Assembly (NCBI GenBank): GCA_020061585.1
Contig: JAGUXX010000118.1
Coordinates: forward strand, 1 to 64,000
DNA length: 64,000 bases
Reading direction: 5' to 3'
From: Betaproteobacteria bacterium
Lineage (GTDB): Bacteria; Pseudomonadota; Gammaproteobacteria; Burkholderiales; Thiobacillaceae
A program made the position numbers and the translations under genes. Of the stretch, positions 1-64,000 are shown in pieces (the first letter of the stretch is position 1; every line of letters starts with the position of its first letter). Below the pieces are notes generated by a model. It saw only the letters and a program-made list of their open reading frames with translations. It had not been told where the DNA came from and ran no database searches.

Positions 1-945
1 CGCGATCTCGCGAATCTTGCCCAGGGTCAGCGTGTAGATGATGAAGGCGACGATGGCCGCGCTGACGATGGCCAGGATCACCAGGAACATGCCGATCTGG
101 CGAGCCGAGGTCGCGATCAGCTTGGCGATCAGGATTTCCTCCATCTGCGCGCGGGTGAACACGGTAAGCCGCTTCCAGCGGCGGATGGGTTCAGCCACCG
201 CCTCCGGGTCTAAGCCCGGCTTGATCCGCACCAGCACGGCATTGACGAACGGATTGACGCTTTGTGAAGCAAGCACCGCGTCCAGCACACCCGGTCGGTT
301 CAGCGCCGGGTTTTCGGCGGTGCGGGCGCGTTGCCGCACGATGGCATCGTTGTCCTTGAGAAACTGCGCCCCCTGCGCGTCCTTCAATGGCACGAACACC
401 ATGGGATCACCGCCGGAAGACACCATGCGCCGGGTCAGCCCGACCACGCGGTATTCGTTCCGCCGGATGCGGATGCGTTCACCCAGTTTGAAGCCGGTGG
501 CGATGTCGGCGACCGCCTCGTAATGGCTGCGTGTGATCTGCCGGCCAGCGACCAGATAGCCCGGCTGGCCGGGTAGGCCGGGGCCGCCGGGCACGATGCC
601 GACCACCATCGCGCGCACATCCTTCTGACCGGGCGCGCCCGCCCGCCGCACCTGCATGTTCAGGTAGGTGATGTTGGCGGCACGCGCCACCCCCTTCATG
701 CCGAGGATGCCGCGATAGGTGTCGTCGTACAGGCTGGACGATTCGGCATAGGGCCCGAGGGTGTCCTGCTGCACCACCCACAGGTCGGCGCCGCTGTTGT
801 CGAGCAGCGCCTTGGCATCGTCGACCATGCCGCGATACACCCCGGCCATGGTCAGGGTGACGCCGATCAGCAACCCGAGGCCGACGCCGGTGAAGACGAA
901 CTTGCCCCAGGAATGCAGGATGTCGCGGCCGGCCAGGCTGATCAC
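1..945 (-). CDS. ABC transporter permease, FtsX/DevC-like (3' end truncated by window edge)
   Basis: Minus-frame translation from GTG at 945: MISLAGRDILHSWGKFVFTGVGLGLLIGVTLTMAGVYRGMVDDAKALLDNSGADLWVV...; MacB/FtsX-like periplasmic domain; start overlaps stop of the HlyD gene. Confidence 0.8.
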   Translation of the reverse strand, partial: MISLAGRDILHSWGKFVFTGVGLGLLIGVTLTMAGVYRGMVDDAKALLDNSGADLWVVQQDTLGPYAESSSLYDDTYRGILGMKGVARAANITYLNMQVRRAGAPGQKDVRAMVVGIVPGGPGLPGQPGYLVAGRQITRSHYEAVADIATGFKLGERIRIRRNEYRVVGLTRRMVSSGGDPMVFVPLKDAQGAQFLKDNDAIVRQRARTAENPALNRPGVLDAVLASQSVNPFVNAVLVRIKPGLDPEAVAEPIRRWKRLTVFTRAQMEEILIAKLIATSARQIGMFLVILAIVSAAIVAFIIYTLTLGKIREIA

Positions 946-2162
946 CGCGCCACTCCCGATGCAACACCAGGCAGGCTGTCCACCACCTTGAAGCGGCTGT
1001 CGGCGGTCAGCCCCGTCTGGCTGTAGACCACCACGCGCTCGCCGGCCTTGAGTCCGTCCAGAATCTGCGCGTGGCCATCGAGATCGGCCGCGCCCAGCTT
1101 GACCGACGCGAAGCGCAAGCGGTCGTCCTCAACCACGAACACCCCGGTTTGCCCATTCAGTTGCCGCAGGCTGGCGTTGCCGACCACCGGCTGCGCCGGC
1201 AATGCCGCCAGCGCCACGGTCACCTCGGCCAGCTCGCCGATCGGCGGCAGCGGCTCCGGCAAGCTGTCGAACACCACCTTGGCCAGAATCTCCTCGGTCA
1301 CCGCATCGGCCATCGGTTCTACCCGCGCCACTCGTCCGGCGAGGGTTTGTCCGGCAAGGCTGCGCGGCACGATGCCGGCGGATAGCCCTTCGCGCAGGCC
1401 GGCGGCGCTCAGTTGGTCGAAGCGGACGTTGATCCACACACTGGCGGGGTCGATCACCTCCACCACGGCCTGTCCGGCGACCAGCGTGGTGCCCGGGTCG
1501 GCGGCGCGCACGCTGACCAAACCGGCGACCGGGGCGATCAGATGCAGATTGGCGCGCTGGCGGATCAGGCCATCACGCTCGGCGCGGCTGCGCAACATTT
1601 CCTGCTTGGCGGCATCCAGATTGGCGCGCGCGGCCACGAGGCCCGCCTCGGCAACCTGGCGTTCCTGGCGTTTGGCCTCGACCGCTTCCTCGCTGACGGA
1701 ACGCGCCTCCAGGAGCTTTTCATAACGCTGCGCCTGGGTTTCGGCAAAGCGTTTGCGCGCCGAGAGGTCTTGAATCTGCGCCTCGGCGGCCAACACATTG
1801 GCCTGGGCGCGCATCAATGCGGCATCCAGGGCGCCGATGCGGTCGTCGAGATCGATCGGGTCCATCTCGCCCAGCACTTGGCCCGCCTTGACCCGGTCGC
1901 CCACCTGCACGGCGACCGATTTGATCCGGCCGGCAACGGTCGGGCCGATCTTGTAGGTGTAGCGCGCCTCCATCGTGCCGATGCCGAATAGGGCGGGGGC
2001 GATGGACCGGCTTTCCACCGTGGCCACGGTCACCGGCACCGGCGCCAGCGGCCCCGCGCGCAGGCCGACATAGACAAACAGGGCGAGCAAGGGCAGCAGA
2101 ACCCCGGCCAAGGCCAGCGTTCTGCCATGCGTTGACAGGAATTGCTTCATTTCAGTCTTCAT
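942..2162 (-). CDS. HlyD/RND-type periplasmic adaptor subunit of efflux transporter
   Basis: 406 aa, N-terminal TM, lipoyl/HlyD motifs (KIGPTVAGRIKSVAVQVGDRVKAGQVLGEMD), coiled-coil. Confidence 0.85.
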   Translation of the reverse strand: MKTEMKQFLSTHGRTLALAGVLLPLLALFVYVGLRAGPLAPVPVTVATVESRSIAPALFGIGTMEARYTYKIGPTVAGRIKSVAVQVGDRVKAGQVLGEMDPIDLDDRIGALDAALMRAQANVLAAEAQIQDLSARKRFAETQAQRYEKLLEARSVSEEAVEAKRQERQVAEAGLVAARANLDAAKQEMLRSRAERDGLIRQRANLHLIAPVAGLVSVRAADPGTTLVAGQAVVEVIDPASVWINVRFDQLSAAGLREGLSAGIVPRSLAGQTLAGRVARVEPMADAVTEEILAKVVFDSLPEPLPPIGELAEVTVALAALPAQPVVGNASLRQLNGQTGVFVVEDDRLRFASVKLGAADLDGHAQILDGLKAGERVVVYSQTGLTADSRFKVVDSLPGVASGVAR

Positions 2163-2766
2163 TGCGTTTCTCTATGCCGCGTTGGTAGATGGCAAAGACG
2201 CCAGGGGCGTCCGCGCGGATGCGATCGATGTCGCCGGATAACATGGACTGCATGACCAGGCCCTGGATGGTACCAATGAACAACGTCGCGGCGGCCTGGG
2301 TGTCCGTTTCCGCCGCGATCTCGCCGCCCGCCTTGCCTTCATCAAGGCGGGCGCGTAACCGTTCCGCATAACGCTGGATCAAGGTTTGGGCTATCCGCTT
2401 GGCGGGACTGGCCTCGGCGCGTTGCAACTCACCGAACATCATGCGCGGCACGCCCGGATGCTCGATGACGAATTCAACGTGGCTCATGAACATGGCCCGC
2501 ATGGCTTCCAGCGGAGATTCGATGTCCCGCGCGGCGCGGTCGATCCGGCTCAGCAGCCGTTCCGCCATCCATTCCATGACCGCCCGCCAGATTGCTTCTT
2601 TCGACGGAAAGTGCCGAAACAGCGCGCCCTGAGTGACATTCATGCGCTTGGCGATCGCCGCCAGGGTGATCTCGCTGGGGTTGACCGACCCCGCCAGCTC
2701 GACCACGGTCTCGACCGTCACGGCGCGCCGCTCGTCGGCGGGAAGGTGTTTGTGGGTCATGTCCAT
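2152..2766 (-). CDS. TetR family transcriptional regulator
   Basis: N-terminal HTH ITLAAIAKRMNVTQGALFRHFPSKEAIWRAVMEW. Confidence 0.9.
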   Translation of the reverse strand: MDMTHKHLPADERRAVTVETVVELAGSVNPSEITLAAIAKRMNVTQGALFRHFPSKEAIWRAVMEWMAERLLSRIDRAARDIESPLEAMRAMFMSHVEFVIEHPGVPRMMFGELQRAEASPAKRIAQTLIQRYAERLRARLDEGKAGGEIAAETDTQAAATLFIGTIQGLVMQSMLSGDIDRIRADAPGVFAIYQRGIEKRNED

Positions 2767-2823
2767 TGGGATGGATACAAAAGATAGTAAACGGTTACTA
2801 TCATATGCATATCGCCAACCTTG

Positions 2824-3219
2824 TCAAGCCACACCTACCCGGCAGCGGGCGAACCAGGCGATCCCCGCCCACAACGCGGTGCGCAGTGTCATGGCAGAGG
2901 CGGTGCGCGACTCGAACGGCGTGCCGGCCAGGATGAACAGGCCGAAGGCGAGAAACACCAAAGCCGTGGCGGCCGCGATGGCCAGTGCCAGACGCGGCGC
3001 CCAGGATTGCCTGGTCGCCAGGCCGGCCGCCGCCGTGACGTAGGCGAATCCGGCGAGGAAATTGAACCAGACGACGAAGGGCAGGTAGTTGCCCGCCGCC
3101 AGGCGCGCTGGCTCGTCGCCGAACAACACCCGGCCGCCGCTGGAGATGGTGACCAGGCCGAAGGCCAGCGCGATGGCGGCGACGGCGTACAGGGAAAAAT
3201 GCCCGCGAGTTGTGTTCAT
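2824..3219 (-). CDS. small four-TM membrane protein, conserved hypothetical
   Basis: Minus translation MNTTRGHFSLYAVAAIALAFGLVTISSGGRVLFGDEPARLAAGNYLPFVVWFNFLAGFAYV... Confidence 0.7.
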   Translation of the reverse strand: MNTTRGHFSLYAVAAIALAFGLVTISSGGRVLFGDEPARLAAGNYLPFVVWFNFLAGFAYVTAAAGLATRQSWAPRLALAIAAATALVFLAFGLFILAGTPFESRTASAMTLRTALWAGIAWFARCRVGVA

Positions 3220-3248
3220 GCAAGATCCTTTGTGTGTGGCGATGCCGG

Positions 3249-4043
3249 TCAGAAACGGTATTTGATGCCGACAGTCGTCGCGACCTGATCCCTGCTGCCC
3301 AGGGCCGCCACGATGGGGCTGTCGGCCGCGTTGCCGATCAGCCGCGTGTAGCGCAGCGAGGCAAAGCCGCCCCACTCCTGGCTGATCGCGTAATCGGCCG
3401 AAAGGCTGGCGCCGACCTGCTTGAAGCCCGATCCGGCGGCGTATTGGGCGATACCGGAATTCGCCGACTGTTTCGCGTCGATGCCGTAGTAGGTACTCAT
3501 GTAAGCCGTCGAGGCCCAGGCCGTGTCGAGGTTGGCGCGCAGACGCAAGTTCTGCGCGACAGGCATGCCATACCCGACGGAAAGATTCACCGTCGCACCG
3601 CCATCGCCGTTGGTGACATCCTTGCGAACATCGGCCCGCGCCTGCCAGCCGTCCTTGCGCAAGCGGATAAAACCGCCGGCATCGAGGCCGTGGTCGATCT
3701 CGCCCAAACCGGTCGGCGCGTCGTCCTCGTCGCGGCCGCGGCGCAGGGCCAGCAGCGGTCCGGCGCTGAGGCTCAGGCCTTGCTCCGTCGTGTGCTTCCA
3801 TAGATTGGCGCCCGCCTTCATGCCGGTGAGAAAGAACGTGTCGCCGTAGAAGAGGTTGATGTTGGGCGTGATCCGCGTTTCCCTCTCATTCGCGCCCTCG
3901 TAGGCGGGCCGCACGCCCACGCCGAGGCCGACACTGCCATGCAGACCCGCCGGCATGACCTCTTCCGCCATCGTTGGCGCGGCGACGAGCATCGACAAGG
4001 CCACGCGGACGATGTCGGCGCCGGCCATTCTGGATAATTTCAT
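3249..4043 (-). CDS. MipA/OmpV family outer membrane protein
   Basis: Signal peptide plus VGLGVGVRPAYEGANERETRITPNINLFYGDTFFL and C-terminal ...GIKYRF beta-barrel end. Confidence 0.85.
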   Translation of the reverse strand: MKLSRMAGADIVRVALSMLVAAPTMAEEVMPAGLHGSVGLGVGVRPAYEGANERETRITPNINLFYGDTFFLTGMKAGANLWKHTTEQGLSLSAGPLLALRRGRDEDDAPTGLGEIDHGLDAGGFIRLRKDGWQARADVRKDVTNGDGGATVNLSVGYGMPVAQNLRLRANLDTAWASTAYMSTYYGIDAKQSANSGIAQYAAGSGFKQVGASLSADYAISQEWGGFASLRYTRLIGNAADSPIVAALGSRDQVATTVGIKYRF

Positions 4044-4104
4044 GATGCGTTGCCTCGTTCATTGGGGTGTGCGCATCATCGCGACTGGCTGTAACCACAC
4101 CACC

Positions 4105-4137
4105 TCGCTGTCGTATCGGCATGTATCCGTTTGTTTC
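4105..4137 (-). promoter_or_regulatory. GATAC tandem repeat (candidate OmpR-family response regulator site) upstream of mipA-like gene
   Basis: Minus strand GGATACATGCCGATACGACAGC; GATAC repeats 10 bp apart. Confidence 0.5.
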
Positions 4138-4209
4138 CCGGCCGACACGCCATTTCAACCGGCAGGCGGCGCGGAAGTCTATTTCATTCGTTAAGGCTCG
4201 GGACGGTAG

Positions 4210-5103
4210 TCAAGGGTGCTCGATATCGCCGTGCAAGTACGCCTCGAACAGCTCCAGCAAGCGTCGGGCCGAGGACAGAACTTCACCCGGCCCGAATCGG
4301 ACGATCAGTTCCGAGGCCGGTAGCTCCGGTAGCCCGGCGCGGACTTCCACCAGACCGAGCGCCTTTAAGCTGCGTGGCAATGGCGTCACCGCCAAGCCGG
4401 CGGCGACGGCGTGGCGCAGGGCGGTGTAGCTGCCGCCCACGAAAGCAGGCCGCCAGGAGATGCCCCGTGCGGCCAGGGCGGTGATGGCGGCCATGCGGAA
4501 CACGCAGCCTTCGTGAAAGACGGCCAAGGGCAAGGGGCGCCGGTCCATGGCATTGCTGCCCTCGCCCGCCAACCAGGCCATGGGGTCCCGGTTCAGCAGG
4601 CGCCAGCCGTTTGAGCCTTCCACCACGGATTCGCCCGGCATGCCCTTGGCGATGGCCAGGTCCAGCTCGCCGGCCTCAGCGAGGGCCGTGATGCGCACCG
4701 ACAGGTCGCAACGCACGGACAGTTCCACCCGCGGGTAGTCCCGGGTGAATTCCGTCAGCACCCGTGGGAACACGCTTTCCATCAGCTCCTCGGGCAACCC
4801 CAAGCGCAGCCGTCCCACCAGGTTCGGCCGGGCGAAGCAAGCGCAGGCCTCGTCGTTGAGGCGCAGGATGCGGCGACTGTAGTCGATCAGCACCCGGCCC
4901 TCGGCGGTGGGGCCCACCACCCGGCCCTGACATCTTTCCAGCAAGGGCTGGCCGACGGCCTCTTCCAGGCGCTTGATCTGCAGGCTGATGGCCGACTGGG
5001 TGCGGCCCAGCCGCAGTGCAGCGGCGGAAAAACTGCCGCTGTCGGCAATGGCCACCAAGGCTCGCAGCAGATCCATGTCCAGATTGCGGATGACGGGGTC
5101 CAT
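4210..5103 (-). CDS. LysR family transcriptional regulator
   Basis: MDLLRALVAIADSGSFSAAALRLGRTQSAISLQIKRLEEAVGQPLLER. Confidence 0.92.
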   Translation of the reverse strand: MDPVIRNLDMDLLRALVAIADSGSFSAAALRLGRTQSAISLQIKRLEEAVGQPLLERCQGRVVGPTAEGRVLIDYSRRILRLNDEACACFARPNLVGRLRLGLPEELMESVFPRVLTEFTRDYPRVELSVRCDLSVRITALAEAGELDLAIAKGMPGESVVEGSNGWRLLNRDPMAWLAGEGSNAMDRRPLPLAVFHEGCVFRMAAITALAARGISWRPAFVGGSYTALRHAVAAGLAVTPLPRSLKALGLVEVRAGLPELPASELIVRFGPGEVLSSARRLLELFEAYLHGDIEHP

Positions 5104-5210
5104 GCGCCCTCCTGTTATTTCGAATGCTAATTATGAATTGATATTTATGAATTATATAAATCATGCGCCTACCGTTAATCTGGCGGCAACCCCATTAACC
5201 CGGAGCGACC

Positions 5211-6119
5211 ATGTCCGTTCCCACCTTGCCATTGCCCCCAGTCTCCCTGCCACGCCTGGCCCTGGTGGGCACGCTGTTCAGTCTGGTGTGGAGCTCGGCC
5301 TTCATCGCCGGCAAGATCGGTATGACCTCCACCGGACCCTTGACCCTGCTGAGCCTGCGCTTCCTGCTGGCGGGCGCGTTGCTGGTACTGCTCGGGCGTT
5401 GGCTCGGCGCGAGCGGCCAAGCGCCCCGAGTGGACCGTAGCATCCTGCTCATCGCCTTGGCCGCCGGGCTGCTCACCAATGCCGTGTATCTCGGTCTGGC
5501 CTACTCCGGCATGCGCACTGTCCCTGCCGGCCTGACGGCCATCCTGGCCAGCACCAGCCCGCTGCTGACCGCACTGCTGGCGACACTGTGGTTGCGGGAG
5601 CCATTCGGCTGGCGCGGTGCCCTGGGTTTGCTTGCAGGCTTCGCCGGGATAGTCTGGATCATGGGGGGACGGGCATCCAGTATGCCCCCCGACACGACCG
5701 GGGTACTGCTCATCCTCGCCGGCACCGTGGCCCTGTCCGCCTCGACCCTGCTCAACCGGCGGGCCGTGGCCAGCGGCCTGGACCCCTGGCGCATCGCCTT
5801 GGTGCAGCTACCTGCCAGCGGCCTGGCCCTGCTACCCTTGGCTTGGTGGCGGGAAGGCTTGGCGATCCGCCTTGATGCCGCATTTTTCGGCAGCCTCATC
5901 TACCAGGCGGCGGTGGTGTCAATTGGCACCACCCTGATGCTGCTTTGGCTGGTGCGCCACGGCGGTGCGGCCAGGGCCGGCAGCTTCCACCTGCTCAACC
6001 CGGTATTCGGCACCCTGCTGGCGGTGGGCCTGCTCCAGGAGGCGGTACCCGCCTCGGATCTGGTGGGAGTGCTGCCCATCGTCGCAGGTCTGGCCCTGGT
6101 CTTGCGGCCCGGACGATGA
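5211..6119 (+). CDS. EamA/DMT family transporter
   Basis: Ten-TM protein, LVGTLFSLVWSSAFIAGKIG...; divergent from LysR gene. Confidence 0.9.
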   Translation: MSVPTLPLPPVSLPRLALVGTLFSLVWSSAFIAGKIGMTSTGPLTLLSLRFLLAGALLVLLGRWLGASGQAPRVDRSILLIALAAGLLTNAVYLGLAYSGMRTVPAGLTAILASTSPLLTALLATLWLREPFGWRGALGLLAGFAGIVWIMGGRASSMPPDTTGVLLILAGTVALSASTLLNRRAVASGLDPWRIALVQLPASGLALLPLAWWREGLAIRLDAAFFGSLIYQAAVVSIGTTLMLLWLVRHGGAARAGSFHLLNPVFGTLLAVGLLQEAVPASDLVGVLPIVAGLALVLRPGR

Positions 6120-6267
6120 GCTGGCCTTCAATTGAGGAAACAAGCTATGAGCAATGACGGAAAGCATCCCGGAAGACAAATGAGCGCCGCTTCCGAATTG
6201 ACGGGTAATTTGCTCAAAATATTTCCGATCAAAAAATCCACGAATGCCCGTAACTACGCCACCTCGC

Positions 6268-6296
6268 TGACGTATCGGCATGTATCCGTTTGATTT
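6268..6296 (-). promoter_or_regulatory. second copy of GATAC tandem-repeat element, no clear gene downstream
   Basis: Minus strand CGGATACATGCCGATACGTCAGCGAGG. Confidence 0.4.
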
Positions 6297-6391
6297 CCGG
6301 CCAACACGCCGTTCAAACCGGAAGGTGGTGTGGAAAGGAAAGCCGCCGCCCGGCGGAATCGAGCGGCGACAGCGGGCGGCCAAGCCGTCGA

Positions 6392-7057
6392 TCAGGCGCT
6401 CACGGACAGACTGGCACCGCTGGCGTTGTTCCCGCCGAGGCCATAGGCCTGTGCCAGATTCATGATCTGCATCAGCACCTCGGCCTCGCCGCTGGTGTTC
6501 GCGGTCGCGGCGGCGTTCTGTCCGGATTGCTTGTAGGCCGGGGTTTCGTCGAAGCTGACCTTGCCGTTGCTGTCGGTATCGACCTGATCGAAGTTGTCGA
6601 GGAGGCTGGAGAGCATGTCGGCGCGATTGCTGTCGGCATTGCCGATGGAGGCCAACTGGCTGGTCAGATCCTCCTGGCTCAGGCCGGCATCATCCCCGCC
6701 CCTTTGTATGCCACTGCCCATGCCGGCCATGGCGCCGCTCATGCGCATGTTCTGAAACTGGTTGTCCAGAGCATCCGACAGCTTCTTGATGCTGTCGGAC
6801 ATCTCTTGCTGGGTCACCTTGCCGTCACTGTCGCCATCCAGGGATGCAAAGACATCCTCGGCGCTGGCGCCGCCTGATGCGGGGACGCTCTGAAGGGCGG
6901 TCTGAAGATCCGACTGCTCGATATAGCCCTTGCCGCTGGTGTCGAGTTTCGAAAACAGTTCCTCCGCCATCTTCGTGGGGTCTTGACGCTGCATCCGACC
7001 CATGCCCTGCATCATCATGGAAGAATTTCCTCCGATACCGCCGATTGCGTTGCTCAT
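6392..7057 (-). CDS. EF-hand domain protein
   Basis: DTSGKGYIEQSDL, DGDSDGKVTQQEM, DTDSNGKVSFDE calcium-binding loops. Confidence 0.88.
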   Translation of the reverse strand: MSNAIGGIGGNSSMMMQGMGRMQRQDPTKMAEELFSKLDTSGKGYIEQSDLQTALQSVPASGGASAEDVFASLDGDSDGKVTQQEMSDSIKKLSDALDNQFQNMRMSGAMAGMGSGIQRGGDDAGLSQEDLTSQLASIGNADSNRADMLSSLLDNFDQVDTDSNGKVSFDETPAYKQSGQNAAATANTSGEAEVLMQIMNLAQAYGLGGNNASGASLSVSA

Positions 7058-7154
7058 GATTTCTCCTTGAAAGCCTGACGGCCGTGGTGGGGATGGCTCA
7101 GTAACAGGCTGGACCTGTCATGCCGAGCCCTCGAAGAAGCATCATCGCGGTGCA

Positions 7155-7192
7155 ACGTATCGGCGACGTATCCCAATGTATCGCTTTGTTTC
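7155..7192 (-). promoter_or_regulatory. triple GATAC repeat upstream of EF-hand gene
   Basis: Minus strand GCGATACATTGGGATACGTCGCCGATACG; three GATAC at 10-11 bp spacing. Confidence 0.5.
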
Positions 7193-7253
7193 ACCTCGTT
7201 CCCGTAAAGCCGCAACCCAGGCGTGGCGTCCGCCAGGTTGCTTCAGCACGCGG

Positions 7254-8579
7254 CTAAGCTGGCGGGCGCGGCACACTGACCCAGGCCGCGAGCCCACCCT
7301 CGGGCCGGTTCTCGAGCCAGACCCGCCAGCCATTGGCCTGCGCAAGCTGGCGAACGATGGCCAATCCCAGGCCGGTGCCGCCGGTGGCGGGATTGCGCGA
7401 GGACTCGACCCGGTGGAAAGGTCGGAACACCGACTCCAGCTGGTCTTCCGGAATGCCCGGTCCCCTGTCCAGCACGCCGATTCGGCAAGCGCCGTCGCCA
7501 GGCTCGGCCCTGAGCTCCACGGGGCTGTCACCGGCGTAGCGCTGGGCATTGGCCAGGAGATTGGCCAGCACGCGGCGCAAGGCGGCGGGTGGCACGACAA
7601 GCTGGAGATTCGGGCCGCGCAGAAGAACCTCGGTGCCCGATTCCCGCGCCCGCGCGGCCAGTTCCTCTAGCAAATCGGCCAGGTCAATCTGAGCCGCCGC
7701 TTCCTGGCCCAGGCCGCGCGCCAGGTTCAACAGCTCCCCCACCAGGCGGTTCATCTCCTCGATATCCTGGTCCAGCCGCGCGGTCCAGGCCGGGTCGGGG
7801 CGACGCGCCAGCATCTCCAGAGCAAGCCGCATGCGCGCCAGCGGCGTGCGCAGGTCGTGGGACAGGCCGGCCAATAGGGTGGTGCGCGCGTCCAGCAGGT
7901 CTCGCACCTGGCTTGACAGCTCATTGAAACAGCGCGCCAGGGCGGCAAGCTCGCGTGGACCGGTTTCTGGCAGCAGTTCGGGTGTCTCGCCACGTCCCAG
8001 GGCGGCGGCGGCGAGACCGAAACGCTCAAGCGGGGCGACGGTGCGGCGGGCGAGCCACCAGGCCGCGAATCCCGCCAACACGAGGCCCGAGGCCAGGGTC
8101 GACAATCCGGCGGCTACGGGCTGGGGGCCGATGCGGGTATGCGAAAAACCAACCCACAATATCCTACCGCCGCTGTGCAAACCGACCCAATGCCAGGTTT
8201 CGCCCGCCTTATCAGTACTCGCCAAGCTGACGGCCGTCCCGGCGCGCCGGGTCAACTCCGATTCCAGTAGACGCAAATAGGGGCCGCCCTTGAGTATCCG
8301 CGCGGCGATTGTGGGCGGGTGAGTGGCGAGGAACAGGCCATGCGAGGCCGCCAGTTCCCGTTCGAAGGCGGGCCGTGTTTCGGGCGGCAGTTCGCTCCAG
8401 GTCTGGGTGGAAAGCACCATCAGACCAGCCAGGTCGCTGGCCGCGCCGCGAGCCATGGGTAACAGGAGAAAGAAAACCACGGCCAGCGCGGTCAGTATCT
8501 CGAACAGCACAAACACCAAGGTGAGCCGGATCGCGTTTTGCTGGCTGAGGCTCAAGGCGGGTTTCGAGGCGGACTTCAT
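7254..8579 (-). CDS. sensor histidine kinase
   Basis: HAMP plus HisKA SHDLRTPLARMRLALEML plus HATPase GIPEDQLESVFRPFHRVESSRNPATGGTGLGLAIV. Confidence 0.93.
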   Translation of the reverse strand: MKSASKPALSLSQQNAIRLTLVFVLFEILTALAVVFFLLLPMARGAASDLAGLMVLSTQTWSELPPETRPAFERELAASHGLFLATHPPTIAARILKGGPYLRLLESELTRRAGTAVSLASTDKAGETWHWVGLHSGGRILWVGFSHTRIGPQPVAAGLSTLASGLVLAGFAAWWLARRTVAPLERFGLAAAALGRGETPELLPETGPRELAALARCFNELSSQVRDLLDARTTLLAGLSHDLRTPLARMRLALEMLARRPDPAWTARLDQDIEEMNRLVGELLNLARGLGQEAAAQIDLADLLEELAARARESGTEVLLRGPNLQLVVPPAALRRVLANLLANAQRYAGDSPVELRAEPGDGACRIGVLDRGPGIPEDQLESVFRPFHRVESSRNPATGGTGLGLAIVRQLAQANGWRVWLENRPEGGLAAWVSVPRPPA

Positions 8580-8585
8580 GGCGGC

Positions 8586-9314
8586 TCAGGCCCCGGTGCC
8601 GCGCGGGTTGAACAGATAGCCCTCGCCGCGCACGGTGCGGATATAGACCGGATTGGCGGGGGCGGGTTCGAGCTTGCGCCGCAGGCGCGCCACCCGAATA
8701 TCCACGGTGCGATCGTTGGGGCCCCATTCGTAGCCCTTGAGCAGGTCCATCAGGATGTCGCGGGTCAACACCCGATTGGGGCGCTCGGTGAACGCCTTGA
8801 GCAGATCGAATTCCGCACCCGAGAGGCCAAGATCGATGGCGTCCTTGAGCAGGCGCCGAGCCGCCAGGTCCAGGCAATACGGGCCGAAGTGGTAGGCATC
8901 CTGATCCGGCGCGGATTGGGCGGATGGCGTGGATTGAGCGCGCCGCAACAGCGCGCGCAGCCGGGCGAGCAATTCGCGCGGACTGAACGGCTTGGGCAGG
9001 TAATCGTCGGCGCCCATTTCCAGTCCCACCACTCGATCAGTCTCCTCGCCGCGGGCGGAGAGAATGAGAACGGGGATGGCCGCCGCCGTGCCCGCTTGCG
9101 CCCGCAGCGCCCGAGTGAGCATCAGGCCGTCCTCGCCGGGCAGCATCAGGTCCAGCACGATCGCATCCGGTCGGGCCTGTTCGATGGCGCGCCGCATTCC
9201 GGCCCCGTCGCCGGCCAGATCAACGACGAAGCCGGTATCGGTCAGATAGGCGGAGAGCAGATCACGCAACGCGGGATCGTCATCCACCACCAGGATGCGC
9301 GAGGGTGGGTTCAT
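8586..9314 (-). CDS. OmpR-family response regulator
   Basis: Receiver domain RILVVDDDPALRDLL...PDAIVLDLMLPGEDG and winged-helix C-terminus TVDIRVARLRRKLEPAPANPVYIRTVRGEGYLF. Confidence 0.94.
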   Translation of the reverse strand: MNPPSRILVVDDDPALRDLLSAYLTDTGFVVDLAGDGAGMRRAIEQARPDAIVLDLMLPGEDGLMLTRALRAQAGTAAAIPVLILSARGEETDRVVGLEMGADDYLPKPFSPRELLARLRALLRRAQSTPSAQSAPDQDAYHFGPYCLDLAARRLLKDAIDLGLSGAEFDLLKAFTERPNRVLTRDILMDLLKGYEWGPNDRTVDIRVARLRRKLEPAPANPVYIRTVRGEGYLFNPRGTGA

Positions 9315-9365
9315 GGCGGCAGTGTAATCGCGACGCCGGCTGGCGGACTTGGCTGGCTACGCGCT

Positions 9366-9392
9366 GATACAAAGCGATACACGCCGCTACAT
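9366..9392 (+). promoter_or_regulatory. GATAC tandem repeat in divergent promoter region
   Basis: GATACAAAGCGATACACGCCGCTACATGG. Confidence 0.5.
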
Positions 9393-9470
9393 GGAGGCAA
9401 ACGCGCGGCTACACGACCCGCCCAGAATGGGCAGCGTCGAAACCGAAGTGAACTTGCCCCTGAATCTCGA

Positions 9471-9815
9471 ATGGCCATGAAAAACGCAATCCTCCCCATC
9501 CTGCTCTGTCTCCTGCTCGCGCCGGCCATCGCCGTCGCGGCGGACGGAGCGGGGGAGGGGGCGACGCGCCGATCGCTGGACCTCTAACTGCCACGCGATG
9601 CTCTGCCCGAAACCTGGAGTCCGCCGTCCGCCGGAATTGGAAGTACCACGCCACTGCCCGACCTGGGCGGCCCGCGCATGGGCAATTCCAACCCCGCGCG
9701 GCACGGCGGACACCGGGGTGACCTGCGCCAGGGCGACCTGCCTTATGGCGCCGGTTACGAAGCCAGGCAAAGTGGTGGCGGTGGCCATGGGCGGGGCGGC
9801 GGACGGGGACGCTGA
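9471..9815 (+). pseudogene. small secreted Gly/Arg-rich protein interrupted by in-frame TAA at 9585
   Basis: MAMKNAILPILLCLLLAPAIAVAADGAGEGATRRSLDL*LPRDALPETWSPPSAGIG...GGGGHGRGGGRGR*; same frame open on both sides of the stop. Confidence 0.55.
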
Positions 9816-9854
9816 AGTTCGACACTCCTCTAAATTGATCGAAAGGAAAGCATC

Positions 9855-10205
9855 ATGAAAAAGACAGTTCTTCTCACCCGGATTGCCCTGGTGGCGCTGG
9901 CCACCCTGACCCCGACGCTAGAGGCCCAGGCCCGTGGCGGTGGGGGCGGTGGCATGGGCGGCATGAGTCAGGGCGGCTACGGCCAGATGGGCGGCCAGAG
10001 CCGAGGCCAGCAACAAGGCGACATGAGCCGTACCCGCACCCGCGATGCCTCTCAGGATGGCGCCATGCAACAGGACCGGCAGATGCGCCAGGAGCAGCGG
10101 CAGGCCGAGGTGGAGGACGGGACCATGGAACAGCGCCGCGAGATGCGCCAGGAGCAGCGACAGCAGGCCGTCCCTGAGGCCGCGACAACGACCGTTACGC
10201 CTTGA
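9855..10205 (+). CDS. small secreted Gln/Arg/Gly-rich protein
   Basis: Signal peptide MKKTVLLTRIALVALATLTPTLEAQA then QMRQEQRQ repeats; RBS GAAAGG. Confidence 0.65.
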   Translation: MKKTVLLTRIALVALATLTPTLEAQARGGGGGGMGGMSQGGYGQMGGQSRGQQQGDMSRTRTRDASQDGAMQQDRQMRQEQRQAEVEDGTMEQRREMRQEQRQQAVPEAATTTVTP

Positions 10206-10237
10206 ACGTTATCTCCTTCCTCGCAAGGGGAGGTAAC

Positions 10238-10357
10238 CCCCATTCACCAGGACAGTTGCTGCAGCCAGTCCGCCAGCATGCGGGTTCCGGCCGTGCGCAG
10301 GCCGGGGCCGATTTCTTGGCTCTGCGCGCGCAGAGCCGGGATGTTGATGCCGGCGGA
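10238..10357 (-). pseudogene. fragment of glutamine amidotransferase 3' end (copy of 19223-19342)
   Basis: about 120 bp, roughly 90% identical by eye to the 3' end of the gene at 19228-19947. Confidence 0.85.
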
Positions 10358-10530
10358 CGTTCAACGCTTTGAGCGGCACGTCGCTCTCCGGGCTGCACAA
10401 GCGGGAGAAATGGCTGGGGCAGGCCGAAGCGCTGCGGGATGGCAGCCCACTCCTCACGGTTGCAAAGGACCTTGGCATCCATGTCGCGATGGCTCATCGC
10501 TGGCGCCACCGTTTCCTGGCTGGGTGTCAA
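10358..10530 (+). mobile_element. IS1595-family transposase remnant
   Basis: Translation FNALSGTSLSGLHKREKWLGQAEALRDGSPLLTVAKDLGIHVAMAHRWRHRFLA resembles the N-terminal region of IS1595/ISXO2-type transposases. Confidence 0.7.
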
Positions 10531-10599
10531 TGCCGATTCAAAACTGACACGCTGCGCCATTTACGCCTCCAGGGGGGCATTTCCCTGGTCTCATCGAAT

Positions 10600-11199
10600 T
10601 CACGACACTTCCATGGCCCCCACCATGGCTTCGATTTTGATGGCCGATGGCTGCGCGATGCAGGCTGCGCGGCACAGGGCGCAGCCCACACAATGTTCGG
10701 GGTCGATGCGCGGGCGATACATGTCCCAGACTAGCGCACCGGGGATAGGGCAACTGCCTTTGCATGCACCGCATTCCGGGCCTTGGTGGGGCAGACAGGC
10801 ATGTGTGTCGATGGTCACCCGGGCGAAGGGTCGGGGCAGAGCCGAAGGGGCATCCTTCGTGTCTGCCCCCCGCGCGTGTTGCTTTAGCGCGCCTGGTTCG
10901 CAGGCAGCGACACACGGCCATGCCTCACACAAATGACAGCCCTTGTGTAGGAGGTCCATGGCGGGGGTGCCAGCCACGGTGATGCCCAGCCGGGCCGCGA
11001 GGGGAAAGATCACTTCGTGGGGGCAGGCGGCAATACAGGCCCCGCACCGGGTGCAAGCGAGCAGGAAGGCCAGTTCGTCCTGCGCGTAAGGCGGCCGAAT
11101 CCAGTGCGTGGCCTGCCGGGTGACCTTGGCATCGCAAAGCTTGACGATTTTTTCGCCCGTGTTGCGAAAGGCCTGCTGGAAGAATGCGCGGCGATCCAT
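10600..11199 (-). CDS. NapF/NapG-type 4Fe-4S ferredoxin protein
   Basis: MDRRAFFQQAFRN...CTRCGACIAACP...CVGCALCRAACIAQP. Confidence 0.85.
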   Translation of the reverse strand: MDRRAFFQQAFRNTGEKIVKLCDAKVTRQATHWIRPPYAQDELAFLLACTRCGACIAACPHEVIFPLAARLGITVAGTPAMDLLHKGCHLCEAWPCVAACEPGALKQHARGADTKDAPSALPRPFARVTIDTHACLPHQGPECGACKGSCPIPGALVWDMYRPRIDPEHCVGCALCRAACIAQPSAIKIEAMVGAMEVS

Positions 11200-11213
11200 C
11201 GGTGTTCCTTCGG

Positions 11214-12728
11214 TTAAAGGCGCATCAACATCGGCTGCATCAGCAACCAGAGGTTGAAACCGGACATGCCGGCGGCGAACAGCAGCATGGGGAAGAGCCG
11301 CCAGCCCTGACCGGCCCGCTCCGCTTCCAGCAACGCGGCACCGCGCTGGCGCACGATGCGCACGGCGACGAGAAAACCCAGTACCAGCAGGCCGGCTTGC
11401 AAGGCGAAGATCGTGTCCTGCCAGGTGAGCATGTTCATATGGCGTATCTGCTTTTCCGCCATGCTGAAAGGCAGCGCGCTCGTTCCCAGCGGGTTTTGCA
11501 CTACTCGGCTCACACCCGCGCTTTCGCGCACCAGATGATTGAGGTTGTGCGCCATGTGATAGGCAAACGCGAGCGGGAGCGCGGCGAAGGCGAAGGTGGC
11601 CAGGTATCGCTTGAACGGCAGGCGGCTTGGCGTCAGGCGGCGGGTCGCCGCCGCCATGAGGGCATAGACCCCGGCCACGGCGGCGAGGCAGGCCAGAAGC
11701 CCGAGGCTGAAGCTCCACGGCAGGCGGCCGCTGTCGCCGATAACGCGGGCCAGGTCGCGCATCCAGTCTTCCCAGAAGGGCATCATGGACAGCCCGTGCA
11801 GGGCGGTGAGCGCCAGCAATGCGAGCATGAAGACGGCTTCGTCCCACTGCGGGCGCGCGCCCTGTTCGGCCTCGATGCCGGGGGGGCGCAGGCGCCAGGC
11901 AATGTTGCCGTGCGGGCAGCTTTGGGCGCAGTTGCCGCAGGACGTGCAGTAGGTGTTCTGTTGAAGCCGCCCCATCACCAGACCGGTGGGGCAAGGTTCC
12001 ACGATCGCGTTGCCGTGATGGCAATCCAGGGTTTCGCAGCGGGCGCAAAGGTCGGCGTCGATGGGGCGCAGTTCCACCGCCGCCAGTTGCGAATAGGCTC
12101 CCACGGTGCGGCCCACCGGACAGAAGTAACGGCAAAACGCCTTGCGCCGGAACACCGCGAGCGAGGCCGTGGCCAGCACCACGATGAGGAGCGCCAATAA
12201 CGCCGTGGCATAGGGGTCGAGGGTGATGCCCAGGCCGAGTTCGAGCCAGGTCAGGCCGACGAGCAACCCCATGGCTGGCCAGACGCCGCGCAGCCCGCGC
12301 GGTACGCGCAGATTGAGAGAGTTGTTGGGTTCCGCGCGGCCCCCTATCTTTCGTCTGACCAGCCACTGCGCCAGCGCGTCCCAGGGACAGACCGCGCACC
12401 AGGCCGAGCCGAGAAAGAAGATCGAGAACACCAGCCCGCTCCACCACAGGTTCCAGGTCAGCACGCTAGCGAGGTTCCGTTCCGGGATCGACGTGCCGAA
12501 GAGGCCGGCGGCAATCACCAGCAGAAACAGCGAAACCGTCACGAGTTTCAAGGCAAGGCGGATGCCGGGACCGGCTGCCCATACGCGGTTGCCGATCAGC
12601 GGCAGCCGCAAGACCGGCCTGCCCATGCCTGACGCGGCAAGAGGCGCGCGCACGGCCCAGACCAGGGTCAGCAGCATCAGGGCGAGGATGGCCAGTCCCC
12701 AGGATTCCGGCAGCCCCGGATGGGTCAT
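11214..12728 (-). CDS. NapH-like polytopic membrane ferredoxin
   Basis: Multiple TM segments; CARCETLDCHHGNAIVEPCP and CTSCGNCAQSCPHGN. Confidence 0.8.
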   Translation of the reverse strand: MTHPGLPESWGLAILALMLLTLVWAVRAPLAASGMGRPVLRLPLIGNRVWAAGPGIRLALKLVTVSLFLLVIAAGLFGTSIPERNLASVLTWNLWWSGLVFSIFFLGSAWCAVCPWDALAQWLVRRKIGGRAEPNNSLNLRVPRGLRGVWPAMGLLVGLTWLELGLGITLDPYATALLALLIVVLATASLAVFRRKAFCRYFCPVGRTVGAYSQLAAVELRPIDADLCARCETLDCHHGNAIVEPCPTGLVMGRLQQNTYCTSCGNCAQSCPHGNIAWRLRPPGIEAEQGARPQWDEAVFMLALLALTALHGLSMMPFWEDWMRDLARVIGDSGRLPWSFSLGLLACLAAVAGVYALMAAATRRLTPSRLPFKRYLATFAFAALPLAFAYHMAHNLNHLVRESAGVSRVVQNPLGTSALPFSMAEKQIRHMNMLTWQDTIFALQAGLLVLGFLVAVRIVRQRGAALLEAERAGQGWRLFPMLLFAAGMSGFNLWLLMQPMLMRL

Positions 12729-12757
12729 GATGAATGATCCGTCCGCGCTGCAATAGA

Positions 12758-13339
12758 TCATGCGCCAGCCCGCCCGCTACGTTTCTCCGCGCGCGGCAGG
12801 CGCTTCTTCTGCACCAGATTGACACCGATCAGGATGGCGGCGATCACGCCCACGGCGATGCCGAGGGGGCCGACCGACAGGGGTTCGCCGATGCGCAAGG
12901 GGAAATCGATGAGGTAGGGCTCGCCACCCGCCTCGAATTCCGCTGTGATGATGTAGTCGCCTTCTTCCTTGAAGATGAAGCCCTGGCGGTGGGTGTTGTC
13001 ATTGGGGCGCTGCACGCCCAGCACTTCCTTGCGGCTGGGGTGCCAATTGTCCAGCCAGCCGTCGTCGCGCACGCTGAAGGTGATTTCCCCTTCAAAGGGT
13101 GTTCCGTCGTCGAGCCGGGTGGCATAGACGCTGACGCGGCCCGCTTCGTTGGGCTTGGGGAACGCGGGGAAGGCCATGTAGCTGACGAAATACGCGCCAA
13201 TCTGCGTTTCCACCTGCATGCTGGGCGGCGTGTTGGAATCTTCGTTCAGGCTGTAGGTGGGGCGGCCCAGCACATGGTGTGCCCCGGCAAACTGGCAGGG
13301 CAGGAGCACGAGCAGCCATAAGAAAATCAGGTGCTTCAT
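12758..13339 (-). CDS. membrane-anchored periplasmic protein, FixH/YtkA-like
   Basis: Signal peptide MKHLIFLWLLVLLPCQFAGAHH, Ig-like region, C-terminal TM. Confidence 0.55.
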   Translation of the reverse strand: MKHLIFLWLLVLLPCQFAGAHHVLGRPTYSLNEDSNTPPSMQVETQIGAYFVSYMAFPAFPKPNEAGRVSVYATRLDDGTPFEGEITFSVRDDGWLDNWHPSRKEVLGVQRPNDNTHRQGFIFKEEGDYIITAEFEAGGEPYLIDFPLRIGEPLSVGPLGIAVGVIAAILIGVNLVQKKRLPRAEKRSGRAGA

Positions 13340-13971
13340 ACCTTGTGCTTGACCACCGTGCCCTGCGCGCGATCGACGATCCAGATCGGCAGGCTGGGTT
13401 CGGGGCAGACTTCCACGCACAGGCCGCAGCCCACGCATCCGTCCTTGATGACGGGCCGGTACTGGTTCCACATCTCGAAGCCGATGGCCCGCTCGCCCAG
13501 GGGGCAGACGCTCACGCAGGCACCGCAGATGCCGCGATCCACCCAGGGGTAGCAGGCGGCGCGGTCGATCTGGGCGATGCCCATGTCGATCTCGTTCAGG
13601 GGCGTTTCGACCAGGGCCTCGGTGGGACAGGCCACCATGCACTTGTTGCACAGGGTGCAGCCCTTCTCCTCGGGGTTGATCCAGGGCGTATTGACCTTCT
13701 CTCCGCCATCCCGGCTGTGAAAACGGATGCAGCGCGGCGGGCAGACTTCACCGCACAGGCCGCAGCCGATACACGCGGCGACAAAGGCGGCATCGTCCTT
13801 CAGGGCCCCCGGCGGGCGGATGTGGTTGCGTTCGTTGTTGCGTCCGGGGCTGCGTATTTGCGCGCGGGCTTCCGGCGTCGTCAGGCGGGCCATGCCATAG
13901 GGCAGGCTGGCGGCGGCCAGCAGGGCCGCGCCGCGGATCAGGCGTTGCAGTGCGCTACGGCGCTGCATCAA
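13336..13971 (-). CDS. NapG/MauM-type periplasmic ferredoxin
   Basis: Tat-like leader MMQRRSALQRLIRG; four 4Fe-4S clusters CIGCGLCGEVCPP, CTLCNKCMVACP, CGACVSVCP, CVGCGLCVEVCP. Confidence 0.85.
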   Translation of the reverse strand: MMQRRSALQRLIRGAALLAAASLPYGMARLTTPEARAQIRSPGRNNERNHIRPPGALKDDAAFVAACIGCGLCGEVCPPRCIRFHSRDGGEKVNTPWINPEEKGCTLCNKCMVACPTEALVETPLNEIDMGIAQIDRAACYPWVDRGICGACVSVCPLGERAIGFEMWNQYRPVIKDGCVGCGLCVEVCPEPSLPIWIVDRAQGTVVKHKV

Positions 13972-14974
13972 TGGACCCCTTTTCAGAATGGGCGCGGAGG
14001 TATTGTTTGCCCAGGTGGCCGGGGCCTTGTTCCGGGATGTCCGTGGGGCGCAGCACGAAGGTCATGGCCTGGGTGGGGCAGACCGCGATGCAGGCTGTGC
14101 AGTTGTTGCATTCCTGGCCGAAATGGTCGCGCAGCGGGTCGAGGCCGAATTCGCAGACCGCATTGCACTTGGCGCAATCGTTGCAGCTTTCCGCGATGCG
14201 GCGGATGCGCACCAGGCGATAACGGCCCAGCAGCGAATAGAGCGCGCCGCCGGGGCAGACATAGCGGCAGAATCCCCGGCGCGCGACCAGGGTGTCGAAC
14301 AGCAGGGTGCCGACGAAGAACAGCGTGCCGGCCCCGAATCCGCCCAGGGCAATCGCGTAATACAGCTCGCGCCCGACGATGGCGGGCGGATAGATCGCCG
14401 CCATCAACACCGAGCCGGTGGCGGCGGAGAGCAGCAGCCCCACGCCCAGCACCGCGTATTTCAGGCGGCGGTCGAAATGGCGGTTGCCCACCTTGAAGCC
14501 AAGGCGGGAAAGCCAGGTGGAGACATTGGTGTTGAGCTCATACAACAATGTGGCGGGACAGATCCAGCCGCAGAAAAACCGCCCCAGCAGGAGTGTGAAC
14601 AACACGGGAATGAGGGCCGTCAACAAGAACGGCGCATACAGCTTGAGCCCCGCCGCCATCTGCCCGGCTATCGCGAGCGGGTCGCTCAACTGCAAGCCGA
14701 AGAAACTGCCCGACCAGGTGTTGCCCTTGATCGCATCCAGGTCTTCCGCCGGGTCTTCCGTGAAGACGCCGGTGAGGGTTTCCATCACATCGTAGAGCTG
14801 CTTCTCCGCTGGGGCGAGCAGGTCATAGGCATGCGCGGCGGTGAAGGTCTGGTAGACATGCATGAAAGGCAGGGCCACCAGCATCGCGAACACGATGGAA
14901 AGACTCAGCCAGCGCAACTTGTTGAGGTGTCGCCAGAGAAAAAACGGTTTCGGTGTACCCATCGGGTGGCTCAT
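13955..14974 (-). CDS. NapH-type membrane ferredoxin
   Basis: FFCGWICPATLLYEL...GFCRYVCPGGALYSLLGRYRLV...CNDCAKCNAVCEFGLDP...CNNCTACIAVCPTQAM. Confidence 0.88.
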   Translation of the reverse strand: MSHPMGTPKPFFLWRHLNKLRWLSLSIVFAMLVALPFMHVYQTFTAAHAYDLLAPAEKQLYDVMETLTGVFTEDPAEDLDAIKGNTWSGSFFGLQLSDPLAIAGQMAAGLKLYAPFLLTALIPVLFTLLLGRFFCGWICPATLLYELNTNVSTWLSRLGFKVGNRHFDRRLKYAVLGVGLLLSAATGSVLMAAIYPPAIVGRELYYAIALGGFGAGTLFFVGTLLFDTLVARRGFCRYVCPGGALYSLLGRYRLVRIRRIAESCNDCAKCNAVCEFGLDPLRDHFGQECNNCTACIAVCPTQAMTFVLRPTDIPEQGPGHLGKQYLRAHSEKGSIDAAP

Positions 14975-14997
14975 TGAAATTGGCTAACTGAAGTCGG

Positions 14998-15591
14998 CTA
15001 ACCGTAGTCCGGAATGATGCGGATGGCCTGGGGAATCTGGATGCAGGAGCGCTCGCACAGGCCGCAGCCGACGCAATCTTTCAGCACCCGCGGCTGTTCC
15101 AGGCGGCCCACACGGATCGCCACGTCCTGCAAGGGGCAGGCGCGGTAGCAGACGCCGCAGGTCTTGCCCTGATACGACAGGCACAGCCGTTCATCGATCC
15201 GCGCCCGGCCCATGCGCACCTTGCCGAGGATGGGCGCCAGTTCACGCGCCACCGGCTGGATGGCATCGGTAGGGCAGACCTCACCGCACTTCATGCACAG
15301 GATGCAGGCTTGCTCGCGCGGCACGATGTAGGGCGTATCCAGCGAGCGCAGCCCGTTCTCGTGGCCGAAATACTGGATGCAGCGATTGGGGCAGATCTCG
15401 CCGCATTGCCCGCAGTGGATGCAATGCGCCAGGAATTCTTCTTCCGGACGCGCGCCCGGCGGCCTGAGATAGCGGATCGAGCGCGTGGGTTGGCGTGTGG
15501 GCACCCCCGGGCGTGCTTCGGCCAGCAGCGGGCTCAGCGCCGTCGCGGCGGCGGCGCCGAGCAGGGCGTCAAGAAAGGTTCTGCGCTGCAT
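14998..15591 (-). CDS. MauM/NapG-type ferredoxin
   Basis: Tat-like leader MQRRTFLDALLGAAAA; CIHCGQCGEICPN, CILCMKCGEVCP, CGVCYRACP, CVGCGLCERSC. Confidence 0.88.
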   Translation of the reverse strand: MQRRTFLDALLGAAAATALSPLLAEARPGVPTRQPTRSIRYLRPPGARPEEEFLAHCIHCGQCGEICPNRCIQYFGHENGLRSLDTPYIVPREQACILCMKCGEVCPTDAIQPVARELAPILGKVRMGRARIDERLCLSYQGKTCGVCYRACPLQDVAIRVGRLEQPRVLKDCVGCGLCERSCIQIPQAIRIIPDYG

Positions 15592-15627
15592 GGATATTGA
15601 CGCGGAAATTTCTCGACCTAACCCGCC

Positions 15628-18309
15628 TCATATCTTCTCCACGCGCGCCGCGAGTTTCTTGAAGTCCACCTGTCCCGACACCAGATCCCAAACACGGCTG
15701 GAGGTCTTGTTGACCAGCCACTTGTTCTTCTTGGGATCGGCACTGTCGGCCACCGACAGGTTCCAGGGGCTGAACAGATAGCCGCGCGGCACACTGTTGC
15801 GCGCCGGCTTGACCAGGCTGTGGGTGCCGACCTGAGCGCGCGCCTCGAAGAAACCCCGGCGCGTCACCAGGCGAACCTTGTCGCCGTCCTTGATACCGAG
15901 TTCCTTCGCATCCTGCTCGTGCATCTCCACATACATCTCCGGCACCAGGCGCCGCGTGGTGGGGCTGCGGTTCGACTTGGCGGTGTGGAAGTGCTCGTAC
16001 ACCACACCCAGGCCCAGCCAGTAGGGGTATTTGTCCTTGGGCACGGCATCCCAGGACTTGCCCCGGAACTTCATGTCGGGCAGGTCGGGAGTCAAGCCCT
16101 TGTCGCGCGCCTCCTTGAGCAAGGCCAGGTTGTCGATGGTGTACATGCCTTTCTTGACGCCGAACTCCATCAGCTTGGCCGTGATCGCCTCGCGGTCGGT
16201 GTAGTCCTGCTGGCAGAGTTGCATGTGCACCTTGCCGTCCTTGGTGCGAAAGTAGCCGTATGGCCGGTTGGTCCACTGGTTTTCCTGGTTCATGTAGCGG
16301 CGCTTGGTGCCGCCCTCCCGGGCAATCTGGTAGGTCGGGGCGGGCCACATGATGCCCCGTAGTTCGGCAAGCTGTTCGTACGGGCTGAGCTTGTCCGCCT
16401 TTTCCACTTCCAGGATGCCGGTGAGGTCCACATCGGTGCCAGCGCTGGCCCGGCACACGTCGCGGAAGACTTCTTGCGAATCGTAGGTGCCGTCCTTGAG
16501 TTTCTTGTAGGGGAAGATGGCGTCCGCATCCAGGCCCAGCAGGTGGGCGATTTCCTTGCCCTTGTCGATCACCATGTCCATGTCGGGGCGGCAGCCGGGC
16601 GGCGGCTCGGCTGCTTTCTGGTTGATGTTGATGCGTCGCTCCGAGCTGATGTAGGTGCCTTCCACCTCGCCCCAGGTGGCGGCGGGGAAGATCACGTCGG
16701 CATACAGGTTGTTGGGCGCGTGCCGGTAGATTTCCTGCACCACGTTGAAGGTCTTCAGGAGCGCCGGACGCACCAGGTTGTTCTGGTCCGGCAGGTCGAT
16801 GTGGGTGGCATAGACCCAGAACATGGCCTTGAGGTCACCCTTGAGCGCGCGTTCCAGCATGCCGACGGCAAAACCGGGGTTCTGCGAGTTCAGCGCCCGC
16901 TCCAGATTTTTCTCCGGCACGCGCCAGGCCTTGGCCATCTTGAGCCGGTGCAGTGGGTTATCCAGCGGCTCGTTGAACGGCAGCCGGCCGGTGAGGCCGC
17001 CGGTAAAGCGCTCACCCATGGCGTTGGGCTGGCCGGTCATGGAGAACGGGCCGCAGCCGGGTTTGGCCAGGTTGCCGGTCAACGTGCACAGGTTGATGAT
17101 CGAGATGACGTTGTTCTGCCCGTGGATGTGCTGGTTGTAGCCAATACCCCACATCATCAGCACGCCGCCGTGGCCGTCCTTGCCCCGGGCCAGACGCTTG
17201 CGCGTGGCGTCGGCGAACATCTTCGCCACAAGACGAATCTTCTCGGGCGGCACTTCGTCGGTGCCCATTCGGTCTTGCACCTGCTCGGGACTGTAGTGCG
17301 CCAGTACGCCATCCACATATTCCTTCCAGCCGGTGGTATGGGCTTTCAGGAACTTCCAGTCGATCACGTCCTCGTGCTCCTTGAGCAACACGTGGGCAAT
17401 GGCGTTGAGAAAGCTGATGTCACCGTTGAGCACGGGCACATCCACATGGTTTTTCGGGTTGATGTCCGCGTAGCCCTTGCTGGTGCCGGTGTAGCGTGGG
17501 TCGGCCACCACGGTGGAGATGTTGGTTTTTTTCTTGTGGTCGGCGCAGCGCCAGAAAATGATGGGATGCGCCTCGCGGGCGTTGTGCCCGAAGTGCATGA
17601 TCATGTCCGACAACTCGATGTCCTCGTAGGCCATCGGCGGCGTGTCCGAACCCAGGGTCGCGTAATAGCCGGTCACCGCCGAGGTCATGCACATGCGGGC
17701 ATTGGCCTCGATGGTGTTGGAGCCCAGCACGCCCTTCATGAACACGTTCTCCAGGTACTGGCCCTCCATGGTGAGCTGGCCGGAACCGTACAGCGCAATG
17801 CTGTTGCCGCCGTACTTTTTGGCGAAGTGGGCGACCTTGTGCGCCGTCATGTCGGACGCCTTCTCGTAGGGCACGCGCACGAAGTGCTGCTCGTCGAAGG
17901 AACCCTTGGTCTTGCTGATGAAGTCCATGTCACCATGGCCCGGCTTGTTCCATTCCTCCCACACGTCCTTGCGCACATAGGGGTCGCCCTGCATGCGGTC
18001 GACGTAGATCGGCTCGGCGGCGGTCAGGCCCTTGATGCACTGCAAGCCGAAGTTGGTGGGGTGGTCCTTGTCCGGTTGCATGGAGACGATCTTGCCGTTC
18101 TCCGAGATGATGACCGTGCCGCAGCCCACGCCGCAGTACGGGCACTGGGCAATGGCCGTGGTGCGCTTGGTGGCGGCTGCCCCCGGCGGCAGCGGGGCGG
18201 CTTCGAGTTCCGGATTGCCGCCGACCATCAGGCTTGCACCAACGGCGGAACCAGTGATGAAGGCGCTTCCCTTGAGGAAGTCGCGGCGGTGCATTTTGAT
18301 TCGTTTCAT
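15628..18309 (-). CDS. NapA-like periplasmic molybdopterin oxidoreductase
   Basis: Tat leader MHRRDFLKGSAF; 4Fe-4S CPYCGVGCGTVI; NARMCMTSAVTGYYATLGSDTPPMAYEDIE with probable Cys Mo ligand. Confidence 0.85.
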   Translation of the reverse strand: MKRIKMHRRDFLKGSAFITGSAVGASLMVGGNPELEAAPLPPGAAATKRTTAIAQCPYCGVGCGTVIISENGKIVSMQPDKDHPTNFGLQCIKGLTAAEPIYVDRMQGDPYVRKDVWEEWNKPGHGDMDFISKTKGSFDEQHFVRVPYEKASDMTAHKVAHFAKKYGGNSIALYGSGQLTMEGQYLENVFMKGVLGSNTIEANARMCMTSAVTGYYATLGSDTPPMAYEDIELSDMIMHFGHNAREAHPIIFWRCADHKKKTNISTVVADPRYTGTSKGYADINPKNHVDVPVLNGDISFLNAIAHVLLKEHEDVIDWKFLKAHTTGWKEYVDGVLAHYSPEQVQDRMGTDEVPPEKIRLVAKMFADATRKRLARGKDGHGGVLMMWGIGYNQHIHGQNNVISIINLCTLTGNLAKPGCGPFSMTGQPNAMGERFTGGLTGRLPFNEPLDNPLHRLKMAKAWRVPEKNLERALNSQNPGFAVGMLERALKGDLKAMFWVYATHIDLPDQNNLVRPALLKTFNVVQEIYRHAPNNLYADVIFPAATWGEVEGTYISSERRININQKAAEPPPGCRPDMDMVIDKGKEIAHLLGLDADAIFPYKKLKDGTYDSQEVFRDVCRASAGTDVDLTGILEVEKADKLSPYEQLAELRGIMWPAPTYQIAREGGTKRRYMNQENQWTNRPYGYFRTKDGKVHMQLCQQDYTDREAITAKLMEFGVKKGMYTIDNLALLKEARDKGLTPDLPDMKFRGKSWDAVPKDKYPYWLGLGVVYEHFHTAKSNRSPTTRRLVPEMYVEMHEQDAKELGIKDGDKVRLVTRRGFFEARAQVGTHSLVKPARNSVPRGYLFSPWNLSVADSADPKKNKWLVNKTSSRVWDLVSGQVDFKKLAARVEKI

Positions 18310-18355
18310 TGGTCCAGCCCTCCAGGGGTGTGCATGGTCATGGCGATGTTCCCTC

Positions 18356-19024
18356 TCACTGCTTCGCACTCATGGAGCGCATGTAAACGATGATGTCGTC
18401 AATTTCCTGGTCGGACAGGTTGGCCATTGAAGCCGGCCCCTTGAAGCCGAGCATGCGGGTGTTGGAACGGCCTTCCTTGATGGTGGTGCGGATGTAGCCA
18501 TCCGAGACCCGGTCCATGAAACCCGAACGGCCAATTGCCGTGCCTGGCCCGCCCGTCTCATAACCCTCCCCCACGCCGCCGTGGCAGGTGGAGCAGATGT
18601 ATTCGTACCACTGGCTGCCCAGACGCGGGTCGCCCCGCGCCTCTGGTTGCGCATCCACCTCCGCGCTGCGATCCGGCAGGGTGGCGAACGAGCGCAGGTA
18701 GGCAATGATCGCGTTGACATCGTGCTCAACCAGATGTGCGAAGGGGGGCATGCCCGTGCCTTCACGCCCGCCGACGATATTGGCGCGCAGGAAATTGTCT
18801 GAACTGAGGCTCAGGAATTCCGGGTTGGTGAGCGAAGGCGCGAATCCCGCCTTTCCTATCGCGTCGGCCTGATGGCAGGCAGAGCAGTTTTCCTCATAAA
18901 TCTGCCGGCCTTTTTTGATGAGTGCCTGGTCAGCACTGTTTGCCGATAGCGCAAACAAATATAGCGGCATCAATAGAACAGCCTTGCCTGCACTGGATAA
19001 CGCAAACCTGATTGGTTTTTTCAT
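18356..19024 (-). CDS. diheme cytochrome c
   Basis: Signal peptide and two CxxCH motifs (CSACH, CSTCH). Confidence 0.88.
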   Translation of the reverse strand: MKKPIRFALSSAGKAVLLMPLYLFALSANSADQALIKKGRQIYEENCSACHQADAIGKAGFAPSLTNPEFLSLSSDNFLRANIVGGREGTGMPPFAHLVEHDVNAIIAYLRSFATLPDRSAEVDAQPEARGDPRLGSQWYEYICSTCHGGVGEGYETGGPGTAIGRSGFMDRVSDGYIRTTIKEGRSNTRMLGFKGPASMANLSDQEIDDIIVYMRSMSAKQ

Positions 19025-19227
19025 GGATTCCTCCTTAGTTGCGGCAGGGGAATTTAGCGCTACCTTCATGCGTGTGAGCAATCCAATGAATCAACTACTC
19101 ACTTATGGGTAGGGGATATTGCTGCAGATGTTCCGGTGGGTGGGCTTTCCAAAATCTCGGCCATCGCGAGCCGAGGACATCTTCAAAAGAGGAACCGGAC
19201 GAGCAGTTCATGTGGGCTGAAGCCCAT

Positions 19228-19947
19228 TCACCAGGACAGTTGCTCCAGCCAGTCCGCCAGCATCCGGGTTCCGGCCGCACGCAGGCCGGAGCCGACTTCT
19301 TGGCTCTGCGCACGCAGGGCCGGGATGTCGATGCCGGCGGCGGACAGCTCGCAGGTGTGGCCGATCAACCATTGCTCGATGCGGCGGCTATCCGCCTCGG
19401 CGTGGAACTGGAGCGCCAGGACGTTGCTGCCCAGGGAGAAGGCCTGGTTCTCGTAAATTTTGCTGCTGGCCAGAAGTTGCGCGCCTTGCGGCAGGTCGAA
19501 GGTGTCGCCGTGCCAGTGCAGCACCGGCTGCGAAGCAAGCGCGGCGACGCTGGAGCGCGCTCCAGCGTCGGTGAGGCGGATGCCGCTCCAGCCAATTTCC
19601 TTCTTGCCACCGGGATAGACGCGAGCGCCAAGCGCCGACGCGATAAGCTGCGCACCGAGACAGATGCCCAAGGTGGGGCACCCCGCTACCAGGCGATTTT
19701 TCAGCGCCAGGAGTTCTTCCTTGAGGAACGGATAACGCTCTGTTTCGTAAACCCCGATGGGGCCACCCAGGATTACAGCAAGGTCGGCCTCCCGCATGGA
19801 ATCCGCAAGATCGTCGATACCGGCGTCCAGGGTGGATACCGTCCACCCCCGTTGCGTCAGCACTTCGCCAAAAATGCCAGTATCTTCGAAGGCCATATGG
19901 CGGATGACTGCCACACGGCGGGGTGTCATTGGATTGACCATTGCCAT
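19228..19947 (-). CDS. class I glutamine amidotransferase (GMP synthase-like)
   Basis: GCPTLGICLGAQLIASALGARVYPGG...LHWHGDTFDLPQGAQLLASS...LQFHAEAD. Confidence 0.88.
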   Translation of the reverse strand: MAMVNPMTPRRVAVIRHMAFEDTGIFGEVLTQRGWTVSTLDAGIDDLADSMREADLAVILGGPIGVYETERYPFLKEELLALKNRLVAGCPTLGICLGAQLIASALGARVYPGGKKEIGWSGIRLTDAGARSSVAALASQPVLHWHGDTFDLPQGAQLLASSKIYENQAFSLGSNVLALQFHAEADSRRIEQWLIGHTCELSAAGIDIPALRAQSQEVGSGLRAAGTRMLADWLEQLSW

Positions 19948-20298
19948 TCTCCCTGCTTGAAAAAAAAGATAAGTTGCGCCTAGCGGCATTCGCCCGTCAT
20001 GAAAGCGGAAGCGCGGTACGGATGCCTTGACTTCGATCAGTGCGGGGGATGTGGCAACCGGAAGGTGCCGGCGGCGACGGGCGTCCAACGACCATTTTTT
20101 GAATCCACCATGTTCCTTCATAGCGACTGTTGTTCATCCCTTCGCCACCTCGCCTCATCGGCCACGATGGCCGACGGCCTGTTGCGCTTCGGCGTGGTCG
20201 CACAGCCCAACAAGCACGGCCCCCCAATCCTTTTTCGCTGACGTAGCAGTGACCGCGCCCCGGCGTGGGTTCCATCCATTTTCAGGCGAAGAAGGGCC

Positions 20299-21468
20299 AT
20301 GAACACTCACACCATTCAATTTGCTTCCGCGACCACGTGGCCTCCCGTTTCCGACGTCGATCCCATCGTCGGCGGCCGTGTCGAACTGCAACTCCTCACT
20401 ACCCTCAAGTGCAACCTGAAATGCAGCTATTGCTCGCTGGGCGTAGGCGAGGTGCTCGGCACCCAGACCGAGCTGAAATACGACATCGACCAACTCACCG
20501 CCTTCGTCGACAAGCACCTGCGCGACAAGGAGGTCTATGTCACATTCTATGGCGGCGAGCCGACGCTGAACCGGGCCATGATGGAAAACGTCATGCGCCG
20601 TTTTCCGGAATTCCGTTTCCAGTTGCAGACCAACGGCACGCTGTTGGACAGCCTGCCCGACTGGATGCTGCACCGGCTGTCCAATATCCTGGTTTCCATC
20701 GACGGCGGCGAGCAGACCACCGATGGCTATCGTGGGCGTGGTGTCTGGCGCCAGGTGCTGAAGAACGTGGCGCACGTGGGCGACCGCCTCGGCGGCAGTT
20801 TCACCGCGCGGGTGACCTGGGGCCACCCCGACACCGGTTTCGAGGAACTCGACGACCTCGCCGAATCGTTCGATTACCTGTAGTGGCAGTTCGTCGCCGA
20901 CGAGCAGTATTTCGCGGATTCGCTGGACAAGCGCAAAGCCGTTCTGGTCCAACTCATCGACAAGTTCTTCCGCCGCACCGACAAGCTCTACCCGCTGATT
21001 CCGATCATGGGCATGGTGCGCAACAAGGTGTTGCCCAACCGCGCCGTGGAGCGCTATGACGGCCGCACCCAGTGCCGCGTCTCCACCCACCTGATCAACG
21101 TCATGCCGGACGGCAAGATCTTTCCCTGCCCGGACATGATGTACGCGCCCGCCATGCAGATGGGCGAGATTCAGGGCAACTGGCTACAGAAAAGCCCGCT
21201 GCAACCGCATCCCGACATGCACTGCGCCGCCTGCGAGGCCTATGCCTGGTGTCGCGGCAACTGCATGAAGAACCTTTACCTGGGCTATGTTAAGAAGGAC
21301 GAACGCCACCGGGTCAACGTGGTCGAGCCGATCTGCGAACTGGTCCGCTTCATGGGCCGCGAGATCGACCGCCACGACCCGCACGCCTGGTTCGCCCAAG
21401 CCGCGCTGCCGGTGCGCAAGCAACTGATCGACGCGGAGGTTTACGAGTACGTCGAGATCATGCCGTGA
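20299..21468 (+). pseudogene. radical SAM/SPASM protein interrupted by in-frame TAG (20881-20883)
   Basis: CNLKCSYCS rSAM motif, then SFDYL*WQFVADEQYFADSL... continuing in the same frame to SPASM-like C-terminal cysteines (CPDMMYAP, CAACEAYAWCRGNC). Confidence 0.85.
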
Positions 21469-21489
21469 GCATGGCCTTGCCGGCGGGGC

Positions 21490-22881
21490 TCATTCTGCCG
21501 CGTCGGCGAGGCCGTATTGCTTCAGTTTTTTCCATAGCGTTGTGCGCGACATGCCCAGTCTTCTCGCGGTCTCCGCGCGGTTTCCCCCGCTTTCCCGAAG
21601 CGCCCGCGACAATATTTCCCTTTCATTGCCGCCTTGCTCGGGCGGGGCGCGATAGTAGTGGTGCACGAGGCTGGAGGAGGGCACCCGCGCGGATTCCGCC
21701 CGTGAATCGGCGATCACATGCCCGGATTCCCGCACTTCGGGCGGCAGATGATGCGGCAGCACGGTCGTTCCATCCGCATGCACCAGGGCATATTCGAGCG
21801 CATTCGCCAGTTCCCTGACATTGCCCGGCCAGTCATGGGCGCGGAGGGCGTCCAGCGCCTCGGCGGACACCTGGATGTCGCGCCCCTGATGGCGGCCGCG
21901 TATGTTGGCGAGCAGGGGATGCACCAGCAGCGGAATATCCTCCCGCCGTTCGCGCAGGGCGGGCACATGCAGGGGAAGCACGCGCAGCCGGTAATAAAGG
22001 TCCGCCCTGAATTCTCCGTTGCGCACCATGGCGGGCAGGTCGCGGTGCGTCGCCGCGATGATCCGGACATCGACCTTGCGTGTCTGGTTCTCGCCCAACC
22101 GTTCGATTTCCCGTTCCTGCAATACGCGCAACAGCTTGACCTGGACGCTCAGCGGCACCTCGCCGATCTCGTCGAGCAGCAGCGTGCCGCCGTGGGCGGC
22201 TTCGAATCGCCCCTCGCGTGCCGTCGCCGCGCCGGTGAACGCCCCGCGGGCATGGCCGAACAATTCGCCTTCAAGCAACTGCTCCGGAAACGCCGCGCAA
22301 TGCACCCGCAGATAAGGCCCCTTGGAACGACTCGAATTGTCGTGCAGCGCGCGGGCGACCAGTTCCTTGCCGGTGCCGCTCTCGCCTGTGATGAGCACGC
22401 TCGCCTCGCTCGCCGCCGCGCGGAGGATCTGATTGAAAAAATCCTGCATCAGCGCGCCGTGCCCCACCAGACCGCCCAACTGCAAACGCTCGCTGGCCGC
22501 CTCTTCGAGGCGTAATTCCTGGGTGCGGTCGCGCAAGACCACGGCACAGTAGGCGAAGTCGGCATCGGAAGGCAGCACCATCGCCCACATGCGCAACGGC
22601 ACCAGTTCGCCGTCCGGCCGCTGGATCACGAGATCCTGAACCAGTTTTTCCTCGTTCATGCTCGCCATCAACGTGCAGTTACCTTCCTTCTCGCAATTCC
22701 GGGCGCAGGCGGTGCCCTGGAACAGGCCGGGGCAGAGCCGGTTCAGAATCTCGTCGTTGCGCCTGCCCAGCATTTGCCGCGCCGCTTCGTTGACCGCCAC
22801 GACATGGCGCCGCTGGTCAAGGAAAAGGATGCCTTCTTCAAGGTTGTCGAGGAAATGCGTCAATCCCGCCAAGGTGATCAT
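21490..22881 (-). CDS. PAS-domain sigma54-dependent transcriptional activator
   Basis: GESGTGKELVARALHDNS, GAFTGA, Fis-type HTH at C-terminus. Confidence 0.93.
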   Translation of the reverse strand: MITLAGLTHFLDNLEEGILFLDQRRHVVAVNEAARQMLGRRNDEILNRLCPGLFQGTACARNCEKEGNCTLMASMNEEKLVQDLVIQRPDGELVPLRMWAMVLPSDADFAYCAVVLRDRTQELRLEEAASERLQLGGLVGHGALMQDFFNQILRAAASEASVLITGESGTGKELVARALHDNSSRSKGPYLRVHCAAFPEQLLEGELFGHARGAFTGAATAREGRFEAAHGGTLLLDEIGEVPLSVQVKLLRVLQEREIERLGENQTRKVDVRIIAATHRDLPAMVRNGEFRADLYYRLRVLPLHVPALRERREDIPLLVHPLLANIRGRHQGRDIQVSAEALDALRAHDWPGNVRELANALEYALVHADGTTVLPHHLPPEVRESGHVIADSRAESARVPSSSLVHHYYRAPPEQGGNEREILSRALRESGGNRAETARRLGMSRTTLWKKLKQYGLADAAE

Positions 22882-22998
22882 CCATGCTGCTCCGCAATGT
22901 TCATTGTGAACGCAAGGTTAACGTCATCATTGAACGGTGGCAATGCATCGAAAGTCTTTCGCTGTTGGTAACGTATTGATTTTTCTTAAAATATATTG

Positions 22999-23015
22999 TG
23001 GCACGGTTCGTGCTT
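22999..23015 (+). promoter_or_regulatory. sigma54 -24/-12 promoter
   Basis: TGGCACGGTTCGTGCTT; close to TGGCAC-N5-TTGCW; divergent to sigma54 activator. Confidence 0.6.
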
Positions 23016-23070
23016 TAGATGTTTTGTCCAGTTAGACATCCTCTCCGCAACCGACAAAGGAAACAACGCC

Positions 23071-23325
23071 ATGAAATCAGCCAAACTCGCCCTTGCTCTG
23101 ACCGCCATCACTTTGCTGTCCTCGCCAGCTATCGCCGGTGTGATTGAAGACCCTCTGCTGGTCAGCTTTGAACGTGACATGAACTATGAGGCATCGCGGC
23201 AGCCATCGCGACCGCTGGTGCGGGAGGAGATCGACCCGCTGGTCGAGGCATTGCGTGCCGCGCTGAGCAACCCGGTCAAGCCGGAACCCCACCAGGGTGC
23301 GGCGGTCGGTCGCAATGGGGGTTGA
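23071..23325 (+). CDS. small secreted protein, hypothetical
   Basis: MKSAKLALALTAITLLSSPAIAG signal peptide; AAAGGAAAC upstream. Confidence 0.65.
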   Translation: MKSAKLALALTAITLLSSPAIAGVIEDPLLVSFERDMNYEASRQPSRPLVREEIDPLVEALRAALSNPVKPEPHQGAAVGRNGG

Positions 23326-23357
23326 ACCCGGCTTTGCGGTTTGTCAAATCTTCGTAA

Positions 23358-23371
23358 TTGACCGACATCAA
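23358..23371 (+). promoter_or_regulatory. FNR/DNR-type box
   Basis: TTGACCGACATCAA (TTGAC-N4-ATCAA). Confidence 0.6.
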
Positions 23372-23481
23372 TCACGACCGCGCATTGCCTCGCTATAAAG
23401 AACCAGCAGGAAACAGCCCGCTCTCGAAGCATGGGACCGGGCTGCTCCGCACCTCCACTCGCTCACCTGAAGGTACAAACC

Positions 23482-23853
23482 ATGTCCACTCCCACTCTGT
23501 ACCAGCGTCTCGGTGGCTACGACGCCATCGCCGCTGTCTGTGCTGATCTGATCTCCCGCCTCCGTGCCGACACCCAGTTGGGCCGTTTCTGGGCCAACCG
23601 CGGCGAGGATGGCATCAAGCGGGAATACCAGTTGCTGGTTGATTTCATATGCAATGCCGCCGGCGGTTCGATGTACTACACCGGCCGGGACATGATCCTT
23701 ACGCACAAGGGCATGCGCATCAGCACCAGCGACTGGGATGTTTTCATGGGCCATCTGAACGCTACCCTGGATCACTTCACAGTACCGGCCGCCGAGCGGG
23801 CTGATGTGGTGAACTTCGTGCAGTCGACACGCGGCGACATGGTGGAGTGCTGA
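23482..23853 (+). CDS. group 1 truncated hemoglobin
   Basis: LYQRLGGYDAIAAVCADLISRL...GGSMYYTGRDMILTHKGMRIS. Confidence 0.9.
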   Translation: MSTPTLYQRLGGYDAIAAVCADLISRLRADTQLGRFWANRGEDGIKREYQLLVDFICNAAGGSMYYTGRDMILTHKGMRISTSDWDVFMGHLNATLDHFTVPAAERADVVNFVQSTRGDMVEC

Positions 23854-23914
23854 ATCACCGACTGCCGGACCTCCGCTTCGGGCAGCAAAGATTCCACGCT
23901 GCAAACCCGGCCCC

Positions 23915-24697
23915 GTGAGCGAAAGTGATTCCAGCCTGAATTCACCGCGCCGCCGCTATGTTCGGCGTGCGCACGCACGGGCACAACCAAAGCGACAGCC
24001 CGATACCGAGACGTTGGCAGGCCGTATGCGCCAGTTCCAGTTATTCGCCCACCTGTCGGCGGACATCATGCTGGAATTGGCGGCCGAGGCTCGTGTGCTG
24101 GAATATCGAGCCGGGGAATATCTTTGGCGTCAGGGCGAACAGAATCATCGCGTGCTGTTCATCGAACAGGGCCTGGCGATTGCATCGAGACAGGTTCGCG
24201 AGGGCGTGAGCCGCACCTATGGATTGTTTGGCCCGGGTGACTCCATGGGCATACACGCCATCTGGGCCGGCATGAGCTACCCAACCGACGCGCTGGTGCT
24301 CAGCGATGGTTTGACGGCCATCCAGCTCAATACCTCAGCCCTGGTTCAATGCGCGCAGCGGAAATCCGAGCTGGCCGAACCTTTGCTGGTGGAAATTGGA
24401 CGCTTCACCGAATCCTTCATCCGAAAGATCGACATTGTCAGCGCTGGCACTGTGCCGCAGCGCGTGGCTGCGTTGATGAGCATGTTGATGGCGCGCCATG
24501 GCATCGTGAAAGGGGAGAACGAGGCGCGTCTGCCGTTCAGGCTGACGCTGGAACAGATCAGCTCCATTGTCGACAGCCGGCTCGAAACCGTGGCCCGTGT
24601 GCTCGCCGCGTGGAAGCGCCAGAGTTGGTTGCGCATCGATGCCGATGGATTTCATTTTGGGCAGTTGGATCGACTGGCTGCGCTGCTCGCGGATTGA
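23915..24697 (+). CDS. Crp/Fnr family transcriptional regulator
   Basis: cNMP-like domain plus HTH LTLEQISSIVDSRLETVARVLAAWKRQ; no N-terminal Cys cluster. Confidence 0.88.
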   Translation: MSESDSSLNSPRRRYVRRAHARAQPKRQPDTETLAGRMRQFQLFAHLSADIMLELAAEARVLEYRAGEYLWRQGEQNHRVLFIEQGLAIASRQVREGVSRTYGLFGPGDSMGIHAIWAGMSYPTDALVLSDGLTAIQLNTSALVQCAQRKSELAEPLLVEIGRFTESFIRKIDIVSAGTVPQRVAALMSMLMARHGIVKGENEARLPFRLTLEQISSIVDSRLETVARVLAAWKRQSWLRIDADGFHFGQLDRLAALLAD

Positions 24698-25019
24698 CCT
24701 GGGAGGGTTCCGCGCAATGACCGGTTGCCCCGGTTCTTCCCGGAACACCTATCCCCGCTGGCGATATGCGCTTCAGATTCCGTTGTTTGAGCGGATCAAC
24801 AAATTCCGGCGAGAGAGAGGCCTTGTTACCCGAGGTTTGCCGCGTCTATCAAAGGCGGCTTCCCAATGGAGAAGCTTGCCACACGTTTCAGGTGGGTTGG
24901 CGGCATGGCCATGCGGTTACCGCGCGGCTTCACGCCAGAGTCAAAGCGCAAATATCCCGCCAACCAGAATTACTTCACCACGGTATGTCAAGAAGCTTTA
25001 AGAACGCCAACAAGACAAG

Positions 25020-25033
25020 TTGACTCCAATCAA
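25020..25033 (+). promoter_or_regulatory. FNR/DNR-type box upstream of FadL-like gene
   Basis: TTGACTCCAATCAA. Confidence 0.55.
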
Positions 25034-25102
25034 GGTTATTTCAGCTGTCCAAAGGGCTAATAAGTTCCCGACAATAAAAATCACAACGTTTTTCCTGTTG
25101 CA

Positions 25103-26383
25103 TTGAAAAGCTGTCATGGGGGGCTGAAAGTGCGATTGCTCGTTCGTCAAATAGGGCTTATCTGGCTGTTTCCACTCGCCGCGCAGGCGAGCAACGGCCT
25201 TAACCTGATCGGCTACGGCGCCGAATCGGTGGCGCTTGGCGGCGCCGATGTGGCAATCGCCAGTGACACCCTCGCCCTCAACACCAATCCGGCCGGCATT
25301 GCGCGTTTGGGGCCACGGGCGATGGATATTCACAATGCGCTCGCGCATGCCCTCGATGTTTCACATGCGGATGGTTTCGGCAACGACACGTCTGTCTCCA
25401 ATCGTTTCATTCCAGTCGGCGGTTTCGGCTATGTGCGCCGGCCGGAAGGCTCGGACTGCGCCTGGGGTGTGGCCTTTTTTGGCCAAGGCGGCGCGGGTTT
25501 TGTTTACGAGAATCTGAATACCCTGTTCGGCAGCGTCGACGAATTGTCCTCGCAGGTCCGCATCGCCCGCCTGAGTCCCGGTGTCGCCTGTGAAACGGCA
25601 AGCGGCATCCATATCGGCGCGGCGCTTGCCCTGAACTACGCGGACATCGAGCAGAAGATCTTTCCCGGCACGTCAGCCGGGCCTTTCTTCGGCTCGGATA
25701 TCAAGGGAGCGCATGGCTGGGGTGCTACCGTCAAGCTCGGCATCCTCGCGGCACTCTCGGACACGGTGACCCTGGGCGCCAGCTATACGCCCAAGGTCAA
25801 GCTCCTCTTGCGCGGCGGCCGTTTGATCTCCAATCAGACCGCGGCGGGGCGCGGCTATGTGACCTACCATGATGTCGAAATCGACGGCATGGCGCTCCCC
25901 AATGAGGCCAGCCTGGGGATCGCCTGGCGTTTTCATCCGGACTGGCAGCTTGCGACGGAACTGACCTGGCTCGACTGGTTCGATGCCGCGACCCGCTCCA
26001 CCCTCAATGCCAGCCGCCCCGACAACCCCGTCGCGCCACCGATTTCCATCACTTCAACCCTGGACTGGCGTGACCAGATTGCGCTGGCGATCGGCCTGAT
26101 CTGGCGATATTCGCCGGAAACCACCGCATTCGCCGGCGTCAACATCGCGCGCAACCCGATTCCCGCCGAACATCTCAGCCCCTTGCTGGCGCCAATAGGC
26201 GAACGTCACCTGACCTTCGGCATGAAGCGCGCACTGAACCGGGACTGGCACCTCAGTTTGGCGACGGAATACCAGTTTCGCAACACGGTGACCTATACCA
26301 ATCCGGAGTTGCCGCTGGGTTCGAACGCCACCGCGCGCAACGAGAGCGTGGCCGTGCACGCCATGTTCAGCAAGCGATGGTAG
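25103..26383 (+). CDS. OmpP1/FadL family outer membrane protein
   Basis: ASNGLNLIGYGAESVALGGADVAIASDTLALNTNPAGIARLG; start may be downstream GTG near 25130. Confidence 0.85.
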   Translation: MKSCHGGLKVRLLVRQIGLIWLFPLAAQASNGLNLIGYGAESVALGGADVAIASDTLALNTNPAGIARLGPRAMDIHNALAHALDVSHADGFGNDTSVSNRFIPVGGFGYVRRPEGSDCAWGVAFFGQGGAGFVYENLNTLFGSVDELSSQVRIARLSPGVACETASGIHIGAALALNYADIEQKIFPGTSAGPFFGSDIKGAHGWGATVKLGILAALSDTVTLGASYTPKVKLLLRGGRLISNQTAAGRGYVTYHDVEIDGMALPNEASLGIAWRFHPDWQLATELTWLDWFDAATRSTLNASRPDNPVAPPISITSTLDWRDQIALAIGLIWRYSPETTAFAGVNIARNPIPAEHLSPLLAPIGERHLTFGMKRALNRDWHLSLATEYQFRNTVTYTNPELPLGSNATARNESVAVHAMFSKRW

Positions 26384-29300
26384 GCCTCGCAAAACTGGCG
26401 CCCCCCTCGGCCGCGGGTCTCGTCCCGCGTCCGCGTTTGTTCGCTCGGCTCGATGAAACTGCCGACCAGCGGCTGGCATGGATCGCCGCCCTCGCTGGCG
26501 CCGGCAAGACCTCCCTTGCGGTGAGCTGGCTTGCAGCACACGACTTGCATTCGATCTGGTACCGGGTGGATGCCGACGACAAGGATGCCGCCAATTTCTT
26601 CCACTACCTTGCGCTCGCCGCCAGGAAATACGGCGTGGATTTGCCGCATCTGACACCTGAGTACCTGCCGGGCCTGCCGACCTTCGCCCGGCGTTTCTTC
26701 AGAACATTGTTCGCGGCGCTGCCAGGGTCATTTGTCCTGGCTCTCGACAACTACCAGGAAACTGGCGACGAAGCGCCCCTGCATCTGTTGCTGGCCATCG
26801 CGGCGGAAGAACTGCCATCCGGCGGGAGGCTGCTGGTGATCAGCCGGCGGGGACCGCCGCCCGTGTTGACCAGAACGTTCACGCGCGCGGTACTGCTGGA
26901 CGATGGCGACCTGCGTTTCACACAAGCTGAAACCGGTACGCTGCTCGAACATCTCGATATCGGAGACGCGCAACAGGTGCAAGCGGCCACTGATGGCTGG
27001 GCCGCCGGCATTATTCTCACCGCGCGCGCGGTGAGCACCGGCGCAAATCCAATCGAGGCAGGCCAGATACCGCGGGCGGTACTTGATTTCATCGCTGCCG
27101 AGATATTCGACACATTGCCCGCCGATTGGCGCGACTTTCTGTTGCGGATGGGCCTGTTCCCGCTGGTCACCGAGACATTTTGCGTCGCGATGACGGGTAA
27201 CAACCAAGGCATGGACTGGCTCGCCGAATTGCATCGCGCGCATCTGTTCGTGACGCCGCAGGCCCAGGACGAGCGGGCCTACGAGTTCCATCCCCTGTTG
27301 CGCGCCTTCCTCGCGCATCGCCTGGAGGCCGGGCTGGCTGCCGCCGTGCGTGGCGATTATTTGCGCCAAAGCGCGGCGGTATTGGAGCAGGCCGGCATGA
27401 TCGAGCCCGCGGTCGAGGCATGGGCGCGCGCGCGCGACTGGACGGCGCTCGGCCGCCTGATCTGCCTGCAGGCGCCTGTCTGGCTCGCAAGCGGCCGGCA
27501 TGCTTCCGTGCTGGCATGGATCGAGCGTCTCCCCGCGCAAGTGTGTGAAGCTTCACCCTGGCTCGTCTTCTGGTCAGCCACCTGTCGAGCGCTGACCGAT
27601 CTCGCTGGCGCGCGCGCCGATTTCGAACACGCCTATGCCGCGTTCAAGGCCGCTGCCGACCTATCCGGCCGGTGGCTATGCTGGGCCGGCATCGCGGAAA
27701 CCTACCTGTTCGGCTGGGATAGCCTGGCCGGCTTCGATCCCTGGATCGAGGAGCTCGAATCCCTGCTCGCACAGCAGCGGGAATTCCCCTCACCCGAAGT
27801 CGAGGCGCGGGTCTTGTCCGGGGCGGTGGCGCTGGCCTTTCGGCGCCCCGAACATCCGTTGCTGCCAATCTGGGCCGAGCGCGCGTTGAACCTGATTCGC
27901 ACCCGGCAGGTCCAGCCGCACACGGCCATGCTGGCCCACTTCGCCGGGGTCTATCACATGTGGCGGGGCCACACTTACGGCATGGATGCCGTGCTGGAGG
28001 TGGTGCGGGTGGTCGCCACCCCGATGACCCCGCTCGGGCGCATCCTGATGGGCATGCTGGATCTGGTATCAGCCAATTTCCAGGGCGACGCCGCCAGGAT
28101 GGAAACGGCATTTTCCGCCGCGATGGAGGAGGCGCGGGAACACGGCATCCATCTGCTGGATGTGTCGCTGATCCAGAACATGGGACTCGCGGCGCTGGCG
28201 CGCGGCGACGCGGACCGGCTCGAAGCCCTGATTCACATGACCTGGCCCGCGCTGTTGCCGGACCGTTGGTTGGAGTCGTCCGCGCATATCTATCAGCAGG
28301 CCGGACTGGCTTTGCTGCGCGGTGACCACGCTGGCGCCAGGGCCTGGGCGATCAAGGCGTTCGGGCTGGTCAGCATGGGAGGAATCCCGCACTGGGTGTC
28401 GCATTTGCGCCTCTTCATGGCCCGCCTGGAAATCCTTGAAGGCAAGGGGGAGTCGGTCGTTGGCGAGCTGGAGTCCATCGTTGCCGATGCCCGCATCACG
28501 GGCTGCGATCTTTATCTGGCCGCGGCGCTGCTGAGTCTGGCCGCGCTGCGGCTCGAAACGGGTGATCACGCGACGGCGGCCGGTATGTTGCGCGAAGCGC
28601 TGGCCCTCGGCGCGCACTGGAACTACGGCCACCTGTTCCTCTATGCGGCGCCGGATGTGGAAAGCCGTCTGTGTGCTTTCGCCCTCGAAATGAACATCGA
28701 ACCCTGCTATGTAAAACGCCTGATCAGGCAGCGCGGCCTGCTGCCACCCGAGAATGCCGACGAATGCTGGCCCTGGACGGTGCGCGTGTTCACGCTTGGC
28801 GGCTTCCGCCTGCTGTTGAACGGAGAGGCATTCGTCTCGGTCGGCAAACCGCAGAAGAAACCACTCGAACTGCTCAAGGCACTTGTCGCCCAAGGCCCCT
28901 CCGGCGCGGTGGCGCGCAATCTTGCCGCGTTGCTCTGGCCCGACGCGGAGGGGGAAACCTTGAAGAAAACCCTGGATATCACGCTGCATCGATTGCGCAA
29001 GCTGCTTGGTGGCGACAATGCTGTGCTGCTCCAGGAAGGCAAACTCTCGCTTAATCCGAAGATATGTTGGTGCGATGTCTGGGTTTTCGAACGCATGGCC
29101 GAGCGGGTTATCTCAAGTCTGCAAGCGCCGGTGCACGCTGCCGATGTCGTCAAATCCGCATCGGCGCGCGCATTACACCTGTTCAACGGCGCCTTTCTTG
29201 CCACTGAAGAAGATTCAGCCTGGTTGCTCCCCGCCCGTGACCACGCCTTGAGCCGCTTCCAGCGGCTCATCGCCGGCCTGGGACGTCACCATGAGCAGAC

Positions 29301-29523
29301 CGGCAATTGGGAGGCGGCCGGCGATCTTTATCGGCGAGGCCTGGAGCAAGACAATCTGAATGAATTCTTCTATCGCCGCCTGATCTTCTGCCTGCAAAAA
29401 CAGAACCGGCATACCGAGGCTTTGTGTGTCTATCGGCGTTGCCGGGAACTGCTGTCCATCGTTCTCGGCGTTGCGCCATCGGCCGAGACGGAATCCCTCA
29501 TCCGGCTTTCGCGCGAAGGCTGA
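26377..29523 (+). CDS. large MalT-like ATPase with C-terminal BTAD/SARP-type domain
   Basis: Walker A AALAGAGKTSLAVSWL; C-terminus VRVFTLGGFRLLLNGEAF...LLKALVAQ...LLWPDAEGETLKKTLDITLHRLRKLLGGDNAVLL. Confidence 0.85.
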   Translation: MVGLAKLAPPSAAGLVPRPRLFARLDETADQRLAWIAALAGAGKTSLAVSWLAAHDLHSIWYRVDADDKDAANFFHYLALAARKYGVDLPHLTPEYLPGLPTFARRFFRTLFAALPGSFVLALDNYQETGDEAPLHLLLAIAAEELPSGGRLLVISRRGPPPVLTRTFTRAVLLDDGDLRFTQAETGTLLEHLDIGDAQQVQAATDGWAAGIILTARAVSTGANPIEAGQIPRAVLDFIAAEIFDTLPADWRDFLLRMGLFPLVTETFCVAMTGNNQGMDWLAELHRAHLFVTPQAQDERAYEFHPLLRAFLAHRLEAGLAAAVRGDYLRQSAAVLEQAGMIEPAVEAWARARDWTALGRLICLQAPVWLASGRHASVLAWIERLPAQVCEASPWLVFWSATCRALTDLAGARADFEHAYAAFKAAADLSGRWLCWAGIAETYLFGWDSLAGFDPWIEELESLLAQQREFPSPEVEARVLSGAVALAFRRPEHPLLPIWAERALNLIRTRQVQPHTAMLAHFAGVYHMWRGHTYGMDAVLEVVRVVATPMTPLGRILMGMLDLVSANFQGDAARMETAFSAAMEEAREHGIHLLDVSLIQNMGLAALARGDADRLEALIHMTWPALLPDRWLESSAHIYQQAGLALLRGDHAGARAWAIKAFGLVSMGGIPHWVSHLRLFMARLEILEGKGESVVGELESIVADARITGCDLYLAAALLSLAALRLETGDHATAAGMLREALALGAHWNYGHLFLYAAPDVESRLCAFALEMNIEPCYVKRLIRQRGLLPPENADECWPWTVRVFTLGGFRLLLNGEAFVSVGKPQKKPLELLKALVAQGPSGAVARNLAALLWPDAEGETLKKTLDITLHRLRKLLGGDNAVLLQEGKLSLNPKICWCDVWVFERMAERVISSLQAPVHAADVVKSASARALHLFNGAFLATEEDSAWLLPARDHALSRFQRLIAGLGRHHEQTGNWEAAGDLYRRGLEQDNLNEFFYRRLIFCLQKQNRHTEALCVYRRCRELLSIVLGVAPSAETESLIRLSREG

Positions 29524-29670
29524 TCGCCGCAAACCGCTCAAGCCCTGGTCCGGGCCGCCTCGGAGCATGCCTCGAATACCTTAACGAATCGGTAGGTTAT
29601 CCGTAGGCAAGACGCGTCCATAACGTCAATACGAGGATTGTTCCTCGTAGACAACGTAAAGGAGGCCATC

Positions 29671-30027
29671 ATGAAACTCACTACCTTGGCAATCGCCTTG
29701 ATCGGAATCGCAACCGTATTACCTGTCAGGGCCAATTTCGACGAAGCCGATTGGAGTCGCTCCGAACTGCAGTGGAACGAGGAGTACGACACCTATGTGG
29801 TAGCGCCCACGCTGAAGCCGGACATCTTTCAGGAACGCCTGGTCTGGAGCGATCACTACACCGAATTCGTGCCGGTCGCCATGGCCTACATGGCCGAGTT
29901 GCGGGACTACCACGAACAGAAGGTCTGGAGTGAACAACAAGGCGCTTTTGTGCTGCGGGCAAGCATCGAGCCGTGTCCGAAACTGGGTGCGCAGACCGCT
30001 TTGATGCGTGTTGCCGGACTGCGTTGA
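29671..30027 (+). CDS. small secreted protein, hypothetical
   Basis: MKLTTLAIALIGIATVLPVRA signal peptide; AAAGGAGG RBS. Confidence 0.65.
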   Translation: MKLTTLAIALIGIATVLPVRANFDEADWSRSELQWNEEYDTYVVAPTLKPDIFQERLVWSDHYTEFVPVAMAYMAELRDYHEQKVWSEQQGAFVLRASIEPCPKLGAQTALMRVAGLR

Positions 30028-30100
30028 TCAACCCGCTGTGCAGCAATTGGCGTGACTGCGCCATCCAGCCGCCACATTCACATCGAAAGGGGAAAATCCA

Positions 30101-30588
30101 TGTCACTCACCCTTATTCCCACAAAGACGGAGGCTTTCGGAGCCTGGCCCATGTACGCGCCGACGACCGTTTCCGAATTCGGCGCCAGCGAGGAATCAAG
30201 CGCCCATGCTGAAAGCATCTATACGGTGATTCTGGCCAGCGGCACGGAAGATGGCGGCAAACGTGCCACGCTGGCGCTTTCCATGGCTTGCACGGCGCTA
30301 TCCATGGACTTGACAACACATCTTTTCCTGGTCGGCGCGGGCAGTATCTGGGCCTACCAGGGACATGCCGATGGCATTCAGGTAGATGGTTTTCCGGCAT
30401 TGGACGAGTTGCTGGAAAGCTTTGTCGACCTGGGCGGGAATCTGGCCGTCTGTTCAACCTGCAACCAAGCCCTTTGCCACGCCACCGGCAGCCAGGAAAG
30501 GGCTTTCACCCGCCGCCCGGGCGTGCAGATCCAGGGAATGGCAACCGTGATGGAGCATCTCATGCAAGGACGCGCCGTCACCTTTTGA
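30101..30588 (+). CDS. DsrE-family protein
   Basis: YTVILASGTEDGGKRATLALSMACTALSMDLTTHLFLVGAGSIW...CSTCNQAL. Confidence 0.75.
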
Positions 30589-30631
30589 GCACGCAACTTC
30601 AACTTCCATTACCCGTTCAAGGAGATCAACC

Positions 30632-30949
30632 ATGTATCGCAAACTATCCATTGCCGCGGCGCTGTTTTGTACGCAATCGTTTGCCACCTATGCGGCTTCC
30701 GACATTGCTGAAGGCACCCTGTTGTATCAGCAGTTCCGTTGCGGGGAATGTCATGGCGCGGACGCGAAAAAGCCTTTCGGAAAATACAACGCAATACTGG
30801 CGGGCATGAATCCGGATGACATTTATATGAAGACCAAGCGTTTTGTCGAAAGCAGGTCGCATGAGCAAGTCCTGCAAGGCTGCGGCGAACCGCCCAGCCA
30901 TGTTCAGATCAAGAAAATTTCTGATTACCTGGCAACCTTGCCGAAGTAG
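30632..30949 (+). CDS. monoheme cytochrome c
   Basis: Signal peptide; CGECH. Confidence 0.85.
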   Translation: MYRKLSIAAALFCTQSFATYAASDIAEGTLLYQQFRCGECHGADAKKPFGKYNAILAGMNPDDIYMKTKRFVESRSHEQVLQGCGEPPSHVQIKKISDYLATLPK

Positions 30950-30970
30950 CCCGGATTTATCCATGAAACC

Positions 30971-31024
30971 GTAGGGTGCGCCATGCGCACCGATAGTCTG
31001 AATGGTGCGCACGGCGCACCCTAC
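30971..31024. repeat. REP-like inverted repeat
   Basis: GTAGGGTGCGCCATGCGCACC ... GGTGCGCACGGCGCACCCTAC, 21-bp arms with 1 mismatch. Confidence 0.8.
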
Positions 31025-31068
31025 GGCCTGGCTGGCAATCTGGGATTAATCGGGCCGAATCAATCCTG

Positions 31069-32046
31069 TCATGAGGGGCAGACACGGCATTTCCGGCCAG
31101 CAAGGGCGGCGACTGTTTTGTCGGCCAGATACCGGGTACCTACGCGCAGGATTTCCAGTGGGCGGTAACGGTCACGCATATTGCAGGTTTTACACAGCGC
31201 CTCGATCGGAAGGCTGCGTTCACGCAACTCCAGAATCTGGCGCAGACCATGGTCGCGAACATGGCCGATACCGTGTCGGTGTCCGATGTCGTTGTAGCAA
31301 TAGAGATACTCGCCGCCGGAAGAGATGAATAGATCGCTATTGCGCGGGATGCATCGGAAACAGTTTGCAAGATATTGCCTGGCGATGTCGCTCGCGGAGG
31401 GAATGAAGTCCAGCTCCTGCGAGCGCAGTCCGTATTCGGCGATGATCGAACGCAAGCGCCGGGTGGCCATTTCGTGGTCTTGCATCCCCCCGCCACGGTT
31501 GTAAAGCGTGGGTGACATGGTCAGGTTGCTGATCCCCTGCTCACGGAGCCAGGCGATGGTTTGTGGCAGGGAGGCAAGGCATTCGGCGAGCGGGGTCAGG
31601 CTGATGGCCAGGCGGGTTCGGGTGAATGTCTGTTGCGCCAGGCGGATATTTTCCTTGACCCGTTCGTGATCCAGCTTGACATGAACCCGCCCATAGATAC
31701 CGGGGTCGATGCTGGAGAACGACACGATCAGCATGCCGATGCGCCCATCCAGATGTTTCAGGCGTTCCACATCGAGTTCCTGGCCGTTGGTCACCATGTC
31801 GAAGCGCGCCGGGTGCTCACCGATCGCCGTGACCATGTCCATAAAACGTGGATGCGTGGTGGGCTCGCCATAACCGGCTACCACCACTCGAAACACCTCG
31901 GCGGGGGATATCCGGTCCAGCGCGACGCGGAAGGTGTCCCATGCCATGAGACGGCGATCGCTGATCAGGTGCTGCGGGCACATGGAACAACGCGCGTTGC
32001 ACTTGCTGGTCCATTCCATGTTGACGGCGATCTTGTAGCGCTTCAT
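31069..32046 (-). CDS. radical SAM/SPASM domain protein
   Basis: MEWTSKCNARCSMCPQH; C-terminal CKTCNM and CRVCPS. Confidence 0.85.
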   Translation of the reverse strand: MKRYKIAVNMEWTSKCNARCSMCPQHLISDRRLMAWDTFRVALDRISPAEVFRVVVAGYGEPTTHPRFMDMVTAIGEHPARFDMVTNGQELDVERLKHLDGRIGMLIVSFSSIDPGIYGRVHVKLDHERVKENIRLAQQTFTRTRLAISLTPLAECLASLPQTIAWLREQGISNLTMSPTLYNRGGGMQDHEMATRRLRSIIAEYGLRSQELDFIPSASDIARQYLANCFRCIPRNSDLFISSGGEYLYCYNDIGHRHGIGHVRDHGLRQILELRERSLPIEALCKTCNMRDRYRPLEILRVGTRYLADKTVAALAGRKCRVCPS

Positions 32047-32615
32047 CGGGTTTCACCGGAGGCCGGGCCCACGCCGGCTAAGTCGGGGGATAAGCGCGGG
32101 ATATGGCGGTTGCAGTTCGGCACCACCAGTTCGACTTCAACCAGCACGACGCGGGCAGCGCCAGGAAAGAGCGCAACGATTTCGCCGCTTGCATGGATTC
32201 GTGCCGTGCCATTGACTCGCAGACGTGCGCCATCGGAAAAATCGATGAACAGGCAGCCGACGTTTGGATTGCGCAGGATATTGCCCAGGCTCATGAATGC
32301 GCCGTTGCCATCGAAATCCGGAAAAGCGAAGCGGCGTGAGTCCAAAACCCGAATCAAGCCCGGCCCGCCGCCCTTGAATGAACAATCACAGCGCCCGGTG
32401 TCATCGCTGGTGGCGAGAAAAAAGTAGGGCGCGGCTTCCAGTCGGCTGTGGAACTCGACGGGAATCTCACGCCACAGCAGGCGCTGGCGTCGTGCCGTGT
32501 CCCAGAGTTCGGCGGTATTCCAACGTTGTTGCGCCGCCATCTCTCCCGCATGGAAATCCTGTTCTGGCTGGGCCGCGCTCATGTTGTCGCCAGGAGAAAG
32601 TAGGTTTGTGCGCAC
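32043..32615 (-). CDS. pyridoxamine 5'-phosphate oxidase family protein
   Basis: APYFFLATSDDTGRCDCSFKGGGPGLIRVLDSRRFAFPDFDGNGAFMSLGNILRNPNVGCLFIDF. Confidence 0.85.
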   Translation of the reverse strand: MRTNLLSPGDNMSAAQPEQDFHAGEMAAQQRWNTAELWDTARRQRLLWREIPVEFHSRLEAAPYFFLATSDDTGRCDCSFKGGGPGLIRVLDSRRFAFPDFDGNGAFMSLGNILRNPNVGCLFIDFSDGARLRVNGTARIHASGEIVALFPGAARVVLVEVELVVPNCNRHIPRLSPDLAGVGPASGETR

Positions 32616-32770
32616 GTTGTGTTCCCTGTTCCAGACATAAGGCGCGTAGCGTGCTGAGCACAGATTAAACAGCGCTTAACCGGCGATCATCGTAAGCCGG
32701 CAGGTTTTATGTTGGGATTGCGTTGTTTGGCAGCACACCCGCCGCGCGACCCACGATGCCAGGCGCCTTA

Positions 32771-33466
32771 TTACGGGCCTCCGCGCACGGAGAAATCACG
32801 AAAGCGTGCGGCCAGCGCGTCGAGCCCGGCCTGTTCCAGGTCGCTCGCGACGATCTCGGGCAACCTAGTCCCGCAACCGGCTGGCCGATGCGCCTGGATC
32901 ACCAGTCGGTCGGCGCCCGCATGCCGTATCTCGTTCGATAGCGCCATCAGATCGTCGGCGGAGAGTAATTCCGGGTGCCAGGTGCAGCGCAGTTCGTAAT
33001 CCACGCCCGCTTCCAGGATCAGGCGCAGGCTGTCGAACACCGCCTCGCCAACGCTAGAGGTGTCGGTAATGCGGGGATAAACGGCGCGCGGCGCCTTCAG
33101 GTCGAGGCCGATCCAGTCGATGAGCGGCAAGACGCGCGCTAGACGTTGCGGGTACATGCCGGCGCTGTGCAGACCGATCCGGAAGCCCATCGCCTTGGCT
33201 TCACGCATGGCGTCGGCGAGCCCGCCCTGCAGGGTGGGTTCGCCGCCGGAAAACACCACGGCATCGAGCAGGCCGCGCCGGCTTGCGAGAAAACGCAGCA
33301 GGTCCGGCCAGGCATGGCTTTCCGGCCCGTCCGCGGGCAATAGATGCGGGTTGTGGCAATAGCTACAGCGCCAGGGGCAGCCCTGGCAGAACACCACGGC
33401 GGCCAGCCGGCCGGGGTAGTCGGTGGTGGTGAACGGCGTGAAGCCGCCGATGCGGAGTGTGGTCAT
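32771..33466 (-). CDS. nrdG: anaerobic ribonucleoside-triphosphate reductase activating protein
   Basis: IGGFTPFTTTDYPGRLAAVVFCQGCPWRCSYCHNPHL. Confidence 0.92.
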   Translation of the reverse strand: MTTLRIGGFTPFTTTDYPGRLAAVVFCQGCPWRCSYCHNPHLLPADGPESHAWPDLLRFLASRRGLLDAVVFSGGEPTLQGGLADAMREAKAMGFRIGLHSAGMYPQRLARVLPLIDWIGLDLKAPRAVYPRITDTSSVGEAVFDSLRLILEAGVDYELRCTWHPELLSADDLMALSNEIRHAGADRLVIQAHRPAGCGTRLPEIVASDLEQAGLDALAARFRDFSVRGGP

Positions 33467-33480
33467 GGCGGTGGGCCGGA

Positions 33481-33548
33481 AAGCAGGTCGGCAATCCCTT
33501 GCCGACGCGCGGAGGTTGGGATGTCGGCAAAGGATTGCCGACCTGCTT
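33481..33548. repeat. inverted repeat of GTCGGCAAAGGATTGCCGAC units
   Basis: AAGCAGGTCGGCAATCCCTTGCCGAC / GTCGGCAAAGGATTGCCGACCTGCTT, 26-bp arms, 1 mismatch. Confidence 0.8.
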
Positions 33549-33551
33549 GGT

Positions 33552-33749
33552 TCAGCCTTGCGTTTGCGGGCTCAGGCCGCAGCTTGCTTCCCGATAGAAG
33601 CGGCGCTCGGCATATTCGCCTTTCTTGCCGGTGTTGAAGCTGGCCACCGGGCGGTGGTAGCCCATTACGCGAGTCCAGACTTCGCAGGGCTGGCGTTCCT
33701 CGTCTTTCAGTTCGATGTCGATCTGGTTGAAGTCGATCGGTGCGTTCAT
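33552..33749 (-). CDS. small separate NrdD glycyl-radical-motif protein
   Basis: 65 aa; CEVWTRVMGYHRPVASFNTGKKGEYAERRFY resembles the NrdD C-terminal radical loop; AAGGAG RBS. Confidence 0.75.
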   Translation of the reverse strand: MNAPIDFNQIDIELKDEERQPCEVWTRVMGYHRPVASFNTGKKGEYAERRFYREASCGLSPQTQG

Positions 33750-33781
33750 GGTGTCTCCTTGGTTTGAGGTGGGGGTGAGGA

Positions 33782-35815
33782 CTAGGCGGCCTTGAGTTGG
33801 CGTTTCTTGGCCAGGATTTCGGCGTCGCACTTCGGGCAGAACTTGTGTTCGCCGGAGAGATAGCCGTGGGTCGGGCAGATCGAGAAGGTCGGCGTGATGG
33901 TGATGTAGGGCAGGCGGAAATTGGTCAGCGCCCGCTTGACCAGGGTCTTGCAGGCCTCGACGCTGGAGATGCGTTCGTTCATGTACAGGTGCAGCACGGT
34001 GCCGCCGGTGTATTTCGCCTGTAACGCTTCCTGCCGGGAGAGTGCCTCGAACGGGTCGTCGGTCCAGCCCACCGGCAGTTGCGAGGAGTTGCTGTAGTAG
34101 GGCTGCGCCTCGCTCCCGGCTTGAAGGATGTCGGCCCAGCGTTTGCGGTCTTCCTTGGCGAAACGGTAGGTGGTTCCCTCCGCCGGCGTGGCTTCCAGGT
34201 TGTAGAGGTGGCCGGTGGCTTCCTGGAATTCGACCATGCGGGCTCGGACGTGGTCGAGCAGGCGGCAGGCGAAGGCGTGGCCCCAGTCCGAGGTGAGATC
34301 GTGCGCGCCGTCGCTGAAGTTGCGGATCATCTCGTTGATACCGTTGACGCCCAGCGTCGAGAAGTGATTGCGCAGGGTGCCGAGGTAACGCTTGGTGTAG
34401 GGGAACAGGCATTGGTCCATCAGGCCCTGGATCACCTTGCGCTTGATCTCCAGGCTGTCGCGGCCCATTTCCAGCAGCGCGTCCAGGCGCGCCAGCAGCG
34501 CCGCTTCGTCGCCTTTGTGGAGATAGCCCAGACGGGCGCAGTTGACGGTGACCACCCCCAGGCTGCCGGTCTGCTCGGCGCTGCCGAACAGGCCGTTGCC
34601 GCGCTTCAACAATTCGCGCAGGTCGAGCTGGAGGCGGCAGCACATCGACCGCACCATGTTCGGCTTCAGTTCCGAGTTCACGAAGTTCTGGAAATAGGGC
34701 AGGCCGTACTTGGCGGTCATGTCGAACAGCCGGTCGGCGTTCTTCGAATCCCACGGGAAGTCCGGCGTGATGTTGTAGGTGGGGATGGGGAAGGTGAAGG
34801 CGCGGCCCTTGGCATCGCCGGTGGTCATCACCTCGATGTAGGCGCGGTTGATCATGTCCATCTCGACCTGCAGATCGCCGTAGCTGAACGGCATTTCCAC
34901 GCCGCCGATGATCGGAATCTGTTCCTTCAGGTCGTCCGGGCAGGTCCAGTCGAAAGTGAGATTGGTGAACGGTGTCTGGGTGCCCCAGCGAGACGGCACG
35001 TTGAGGTTGTAGACCAGTTCCTGGATGGCCTGGCGCACCGCGTCGTAAGCCAGGTTGTCCTTGCGGATGAACGGCGCCATGTAGGTGTCGAACGACGAGA
35101 ACGCCTGCGCCCCGGCCCACTCGTTCTGCAAGGTACCGAGGAAGTTGACGATCTGGCCGACGGCGGAGGACAGGTGTTTCGGCGGTCCCGCCTCGACCTT
35201 GCCGGGTACGCCGTTGAGGCCCTCGTGCAGCAGCGTGCGCAGCGACCAACCGGCGCAGTAGCCGGCCAGCATGTCGAGGTCGTGGATGTGGATGTCGCCC
35301 TGGCGGTGCGCCTCACCCACTTCCGGCGCATAGACGTGCGACAGCCAGTAGTTGGCGGTGACCTTGCCGGATACGTTGAGGATCAGTCCGCCCAGTGAGT
35401 AGCCCTGGTTGGCGTTGGCGTTGACGCGCCAGTCCTGGCGGTTGAGGTATTCGTTGATCGACGATTCGACGTCGACCAGGGTCTTGCGGTCGGCGCGCAG
35501 CTTGGCGTGCTGCTCGCGGTAGACGATGTAGGCGCGCGCGGTTTTCAGGTGGTTGGCGGCGATCAGGGTCTGCTCGACCACGTCCTGGATCTGCTCGATG
35601 CTGGGGGGCTGACCATGAAAGCGGTGGATCAGCACCTTGGTGACCTGGGCGCTCAGCAGGTTCGCTTCGTCGGCATCGAATTCCCCGGCTGCCTGGCCGG
35701 CGCGCTGGAGGGCGGAACGGATTTTCTCGCTGTCGAACGGCACCCGGCGACCGTCACGTTTGAGGGCCTCGCGGGGCAGCGAGAGGACGGGATGGGGCAG
35801 AATCGAGTCAGTCAT
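33782..35815 (-). CDS. nrdD: anaerobic ribonucleoside-triphosphate reductase
   Basis: ATP-cone PFDSEKIRSALQRA; NrdD body; Zn motif CPTHGYLSGEHKFCPKC near C-terminus. Confidence 0.92.
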   Translation of the reverse strand: MTDSILPHPVLSLPREALKRDGRRVPFDSEKIRSALQRAGQAAGEFDADEANLLSAQVTKVLIHRFHGQPPSIEQIQDVVEQTLIAANHLKTARAYIVYREQHAKLRADRKTLVDVESSINEYLNRQDWRVNANANQGYSLGGLILNVSGKVTANYWLSHVYAPEVGEAHRQGDIHIHDLDMLAGYCAGWSLRTLLHEGLNGVPGKVEAGPPKHLSSAVGQIVNFLGTLQNEWAGAQAFSSFDTYMAPFIRKDNLAYDAVRQAIQELVYNLNVPSRWGTQTPFTNLTFDWTCPDDLKEQIPIIGGVEMPFSYGDLQVEMDMINRAYIEVMTTGDAKGRAFTFPIPTYNITPDFPWDSKNADRLFDMTAKYGLPYFQNFVNSELKPNMVRSMCCRLQLDLRELLKRGNGLFGSAEQTGSLGVVTVNCARLGYLHKGDEAALLARLDALLEMGRDSLEIKRKVIQGLMDQCLFPYTKRYLGTLRNHFSTLGVNGINEMIRNFSDGAHDLTSDWGHAFACRLLDHVRARMVEFQEATGHLYNLEATPAEGTTYRFAKEDRKRWADILQAGSEAQPYYSNSSQLPVGWTDDPFEALSRQEALQAKYTGGTVLHLYMNERISSVEACKTLVKRALTNFRLPYITITPTFSICPTHGYLSGEHKFCPKCDAEILAKKRQLKAA

Positions 35816-35832
35816 GTTGTCTCCTGTTTTGA

Positions 35833-35862
35833 TTGCAAGACACTACTAGTAGTGTCTTGCAA
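35833..35862. promoter_or_regulatory. 30-bp perfect palindrome upstream of nrdD (NrdR-box-like core)
   Basis: TTGCAAGACACTACTAGTAGTGTCTTGCAA. Confidence 0.65.
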
Positions 35863-35931
35863 ACAGATTAACAACAAATGTGGTGTTTTTAGCGGCCGTC
35901 TCGTCGCGATTTCTGTTTTCCTTGCCTTAGG

Positions 35932-38232
35932 TCAAGCGGGCAACAGCCTTGCGATCTGGCAGGGAAAATTGCGCAAGCTGTTCGACCCCGCGACCGGGTC
36001 GAAGCATTCGCCGTCGATCAGGCGGTTGGCATCTCCAGCGCCATCCGCGTATTGCCACCAGCCATACTGCGCGCACACCACGTCGGGGGCGAGATGGCGG
36101 TCGAGTTTGGCGCGGGCGCGCATGCCGCCGATCGAAGTGGTCACTTGCAGCCAGTCGCCATCGCTGATGCCGTGCGCCCCAGCTGCTTCCGGGTGAATCT
36201 CGACCAGAGGGTCGGGCATGCGTCGACGCAGGGAGGGCTGGTTGCGCTGTTGGCTATGACAATACTGCGGCCACTTAGCGGTAGTGAGGGTGAGGGGAAA
36301 ACGCGGCTCGTTCGGCACGCCGGAAGCAACGTAATCGGGTAGCGGATCGAGGCCGACGCCGCGCAGTCTCTCGTTGTGCAGTTCCAGCCGGCCGCTGGGG
36401 GTGGCGAAACCGTTCTGCTCATATTTCCGGTAGCGGGTTTCCAGTGCCAGGGTGATGCCGCCGGGTGCGGCGCGCAGAGCTTCCGGGGTCAGGCCGGCCG
36501 GCGCCAGCATCTCGGCCAGGGCGGCTTCCGGGTCGCCGCCGAAGAACTGATCGGCCAGGCCCAGACGCTTGGCCAGTTCGAACACGATCCAGGTATCGGA
36601 ACGGCTCTCGCCTTGCGGTGGCACAAAAGCCGGGCGCAGTTGCACCCGGGCTTCAGCCGCCGCGCTCACCTGGAAGCCGGCTTGCAGGCCTTCGCGTTCC
36701 CAGGCGCTGCATACCGGCAACAGGAGGTCGGCGTAGCGCGCGGTCGGGGTCTCGACCAGTTCGGTCAGGGCAAAGAAGTCGAGCTGCTTCAGCGCGGCTT
36801 CGCTCAATCGGGTATTGGGCTTGGAAAGCAGGAAGTTGCTGCCGAAGGAGATCAGGCAGGAGATCGGATAGGGTTCGCCCTCCACCACGGCGCGGAACAG
36901 GTCGCGGCTGGTGATCCAGCCTTTTTGCGGCGGCCCTTGCGGACGTTCGTCCCGGCCCAGAGTCAGCGCCCGTTCCTCGGGACTCACCCAGTCGAAGCCC
37001 ATGACATCGGCTACGGGCGGCTTGCTGAACCAGACGTTGCCGCCGGGTGCGTCCAGGCAGCCGGTCAGGCCGTACAACGCGGCAATCGCGCGGCCGTTCT
37101 GGGTGGCGTTGCTGTGCTGGCAGGTGCCGGTCCAGGTGAAGAAGGACAGCGGCAGGTTTTCCGCGATCAGGTTCGCCGCCGCCTCGACTTGCTCAGCAGG
37201 GATGCCGGTGACTGCCGCGACTCGGGTAGATGGCCAGGCACGGCAGCGTTCGACGAGGCGCTCGAATACTGGGCGGCAGATGACTTCGCCACGCAGGATC
37301 TGCACCGTGTAACGCCCGCGCAAAGCCAGACGTGTTTCCGTGGCGGCATTGGGAGGGCGGCTTGGGCAGAGCTGCATCGTTCCTGTCGCCTCATTCCAGA
37401 CCACACGCTGCTCGGAATCGCCGTCGGCGCTCAGATCGGCGCCGGTCAGCAGGTGTCCATCGTCCTCGGCCACCAGGAAGGGCGCGTCGCTCCAGCGTGT
37501 GAGAAAAGTATCGTCATAGCGTCCTGATTCGATCAGCAGATGGGCCAGCCCCAGCGCCAATGTGCCATCGCTGCCGGGATGCGGGCGCAGCCAAAGATCG
37601 GCGGCAGCGGCCAGGCCGGCGCGACGGGGATCGACCACGATCAGCCTGGCGCCGCGTTTTCGAGCCTGCTGGACCGCCGTCGCCTGCGCCAACCAGGAAG
37701 TCGCCGGGTTGAAACCCCACAACAGGATGCAACCGGTGTGTTCATAGTCCGGCATGCCGATGCCGGCGCCGAAGGTATAAGCCGGGGCGAAGTCCTTGTG
37801 CCAGTTGCAATTCTCGGTGGCGAAAACCAGGTTGGGGCTGTGGCAGGCATGGGCCAGGCGATGAATCCAGGCGAAGCTGTCGGCCACCGCCGTGCCGCTT
37901 GGCGTGGCGACGCCGAAGGCCAGCAACCGGGGGGCCTGGGTGATTGCGGCGCGCATTTTGCCCGCGACTAGGTCGAGGGCTGTGTCCCAGGAAATCCGCT
38001 CCCAGCCCGGATCAGCCTCACCCTTGGGGCGAGTGCGGCGCAACGGATGCAAGACGCGATCCGGGGCGTACACCGCTTCCGCTGCCGCCTTGGCCTTGAC
38101 GCACAGCGCCTGGCCGGTGGGATGCTCCGGGTCGGCATCGACGCGGGTCAGGATGCCGTCCTCCAGAGTGCCCACGCAGCCGCAGCGGGAGATGCACAGG
38201 GCGCAGTAACCATGGCGTAGTTCAGTCGTCAT
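35932..38232 (-). CDS. molybdopterin oxidoreductase, DMSO reductase superfamily
   Basis: N-terminal CALCISRCGC iron-sulfur motif; LLWGFNPATSWLAQA; 766 aa without Tat leader. Confidence 0.85.
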   Translation of the reverse strand: MTTELRHGYCALCISRCGCVGTLEDGILTRVDADPEHPTGQALCVKAKAAAEAVYAPDRVLHPLRRTRPKGEADPGWERISWDTALDLVAGKMRAAITQAPRLLAFGVATPSGTAVADSFAWIHRLAHACHSPNLVFATENCNWHKDFAPAYTFGAGIGMPDYEHTGCILLWGFNPATSWLAQATAVQQARKRGARLIVVDPRRAGLAAAADLWLRPHPGSDGTLALGLAHLLIESGRYDDTFLTRWSDAPFLVAEDDGHLLTGADLSADGDSEQRVVWNEATGTMQLCPSRPPNAATETRLALRGRYTVQILRGEVICRPVFERLVERCRAWPSTRVAAVTGIPAEQVEAAANLIAENLPLSFFTWTGTCQHSNATQNGRAIAALYGLTGCLDAPGGNVWFSKPPVADVMGFDWVSPEERALTLGRDERPQGPPQKGWITSRDLFRAVVEGEPYPISCLISFGSNFLLSKPNTRLSEAALKQLDFFALTELVETPTARYADLLLPVCSAWEREGLQAGFQVSAAAEARVQLRPAFVPPQGESRSDTWIVFELAKRLGLADQFFGGDPEAALAEMLAPAGLTPEALRAAPGGITLALETRYRKYEQNGFATPSGRLELHNERLRGVGLDPLPDYVASGVPNEPRFPLTLTTAKWPQYCHSQQRNQPSLRRRMPDPLVEIHPEAAGAHGISDGDWLQVTTSIGGMRARAKLDRHLAPDVVCAQYGWWQYADGAGDANRLIDGECFDPVAGSNSLRNFPCQIARLLPA

Positions 38233-38255
38233 CGCGTATTCCGGAATCCGATCAT

Positions 38256-38996
38256 CTATGGCGTTTCGACACTCCCCCGCAGCATCGGCCGAGGAGGATG
38301 GGCATGATTGGTCGCCAGATGATAAATCCGCAGCAGGTCATCTTCGGTAACGTCGATGAAGGAATCGATCTGTGACAAGGCGTAAACCAGATCGCTGTGC
38401 GCAATCATGGTTTTCTCTTCGGCTTCCAAGGGCATGCGGGTTGGATTCAATTTCGCAATCCAGAGCGGATAACGGCGATGCTGGAATGGCGCGTTGAACA
38501 GCATGGCGACGCTCAACAGCACCATCACATTGAGCAACAGGGGTACCACCAGATAGCCAAATCCCAGTGCATGCACTGTTTCGCCACCCATCACCACCGC
38601 CAACGCCGCCGCTCCGCCCGGCGGGTGCAGACAACGCAGGTAGTACATCGCGGCAATGGACAGCGCCACCGCCACCGCCGCGGCCGTCAATGAGTCGTGG
38701 ATGAGCAGGGCGCAGGTGATGCCGATGGCGGAAGACAACATGTGCCCGCCAAGCACGGGCCAGGGTTGCGACAAGGGGCTGTGCGGCACGGCGAACAGCA
38801 GGACGGCGGATGCACCCATCGAGGTGACGACCAGTGCGGTTCCCTGCGCACCCAAAACACTGTGGCTGATGGCCAGCACCCCGAGAATGCCGAGGAAGGC
38901 ACCCAAGGCGGAGAGCAGTTTTTCTACATGGCTGGCTGGATGTGGATCCTTGCCAATCCAACGGCTCCACATTTTTATGATGTTCATTCCATCCAC
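38256..38996 (-). CDS. HPP family membrane protein
   Basis: TSMGASAVLLFAVPHSPLSQPWPVLGGHMLSSAIGI...YLRCLHPPGGAAALAVV. Confidence 0.88.
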   Translation of the reverse strand: MDGMNIIKMWSRWIGKDPHPASHVEKLLSALGAFLGILGVLAISHSVLGAQGTALVVTSMGASAVLLFAVPHSPLSQPWPVLGGHMLSSAIGITCALLIHDSLTAAAVAVALSIAAMYYLRCLHPPGGAAALAVVMGGETVHALGFGYLVVPLLLNVMVLLSVAMLFNAPFQHRRYPLWIAKLNPTRMPLEAEEKTMIAHSDLVYALSQIDSFIDVTEDDLLRIYHLATNHAHPPRPMLRGSVETP

Positions 38997-39101
38997 CTTC
39001 TCGAATTGGGACCCATGCAGTGTATGAGAGTAAACTAATATTCAACTAACGACATTAATTGATATTTAATATCGAATTATTGAATAGATGAGCGCTACTT
39101 C

Positions 39102-39953
39102 ATGGACATCGAATTCGCCCGCACCTTTCTGGCTGTTGCGGCAGCTGGCAATTTCGTCGGCGCCGCGGAACGCCTGCACATTACCCAATCCACGGTCAGC
39201 GCCCGCATCCAGACGCTGGAATCCCGGATGGGCGCGCGGCTGTTCCGGCGTGGACGCGGTGGCGCCGAACTTACCGCCGCCGGACTGCGCTTCCTGCGCC
39301 ATGCCAAGACCCTGGTGCGCACCCTGGAACAGGCGCGCCACGACGTCAGCCTGCCCAGCGGCTTCAGCGGCGGGCTGACTCTGAGTGGGCGCAGCGCCTT
39401 GTGGGAAGACTTCCTGCCGCGCTGGGTCGATTGGATGCGCAGCGCCGTACCCGATGTTTCGCTGCGCCTTGAACTTGGGTTCGAGGAAGGCATCATGCAG
39501 GGGCTTGCGCAGGGCATCGTCGACATTGGTGTCATGTACACCCCTGAAAGCCGTCCTGGGCTCGCGGTGGAGCACCTGTTCGACGAGTCCCTGGTATTGG
39601 TCACCAGCAATCCGAATCGCCCCTGGCCCGACCCCGACTACATCCATATCGATTGGGGTGTGGAGTTTCATGCACAGTTCGGCGCCCGTTTCCCTGAAGT
39701 GGAAACGCCCGCCCGTATCGCCAACATCGGCTGGATCGGGCTCCAGTTAATGGAATCGCGCGGCGGCTCGGCCTACCTGCCGCGGCGCACGGTATATCGT
39801 TCAATCGAACAGGGCCGCTTGTGGCAGGTGCATGAAAGCCCGCTTATCACGCTGCCTGTTTATATGGTGTTCCCGATTGACCGGGATGAGGCGCACCTGG
39901 CGCGCGCGGTGCAGAAGCTGCGCTCGCTGGGCGCGGAGGAACGAGTGAAATAG
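39102..39953 (+). CDS. LysR family transcriptional regulator
   Basis: MDIEFARTFLAVAAAGNFVGAAERLHITQSTVSARIQTLESRMGARLF. Confidence 0.92.
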   Translation: MDIEFARTFLAVAAAGNFVGAAERLHITQSTVSARIQTLESRMGARLFRRGRGGAELTAAGLRFLRHAKTLVRTLEQARHDVSLPSGFSGGLTLSGRSALWEDFLPRWVDWMRSAVPDVSLRLELGFEEGIMQGLAQGIVDIGVMYTPESRPGLAVEHLFDESLVLVTSNPNRPWPDPDYIHIDWGVEFHAQFGARFPEVETPARIANIGWIGLQLMESRGGSAYLPRRTVYRSIEQGRLWQVHESPLITLPVYMVFPIDRDEAHLARAVQKLRSLGAEERVK

Positions 39954-40200
39954 GCGCAAACGGAGGCGTCATGACATTGGTCATAGAAACAAATTCAGAT
40001 TGAGATCAACATCGCGCTGTCACAAAGAGCCATTCATTGAAATCAATACGTTAGCGAAGAATGAATTCTGGCGCGAATATTGCTTTACAGGCTGTGGCCA
40101 GAAACAATAGGTGTCTCATGCACAAGATCAGCCGAGGCGGCTGCAGGCTGATTCCTGAAATGGATGCGCCGCGGTCAAGCCCGTCCCCAAGCCATTTGCG

Positions 40201-41547
40201 ATGACAGAAAACCGCAAACTTCCCGAGCAATCCTTTCTGCAAAGCCTGGTGGAATCCCATCAGGAACCCTTTTGCCTGGTCGACGAGCAATATCGGATAG
40301 TTGCCGCCAACCAGCGCTACGCCGAGCGTTACGCGGGTTTGGACAAACAGTCCGTGGTGGGACGCAAATGCCATGAGATATCACACGAATCGAGTGTGCC
40401 CTGTGATGTACATGAGGAGTGTCCGCTACGGCAGACATTCGATCAGGGCCATCCCTTTCAAGTGGTGCATCGCCATTTCGACCAGTACCACGAGCCCGAC
40501 TATGTCACTGTTCATTCCACGCCGATCTTCAACGCGGCTGGCGAGGTGGTGTTGGTCGGCGAGAGCATGACTTCCATCAGCCACGGCAATGATCTTTGTT
40601 TCGACGCGGAAAGAATGGTGAGCGGCTGCTGCCCTTCGTTCATGCGAGTGCTGGACAATATGGCGACTGTGGCTGAATCCGATTTTCCCGTGCTGATCCT
40701 GGGTGAGACCGGGAGCGGCAAGGAGATGGCCGCTCAGCTCATCCACCGCAAGTCGCCCCGCGCCGACCGGGAGTTCGTCACCATCGATTGCACCCAATTC
40801 ACCGATGAACGTTTCGCTAGCGAGCTATTTGGCCACATCCGCGGAGCCTTCACTGGCGCGGTAGAGAACAAGATGGGGCTGTTCGAACTTGCCGATCAGG
40901 GCACTCTGTTTCTGGACGAGATCGGAGAATTGCCTCTGACCAGCCAGGCAAAACTGTTACGCACCCTGGAGACCGGCAAGTTCCGCAGACTCGGCGAAAC
41001 GCGCGAGCGGCACGCCAACGTCCGCCTGGTGTGCGCCACCAACCGCGATATTCAGGCCATGGTCAAGCGGGGTGAGTTTCGCTCCGATCTTTATTACCGC
41101 ATCAACTGTATGCAGGTCGAACTGCCACCATTGCGGCATCGAAAGGGCGATCTGCCCGAGTTGATCAATTATTTTCTCGATCGCGCGGGATTTCGCCATG
41201 GCATCAGCGAAGCCGCCTACGAGACGCTGTTGGCCTACCCCTTCCCGGGCAATATGCGTGAACTACGCAACATCCTGGAGCGGGCCATGGCACTCGCCAG
41301 GGGCAAGCGGCTGGATACACAGCATCTGCCGCCAGATGTCACCCATCCGGAAAGTATGCAGGAGGTCCATCCGGTGCACGCGGAAAGTGATTTCGTTTCT
41401 TGCGCTGTTCACAGTCATGACGAGATCAAGCATCTGCGTGAGGTTCTGCATAAACACTTTGGCAATCGCCGTTTGGCGGCCCTGGAACTGGGTATAGCCG
41501 AGCGCACCCTTTACCGCAGGCTCAAGGCGCACGGCATCGAGAAATGA
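40201..41547 (+). CDS. PAS-domain sigma54-dependent transcriptional activator
   Basis: Cys-rich PAS segment CHEISHESSVPCDVHEECPL; GETGSGKEMAAQLIHRKS; GAFTGA; Fis-like HTH. Confidence 0.93.
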   Translation: MTENRKLPEQSFLQSLVESHQEPFCLVDEQYRIVAANQRYAERYAGLDKQSVVGRKCHEISHESSVPCDVHEECPLRQTFDQGHPFQVVHRHFDQYHEPDYVTVHSTPIFNAAGEVVLVGESMTSISHGNDLCFDAERMVSGCCPSFMRVLDNMATVAESDFPVLILGETGSGKEMAAQLIHRKSPRADREFVTIDCTQFTDERFASELFGHIRGAFTGAVENKMGLFELADQGTLFLDEIGELPLTSQAKLLRTLETGKFRRLGETRERHANVRLVCATNRDIQAMVKRGEFRSDLYYRINCMQVELPPLRHRKGDLPELINYFLDRAGFRHGISEAAYETLLAYPFPGNMRELRNILERAMALARGKRLDTQHLPPDVTHPESMQEVHPVHAESDFVSCAVHSHDEIKHLREVLHKHFGNRRLAALELGIAERTLYRRLKAHGIEK

Positions 41548-41574
41548 ACCGCGCCCGAATCCAAGGAGACTCCC

Positions 41575-41958
41575 ATGACCAAGAATGAAGCCTTGGGCCA
41601 AGTACGCCAAGCGAAGTCGGCCCACATCCGTTGGCGCCTCTATGTTCAAGGCATGGTGGCAGGCCTGGAGATCGAGACGCAACGTGCTCCCGTGCATCAC
41701 AAGGATTGCGATTTCGGCCACTGGTTCTTCGGTGAAGGGTTCAAAGCCTTTGGTCACTGGCCGATTTACCAGGATGTGGACTATGGCCATGAAGTGCTGC
41801 ACGAGGTCTATCACCTGCTGTATCGCCTGCTGCAAGAAGGGGATCAGACCCGCGTGGCAATGATCATGGAGCAATTGGTGGGCATATCCAACTCGCTTCT
41901 GGCGATGCTGGACTTGCTGAATGAGGAAATTCTCCAGGCGGGTACGGACAATTTCTGA
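41575..41958 (+). CDS. stand-alone CZB (chemoreceptor zinc-binding) domain protein
   Basis: AHIRWRLYVQG...HHKDCDFGHWFFGEG...HEVLHEVYH. Confidence 0.75.
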   Translation: MTKNEALGQVRQAKSAHIRWRLYVQGMVAGLEIETQRAPVHHKDCDFGHWFFGEGFKAFGHWPIYQDVDYGHEVLHEVYHLLYRLLQEGDQTRVAMIMEQLVGISNSLLAMLDLLNEEILQAGTDNF

Positions 41959-42126
41959 CTTGATCAGCTAGCCGCCTCCGCTTGCTTGCTCCAACCAGAA
42001 AGACGGTTTGAATACGCGGATCGGCAAAGGACTGCCGACGGTTCTTCTGTGGGTCAGGCGATGTTGGATGTGGTGACTACCTGTCCATTTGTTCATAAAG
42101 CATCGAAGCGGAGAACTGAAGCCCGC

Positions 42127-42252
42127 TATTGATCCGGCACATATTAAAACGAGACATCGTCATTCCGGGCTTGACCCGGAATCCAGAACCTGCGTGCAAA
42201 GGCAGGATTCCCGCCTTCGCGGGAATGACGGATAAATCGTGCCAGATCAATA
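42127..42252. repeat. MITE-like nested inverted-repeat element
   Basis: Outer arms TATTGATCCGGCAC / GTGCCAGATCAATA (1 mismatch) enclosing CGTCATTCCGGGCTTGACCCGGAAT...CGCGGGAATGACG. Confidence 0.7.
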
Positions 42253-42253
42253 G

Positions 42254-42276
42254 TGTCATGACGCGCGGTCATGACA
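42254..42276. promoter_or_regulatory. candidate upstream activator palindrome
   Basis: TGTCATGAC-GCGCG-GTCATGACA, 9-bp perfect arms. Confidence 0.5.
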
Positions 42277-42357
42277 TGACACTGCCAGCCTTGTTCCATG
42301 AATTTCGCGGACAAACAAATCCTTATATAAAACAATGGACTGGGTGTTTATTGTTTA

Positions 42358-42373
42358 TGGCATGACTATTGCT
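42358..42373 (+). promoter_or_regulatory. sigma54 -24/-12 promoter
   Basis: TGGCATGACTATTGCT (TGGCAY-N5-TTGCW). Confidence 0.7.
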
Positions 42374-42408
42374 AAAAGTATCTTCTGGTTCCCTATGTGG
42401 AGTTGATG

Positions 42409-43092
42409 ATGCCCGCCTTGTCACCCAGTTCCGATTTCACTGTGCAGCTCCGCGCACTTGCCATCGTGACGCAGTGGTCGGCCTTCGCCAGCGGAGTGCG
42501 CATCACCCACGACCTGCCCTTTGTCGATGTGCAGCATCAGGGCAAGCCGGCGCGCATCGAGCGCAACCCGGACAACGACAACATGCTCGATCCGGATTTC
42601 ATGCTGACCTCGCGGCCGTGCCCGCCGTACTGCATCCAGCTGATGCAACTGGCTGTCGGCGTCGAGACGCTGGGCGAGCTGGAACTGACCGGCTATCTGC
42701 AACAGGTCAGCCGCGACGAGCGGGTGCTGGTAATCGATTCGCGCGATGGCGACTGGCCGCAGCGTTCCGGCGTCATTCCCGGGGCGACGCTGATTCCCTG
42801 GCAGGAACTGCATCCGGCCCATACCGAGGTGGCGAAGATCGCCGAAACCCTGATTTTCCGCTTTGGCGCCGCCCACGAGGGGGCGCTGTGGAACTTTGAA
42901 ACCGCCAAGACGCTGGTTTTCTACTGCAACGGTCCCTGGTGCGGGCAATCCCCCACCAACATCAAGCAGTTGCTGGCCCTGGGCTACCCCGCGCACAAAC
43001 TCAAGTGGTACCGGGGCGGCATGCAGGACTGGAAGATGCTGGGACTGGCCACAGTCCCGCCGCAATCCGCTGTGAAGTCTGCCACTCATTAA
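42409..43092 (+). CDS. rhodanese-domain protein
   Basis: RVLVIDSRDGDWPQRSGVIPGATLIPW...LVFYCNGPWCGQSPTNIKQLLALGYPAHKLKWYRGGMQDWKMLGL; upstream in-frame ATG at 42397 also possible. Confidence 0.85.
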   Translation: MPALSPSSDFTVQLRALAIVTQWSAFASGVRITHDLPFVDVQHQGKPARIERNPDNDNMLDPDFMLTSRPCPPYCIQLMQLAVGVETLGELELTGYLQQVSRDERVLVIDSRDGDWPQRSGVIPGATLIPWQELHPAHTEVAKIAETLIFRFGAAHEGALWNFETAKTLVFYCNGPWCGQSPTNIKQLLALGYPAHKLKWYRGGMQDWKMLGLATVPPQSAVKSATH

Positions 43093-43102
43093 GGAGTTTC
43101 CC

Positions 43103-43822
43103 TTGAACAAACGTTTACTGGCTTCGCTTGTCGCGGCCCTGTCGATGTCGTTACCGCTGGCCGCGCAGGCGCAGACGGCCGCTCCGGCCAATCCCTATCT
43201 GGTGCAGGTGCCTTCGATCACGCTGCCCAATCTTTCCACCTATCTCGGCTTGATCGGTTCCATTGCCACCTTCAAGCCATCTGTTGCCGCCAAGCCGTAT
43301 TCGATGGCGGCGTCGATGCCGCGCGATCAGAAGGTGGCGATGATGCAGGGCATGATGGCAATGATGCCGAGCATGGGCATCCGCGATGCGATGAGCTTCA
43401 TGTCGACCAAGTACAAGGCCAAGGACGGCCTGACTTTTGATGAGGTGGTGCAGTCGATGGAGCTGCGCGCCAACACGCTCAACTTCAAGAAGGTTGGCCA
43501 CTCGCCGATGTGGAAGGACATCCAGGCGGTGCTGGGCGACATGGAGGCACCGCGCATGGAAGTGTTCCATTACTGCGACATCGCCGCCGGCCGCGAAGTC
43601 CTGAAGGCTTCGCCGGAATCCATCGCTTACCTGCCATGCCGCATTGCCATCATGGAAGACGCCAACAAGGCGATCTGGGTCATCACGCTGGATTGGGACC
43701 TGGCCTGGCTGGACACCGTGCAGGGCAAGATGGGTGTCAACCCGGAGCTGGGCAAGTTCGCCAAGGACATCAATCAGAAGATGGACAACATCATGCAGGC
43801 CGCCGCGAACGGCGAACTGTAA
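43103..43822 (+). CDS. periplasmic DUF302-like protein
   Basis: TTG start, signal peptide; NTLNFKKVGHSPMWKDIQAVLGDMEAPRMEVFHYCDIAAGREVL. Confidence 0.7.
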   Translation: MNKRLLASLVAALSMSLPLAAQAQTAAPANPYLVQVPSITLPNLSTYLGLIGSIATFKPSVAAKPYSMAASMPRDQKVAMMQGMMAMMPSMGIRDAMSFMSTKYKAKDGLTFDEVVQSMELRANTLNFKKVGHSPMWKDIQAVLGDMEAPRMEVFHYCDIAAGREVLKASPESIAYLPCRIAIMEDANKAIWVITLDWDLAWLDTVQGKMGVNPELGKFAKDINQKMDNIMQAAANGEL

Positions 43823-43850
43823 ATCCCCCCAAAACATTCAAGGAAACGAC

Positions 43851-44555
43851 ATGAAGAAAACCGCACTGACCCTGGCAGCTCTGACCCTGGTTCTGGCCCA
43901 GACGGCGTTTGCCGATGACCCCGCCGCCACCGCCGACCGCATGCTGGACCCGACCCGCAACACTGCCGCCTTCAAGGATCCGAAGGCATTCGAGGAGTGG
44001 TCGCGGCAGATGATGAACCCGGCCACCTCGATGGCGCTGGCGCAGAAGGGCATGGACCCCAACACCCTGCTGCGGATGACCGCCGGCATGATGAATCCGG
44101 CGACGCTGCAGAACTACATGCAGTTGACCGACCCGACCGTGGCGATGAAATGGATAGCCGCCGGGCTGAATCCGAACTTCTACACCGCGCTGGTGGGGCA
44201 GGGCCTGAACCCGGCCAACTATCTGCCCTGGCTGACCGCCCCGGTGAGCCCGCAGGCGATCAACCTGGGCATGCAGGCGCTGAATCCGGCGATGTACGGC
44301 AACTGGATGGCAGCTCCGATGAGCCCGCAGGCGGTCAATACCATGATGGCACCGATGAATCCCAACCTTTACATGAACTGGCTGGGTGCCGGTATGAATC
44401 CGCAAACCTACGGCAGCTGGGGCGCGCTGGCGGCTCCATTGGCTGCGCCATTAACAACACCCGCGCTGACGCCGTCTGCGGCCAGCATTCCGTTCGATCC
44501 AAATGCACTCATGAAGATGCTGTCCATCCCCTCGGCCCAGCCAACCACCAAATAA
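43851..44555 (+). CDS. secreted protein with MNP/LNP-x2-Y-x2-W repeats
   Basis: MNPATLQNYMQL, LNPNFYTALV, LNPANYLPWL, LNPAMYGNWM, MNPNLYMNWL, MNPQTYGSWG. Confidence 0.75.
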   Translation: MKKTALTLAALTLVLAQTAFADDPAATADRMLDPTRNTAAFKDPKAFEEWSRQMMNPATSMALAQKGMDPNTLLRMTAGMMNPATLQNYMQLTDPTVAMKWIAAGLNPNFYTALVGQGLNPANYLPWLTAPVSPQAINLGMQALNPAMYGNWMAAPMSPQAVNTMMAPMNPNLYMNWLGAGMNPQTYGSWGALAAPLAAPLTTPALTPSAASIPFDPNALMKMLSIPSAQPTTK

Positions 44556-44574
44556 CCTACTGAGAGAAATCATC

Positions 44575-45165
44575 ATGAAGCAACGAAATCTGATGGCCGC
44601 CATCGGCCTGATTGCCGCTTGCGCAATGCAAGCTTCTGTCACTCACGCAGCCGATGCCAAGACCGAAAATCTGGCCAACACCTGCAACGCCTGCCATGGC
44701 ATGAACGGGGTCTCGGTCGGCCCCAACATGCCCAGTATTGGTGGGTTGTCCGAGACCTACCTCAATGCCGTGATGCAGCAATGGAAGAATGGTGAGCGTT
44801 ATTCCGCCACCATGGGACGGCATTTCAAGGGCTATAGCGACCAGGAACTGGACGCCATCGCCAAGTATTTTTCGAAATTGCCGTGGGTTCCCGTCGTTCA
44901 GGCCGCAGAGGCCAAAACCCTTGCCCAAGGCAAGGAAGCCAGCGAGCGCTGCGAAACCTGCCACGGTGCCACCGGCAGCGAACCAGACGACGCCGACACC
45001 CCCAGGATCAATGGCCAGTGGGCCGAGTACATGCACCTGGAAATGCTCAAGTACCGCACCGACACGGTGAAGATGCCGCACCGCAAGATGCGCGGCAACA
45101 CCAAGAAGCTCGATGAGTCAGACCTGCTTCCTGTCGCTCAGCACTACGCCGCCCAGCCTAAATAA
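44575..45165 (+). CDS. diheme cytochrome c, sulfide dehydrogenase cytochrome subunit-like
   Basis: Signal peptide, CNACHGMNG and CETCHGATG; immediately upstream of FCSD flavoprotein gene. Confidence 0.8.
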   Translation: MKQRNLMAAIGLIAACAMQASVTHAADAKTENLANTCNACHGMNGVSVGPNMPSIGGLSETYLNAVMQQWKNGERYSATMGRHFKGYSDQELDAIAKYFSKLPWVPVVQAAEAKTLAQGKEASERCETCHGATGSEPDDADTPRINGQWAEYMHLEMLKYRTDTVKMPHRKMRGNTKKLDESDLLPVAQHYAAQPK

Positions 45166-45175
45166 GGAGATATTC

Positions 45176-46492
45176 ATGAACCCGTTCAACCGCCGCGCAT
45201 TCATCAAGGCCGCCATCGCCGCCGCACCGGCCAGCGCCTTCCTCACCCTCCCGAACAACGCCCACGCCGGCAGGAAAGCCAGCGTCGTGGTGGTGGGTGG
45301 TGGCTTCGGCGGCGCCACCGCCGCCAAGTACCTGAAAAAGATGGACCCGGCCCTCGACGTCACCCTGGTGGAGCGTCTCAAGACCTACACCTCCTGTCCC
45401 TTGTCGAATGAAATCCTCACCGGCCACGGCAAGATTGAAGACCTGCAGACCGGCTATGACGGCCTCGCCAAACGCGGCGTCAAGGTCATGTTCGACGACG
45501 CCATCGGCATCGACGCCGCCGCCAAGACCGTCAAGCTCAACAGCGGCACCACCCTGAAATACGACGCACTGGTTCTCTCCCCCGGTATCGACTTCAACTA
45601 CGGCGCCGTCGAGGGCTACAGCGAACAGCTCGCCAACACCAGCCACCCTCATGCCTGGAAAGCCGGTCCCCAGACGCTGGCCCTGAAAAAGCAGATCGAA
45701 GCCATCCCCGACGGTGGCGTCTTCGTGCTCTCCGTGCCGCCCAAACCTTTCCGCTGCCCTCCTGGCCCCTACGAGCGCGCCTCGCTGGTCGCCAGCTACT
45801 TCAAGCACCACGGCAAGCACAAATCCAAGGTGCTGATCCTGGACGCCAACGACTCCTTCTCCAAGAAAGGCCTGTTCGAACAGGCCTGGAAGATGCACTA
45901 CAACGGCATGATTCAGTGGGTGCCCGGCGCCGAAGGCGGCAAGGTCACCAAGATGGATGCCCAGACCAACACCGCCTTCACCGACTTCGGCGAATACAAG
46001 GCCGACGTGCTCAACATCATCCCGCCCCACCACGCCGGCGCCATCGCCAAGAATGCCGGGCTGGCCAATGCCCAGGGCTGGTGCGAGGTGGACATGCTGA
46101 CCATGGAATCGGCGGTACAAAAGGATATCTGGGTCATCGGCGACGCCTGCATCCACGGTGACCTGCCGGTCTACGACGCGCCCAAGTCCGCCCATATCGC
46201 CAACACCCAGGCCAAAGTGGCCGCCGGCGCCATCATCGCCAAGCTCAATGGCGTGCCCGCGCCGGAACCCTTCTTCGTCAACACCTGCTACAGCACCGTT
46301 GCCGACGACTGGGGCTTCTCCGTGGTGCACATCTACCGGGTCGAGGGCGGCAAGCTGGTGTACATCAAGGAAGCCGGCGGCATCAGCCCGGTCAACATGG
46401 CCGACGAGGCCCAGCTGAAGCTGCAGCGCAAGCTGGAGTCGCGCTACGTGGTGGGCTGGTTCAAGAACATCATGGCCGACGCCTTCGCCTGA
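45176..46492 (+). CDS. flavocytochrome c sulfide dehydrogenase flavoprotein subunit
   Basis: Tat-like leader [64 protein letters not shown]. Confidence 0.88.
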
Positions 46493-46505
46493 GGAGATCA
46501 CGACA

Positions 46506-49265
46506 ATGAACATCAATCGACGTGAATTCCTGAAATCCAGCATCGCGGCCAGCACGGCGGCCACGGTGGGAATGCCGCTGTCCGATCAGGCCGAGGCCGC
46601 CGTCAAGGCGGGCGAGAAGGACTGGCAGTGGGACAAGGCGGTGTGCCGCTTCTGCGGCGTCGGCTGCGGCATTATGGTAGCCACCAAGGAAGGCCGCATC
46701 GTCGCCACCAAGGGCGACCCAAAAGCGCCGGTGAACAAGGGGCTGAACTGCATCAAGGGCTACTTCAACGGCAAGATCATGTATGGCCAGGACCGCCTGA
46801 CCCAGCCGCTGCTGCGCATGAAGGACGGCAAGTTCGACAAATCCGGCCCGTTCGTGCCGGTAAGCTGGGATCGAGCGCTGGATGAAATGGAGCGCCAGTT
46901 CCGCAAGACCTACGGCGAGATGGGGCCGGCCGGTATCGCCATGATCGGCTCCGGCCAGCAGACGGTGATGGAAGGCTATGTCTCCAGCAAGCTGATGAAG
47001 GCGGGGTTCCGCTCCAACAATCTGGACAACAACGCCCGCAATTGCATGGCTTCCGCTGTGGCGGCCTTCATGCAGACATTTGGCATCGACGAGCCGGCCG
47101 GCAACTACGACGACGTTGAGCACACCGACACCATCGTCCTGTGGGGCGCCAACATGGGTGAATGCCATCCCATCATGTGGTCGCGCATCACCGACCGGCG
47201 CCTTTCTCACAAGCCCTGTCGCATCGTCAACCTGAGTACCTACCACAACGCCTCGTCCGAGCTCGCCGATCTGGAAATCATCATGAGCCCCAACGGCGAT
47301 CTCGCCATCCAGAACTGGCTGGCCCGGGAAATCATCGCCCGCGACGCGGTGAACTGGGATTTCGTCAACAAACACACCATCTTCGCCACCGGTCCGAGCG
47401 ACATCGGCTATGGCTTCCGCCCGGTCAACGCCGAGAAGTACGCCTATGCCGCCGAGCGGGATGTCGTCAAAAACGAAAGACAGCATGTGCTCGACGCCCA
47501 CGAGGCAATCGGCCAGCGCCGCAAAGCGGGCGAGGCGGTGGAGCAGAAGAACGCCGCCACCCCTGACCGCCACTGGAAGATCGGTTTCGAGGATTTCAAG
47601 GCGGCGCTGGCGCCGTACACCCTGGACTATGTGGCGGAAGTGGCGAAGGGCGATCCGGACGAGACGCCGGAGGCCTTCAAGGCCAAGCTGCAACAACTGG
47701 CGGATCTCTACATTGACGCCAAGCGCAAGGTGATTTCCTTCTGGACCATGGGCTTCAACCAGCACCAGCGCGGCACCTGGGTCAACGAGCAGTGCTACAT
47801 GAATCACCTGCTGCTGGGCAAGCACGCCCAACCCGGCAACGGCGCCTTCTCGCTCACCGGCCAGCCCTCGGCCTGCGGCACGGCGCGCGAGGTGGGCGTG
47901 TTCTCGCATCGCCTGCCATCCGACATGGTGGTGACCAACAAGAAACACCGCGAACACACCGAGCACCTCTGGAATGTTCCGCCACACACAATCAACCCCA
48001 AGGTGGGCACCCATATCACCGAGATCATGCGAGGTCTTGAAGATGGCGCGGTGAAGTGGTGCTGGATCCTGGTCAACAACCCCTTCCAGCATCATCCCAA
48101 CGCAAACCATGCGCTGATGGCGGCGCGCAAGGGCGACAACTTCATCGTTGTATCCGACGCCTATCCAAGCGTTTCCGCCAAGGTTGCCGATCTGGTATTG
48201 CCGGCGGCGATGATCTTCGAGAAGTGGGGCGCCTATGGCAACGCCGAACGCCGCACCCAGCAATGGCGCCAGCAGGTATTGCCCCCGGGTGAGGCGCGGG
48301 CGGATATCTGGCACATGCTGGCTTTCGCCAAGCGCATCCGCCTCAAGGATGTCTGGGGCGAGCAGAAAGTCGCCGGCCTCAAGGCGGAAGGTTTTCCCGA
48401 GGGAAAACTGCCCAGCGTGCTGGGTGAAGCCGGCAAGCATGGCTACGGGCCGGAAACCACGCTTTACGAGGCGCTTTTCGCCAACGATTCGAACAAGAAG
48501 CACAAGTGGCCCGACCCCATCGCCAAGGGCCATGGCAACCATGTGGCCGATCTGCTGGGTGATGGCTGGTTTCCCGAGAAGGCGATGTTCGAGGAATACC
48601 GTACCTTCGGCAGCGGCCATGGCCACGACCTGGCGCCTTTCGACATCTATCACCACGAGGATGTGCGCGGTCTCAGATGGCCGGTGGTGGAGAAGGACGG
48701 CAAATGGGTGGAAACCCTGTGGCGTTTCAACGAGAAATATGATCCCTACGTCAAGCAGGGGACCAGCTTTGATTTCTATGGTGATTTCGCCAAGGCCATC
48801 CCCAGCGGCAATCTGGACGGCGTCACCGATGCCAAGCCGGTTGGCTTGCCGGGCAAGGCAAAAATCTTCTTCCGCCCCTACGCGGCGCCGGTTGAACGGC
48901 CGGATGCGAATTACGACCTGTGGCTGTGTACCGGCCGCGTGATCGAACACTGGCATACCGGCACCATGACCCGGCGCGTTCCGGAACTGCACCGGGCCGT
49001 GCCAGCCGCGGTTTTGTGGATGCACCCGGCGGATGCCGAGAAACGCGGATTCAAGCGCAACGATCTGGTCTGGGTGGAGTCTCGTCGCGGCAAGGTGCGG
49101 GTTCGTATCGAGACCGGTGGGCGCAACAAAATGCCGCGCGGTTATGTGTTTGTGCCTTTCTTCGATGAGGGTGTCTTCATCAACCGGGTCACCCTGGATA
49201 GCAACTGTCCGATATCCAAGGAAAACGACTACAAGAAATGCGCGGTCAAGGTGTACCGGGCCTGA
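46506..49265 (+). CDS. napA: periplasmic nitrate reductase catalytic subunit
   Basis: Tat leader [55 protein letters not shown]; 919 aa. Confidence 0.92.
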
Positions 49266-49287
49266 ATCCAACCAGCGAGGAAATAGC

Positions 49288-49747
49288 CATGAAATTCAAG
49301 ATCGCATTAGTTGCAGCCTTGGCCGCCCTGCTGGGCGGCGGGCTGCAAGCCGACCCGGTGGCGTTGATGGATGACGTGATCGGCCTGTCCAAAACCAGCG
49401 TATTCGACGACCCGGTTCCGCCCGAATTCGCCTACTCGACGCTGGACCCAAAGAAGTCCGGGGTTCTGCCCCGCTTCTGGGATGAAGCGCCGCCGCAGAT
49501 ACCGCATCGTCTCGACAAGTACCTGCCGGTGAACGCCAAGACCAACAAATGCCTGCAATGCCACGACGACCCGGAGGTTATCGGCAAGAAGGTGAAGGGA
49601 AAGCCCACCCCCATGTCGGAAAGCCACTACGCGAAGTCGGAGGACGATGAACTCGTCGTCTCCAACAAGCGTTATGTCTGTACCTTGTGCCATGTACCGC
49701 AGGCCGATGTGGAGGCATTGGTGGGCAATACCTTCAGGGGGGAATAG
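49288..49747 (+). CDS. napB: periplasmic nitrate reductase diheme cytochrome c subunit
   Basis: CLQCH and CTLCH; directly downstream of napA; ATG at about 49288. Confidence 0.88.
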
Positions 49748-49762
49748 GCCTTTACTCCTACC

Positions 49763-49791
49763 GGGCAAACCGCCCCGGCGGCAGTTTGCCC
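49763..49791. terminator. possible bidirectional hairpin between convergent napB and dioxygenase gene
   Basis: GGGCAAACCGCC-cccgg region-GGCAGTTTGCCC, 12-bp arms with 1 mismatch; no U tract. Confidence 0.4.
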
Positions 49792-49794
49792 AGA

Positions 49795-50727
49795 CTACAG
49801 GTCGTAGCAGTCGGTCACGCCGGTGCCCGCCAGACGATCGAAATAGCGGGCGCGGTAATAGTGGCGATTGTGGGTGGCGTCATCGGTGAAGGCGGCGCGG
49901 TCGTGCAGCACATTGTTGCTGACCAACCCCATGCCTGACTCCAGGCGACCCCGGTAGATGTAGGGTGAGTCGCTGTTGAGCAGACCACGCAGGGTAGCCA
50001 GGGCTTCCTGGCTCAGGGCGTCGTCGGTCCACATCACGTTGTTGACGCGGATGGTGTAGCGCATGTGCAGGTCGCCTGACGGCGTGATGCTGAACACCGG
50101 ACCGGGCTCTTCCTGACGGGCCTCGGCGCCGCCTTCGTCGATGCGCGCCGGAATGGTCATGACCTTGGGACCCATGAGGGCACGGATGTAGTCGGGATTC
50201 TTGTCGCGCAGCAGAATGTAGGCGATCTCGTGGTCCATCAGTGCGTTCTCGCCCCCCATGGCGGCCTGCTGCACCACATGCAGGTTGAGGGCATGGATCT
50301 GCTTGGCGGCGGTGTTGTAGTAGCCGTCGGTATGCCAGTTGATGGCACGGTTGGTGTAGGGGATGTACTGCTGGCGGATGCCGTCGGTGCGCACGGTCAA
50401 CGAGGTCAGGCCGGTTTCGTCGGCCAGCCAGTTCTTGTTTATATCCTGCAGGCCGAAGCGGCGTCCCAGGGAGAGCGGAATCTCGGGGTCAGAGTCGGCG
50501 CCGGTCTTGCTGGCATACAGCACCATGTTGGCCTTGCGGCAGCGCGCGAGCAGGGCGGCATGCTCGCTGTCCGTCAGGCTGCGGGGATCCTTGATCTCGA
50601 CCAGCAGGTCACCCAGGTTTTTGGGGTAGTCCATGAGTTTTTGATCGCGCCAGCGCTGATACAGGACGTTGTTGTCGAGGCTGAAGGGGGTGGCGACGGC
50701 TTGATGTTTCTGCTGTGGGTTGGCCAT
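49795..50727 (-). CDS. TauD/TfdA-family Fe(II)/2OG dioxygenase-like protein
   Basis: NRAINWHTDGYYN (HxD) ... LSQEALATLRGLL ... RGRLESGMGLVSNNVLHDRAAF. Confidence 0.75.
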   Translation of the reverse strand: MANPQQKHQAVATPFSLDNNVLYQRWRDQKLMDYPKNLGDLLVEIKDPRSLTDSEHAALLARCRKANMVLYASKTGADSDPEIPLSLGRRFGLQDINKNWLADETGLTSLTVRTDGIRQQYIPYTNRAINWHTDGYYNTAAKQIHALNLHVVQQAAMGGENALMDHEIAYILLRDKNPDYIRALMGPKVMTIPARIDEGGAEARQEEPGPVFSITPSGDLHMRYTIRVNNVMWTDDALSQEALATLRGLLNSDSPYIYRGRLESGMGLVSNNVLHDRAAFTDDATHNRHYYRARYFDRLAGTGVTDCYDL

Positions 50728-50802
50728 GTAAGCTCCTGTGGGTCTGGCTTGCGGGGAAAGGAAAACGGCCGGCAGCCTGACTTGAATCAGGCCAGGGCGT
50801 CA

Positions 50803-50816
50803 TTGACTGATATCAA
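50803..50816. promoter_or_regulatory. FNR/DNR-type box upstream of dioxygenase gene
   Basis: TTGACTGATATCAA. Confidence 0.6.
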
Positions 50817-51549
50817 CGGCGGTTTGCGTGGAATGGGATCTCGATGCCCGTTTCCGGACAAACCAGCCTATTAGCTCGACCTTGTCAGATATCCGCCCAG
50901 CCCAGGTGGTGTTATCGGCGGGGGATTCAGCACCCGTTTTTCTAGCCTGACTGGCCTTGACGGCGCGTCGCGCCCGATGCGTTCGGGAGAAGAGTCGGCC
51001 AGATCAGGAGCTGCCATCTGCCACCTCGGCAACCTATGGGCGATGGCGGCCTCCAAGTCGTTGAGTGAGTGCATGGGCCAGGTTTCGCGGTGGACCATCA
51101 TCTACTTGCCCAGCAACTGCGCAGCCAGCATGACCAAGGCCATGTGGTGATATTGAACCGCCCCTGATTTTCTGAAGGGCTGCAATGTGAGGAACTACTG
51201 ATGCTCAATCCAGAAAAATTCCCAGCCTATGAAAGGCAGAAACTGGCTGGTCTGCCCGATGCAGGCATTTCACATTGCTCACTTTCACTCGATCGGACAG
51301 CCCAGCTTCGTCCGCCTCTTGAGGGCGATGACCCGGCACTTGCCGCTTTATTCTGAATGGTGGCTTGATCCCAGGCAGTAGACCGTCAAGACCCAGTAGG
51401 TCGAACGACTCTTTCGGGTAGGGAGGCGAAATTCGTAGCTTGTTTAACGCAATCGTTGCTGAACGACAGCTTTCGGGAATCGGTGAATGACGGCATAGGC
51501 CGAGCAGCTGTCTGTGGGCCACCAACCCTGAACGTCTGCTATCAGACTT

Positions 51550-51825
51550 TTAGCTGTGCTGCTGGTTGCTGGCGTATTCCGGATGCAGTGCAATGTCGAG
51601 CAGCAAACCGGCCACCGGTTTGGACCGCAGGCGGCCCGACTCGACGATGCGCAGGCGGCCGGGACGCTCGGTGATCAGCCAACGACCATCTGGCAGGAAG
51701 GCGATGGACCAGGGGTGTTCGAGTCCGTCGAGCAGCGTGGCCACGCGGAAGTGATGCGCTTCGGAACAGACTTTGGTGGCTTCTTTGGCCGCCTGCGCGG
51801 GGCCGAAATAGAGCCATGCAGGCAA
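51550..51825 (-). pseudogene. N-terminal remnant of PQQ-dependent sugar dehydrogenase
   Basis: VATLLDGLEHPWSIAFLPDGRWLITERPGRLRIVESGRLRSKPVAGLLLDIALHPEYASNQQHS*; internal gap and truncation relative to the family. Confidence 0.7.
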
Positions 51826-51846
51826 ATATGAGGGTAAAGCGCCGGC

Positions 51847-52088
51847 TCATAATCGCTGCAAAGCCTCCCGGATACGCCGCACCGTGTCGTCCATGCTGGC
51901 CTTGCCGGAGACCTCCAGACCAAGGCTGCGGGCGATGGCATTGACCCGCATCGGATTCAGCGGGATGCCACCGGCATCGATGGCGCGGATCAAATCGCGT
52001 GCTTGGCTGACCTCGTCGCGTGCTTCTGGTCGGCTGCCGGTGAGGCGCCGCAACCAGGCCGACAGGAGCGGGGCGCGAAACCACGTCA
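51847..52088 (-). CDS. hypothetical protein
   Basis: MTWFRAPLLSAWLRRLTGSRPEARDEVSQARDLIRAIDAGGIPLNPMRVNAIARSLGLEVSGKASMDDTVRRIREALQRL. Confidence 0.5.
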
Positions 52089-52264
52089 TAGGGCGCGTCG
52101 CCATGGTGCGGTGTCGAACTGCAACCCCGGAATCATCGGCCGACCTCCTATGTGTTGTTGATGACTGGCATCGTAACCGGATGCTGTAGGAAATACTGGC
52201 AGCAGTGGCCGATTGCCAGAAGCCGACACAGATTTTCCGAAGGGCTGCAAGGTGATGCCAGGAC

Positions 52265-52699
52265 CTACAGGCAACGGCAGCGAAGCCGCCCCAACGCGGC
52301 ATCCTCAATGGCCCGCGCTAAAGAGTGTGATGGAGCCCACGAACCTCCTTGCGCAACGAATCTAGCGGTGGCGTCAATCACGCCATCGTTGCTTTCCGAA
52401 ACAGTCAGCACGCGGGCCAATGCGGTTTCGGCCAGGGCAAATTGTTGCTGGGTAAATTTGCTTGAGTCGATGCGGCCATCGTCATCAATCGTGAGCATGG
52501 CAAACGTGCTACGAACGACGCAGACCGGAACACGGTCAACGACCTCGACAAAAATGTTGGCCATGCGCACGCGCTGTCCCGCCAAGGCGGGTAAGGGATA
52601 GCTGGCCGGATCTCGCAGCATCCGGTCAAACTTTGCGTTCGCCAGGCGGTAGAGGGTGCCGTCGTCAGCGATGAGGAATGTGCGGCAACGCAAGCTCAT
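52265..52699 (-). CDS. hypothetical protein
   Basis: MSLRCRTFLIADDGTLYRLANAKFDRMLRDPASYPLPALAGQRVRMANIFVEVVDR... Confidence 0.6.
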   Translation of the reverse strand: MSLRCRTFLIADDGTLYRLANAKFDRMLRDPASYPLPALAGQRVRMANIFVEVVDRVPVCVVRSTFAMLTIDDDGRIDSSKFTQQQFALAETALARVLTVSESNDGVIDATARFVAQGGSWAPSHSLARAIEDAALGRLRCRCL

Positions 52700-52808
52700 G
52701 GATGAGGGTGCCTTATCAATTGTGGCGCTCGCCACGCGTGGTTCGCGCGCCTGAAGTCAGCGATGTAAAAAGTGCAAAGTAAATTTTACATTCTCGCTGG
52801 CGGGTGAG

Positions 52809-54995
52809 TTGGACGCTGGTTACGGTGTCCCGATCTACCGGGTGGCTGACACGCCGTCTGGATCACATCTAAAGGCCAGCGATGAACGGGAACTGCTCCG
52901 GCAGCACGCCGCATTTCACCCCATTCTCGAATCAGCGTATCCAGTGGATTCGCTCCCCGAACGCTGGAGCTTGCCGCTTCGAATTCCAGCATGGGCCATG
53001 ATGGAGGCAGTCGCTACCCTTCTCGGTGCCGCCAGTCTGGCCGCTGGTGTCGCTGTCACGATGAGAAGCCTGAGAACCCGCCACATTCGAAGCCCAACAA
53101 TCCCGACAGGCTGGCTTCCGGTCCTATCCGCTGAGTTACTGACGCAGCATCTGGGAGCGGCTTCCTTGATCGCTTCAATTCGGGTGAAGACCGGACTCGC
53201 ACCGACCAACTTCGAGCGGGATTACGGCCAGACGATTGGCCGGTTCATGGATTTTGTCCAGTTGTTGCCGGCTTCGGAATCGCATCACCACGCTCAGCCC
53301 GGCGGGCTGTTGCTGCATGCCCTGGAAACCGCCAATATTGCCCTGCATCTGCGCGGCGCCCAGGTTCTGCCGCCGGGTGTGGCGCCGGAGGACATCCAGC
53401 GACGTGAACATCGTTGGACTTTCGGGGTGTTCCTGGCCGCGCTGATCCACGATGTGGGCAAGCCCTTGGCGGATCTGCACATCGTCATTGCCAAGCAGCG
53501 TGGCGAGGGAACCTGGTCGCCCTTGGCCGGCGCCATGGCCGAGTGCGGCGCTACGCGTTACCGGGTGACGTTTGGAACTTTGCGTGGCACCCCCGATGGC
53601 ACGCCGGGTGTCAGGAGCTATGCCGCCCACCAGCGCATGGGCATCTTTCTGCTGCAGCGACTCGTACCCCAGTCCACGCTGGCGTGGCTGTCGGAAGATG
53701 CGGAAATGCTGTCGCAGCTCACCGCCTTTCTCTCGGGTGAGGATAAAACCAACGCAGTCGCCTGGATCGTGACCCAGGCGGATCGGGAGTCGGTGCGACT
53801 CAACCTGCTCACGGGGCCGCGGACGCGCTTCGCTTCGGCTCGGGCGGTTCCGCTGATCGAACGTCTGATGGAGGCCTTGCGCAGGATGTTGGCGGAAGCG
53901 GGTTGCCTGCCGCTGAACCGCCCGGGTGCGGCCGGGTTTGTGTCGGATGGCCAAGTCTGGTTCGTTTCCAAGCGGCTGGCGGATGAGGTGCGGGTTTATC
54001 TTGCGGCGCACGAGTCGGCTGTGGGCATTCCCGGACCGGAGAAGAACGACCGACTGTTCGATGTTTGGCAGGAATATGGGGCCCTGGTCGCCAATCCTGA
54101 AACCGGCGGTGCGATCTGGCGCGTTCGGGTGCAAGCGGACGGATTCGACCAGGTGCTGACGCTGCTGCGTTTTCCGCTGGAGAAGCTCTATCCCACCCCT
54201 GCGAGCTATCCGGCCAACTTCGCCGGCCGGGTCATTCCACTGATTGATGCGCGCGATTCGTCGCCGATCGCAACGGCCGAAGCGAGTGCCCCGACTACGG
54301 CGGGTGCTGAAATTGGCAGCACTCCGCAGGATGGGGGCAATTTCTCGCCAGGCGTCGTTGCGCCTTCCGGCTTGCCTCCGATGCCGAACCCCGGCGGTGA
54401 GCCGGAGCCGGCGCCCGTTGCAGCAGAGGAATTTCTCGAAGAGGATGACGCCACCCAGTTCTTGCCCAGGCCGCCAGATGGCCACCGCATCGCGCCTATG
54501 CGACTGCCGGACAAACCGCTCAAGCCAGACCGGTTGGCGAAACCCAAGGCCGCCGCCCAAGGGCCTTCCGAGGCTGCCCTGCGTTTCATGGGCTGGCTGC
54601 AGCAGGGGCTGGCCAATGGCAGCATCGCTCACAACGAGACTGGTGCGATGGTGCATTTCGCGGCGGAGGGCATGTTGCTGATCTCTCCCCGTATCTTCCG
54701 GCACTTCGCGGAGCGGTTTGGCGAGAAGGGGGATGGCACGCCTTCTAACCTGCTGGAAGACAAGCTCGGTACCGGCATCCAGCGCGAAGTGATCAAGGCC
54801 GGCTGGCATCTGCTCGGACCCAAGAAGACCAACGTGCACAAGTACCAGGTGGTTCGGCGCAACGGCAAGGGTGGCAGTCAGCTTTCCGTGATGATCATTC
54901 GGGAGCCGCAGCGCTTCATCGAGCCGGTCCCGCCTGCCAATCCACACCTGGTCAGGTCGGATAGTGAACTCGAAACCAAACAGGATCTGGAATGA
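52809..54995 (+). CDS. traI: MobH/TraI_2-type relaxase of an integrative conjugative element (start uncertain)
   Basis: FVQLLPASESHHHAQPGGLLLHALETANIALHLRG...FLAALIHDVGKPLADLHI; followed by traD. Confidence 0.85.
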   Translation: MDAGYGVPIYRVADTPSGSHLKASDERELLRQHAAFHPILESAYPVDSLPERWSLPLRIPAWAMMEAVATLLGAASLAAGVAVTMRSLRTRHIRSPTIPTGWLPVLSAELLTQHLGAASLIASIRVKTGLAPTNFERDYGQTIGRFMDFVQLLPASESHHHAQPGGLLLHALETANIALHLRGAQVLPPGVAPEDIQRREHRWTFGVFLAALIHDVGKPLADLHIVIAKQRGEGTWSPLAGAMAECGATRYRVTFGTLRGTPDGTPGVRSYAAHQRMGIFLLQRLVPQSTLAWLSEDAEMLSQLTAFLSGEDKTNAVAWIVTQADRESVRLNLLTGPRTRFASARAVPLIERLMEALRRMLAEAGCLPLNRPGAAGFVSDGQVWFVSKRLADEVRVYLAAHESAVGIPGPEKNDRLFDVWQEYGALVANPETGGAIWRVRVQADGFDQVLTLLRFPLEKLYPTPASYPANFAGRVIPLIDARDSSPIATAEASAPTTAGAEIGSTPQDGGNFSPGVVAPSGLPPMPNPGGEPEPAPVAAEEFLEEDDATQFLPRPPDGHRIAPMRLPDKPLKPDRLAKPKAAAQGPSEAALRFMGWLQQGLANGSIAHNETGAMVHFAAEGMLLISPRIFRHFAERFGEKGDGTPSNLLEDKLGTGIQREVIKAGWHLLGPKKTNVHKYQVVRRNGKGGSQLSVMIIREPQRFIEPVPPANPHLVRSDSELETKQDLE

Positions 54996-55007
54996 GGGAG
55001 TGTGTCG

Positions 55008-55198
55008 TGATGGGGTTTATCGAAAGAAATGCTGCGAGCTTGGTGGTCGTGCCGGACTGGTCGGAGTTCTGTGCCTGGGTGAAGGATGCCGGATACGGCG
55101 AAGCCTATTTGGATATCAACGACAGTCGTTGCCTGGCTTTGCAGGAGTTGTTCCTGGAAGAAGCGTTCGAGGTGCTGGAAGAGGAGGTAAAGCTATGA
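55008..55198 (+). CDS. small hypothetical ICE protein
   Basis: MGFIERNAASLVVVPDWSEFCAWVKDAGYGEAYLDINDSRCLALQELFLEEAFEVLEEEVKL; between traI and traD. Confidence 0.5.
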
Positions 55199-55428
55199 AC
55201 GTGCAGCCCGTCCAGCTCCAACCCATTTTCGACCGGATCATCGCCAGCCACCGGCCGCGCGCGGTTTTCCTGATTCGTGGCGAGATCGTCTCCTGCCCCG
55301 CCGGCGGCGTGATCGAGGCGCGCCATCTGCAACGGCCGGGGGCCATTTTCGTGGGGACTTATGACTGCGAGGCGAGCGAGGCCATGCTCCTGGATGATCT
55401 GCGCGCCGCTGGGGCCGGGATGGAATAG
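55196..55428 (+). CDS. small hypothetical ICE protein
   Basis: MNVQPVQLQPIFDRIIASHRPRAVFLIRGEIVSCPAGGVIEARHLQRPGAIFVGTYDCEASEAMLLDDLRAAGAGME. Confidence 0.55.
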
Positions 55429-55430
55429 CC

Positions 55431-57569
55431 ATGGACTATCCGGTCGAGAACCTGCTGCGCCGGCCGGTGGAGTTCATCCCGGCCGGGGTGTTCTTCACCG
55501 CTGCCCTGGGCCTGGTTCTAATGCCGGAAACCTTTTTGCTGCCGCCGGTACTCGCCTATCTGGCCGCTGCCGGTCTGGTTTTGCATGCGGGTTGGCGTCT
55601 TGCCCAGGGCAGCCGGCTGTTGCGCTATCAGGCCAATCTCAAACGCTTGCCCCGCTATAGCCTGGCCTCGGAGGCCATTCCCTGGTCGGAGCGGGCGTTG
55701 TTCTTGGGGATGGGTTTTCAGTGGGATCGTCGCCACACCCAGCGGTTGTATGACGCCCATCAGCCCGAGCACCGCGCGCTGCTGCAGCCCAGCATGCTGT
55801 ATCGGGCTGCCAGAAGGCTGGAACGGGGTGTGGAGGGCACGCTGTTCGATGGGCTGGCGCGGATTTCCCGGAGGGATGCCTGGTGGAATCCGCTGGCGCC
55901 GTTGCCGTCGGTAGGTGGTGATCCGGCCATCCATGGTGTGGAGCCGGATGAGGACGCGGTGTGGATGGACCTCTCCGAGCGGGTGGGGCACATGCTGGTG
56001 CTGGGCACCACCCGGGTCGGCAAGACGCGGCTGGCGGAGATTCTCATCACCCAGGACATCCGGCGCGGCGATGTGGTGATCGTGTTCGATCCCAAGGGTG
56101 ATGCCGATCTGTTGAAGCGCATGTATGCCGAAGCCAGACGATCGGGTCGGGAGGGTGAATTTCATTTTTTCCATCTGGGCTACCCGGAACTCTCCGCCCG
56201 CTACAACCCGGTGGGCAGTTTCTCGCGGGTGACCGAGGTGGCCACACGCATCACCAACCAGTTGCCCAAGGAGGGCGAGGGCGCCAACTTCGCCCAGTTC
56301 GTCTGGGGCTTCGTCAACGCGATGTCCAAGGCCATGACCGCCCTGGGCCGCACGCCGTCCTACCAGGACATCTACCACTACGCCAACGACATCGAGCCCC
56401 TGGTGCTTGACTACTGCCAATTCTGGCTCGACCGGGATCCGCGGGCAGCAGGCTGGCGCGAGGAGATCGAAGCGCTGGAGGTGGATCCCAAGTCCCTGGA
56501 CCGGGCCATGAAGAACCGCGACCTGGGCGTGATCAAGCTGCTCGAATACATCCGTGGCAAGGGGCTGCACGATGACACGGCGGCGAGCTTGATGAAGATC
56601 ATCAGCTACGAGCAGAGCTACTTCAACAAGCTGGTGGCCTCGCTGATCCCGCTGCTGGAGAAGCTCACCACCGGCAAGGTGGCCGAGTTGGTCTCGCCGG
56701 ACATGAGCCGGCTGGATGACCGGCGACCGTTGTTCGACTGGATGGGGGTGATCAACCGGGGTGGCATCGTCTACGTCGGCCTGGACGCGCTGACCGACTA
56801 CGAGGTGGCCGGCGCTGTCGGCAACTCGATGTTCTCCGACCTGACCTCTACCGCCGGGCGCATCTACAAGCACGGGGAGACCTATGGCCAATCCGCCCCG
56901 GCAGCCAAGCGGCGCATCTCGATCCACGCGGATGAGTTCAACGAGTTGATCGGTGACGAGTTCATTCCGCTGCTCAACAAGGCGGGCGGCGCCGGCTACC
57001 AGGTGGCGGTCTATACCCAGACCTGGTCCGACGTGGAGGCGCGCATCGGCTCCCGCGCCAAGGCCGAGCAGATCGGCGGCAACCTCAATACGTTGATCAT
57101 GTTGCGGGTGAAGAACACGGATACCGCCAAGATTCTTACCGACCAACTGGACGAGGTGGAACTGGTCACCAGCATGAGCGCGAGCCAGGCGTCGGACAGC
57201 AACAATCCGCTGGATTTCTCCGACTTCACCAGCCGCAACGAGGATCGGCTCAGTGCCCGCCTGGGCCCGATGATCGGACCGGCGGATCTGGTGCGCCTGC
57301 CCAAGGGCCAGGCCTTCGCGCTGATCGAGGGCGGCAAGCTCTACAAGTTGCGTATGCCGCTGCCGGATGCCGCCCACGACCCGATGATGCCGGAGGATCT
57401 GGCTGCAGTGGCCGAGGACATGCAGTCGAGATACCTGCGGGTTACGCCGGGTGAGTTCGCGCCCGGCTCGGGCTGGGGCTCGGGCTTGGTAATGGGCGAT
57501 GCCAATCCAAGAGCCGACGACGATTGGCTGCGGCAAGCCGTCGTGGAGGGCAAGGGCAGTGACCTTTAA
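55431..57569 (+). CDS. traD: conjugative coupling factor TraD
   Basis: VLGTTRVGKTRLAEILITQDIRRGDVVIVFDPKGD; long-form ICE TraD. Confidence 0.92.
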   Translation: MDYPVENLLRRPVEFIPAGVFFTAALGLVLMPETFLLPPVLAYLAAAGLVLHAGWRLAQGSRLLRYQANLKRLPRYSLASEAIPWSERALFLGMGFQWDRRHTQRLYDAHQPEHRALLQPSMLYRAARRLERGVEGTLFDGLARISRRDAWWNPLAPLPSVGGDPAIHGVEPDEDAVWMDLSERVGHMLVLGTTRVGKTRLAEILITQDIRRGDVVIVFDPKGDADLLKRMYAEARRSGREGEFHFFHLGYPELSARYNPVGSFSRVTEVATRITNQLPKEGEGANFAQFVWGFVNAMSKAMTALGRTPSYQDIYHYANDIEPLVLDYCQFWLDRDPRAAGWREEIEALEVDPKSLDRAMKNRDLGVIKLLEYIRGKGLHDDTAASLMKIISYEQSYFNKLVASLIPLLEKLTTGKVAELVSPDMSRLDDRRPLFDWMGVINRGGIVYVGLDALTDYEVAGAVGNSMFSDLTSTAGRIYKHGETYGQSAPAAKRRISIHADEFNELIGDEFIPLLNKAGGAGYQVAVYTQTWSDVEARIGSRAKAEQIGGNLNTLIMLRVKNTDTAKILTDQLDEVELVTSMSASQASDSNNPLDFSDFTSRNEDRLSARLGPMIGPADLVRLPKGQAFALIEGGKLYKLRMPLPDAAHDPMMPEDLAAVAEDMQSRYLRVTPGEFAPGSGWGSGLVMGDANPRADDDWLRQAVVEGKGSDL

Positions 57570-58287
57570 GCGGAGTGAGGGGCTGGCAGCTCATGATGTA
57601 TTCCTGTGGCCGCTGAAGTTGGTGTTTTATACCTGGCTCACGCTGGCTCTGATGGCGTTGGCCAGCATGGGCATGGAAATCCTGCTGGCCAAACAGGTCT
57701 GGGGCGATGCCGCAGCGCTGGCGCAAGTGCAGCAGACCCTGCACCAGGATCTTGAACTCACCCGCAACCTGCGGCCGGAGGCTCCCCTGACCGGACTGGC
57801 CGAGACCTGCGCCAGAGAGGTCTATGGCTTCTTCTTCCAACTGATTCCGTTCGAGCGCTGGATGACCAACGCCGCGCTGCTACCGGCCAACCCCGACATC
57901 CCCGCCTATGGCGGCGACATCATCGCCCGCAATCATCTCGTCTATCACCTGCAGGACGAGCTCTACCTGGCCATGGTCCGGGCGCAGATTTTCGGGGTTC
58001 GGCTGGCGATTTTGATTGGCGCGATGCCCTTGCTTCTGCTGGTCTGGTGCCTGGGATTGGTGGACGGCCTGACCCAACGCAGCATCCGGCGCGCCTGCGC
58101 CGGCCGGGAATCGTCTTCGATGTACCACCGTGCCAAGTTCTTCCAGTTTGCTGGCCTGGGAACCGGGGCGATGCTGTATCTGATGTGGCCTGTCAGCATC
58201 CGGCCGGAATGGATCATTTTGCCCTTGGCATTACTGATCGGGGTGCTGTCGCGGGTGCAGTGGACTTACCTCAAGAAGTATCTTTGA
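57559..58287 (+). CDS. TIGR03747/DUF4400-like ICE membrane protein
   Basis: GTG start; hydrophobic, downstream of traD; FQLIPFERWMTNAALL...LVDGLTQRSIRRACAGRESSSMYHRAK. Confidence 0.75.
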   Translation: MTFKRSEGLAAHDVFLWPLKLVFYTWLTLALMALASMGMEILLAKQVWGDAAALAQVQQTLHQDLELTRNLRPEAPLTGLAETCAREVYGFFFQLIPFERWMTNAALLPANPDIPAYGGDIIARNHLVYHLQDELYLAMVRAQIFGVRLAILIGAMPLLLLVWCLGLVDGLTQRSIRRACAGRESSSMYHRAKFFQFAGLGTGAMLYLMWPVSIRPEWIILPLALLIGVLSRVQWTYLKKYL

Positions 58288-58365
58288 TGTCTGCCCATAC
58301 TTGATGCCCACCCGCGTCGGGGTGAAGATCGCCCTGGCTTGGGCACTTCATGAAAGGGCAAATCC

Positions 58366-59331
58366 ATGTTCCACGGCAATCCCACGCTCGAAATCGCCAG
58401 CGGACTGAAGGTGTTACGCGATCGCATCGAGGCCGCACAGATTCCCTCCTCAAAGCTGGACGAGACGCTCAACATTGCCACCTGGAACATTCGTGAATTC
58501 GGCAAGGTTCGTCGTTCCGAGGCAGCCATCCATTACATCGCGGAGATCATTGGTCAGTTCGATCTTGTCAGTCTGACAGAATTGCGCGATGACCTCAGCG
58601 ACCTGGGGCGTGTGCTGAAGATTCTCGGTCCGTACTGGCGGGTGATTTATTCGGACATGATTCCGGATCCCGGCGGCAACCGTGAACGGCTGGCTTTCGT
58701 GTATGACCACCGCGCCGTGACCTTCACCGGCCTGGCCGCCAGCGTCAATCCGCCGCGCAAGAAGACTGGCAGCGAATATGTGCCGGAATTTACCTGGTGG
58801 CGCATGCCCTATATGGCTTCGTTTTCTGCGGGGAATTTTGATTTCGTGGTCATCGTCGCCCACATCCGCTGGGGGGATAAGCAAGCCGACCGACTGCCGG
58901 AGATCCGCTCCCTGGCCGAATGGGTTGACCTGAAACGGCATCAGAACACCGCCGAAGACAAGGACATCCTGGTGATGGGCGACTTCAACATCCCCAGTCG
59001 CAAAGGGGCGCTATTCGAAGCCATGACCAGCAAGGGATTGAGCATCCCGAAGGCGCTGCAGAAACTGGAGTTCGGCTCAGACCTGGCCAAGGGCAAGCGC
59101 TACGATCAAATCCTGCACTACCCCACCTATCCAGATAACTTTTCCAACCTGGGCGGCGTGCTCGACTTTTATCAGGGCGACAGCGAACCCCTGTTCCCTG
59201 GCCTGACCAAGGCCAAATTCACCTACCAACTCTCCGATCATCTGCCGCTCTGGATGCAGATGAATACCGACATCGATGATGTGCAACTGGATCAGATCAT
59301 CAGGGCACGTTCGATGCGGAAACCTCGATAG
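58366..59331 (+). CDS. endonuclease/exonuclease/phosphatase family protein
   Basis: NIATWNIREFGK...LTELRDDLSDL...VMGDFNIPS...LSDHLPLWMQ. Confidence 0.85.
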   Translation: MFHGNPTLEIASGLKVLRDRIEAAQIPSSKLDETLNIATWNIREFGKVRRSEAAIHYIAEIIGQFDLVSLTELRDDLSDLGRVLKILGPYWRVIYSDMIPDPGGNRERLAFVYDHRAVTFTGLAASVNPPRKKTGSEYVPEFTWWRMPYMASFSAGNFDFVVIVAHIRWGDKQADRLPEIRSLAEWVDLKRHQNTAEDKDILVMGDFNIPSRKGALFEAMTSKGLSIPKALQKLEFGSDLAKGKRYDQILHYPTYPDNFSNLGGVLDFYQGDSEPLFPGLTKAKFTYQLSDHLPLWMQMNTDIDDVQLDQIIRARSMRKPR

Positions 59332-59409
59332 CAATCGAAAGACCATCCTCTTTCCGGCGCAGCGCATCAAGTGCCTTTCCAATCTGCTCCGGAAAGTGAC
59401 TGCATTTCG

Positions 59410-60399
59410 TCAGGTAAGTTGTCTCCCGTTTATTTCGTTTTCAAGCCCGCGCAGGATGGTCATGACCCTGTCCAACGCGGGCACTTCACCGAAAATCATG
59501 TTTGCCATAGCACGGTAGTCGGCTTCGACCGCCGCCAACACCGTCCCCGTTGGCACCAGGCAGAAGGTTCCCGGCTGCGCCTGGTCATAGCGTGCCCAAC
59601 TTCGCGGATAAAAGCGCTGTTTGAACACCACCACGTCGGCCAACAACGCCGTGTCCGCCAACGCGGCAGCCTTGACCGGGGACTCGGCCATTTTGGCCAG
59701 GTCGTAGTAGTGGCGAGAATAGCGAGGCGGCTGCGGGCTGCCCTCAGGACGGTGTGCCTCGTGATGCAGAATCGTCGCCTTCTCCCAGAATGTCCGTTCC
59801 GCCCTGATCACCCTGACCGGGCATTCACGTCTAGCAAATACCTGGGGAAATGCTTCGGCGGCATAGCATCTGATCAACCGCTCTTCATGCGGCAGCCAGG
59901 AAGCCAGCGGACCGATTTCCAGGCGCACCTCGGGGCGTAAATAGCGATCGGGAAACGCGCCGGGATAGCGGATATTGATGACGTGCGGATCGGTTTTCTC
60001 GATCTCGCAACGACAAACTTCGCCCAATGCCGCCGCCACCCGCACCAGCAACTCGCCGCCGATATACGTCAGAGCCTGCGCGTTGATCGCCTCGTTAAGC
60101 TTCTCCTGCTGCGCCTTGGAACGCTTGGCCAGTGGATCCTCGCCTCCCAGCACGCGCCAATCGAGAATCAGGTCGATGTCTTCCGAAAACCGCTCGATCA
60201 AGCGATACACCTTCGAGAGGCTGGTGCCGCCCTTGAACATCAACAGGCGTGCAAGCTCGGGCTGTTGAAACAAGCGGTCGAGCACCCAGGTCACCCAGAA
60301 ATCCTTTTCCACCACCGCCGGGGTCGTGCGCATCCGCGCCGCCGTCTCGGAAAACAACGCACTGCGCTCCGCCACCGCAAGCCGGGCCACCCTGTCCAT
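59410..60399 (-). CDS. AbiEii-type nucleotidyltransferase toxin
   Basis: FKGGTSLSKVYRLIERFSEDIDLIL nucleotidyltransferase motif. Confidence 0.88.
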   Translation of the reverse strand: MDRVARLAVAERSALFSETAARMRTTPAVVEKDFWVTWVLDRLFQQPELARLLMFKGGTSLSKVYRLIERFSEDIDLILDWRVLGGEDPLAKRSKAQQEKLNEAINAQALTYIGGELLVRVAAALGEVCRCEIEKTDPHVINIRYPGAFPDRYLRPEVRLEIGPLASWLPHEERLIRCYAAEAFPQVFARRECPVRVIRAERTFWEKATILHHEAHRPEGSPQPPRYSRHYYDLAKMAESPVKAAALADTALLADVVVFKQRFYPRSWARYDQAQPGTFCLVPTGTVLAAVEADYRAMANMIFGEVPALDRVMTILRGLENEINGRQLT

Positions 60400-61019
60400 C
60401 AGTCAGACTCCCGGCAAACCTGCTTGATGATCTGGTAAATCCAGCCGGTCACCGCGCGGGTGTCCTTGAGGATGCGTTCGCGGAGAGACGCAGCCAGTTG
60501 TTGACGCAAAGTTTCGATGACGACCTGATCGACATGCTCCTTGCCCAGGGCTTTCAGAGCCTGCACCAGCAGGCCGCTCTCCCGATATTTGAACCCCGTG
60601 TCTTTCAAGGCGGATCTCCTGAAGGCCAGAGTCTGCTCGCCGTTTTCCCCAATCGCGTATTCGCGGCTTGGGCCATCGGAGAGATAGACCCACTTGCCGG
60701 GCACCTGAGTGGAAAGTCCCAACTGGTTCAGGGCCGTGTCGCCGGAAGGCAGGATGCGCCAGTTGAACTTGCGCGCCAGTGCCTGGGCCACCTGATCGAC
60801 ATCCGGGCTCAGAGTCTGGCCCAGCAGCTCGCTATAGCGAGGGTAATCATAGACGCCATGGCAGACCCGACGAATCGTGCCGGTCTTGGCCAGACTGGAA
60901 AGCGCCTGATGGATGTTGACCTCGCCAAACTCGGCAACGAAGTCAATCTTGGTGAACGCCCACCCCCTGCCGCGTCCATATATCCTGGAAAGTATTTTTT
61001 GATCAATTGGTTGCATCAA
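60399..61019 (-). CDS. AbiEi/DUF6088-type antitoxin
   Basis: N-terminal wHTH, VCHGVYDYPRYSELLG; stop overlaps the toxin start. Confidence 0.8.
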   Translation of the reverse strand: MMQPIDQKILSRIYGRGRGWAFTKIDFVAEFGEVNIHQALSSLAKTGTIRRVCHGVYDYPRYSELLGQTLSPDVDQVAQALARKFNWRILPSGDTALNQLGLSTQVPGKWVYLSDGPSREYAIGENGEQTLAFRRSALKDTGFKYRESGLLVQALKALGKEHVDQVVIETLRQQLAASLRERILKDTRAVTGWIYQIIKQVCRESD

Positions 61020-61188
61020 TCTATCGGGTAATTATTTTCAGGAAAAAGGCATTGTTTTGCTGAACGTAGCACAGCCTGGATTGAGGTGCCATGGGGATTT
61101 GTCGAATGAAAAGATGAAGGCCCAGATGGAGGCAAGAAATGGGGAAAGATGTGGGCAAGATATGGCGGCGGGAAACAGCAAGCTTGCT

Positions 61189-62541
61189 TTATTCGGCTGA
61201 CGGACTTGGCGGATGCCTCTTGATTCCAGCCGCATCAAGCATAGCTGCCGTCGCTGTGTTCACAGACTGGCGTACCGGGTCCAGGTCGAGTCGGGCGTAG
61301 ATGGCTGTAGTTTGCTGACTCTTGTGATTCAGGCTCTTGCCGATGATCGCCATGGAAGCGCCGGTCTTGGCCTGCCAGCTTCCAAGGGTGCGGCGCAGGT
61401 CGTGAATGCGCAGGTTTTGGATGCGCACATCATCGATATTGATGCCAGCTTGCTTTGCCACCATCCGTGCCCGTGTGAGCTTCGTTTCGATGGACTCGGG
61501 TATCGGGTCACCTGTCACCGAGTCGGTGGTTTCAGCAAAGTGACCTCCTTCCGCTTCAATCCTTTCGATCAACTGGGTGAGTTCGTCCCGATCGAATATT
61601 CGCAGCCAGCCCTTATGGGGTTCCATGAGATGCCCGGTCTTGCCATGACTTGGGAAAACGTAGGTCGCGTTTTTTTCGGCGGTATCCCGACGGTTATCCA
61701 ATATGGCGAGCGCTTCCGGTGAGAGCGTGACATTTTGTGGCGTACCGTTCTTGGTCTCCGGGATGCGCCAGATGCCTTCATCGAGGTTGATATCAGCCCA
61801 GCGCATGGCCAGCACATTGCTGCGCCGCGCGCCTGTCAGCAGGGACAGCAGAAAATAGTCACGTACGATGGGATTGGGTTCTTCTGCCAGAGATGCAAAA
61901 AAGCGGGGCAGTTCATTGGACTGCAGGAAACGATCCCGGCTTTTTTCCGGGTTGCGCCGGATGCCGCGCGCTGGGTTGTTCTCCACCAGTCCCCATTCCA
62001 GGGTGCGGCCGAATACGGAGGAAATCAGGGCCAAGACTCTGTTGGCGACAACGGGGTGGCCGGACTTGGTGATATCTGAATGAATCAGAGCGATGCTTTG
62101 CCGTGTGATGCTGGACAGCTTTTTCGAGCCAAGCGGCTTTTGCAGATATTGTTGATAGCGCTGCTCATCTCCTTCCCAGGTGCGCTTGCTTATCTTGGCG
62201 TGCCGACCGAGATATTCCTTGAAGAGATCACCAAAGGTGAGTTCCCCCTTGTGCGCCCGTTTCACCTCCGCAGGGTTGGCTCCGAACTCGATGGCGGCAT
62301 TGATCTCGGCTGACTTTCGCCGTGCCTGCTCAATACTCATCTCAGGATACCGGCCCAACGTGACCCGTTCTGGACTGCCGCCCTTGATCCGTCGATACAG
62401 CGAGAAGGTTTTTACCCCGCTTGCGCTGACACGGATCTGCAGTCCTGTGGTCTTGGTATCGTGATAAACTGATCGACTGCCTTCTGCAGGCAATGGCAGG
62501 ATATCTAATGCTGCTTTTGTAAAGTTGAATTGTTTACCCAT
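61189..62541 (-). CDS. tyrosine-type site-specific integrase (P4-like)
   Basis: N-terminal DUF4102-like ARM domain; LLTGARRSNVLAMRW; IHDLRRTLGSWQ; YARLD. Confidence 0.93.
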   Translation of the reverse strand: MGKQFNFTKAALDILPLPAEGSRSVYHDTKTTGLQIRVSASGVKTFSLYRRIKGGSPERVTLGRYPEMSIEQARRKSAEINAAIEFGANPAEVKRAHKGELTFGDLFKEYLGRHAKISKRTWEGDEQRYQQYLQKPLGSKKLSSITRQSIALIHSDITKSGHPVVANRVLALISSVFGRTLEWGLVENNPARGIRRNPEKSRDRFLQSNELPRFFASLAEEPNPIVRDYFLLSLLTGARRSNVLAMRWADINLDEGIWRIPETKNGTPQNVTLSPEALAILDNRRDTAEKNATYVFPSHGKTGHLMEPHKGWLRIFDRDELTQLIERIEAEGGHFAETTDSVTGDPIPESIETKLTRARMVAKQAGINIDDVRIQNLRIHDLRRTLGSWQAKTGASMAIIGKSLNHKSQQTTAIYARLDLDPVRQSVNTATAAMLDAAGIKRHPPSPSAE

Positions 62542-62564
62542 TTTTGACCTCCGGACACGTTCTG

Positions 62565-62620
62565 GGGGTTACGCCGGGGTTACGAAATAGGTGAAATTGT
62601 GGTGTTTTTTGTGTAACCCC
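62565..62620. repeat. GGGGTTACG repeats (two direct, one inverted GTAACCCC), candidate integrase/Xis arm sites
   Basis: GGGGTTACG at 62565 and 62576, GTAACCCC at 62613, between int and att. Confidence 0.4.
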
Positions 62621-62702
62621 GTTAAGGTTAATTTATATCTAGTTTGTTGTTTTGTATAGGTTTGTAGTGCTTGATGTGTCTTGGTTAAACGCACGGAGGT
62701 TA

Positions 62703-62749
62703 GACTGTTAATCCGTGTGTCCCTGGTTCGAGTCCAGGTCGGGGAGCCA
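62703..62749 (+). other. 3' fragment of tRNA-Asn(GTT): att site of integrative element
   Basis: GACTGTTAATCCGTGTGTCCCTGGTTCGAGTCCAGGTCGGGGAGCCA; anticodon GTT, T-arm and 3' acceptor/CCA present, 5' half absent. Confidence 0.85.
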
Positions 62750-62838
62750 GAATAATTCATCGATAATTTCAAAAAGCCGCTTCCCAAGTGGCTTTTTTGT
62801 TTTCAAGGGATGGCAAGTTCCACCCAGACAGGACTCGC

Positions 62839-63177
62839 ATGAGCACGCTGCCCAATTGCCCGAAGTGCAATTCAGAATATACCTATCAAGATGGCGACCT
62901 GCTGGTCTGCCCGGAATGTGCGCACGAATGGACGCAACAGGCGGCGGAGGCGTCCGATGACAATCGGGTGGTGCGGGACTCCAATAACAACGTGCTTGTG
63001 GATGGCGATAGCGTGACCGTGATCAAGGACCTGAAGGTCAAGGGTTCGTCATTGGTGGTGAAGGTCGGCACCAAGGTAAAGAACATTCGCATCGTTGAAG
63101 GCGACCACGATATCGACTGCAGGATTGATGGCATCGGCGCCATGCAGTTGAAATCCGAATTCGTCAAGAAAGCCTGA
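62839..63177 (+). CDS. yjdM: YjdM/PhnA-type zinc ribbon protein
   Basis: [28 protein letters not shown]...[15 protein letters not shown]. Confidence 0.92.
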
Positions 63178-63194
63178 CTGCTGGCCGGTCAGGT

Positions 63195-63446
63195 ATGCAC
63201 ATGATGCACCAGACTCAGCCCTCAAATCCCCTCCATGGCGTTACGCTCGAACGATTGCTGAACGAACTTGTGGCGTTTTATGGCTGGGATGCATTGGCTC
63301 GGGAGGTCAACATCCGTTGTTTTACCCATGACCCCAGTATCGCTTCTAGCCTCAAGTTTCTGCGTCGTACGCCGTGGGCGCGCGAGCGTGTCGAGTTGTT
63401 GTATGTCGACATGGTGGCCAATGTCGACGAGACACGACGGCCATAG
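63195..63446 (+). CDS. VF530/DUF2132 family DNA-binding protein
   Basis: [59 protein letters not shown]. Confidence 0.9.
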
Positions 63447-63458
63447 GCTTGACCGGTC

Positions 63459-63665
63459 TTGCGCGACGCCAGCAAGAAATCGGATCAAGTCGGTCAGCCG
63501 CCGGACTGCAGGAAATGCAGGCACTATTTCATCACGCATGATCCTGATTTGCCCTATGGCTGCCGGGCCATGCAATTCAAGAGCCGCCGTCCACCCGGTA
63601 GGGTGGTGTTCGAAGCCTGCGGAAATTATTGTCTGTTGTTTCAGCCGAAGCTGGAACGACAGTAG
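63459..63665 (+). CDS. conserved hypothetical, Cys-containing small protein
   Basis: CRKCRHYFITHDPDLPYGCRAMQFKSRR. Confidence 0.7.
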   Translation: MRDASKKSDQVGQPPDCRKCRHYFITHDPDLPYGCRAMQFKSRRPPGRVVFEACGNYCLLFQPKLERQ

Positions 63666-63724
63666 CCGGTGCGCCCCGGCGATCCAGGGACAACGCTTCC
63701 AGCAATCTGATCTATAGTTCAAGC

Positions 63725-63904
63725 ATGTTTGAAACGACTTCAGCCATTGCCGCCACACTCGCCGCTTCGCAGTCGCAAGTCGGCTTGCTGGCGGTTCGCC
63801 TCGCCAACGAAAGTCAGCGGCAGGTCGCCGATTTGCTTGCGGATGCCGTGCGGGCCGCAGCCAATCCACAGCACCTCGGCAATCAGGTGGACACCACGGC
63901 GTAG
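63725..63904 (+). CDS. YjfB-like putative motility protein
   Basis: 59 aa; MFETTSAIAATLAASQSQVGLLAVRLANESQRQVADLLADAV. Confidence 0.5.
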   Translation: MFETTSAIAATLAASQSQVGLLAVRLANESQRQVADLLADAVRAAANPQHLGNQVDTTA

Positions 63905-64000
63905 GCCATACCGGTTCGGCGACTCGGTCGAATGTCTGCCGCTCGGTTCGTATTGTCGATTTCAGTCTCAATAGACTGTGTCGGACTCGTTCTTTAACAA

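Follow-up and report, generated by a model that had tools for sequence, protein, structure and literature searches.

On the minus strand of the window (the whole stretch of 64,000 nucleotides analysed, from a Tepidiphilus draft genome), eight genes are packed nearly end to end between positions 10600 and 19024. NCBIfam and Pfam confirm the set described in an earlier note made from the sequence alone, with small corrections to the starts of the genes for the cytochrome c, the enzyme, G2, the FixH-like protein, H2 and G3. The first gene (18356..19024) encodes a diheme class I cytochrome c (Pfam Cytochrom_C/Cytochrome_CBB3), whose two CxxCH motifs are both kept across 85 family members; it is probably the electron carrier to the molybdoenzyme encoded next to it. 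This catalytic subunit, a Mo-bisPGD/4Fe-4S enzyme of 893 amino acids (15628..18309), identified by Pfam, trees and an active-site alignment of 96 orthologues, has a Tat signal (RRDFLK), an N-terminal 4Fe-4S domain, molybdopterin domains (Pfam) and the molybdenum ligand Cys207. It is followed by G1 (14998..15591), a NapG/MauM-type polyferredoxin with conserved Cys motifs (NCBIfam NapG, 124.8 bits against a cut-off of 269), and by H1 (13955..14974), a NapH-type membrane ferredoxin (NCBIfam NapH, 148-149 bits against cut-offs of 213-234) that is probably part of a quinol dehydrogenase. G2 (13336..13968) is a second NapG-type polyferredoxin with conserved Cys motifs (NCBIfam NapG, 88 bits). Then come a FixH-like protein (12758..13339) with a signal peptide, an Ig-type beta sandwich and a C-terminal membrane helix; H2 (11214..12728), a long NapH-like membrane ferredoxin with a weak NCBIfam NapH match (E 5.6e-7) and Pfam Fer4_5; and G3 (10600..11199), a third polyferredoxin of NapG/NapF type (NCBIfam NapG, 96 bits), kept in 62 family members. 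H2 carries conserved His in its C-terminal helices as well as further conserved motifs, and these His-rich helices are possibly heme or quinone related. The NCBIfam and Pfam assignments thus bear out the repetition of NapG/NapH modules that had been proposed for this locus.

The operon had also been said to lack napB, napC and napD. For the Tepidiphilus copy this stands: neither ORFs nor NCBIfam nor Pfam reveal any of the three inside the operon (the scope of the statement for napD), which has no space for them, and NapC/NirT (Pfam PF03264) has zero matches across the whole draft genome. For most relatives it does not extend to NapC, as 35 of 49 long loci have a NapC/NirT-family gene beside or within the operon. 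Of the two forms of quinol module, napC or napGH, the window has the NapG/NapH-like genes. A radical SAM/SPASM-type gene beside the operon (20299-21468) is broken by an in-frame TAG codon (20881-20883), and in Tepidiphilus sp. J10 (L056) it likewise matches as two separate pieces.

The FixH-like protein resembles FixH in fold class only, and no Pfam family, FixH (PF05751) included, matches it even at E 5. Its model (pLDDT 88.8) shows an Ig sandwich and a membrane helix. The best PDB matches found by Foldseek, both modest, are the copper proteins CrdA (E 6.5e-4) and PmoD (E 1.1e-3). These copper-binding Ig-fold proteins have the same fold at sequence identities of 13% and 10%. His21-His22, which would form the N-terminus of the mature protein once the predicted signal peptide is removed, are invariant (62 of 62 members). 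The protein is probably a metal-binding assembly or electron-transfer accessory; that the metal may be copper is a lead only.

The catalytic subunit reaches 313.5 bits against the NapA model TIGR01706 (cut-off 930.55) and 327.8 bits against PRK13532 (cut-off 904), while a canonical NapA encoded in the same window (46506-49265) scores 1287-1320 bits, above both cut-offs. Its closest solved relative is Desulfovibrio desulfuricans NapA (E 2e-77). In our main tree (35 rows, LG+C20+F+G4, bootstrap/SH-aLRT) NapA (11 rows) and Nas (14 rows) are each monophyletic at 100/99, the operon enzyme falling outside both, and the operon family (8 rows) is recovered at 100/100 on a stem of 1.98 changes per site. 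The Nas labels were given by position and, for the subset of annotated rows, also by neighbourhood. NapA, Nas and the operon family form three separate groups whose mutual order the tree does not resolve; a quick tree of 68 rows agrees. The earlier view of an uncharacterised operon, Nap-like yet diverging from canonical NapA, was to be abandoned if the enzyme nested inside NapA; scores support this view, and in both trees the enzyme lies outside. Furthermore, the twin-arginine motif is invariant in the orthologues, which sets them apart from cytoplasmic Nas with no signal peptide. The catalytic subunit thus represents a third deep branch within the Nap/Nas group.

The active site combines retention and replacement. 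For D. desulfuricans NapA, a 2026 review (PMC13223375) lists Arg354, Asp155, Glu156 and Asp355 as charged channel residues, Arg354 being a candidate nitrate-binding site. The equivalents of Lys49, Gln111, Cys140, Met141, Asp155, Thr344, Gln346 and Arg354 of that enzyme are invariant in the 96 orthologues. Of the four charged channel residues, two have changed in almost every member, Glu156 to Thr (96/96) and Asp355 to Phe (90/96), and Tyr500 is another fixed substitution in the channel region. Overall, conservation reaches 97% or more at 426 of the 893 positions. An AlphaFold model of the enzyme, built on an alignment of 17 close relatives, was unusable (pLDDT 38.7). The earlier note had quoted a peptide of the enzyme as evidence of a different substrate pocket. 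Its differences from the canonical NapA of the window are real, but its E-x-HP motif is common to Desulfovibrio NapA (GSNTSEAHPVLFRR). Gly, Asn and Glu of the motif are all present in it, so the peptide taken alone does not speak for a new substrate, and the equivalents of the Mo-Cys, Met, Asp155 and Arg354 are invariant; the real pocket changes, at Glu156 and Asp355, lie outside it. Because the enzyme, which would work like NapA, nevertheless fails as a NapA by score, by tree and at these two channel residues, we file it as a variant within the Nap/Nas group and not as NapA.

The closest described systems are NapA, the assimilatory Nas enzymes and the known nap operons, besides CrdA and PmoD for the FixH-like protein. 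With NapA (the monomeric D. desulfuricans enzyme and NapAB) the operon enzyme has in common Tat export, the 4Fe-4S cluster and Mo-Cys, the Cys-Met pair and the Asp155 and Arg354 equivalents, and the operon has NapG/NapH partners; however, identity is about 30%, the diheme cytochrome c is not NapB, and NapD is missing from the operon. NasA, NasC and NarB resemble the operon enzyme in the pocket (Asp, then a residue other than Glu; NAMG.R..GGL) at about 30% overall identity and 35-42% over the core. Unlike these, the operon enzyme would be exported and quinol-linked, and no flavoprotein or NirBD partner was seen. Known nap layouts include napEDABC, napDAGHB, napCMADGH and napAGHBFLD (PMC13223375). 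The operon family likewise uses napG, napH and often napC, but differs in its order (cytc-A-G-H-G-fixH-H-G), its duplicated G/H genes and its Ig-fold protein without a Pfam family. We found no description of the family in open-licence papers, term searches of Wells 2023 (PMC10100899) included, which is weak evidence of absence.

The genome that the window comes from is Tepidiphilus-like, and an identical catalytic protein occurs in Tepidiphilus sp. J10. Among the same-genus genomes examined there is one other carrier (G002, which may be the same record as L056), the rest being without the operon enzyme. In a sample of the phylum, orthologues at 71-77% identity were found in 11 of 399 genomes, that of the window counted, and 193 stretches encoding orthologues emerged when GTDB species genomes were scanned. 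The best 80 of these 193, at 76-84% identity with one at 100%, come from Gamma-, Alpha- and Betaproteobacteria, many of them from oxygen-minimum zones, vents and the deep sea. Four carriers are cultured: Photobacterium profundum, P. indicum, Shewanella benthica and S. gelidimarina. Most loci of sufficient length retain the order cytc-A-G1-H1-G2-fixH-H2-G3, although H2 is not recognisable in some alphaproteobacterial loci. This conservation of gene order in dozens of species, with a catalytic subunit at 71-84% identity, excludes chance. The eight genes recur with little change in scores of bacteria from the sea, vents and low-oxygen sites, and standard annotation misses the operon. The Tepidiphilus copy was probably gained horizontally: genes of a conjugative element lie about 34 kb from the operon (52809-58287), and, as the operon is also patchy in the genus, a mobile element may have carried it in. 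A plasmid collection contained no orthologue above 60% identity. The conjugative genes encode a TraI_2 relaxase/helicase, a TraG/TraD-type coupling protein and a DUF4400 protein. Two loci have a further diheme-type cytochrome c (L095:8190 and L102:3283), with 32-35% identity, between G1 and H1.

The neighbourhood provides additional clues on function. Recurrent neighbours are MoaA, MoeA, molybdate transport, FNR-type regulators and YyaL-type proteins. NarX-like sensors (PilJ + HisKA_3, domains tested on one sensor) adjoin five operons, mostly with a NarL-like regulator also among the called ORFs. In a single locus (L096, genome G860) the operon is next to nirS, in the arrangement napC-[operon]-moaA-nirS-nirECFDLGHJN, where the cytochrome d1 match is NirS and, among the heme d1 genes that follow, NirJ is above its cut-off. 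Across the loci we saw neither a recurrent neighbour marking another substrate nor an autotrophic nitrite-oxidation neighbourhood. Perfect FNR boxes (TTGAT-N4-ATCAA) stand upstream of 17 of 82 operons against 0.71 expected from random stretches of the same loci, and boxes with one mismatch upstream of a further 22 of 82 (3.2 expected). No good FNR box was found upstream of the window copy. A candidate sigma-54 promoter there was unconvincing, with two mismatches.

We also surveyed other nitrate-reduction genes in 80 carrier genomes (30 + 50, carriers only), mostly draft MAGs. NapA is present in 27 (once split over two contigs) and NarG in 12 (some as fragments), so that 35 of 80 have one or the other and neither was found in 45; such absences from MAGs are weak evidence, and low-oxygen lifestyle confounds co-occurrence. 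NirS-strength d1 matches (at least 465 bits) occur in 25 of 80 carriers, 12 of them without a NapA or NarG match. In the first 30 carriers, NirK is above its cut-off once, and four have NrfA. The Tepidiphilus genome has two NapA, two NarG and one Nas-type enzyme besides the operon enzyme.

Taken together, sequence and context favour, with some confidence, a periplasmic, quinol-driven dissimilatory nitrate reductase of a third deep Nap/Nas lineage. Quinol would be oxidised by NapH/NapG, or in most relatives by NapC. Electrons would then pass to the diheme cytochrome c, in place of NapB, and on to the 4Fe-4S cluster and the molybdenum site, where an oxyanion would be reduced by two electrons, nitrate giving nitrite. 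The operon would be under anaerobic, FNR-type control, as the control boxes observed in relatives suggest. Nitrate is, on balance, the likeliest acceptor. It is favoured by the conserved equivalents of the Mo-Cys, Met, Asp155 and Arg354, the FNR boxes, the NarX-like sensors, the nir-linked operon, the NapC gene in 35 of 49 loci and the NirS carriers without NapA or NarG. Against it stand the Glu156 and Asp355 replacements, the very long stem (about 2 changes per site), the NapA or NarG already present in many carriers (Tepidiphilus included), nirS adjacency in one locus only and a window copy without a good FNR box. The suggestion of the earlier note that the substrate may not be nitrate is possible, yet the quoted motif gives no evidence for it, and the context points, without proof, to nitrate.

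In an alternative scenario, with perhaps a little over a quarter of the probability, a Nap/Nas ancestor was recruited as a respiratory reductase for a different oxyanion or oxide, such as selenate, chlorate, iodate, tellurate or an unrecognised acceptor. The long stem outside NapA and Nas, the fixed Glu156Thr, Asp355Phe and Tyr500 of the channel region, the NapA or NarG found alongside it in 35 of 80 carriers and the new partner proteins would all fit such a change, but the enzyme keeps the Cys-Met pair of nitrate-reducing NapA/Nas and their Asp155 and Arg354 equivalents, NarX-type sensors and a nir cluster adjoin the operon, and a recurrent neighbour for another substrate is missing from the loci. 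A broader version, which we regard as slightly less probable still, sees a widespread respiratory reductase family spread horizontally in marine, vent and low-oxygen Pseudomonadota, using a non-nitrate oxyanion, perhaps an unrecognised one, through a dedicated chain that includes the copper-type Ig-fold protein. The enzyme could also be nitrate-related without serving respiration, or could run in reverse, for instance oxidising nitrite or balancing redox with NapG/H as a quinone reductase; we consider this improbable. Sequence fixes no direction for NapH/NapG modules, the enzyme is redundant with the other nitrate reductases of Tepidiphilus, and purified NapA is able to oxidise nitrite (PMC13223375); NapC-type quinol dehydrogenases and FNR boxes, however, go with reductive anaerobic respiration, and the surroundings expected of autotrophic nitrite oxidation are not seen. 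A canonical nap operon minus napB, napC and napD, as the NapA-like fold family and the NapG/H partners might suggest, is very improbable given exclusion from the NapA clade (100/99), NapA scores at one third of the cut-off and a gene set of its own conserved over dozens of species, score and tree ruling out its simple form.

The curated NapA and NarG models miss the operon family by a wide margin. Nitrate reducers may therefore be undercounted where low-oxygen waters, vents and oil reservoirs are surveyed, or denitrifiers misread as being without the first step. Should the acceptor be something other than nitrate, scores of species would carry a respiration that lacks an assignment. With one operon, a fixed gene set and cultured carriers, the question is testable either way.

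In the window (44575-49747), canonical NapA is accompanied by a NapB-like protein and preceded by a PdsA-like cytochrome c and by a protein distantly like type III sulfide:quinone reductase. It is 72% identical to the second NapA, on another contig, the pair forming a branch of its own. In a Thiotrichaceae MAG (L125:725-7000), canonical NapA with NapG/NapH-like and NapB-like matches adjoins the new operon. Finally, in three carrier genomes (G886:C220, G897:C107 and G908:C102) canonical napA lies beside the nir cluster, at the site that the new operon occupies in G860.
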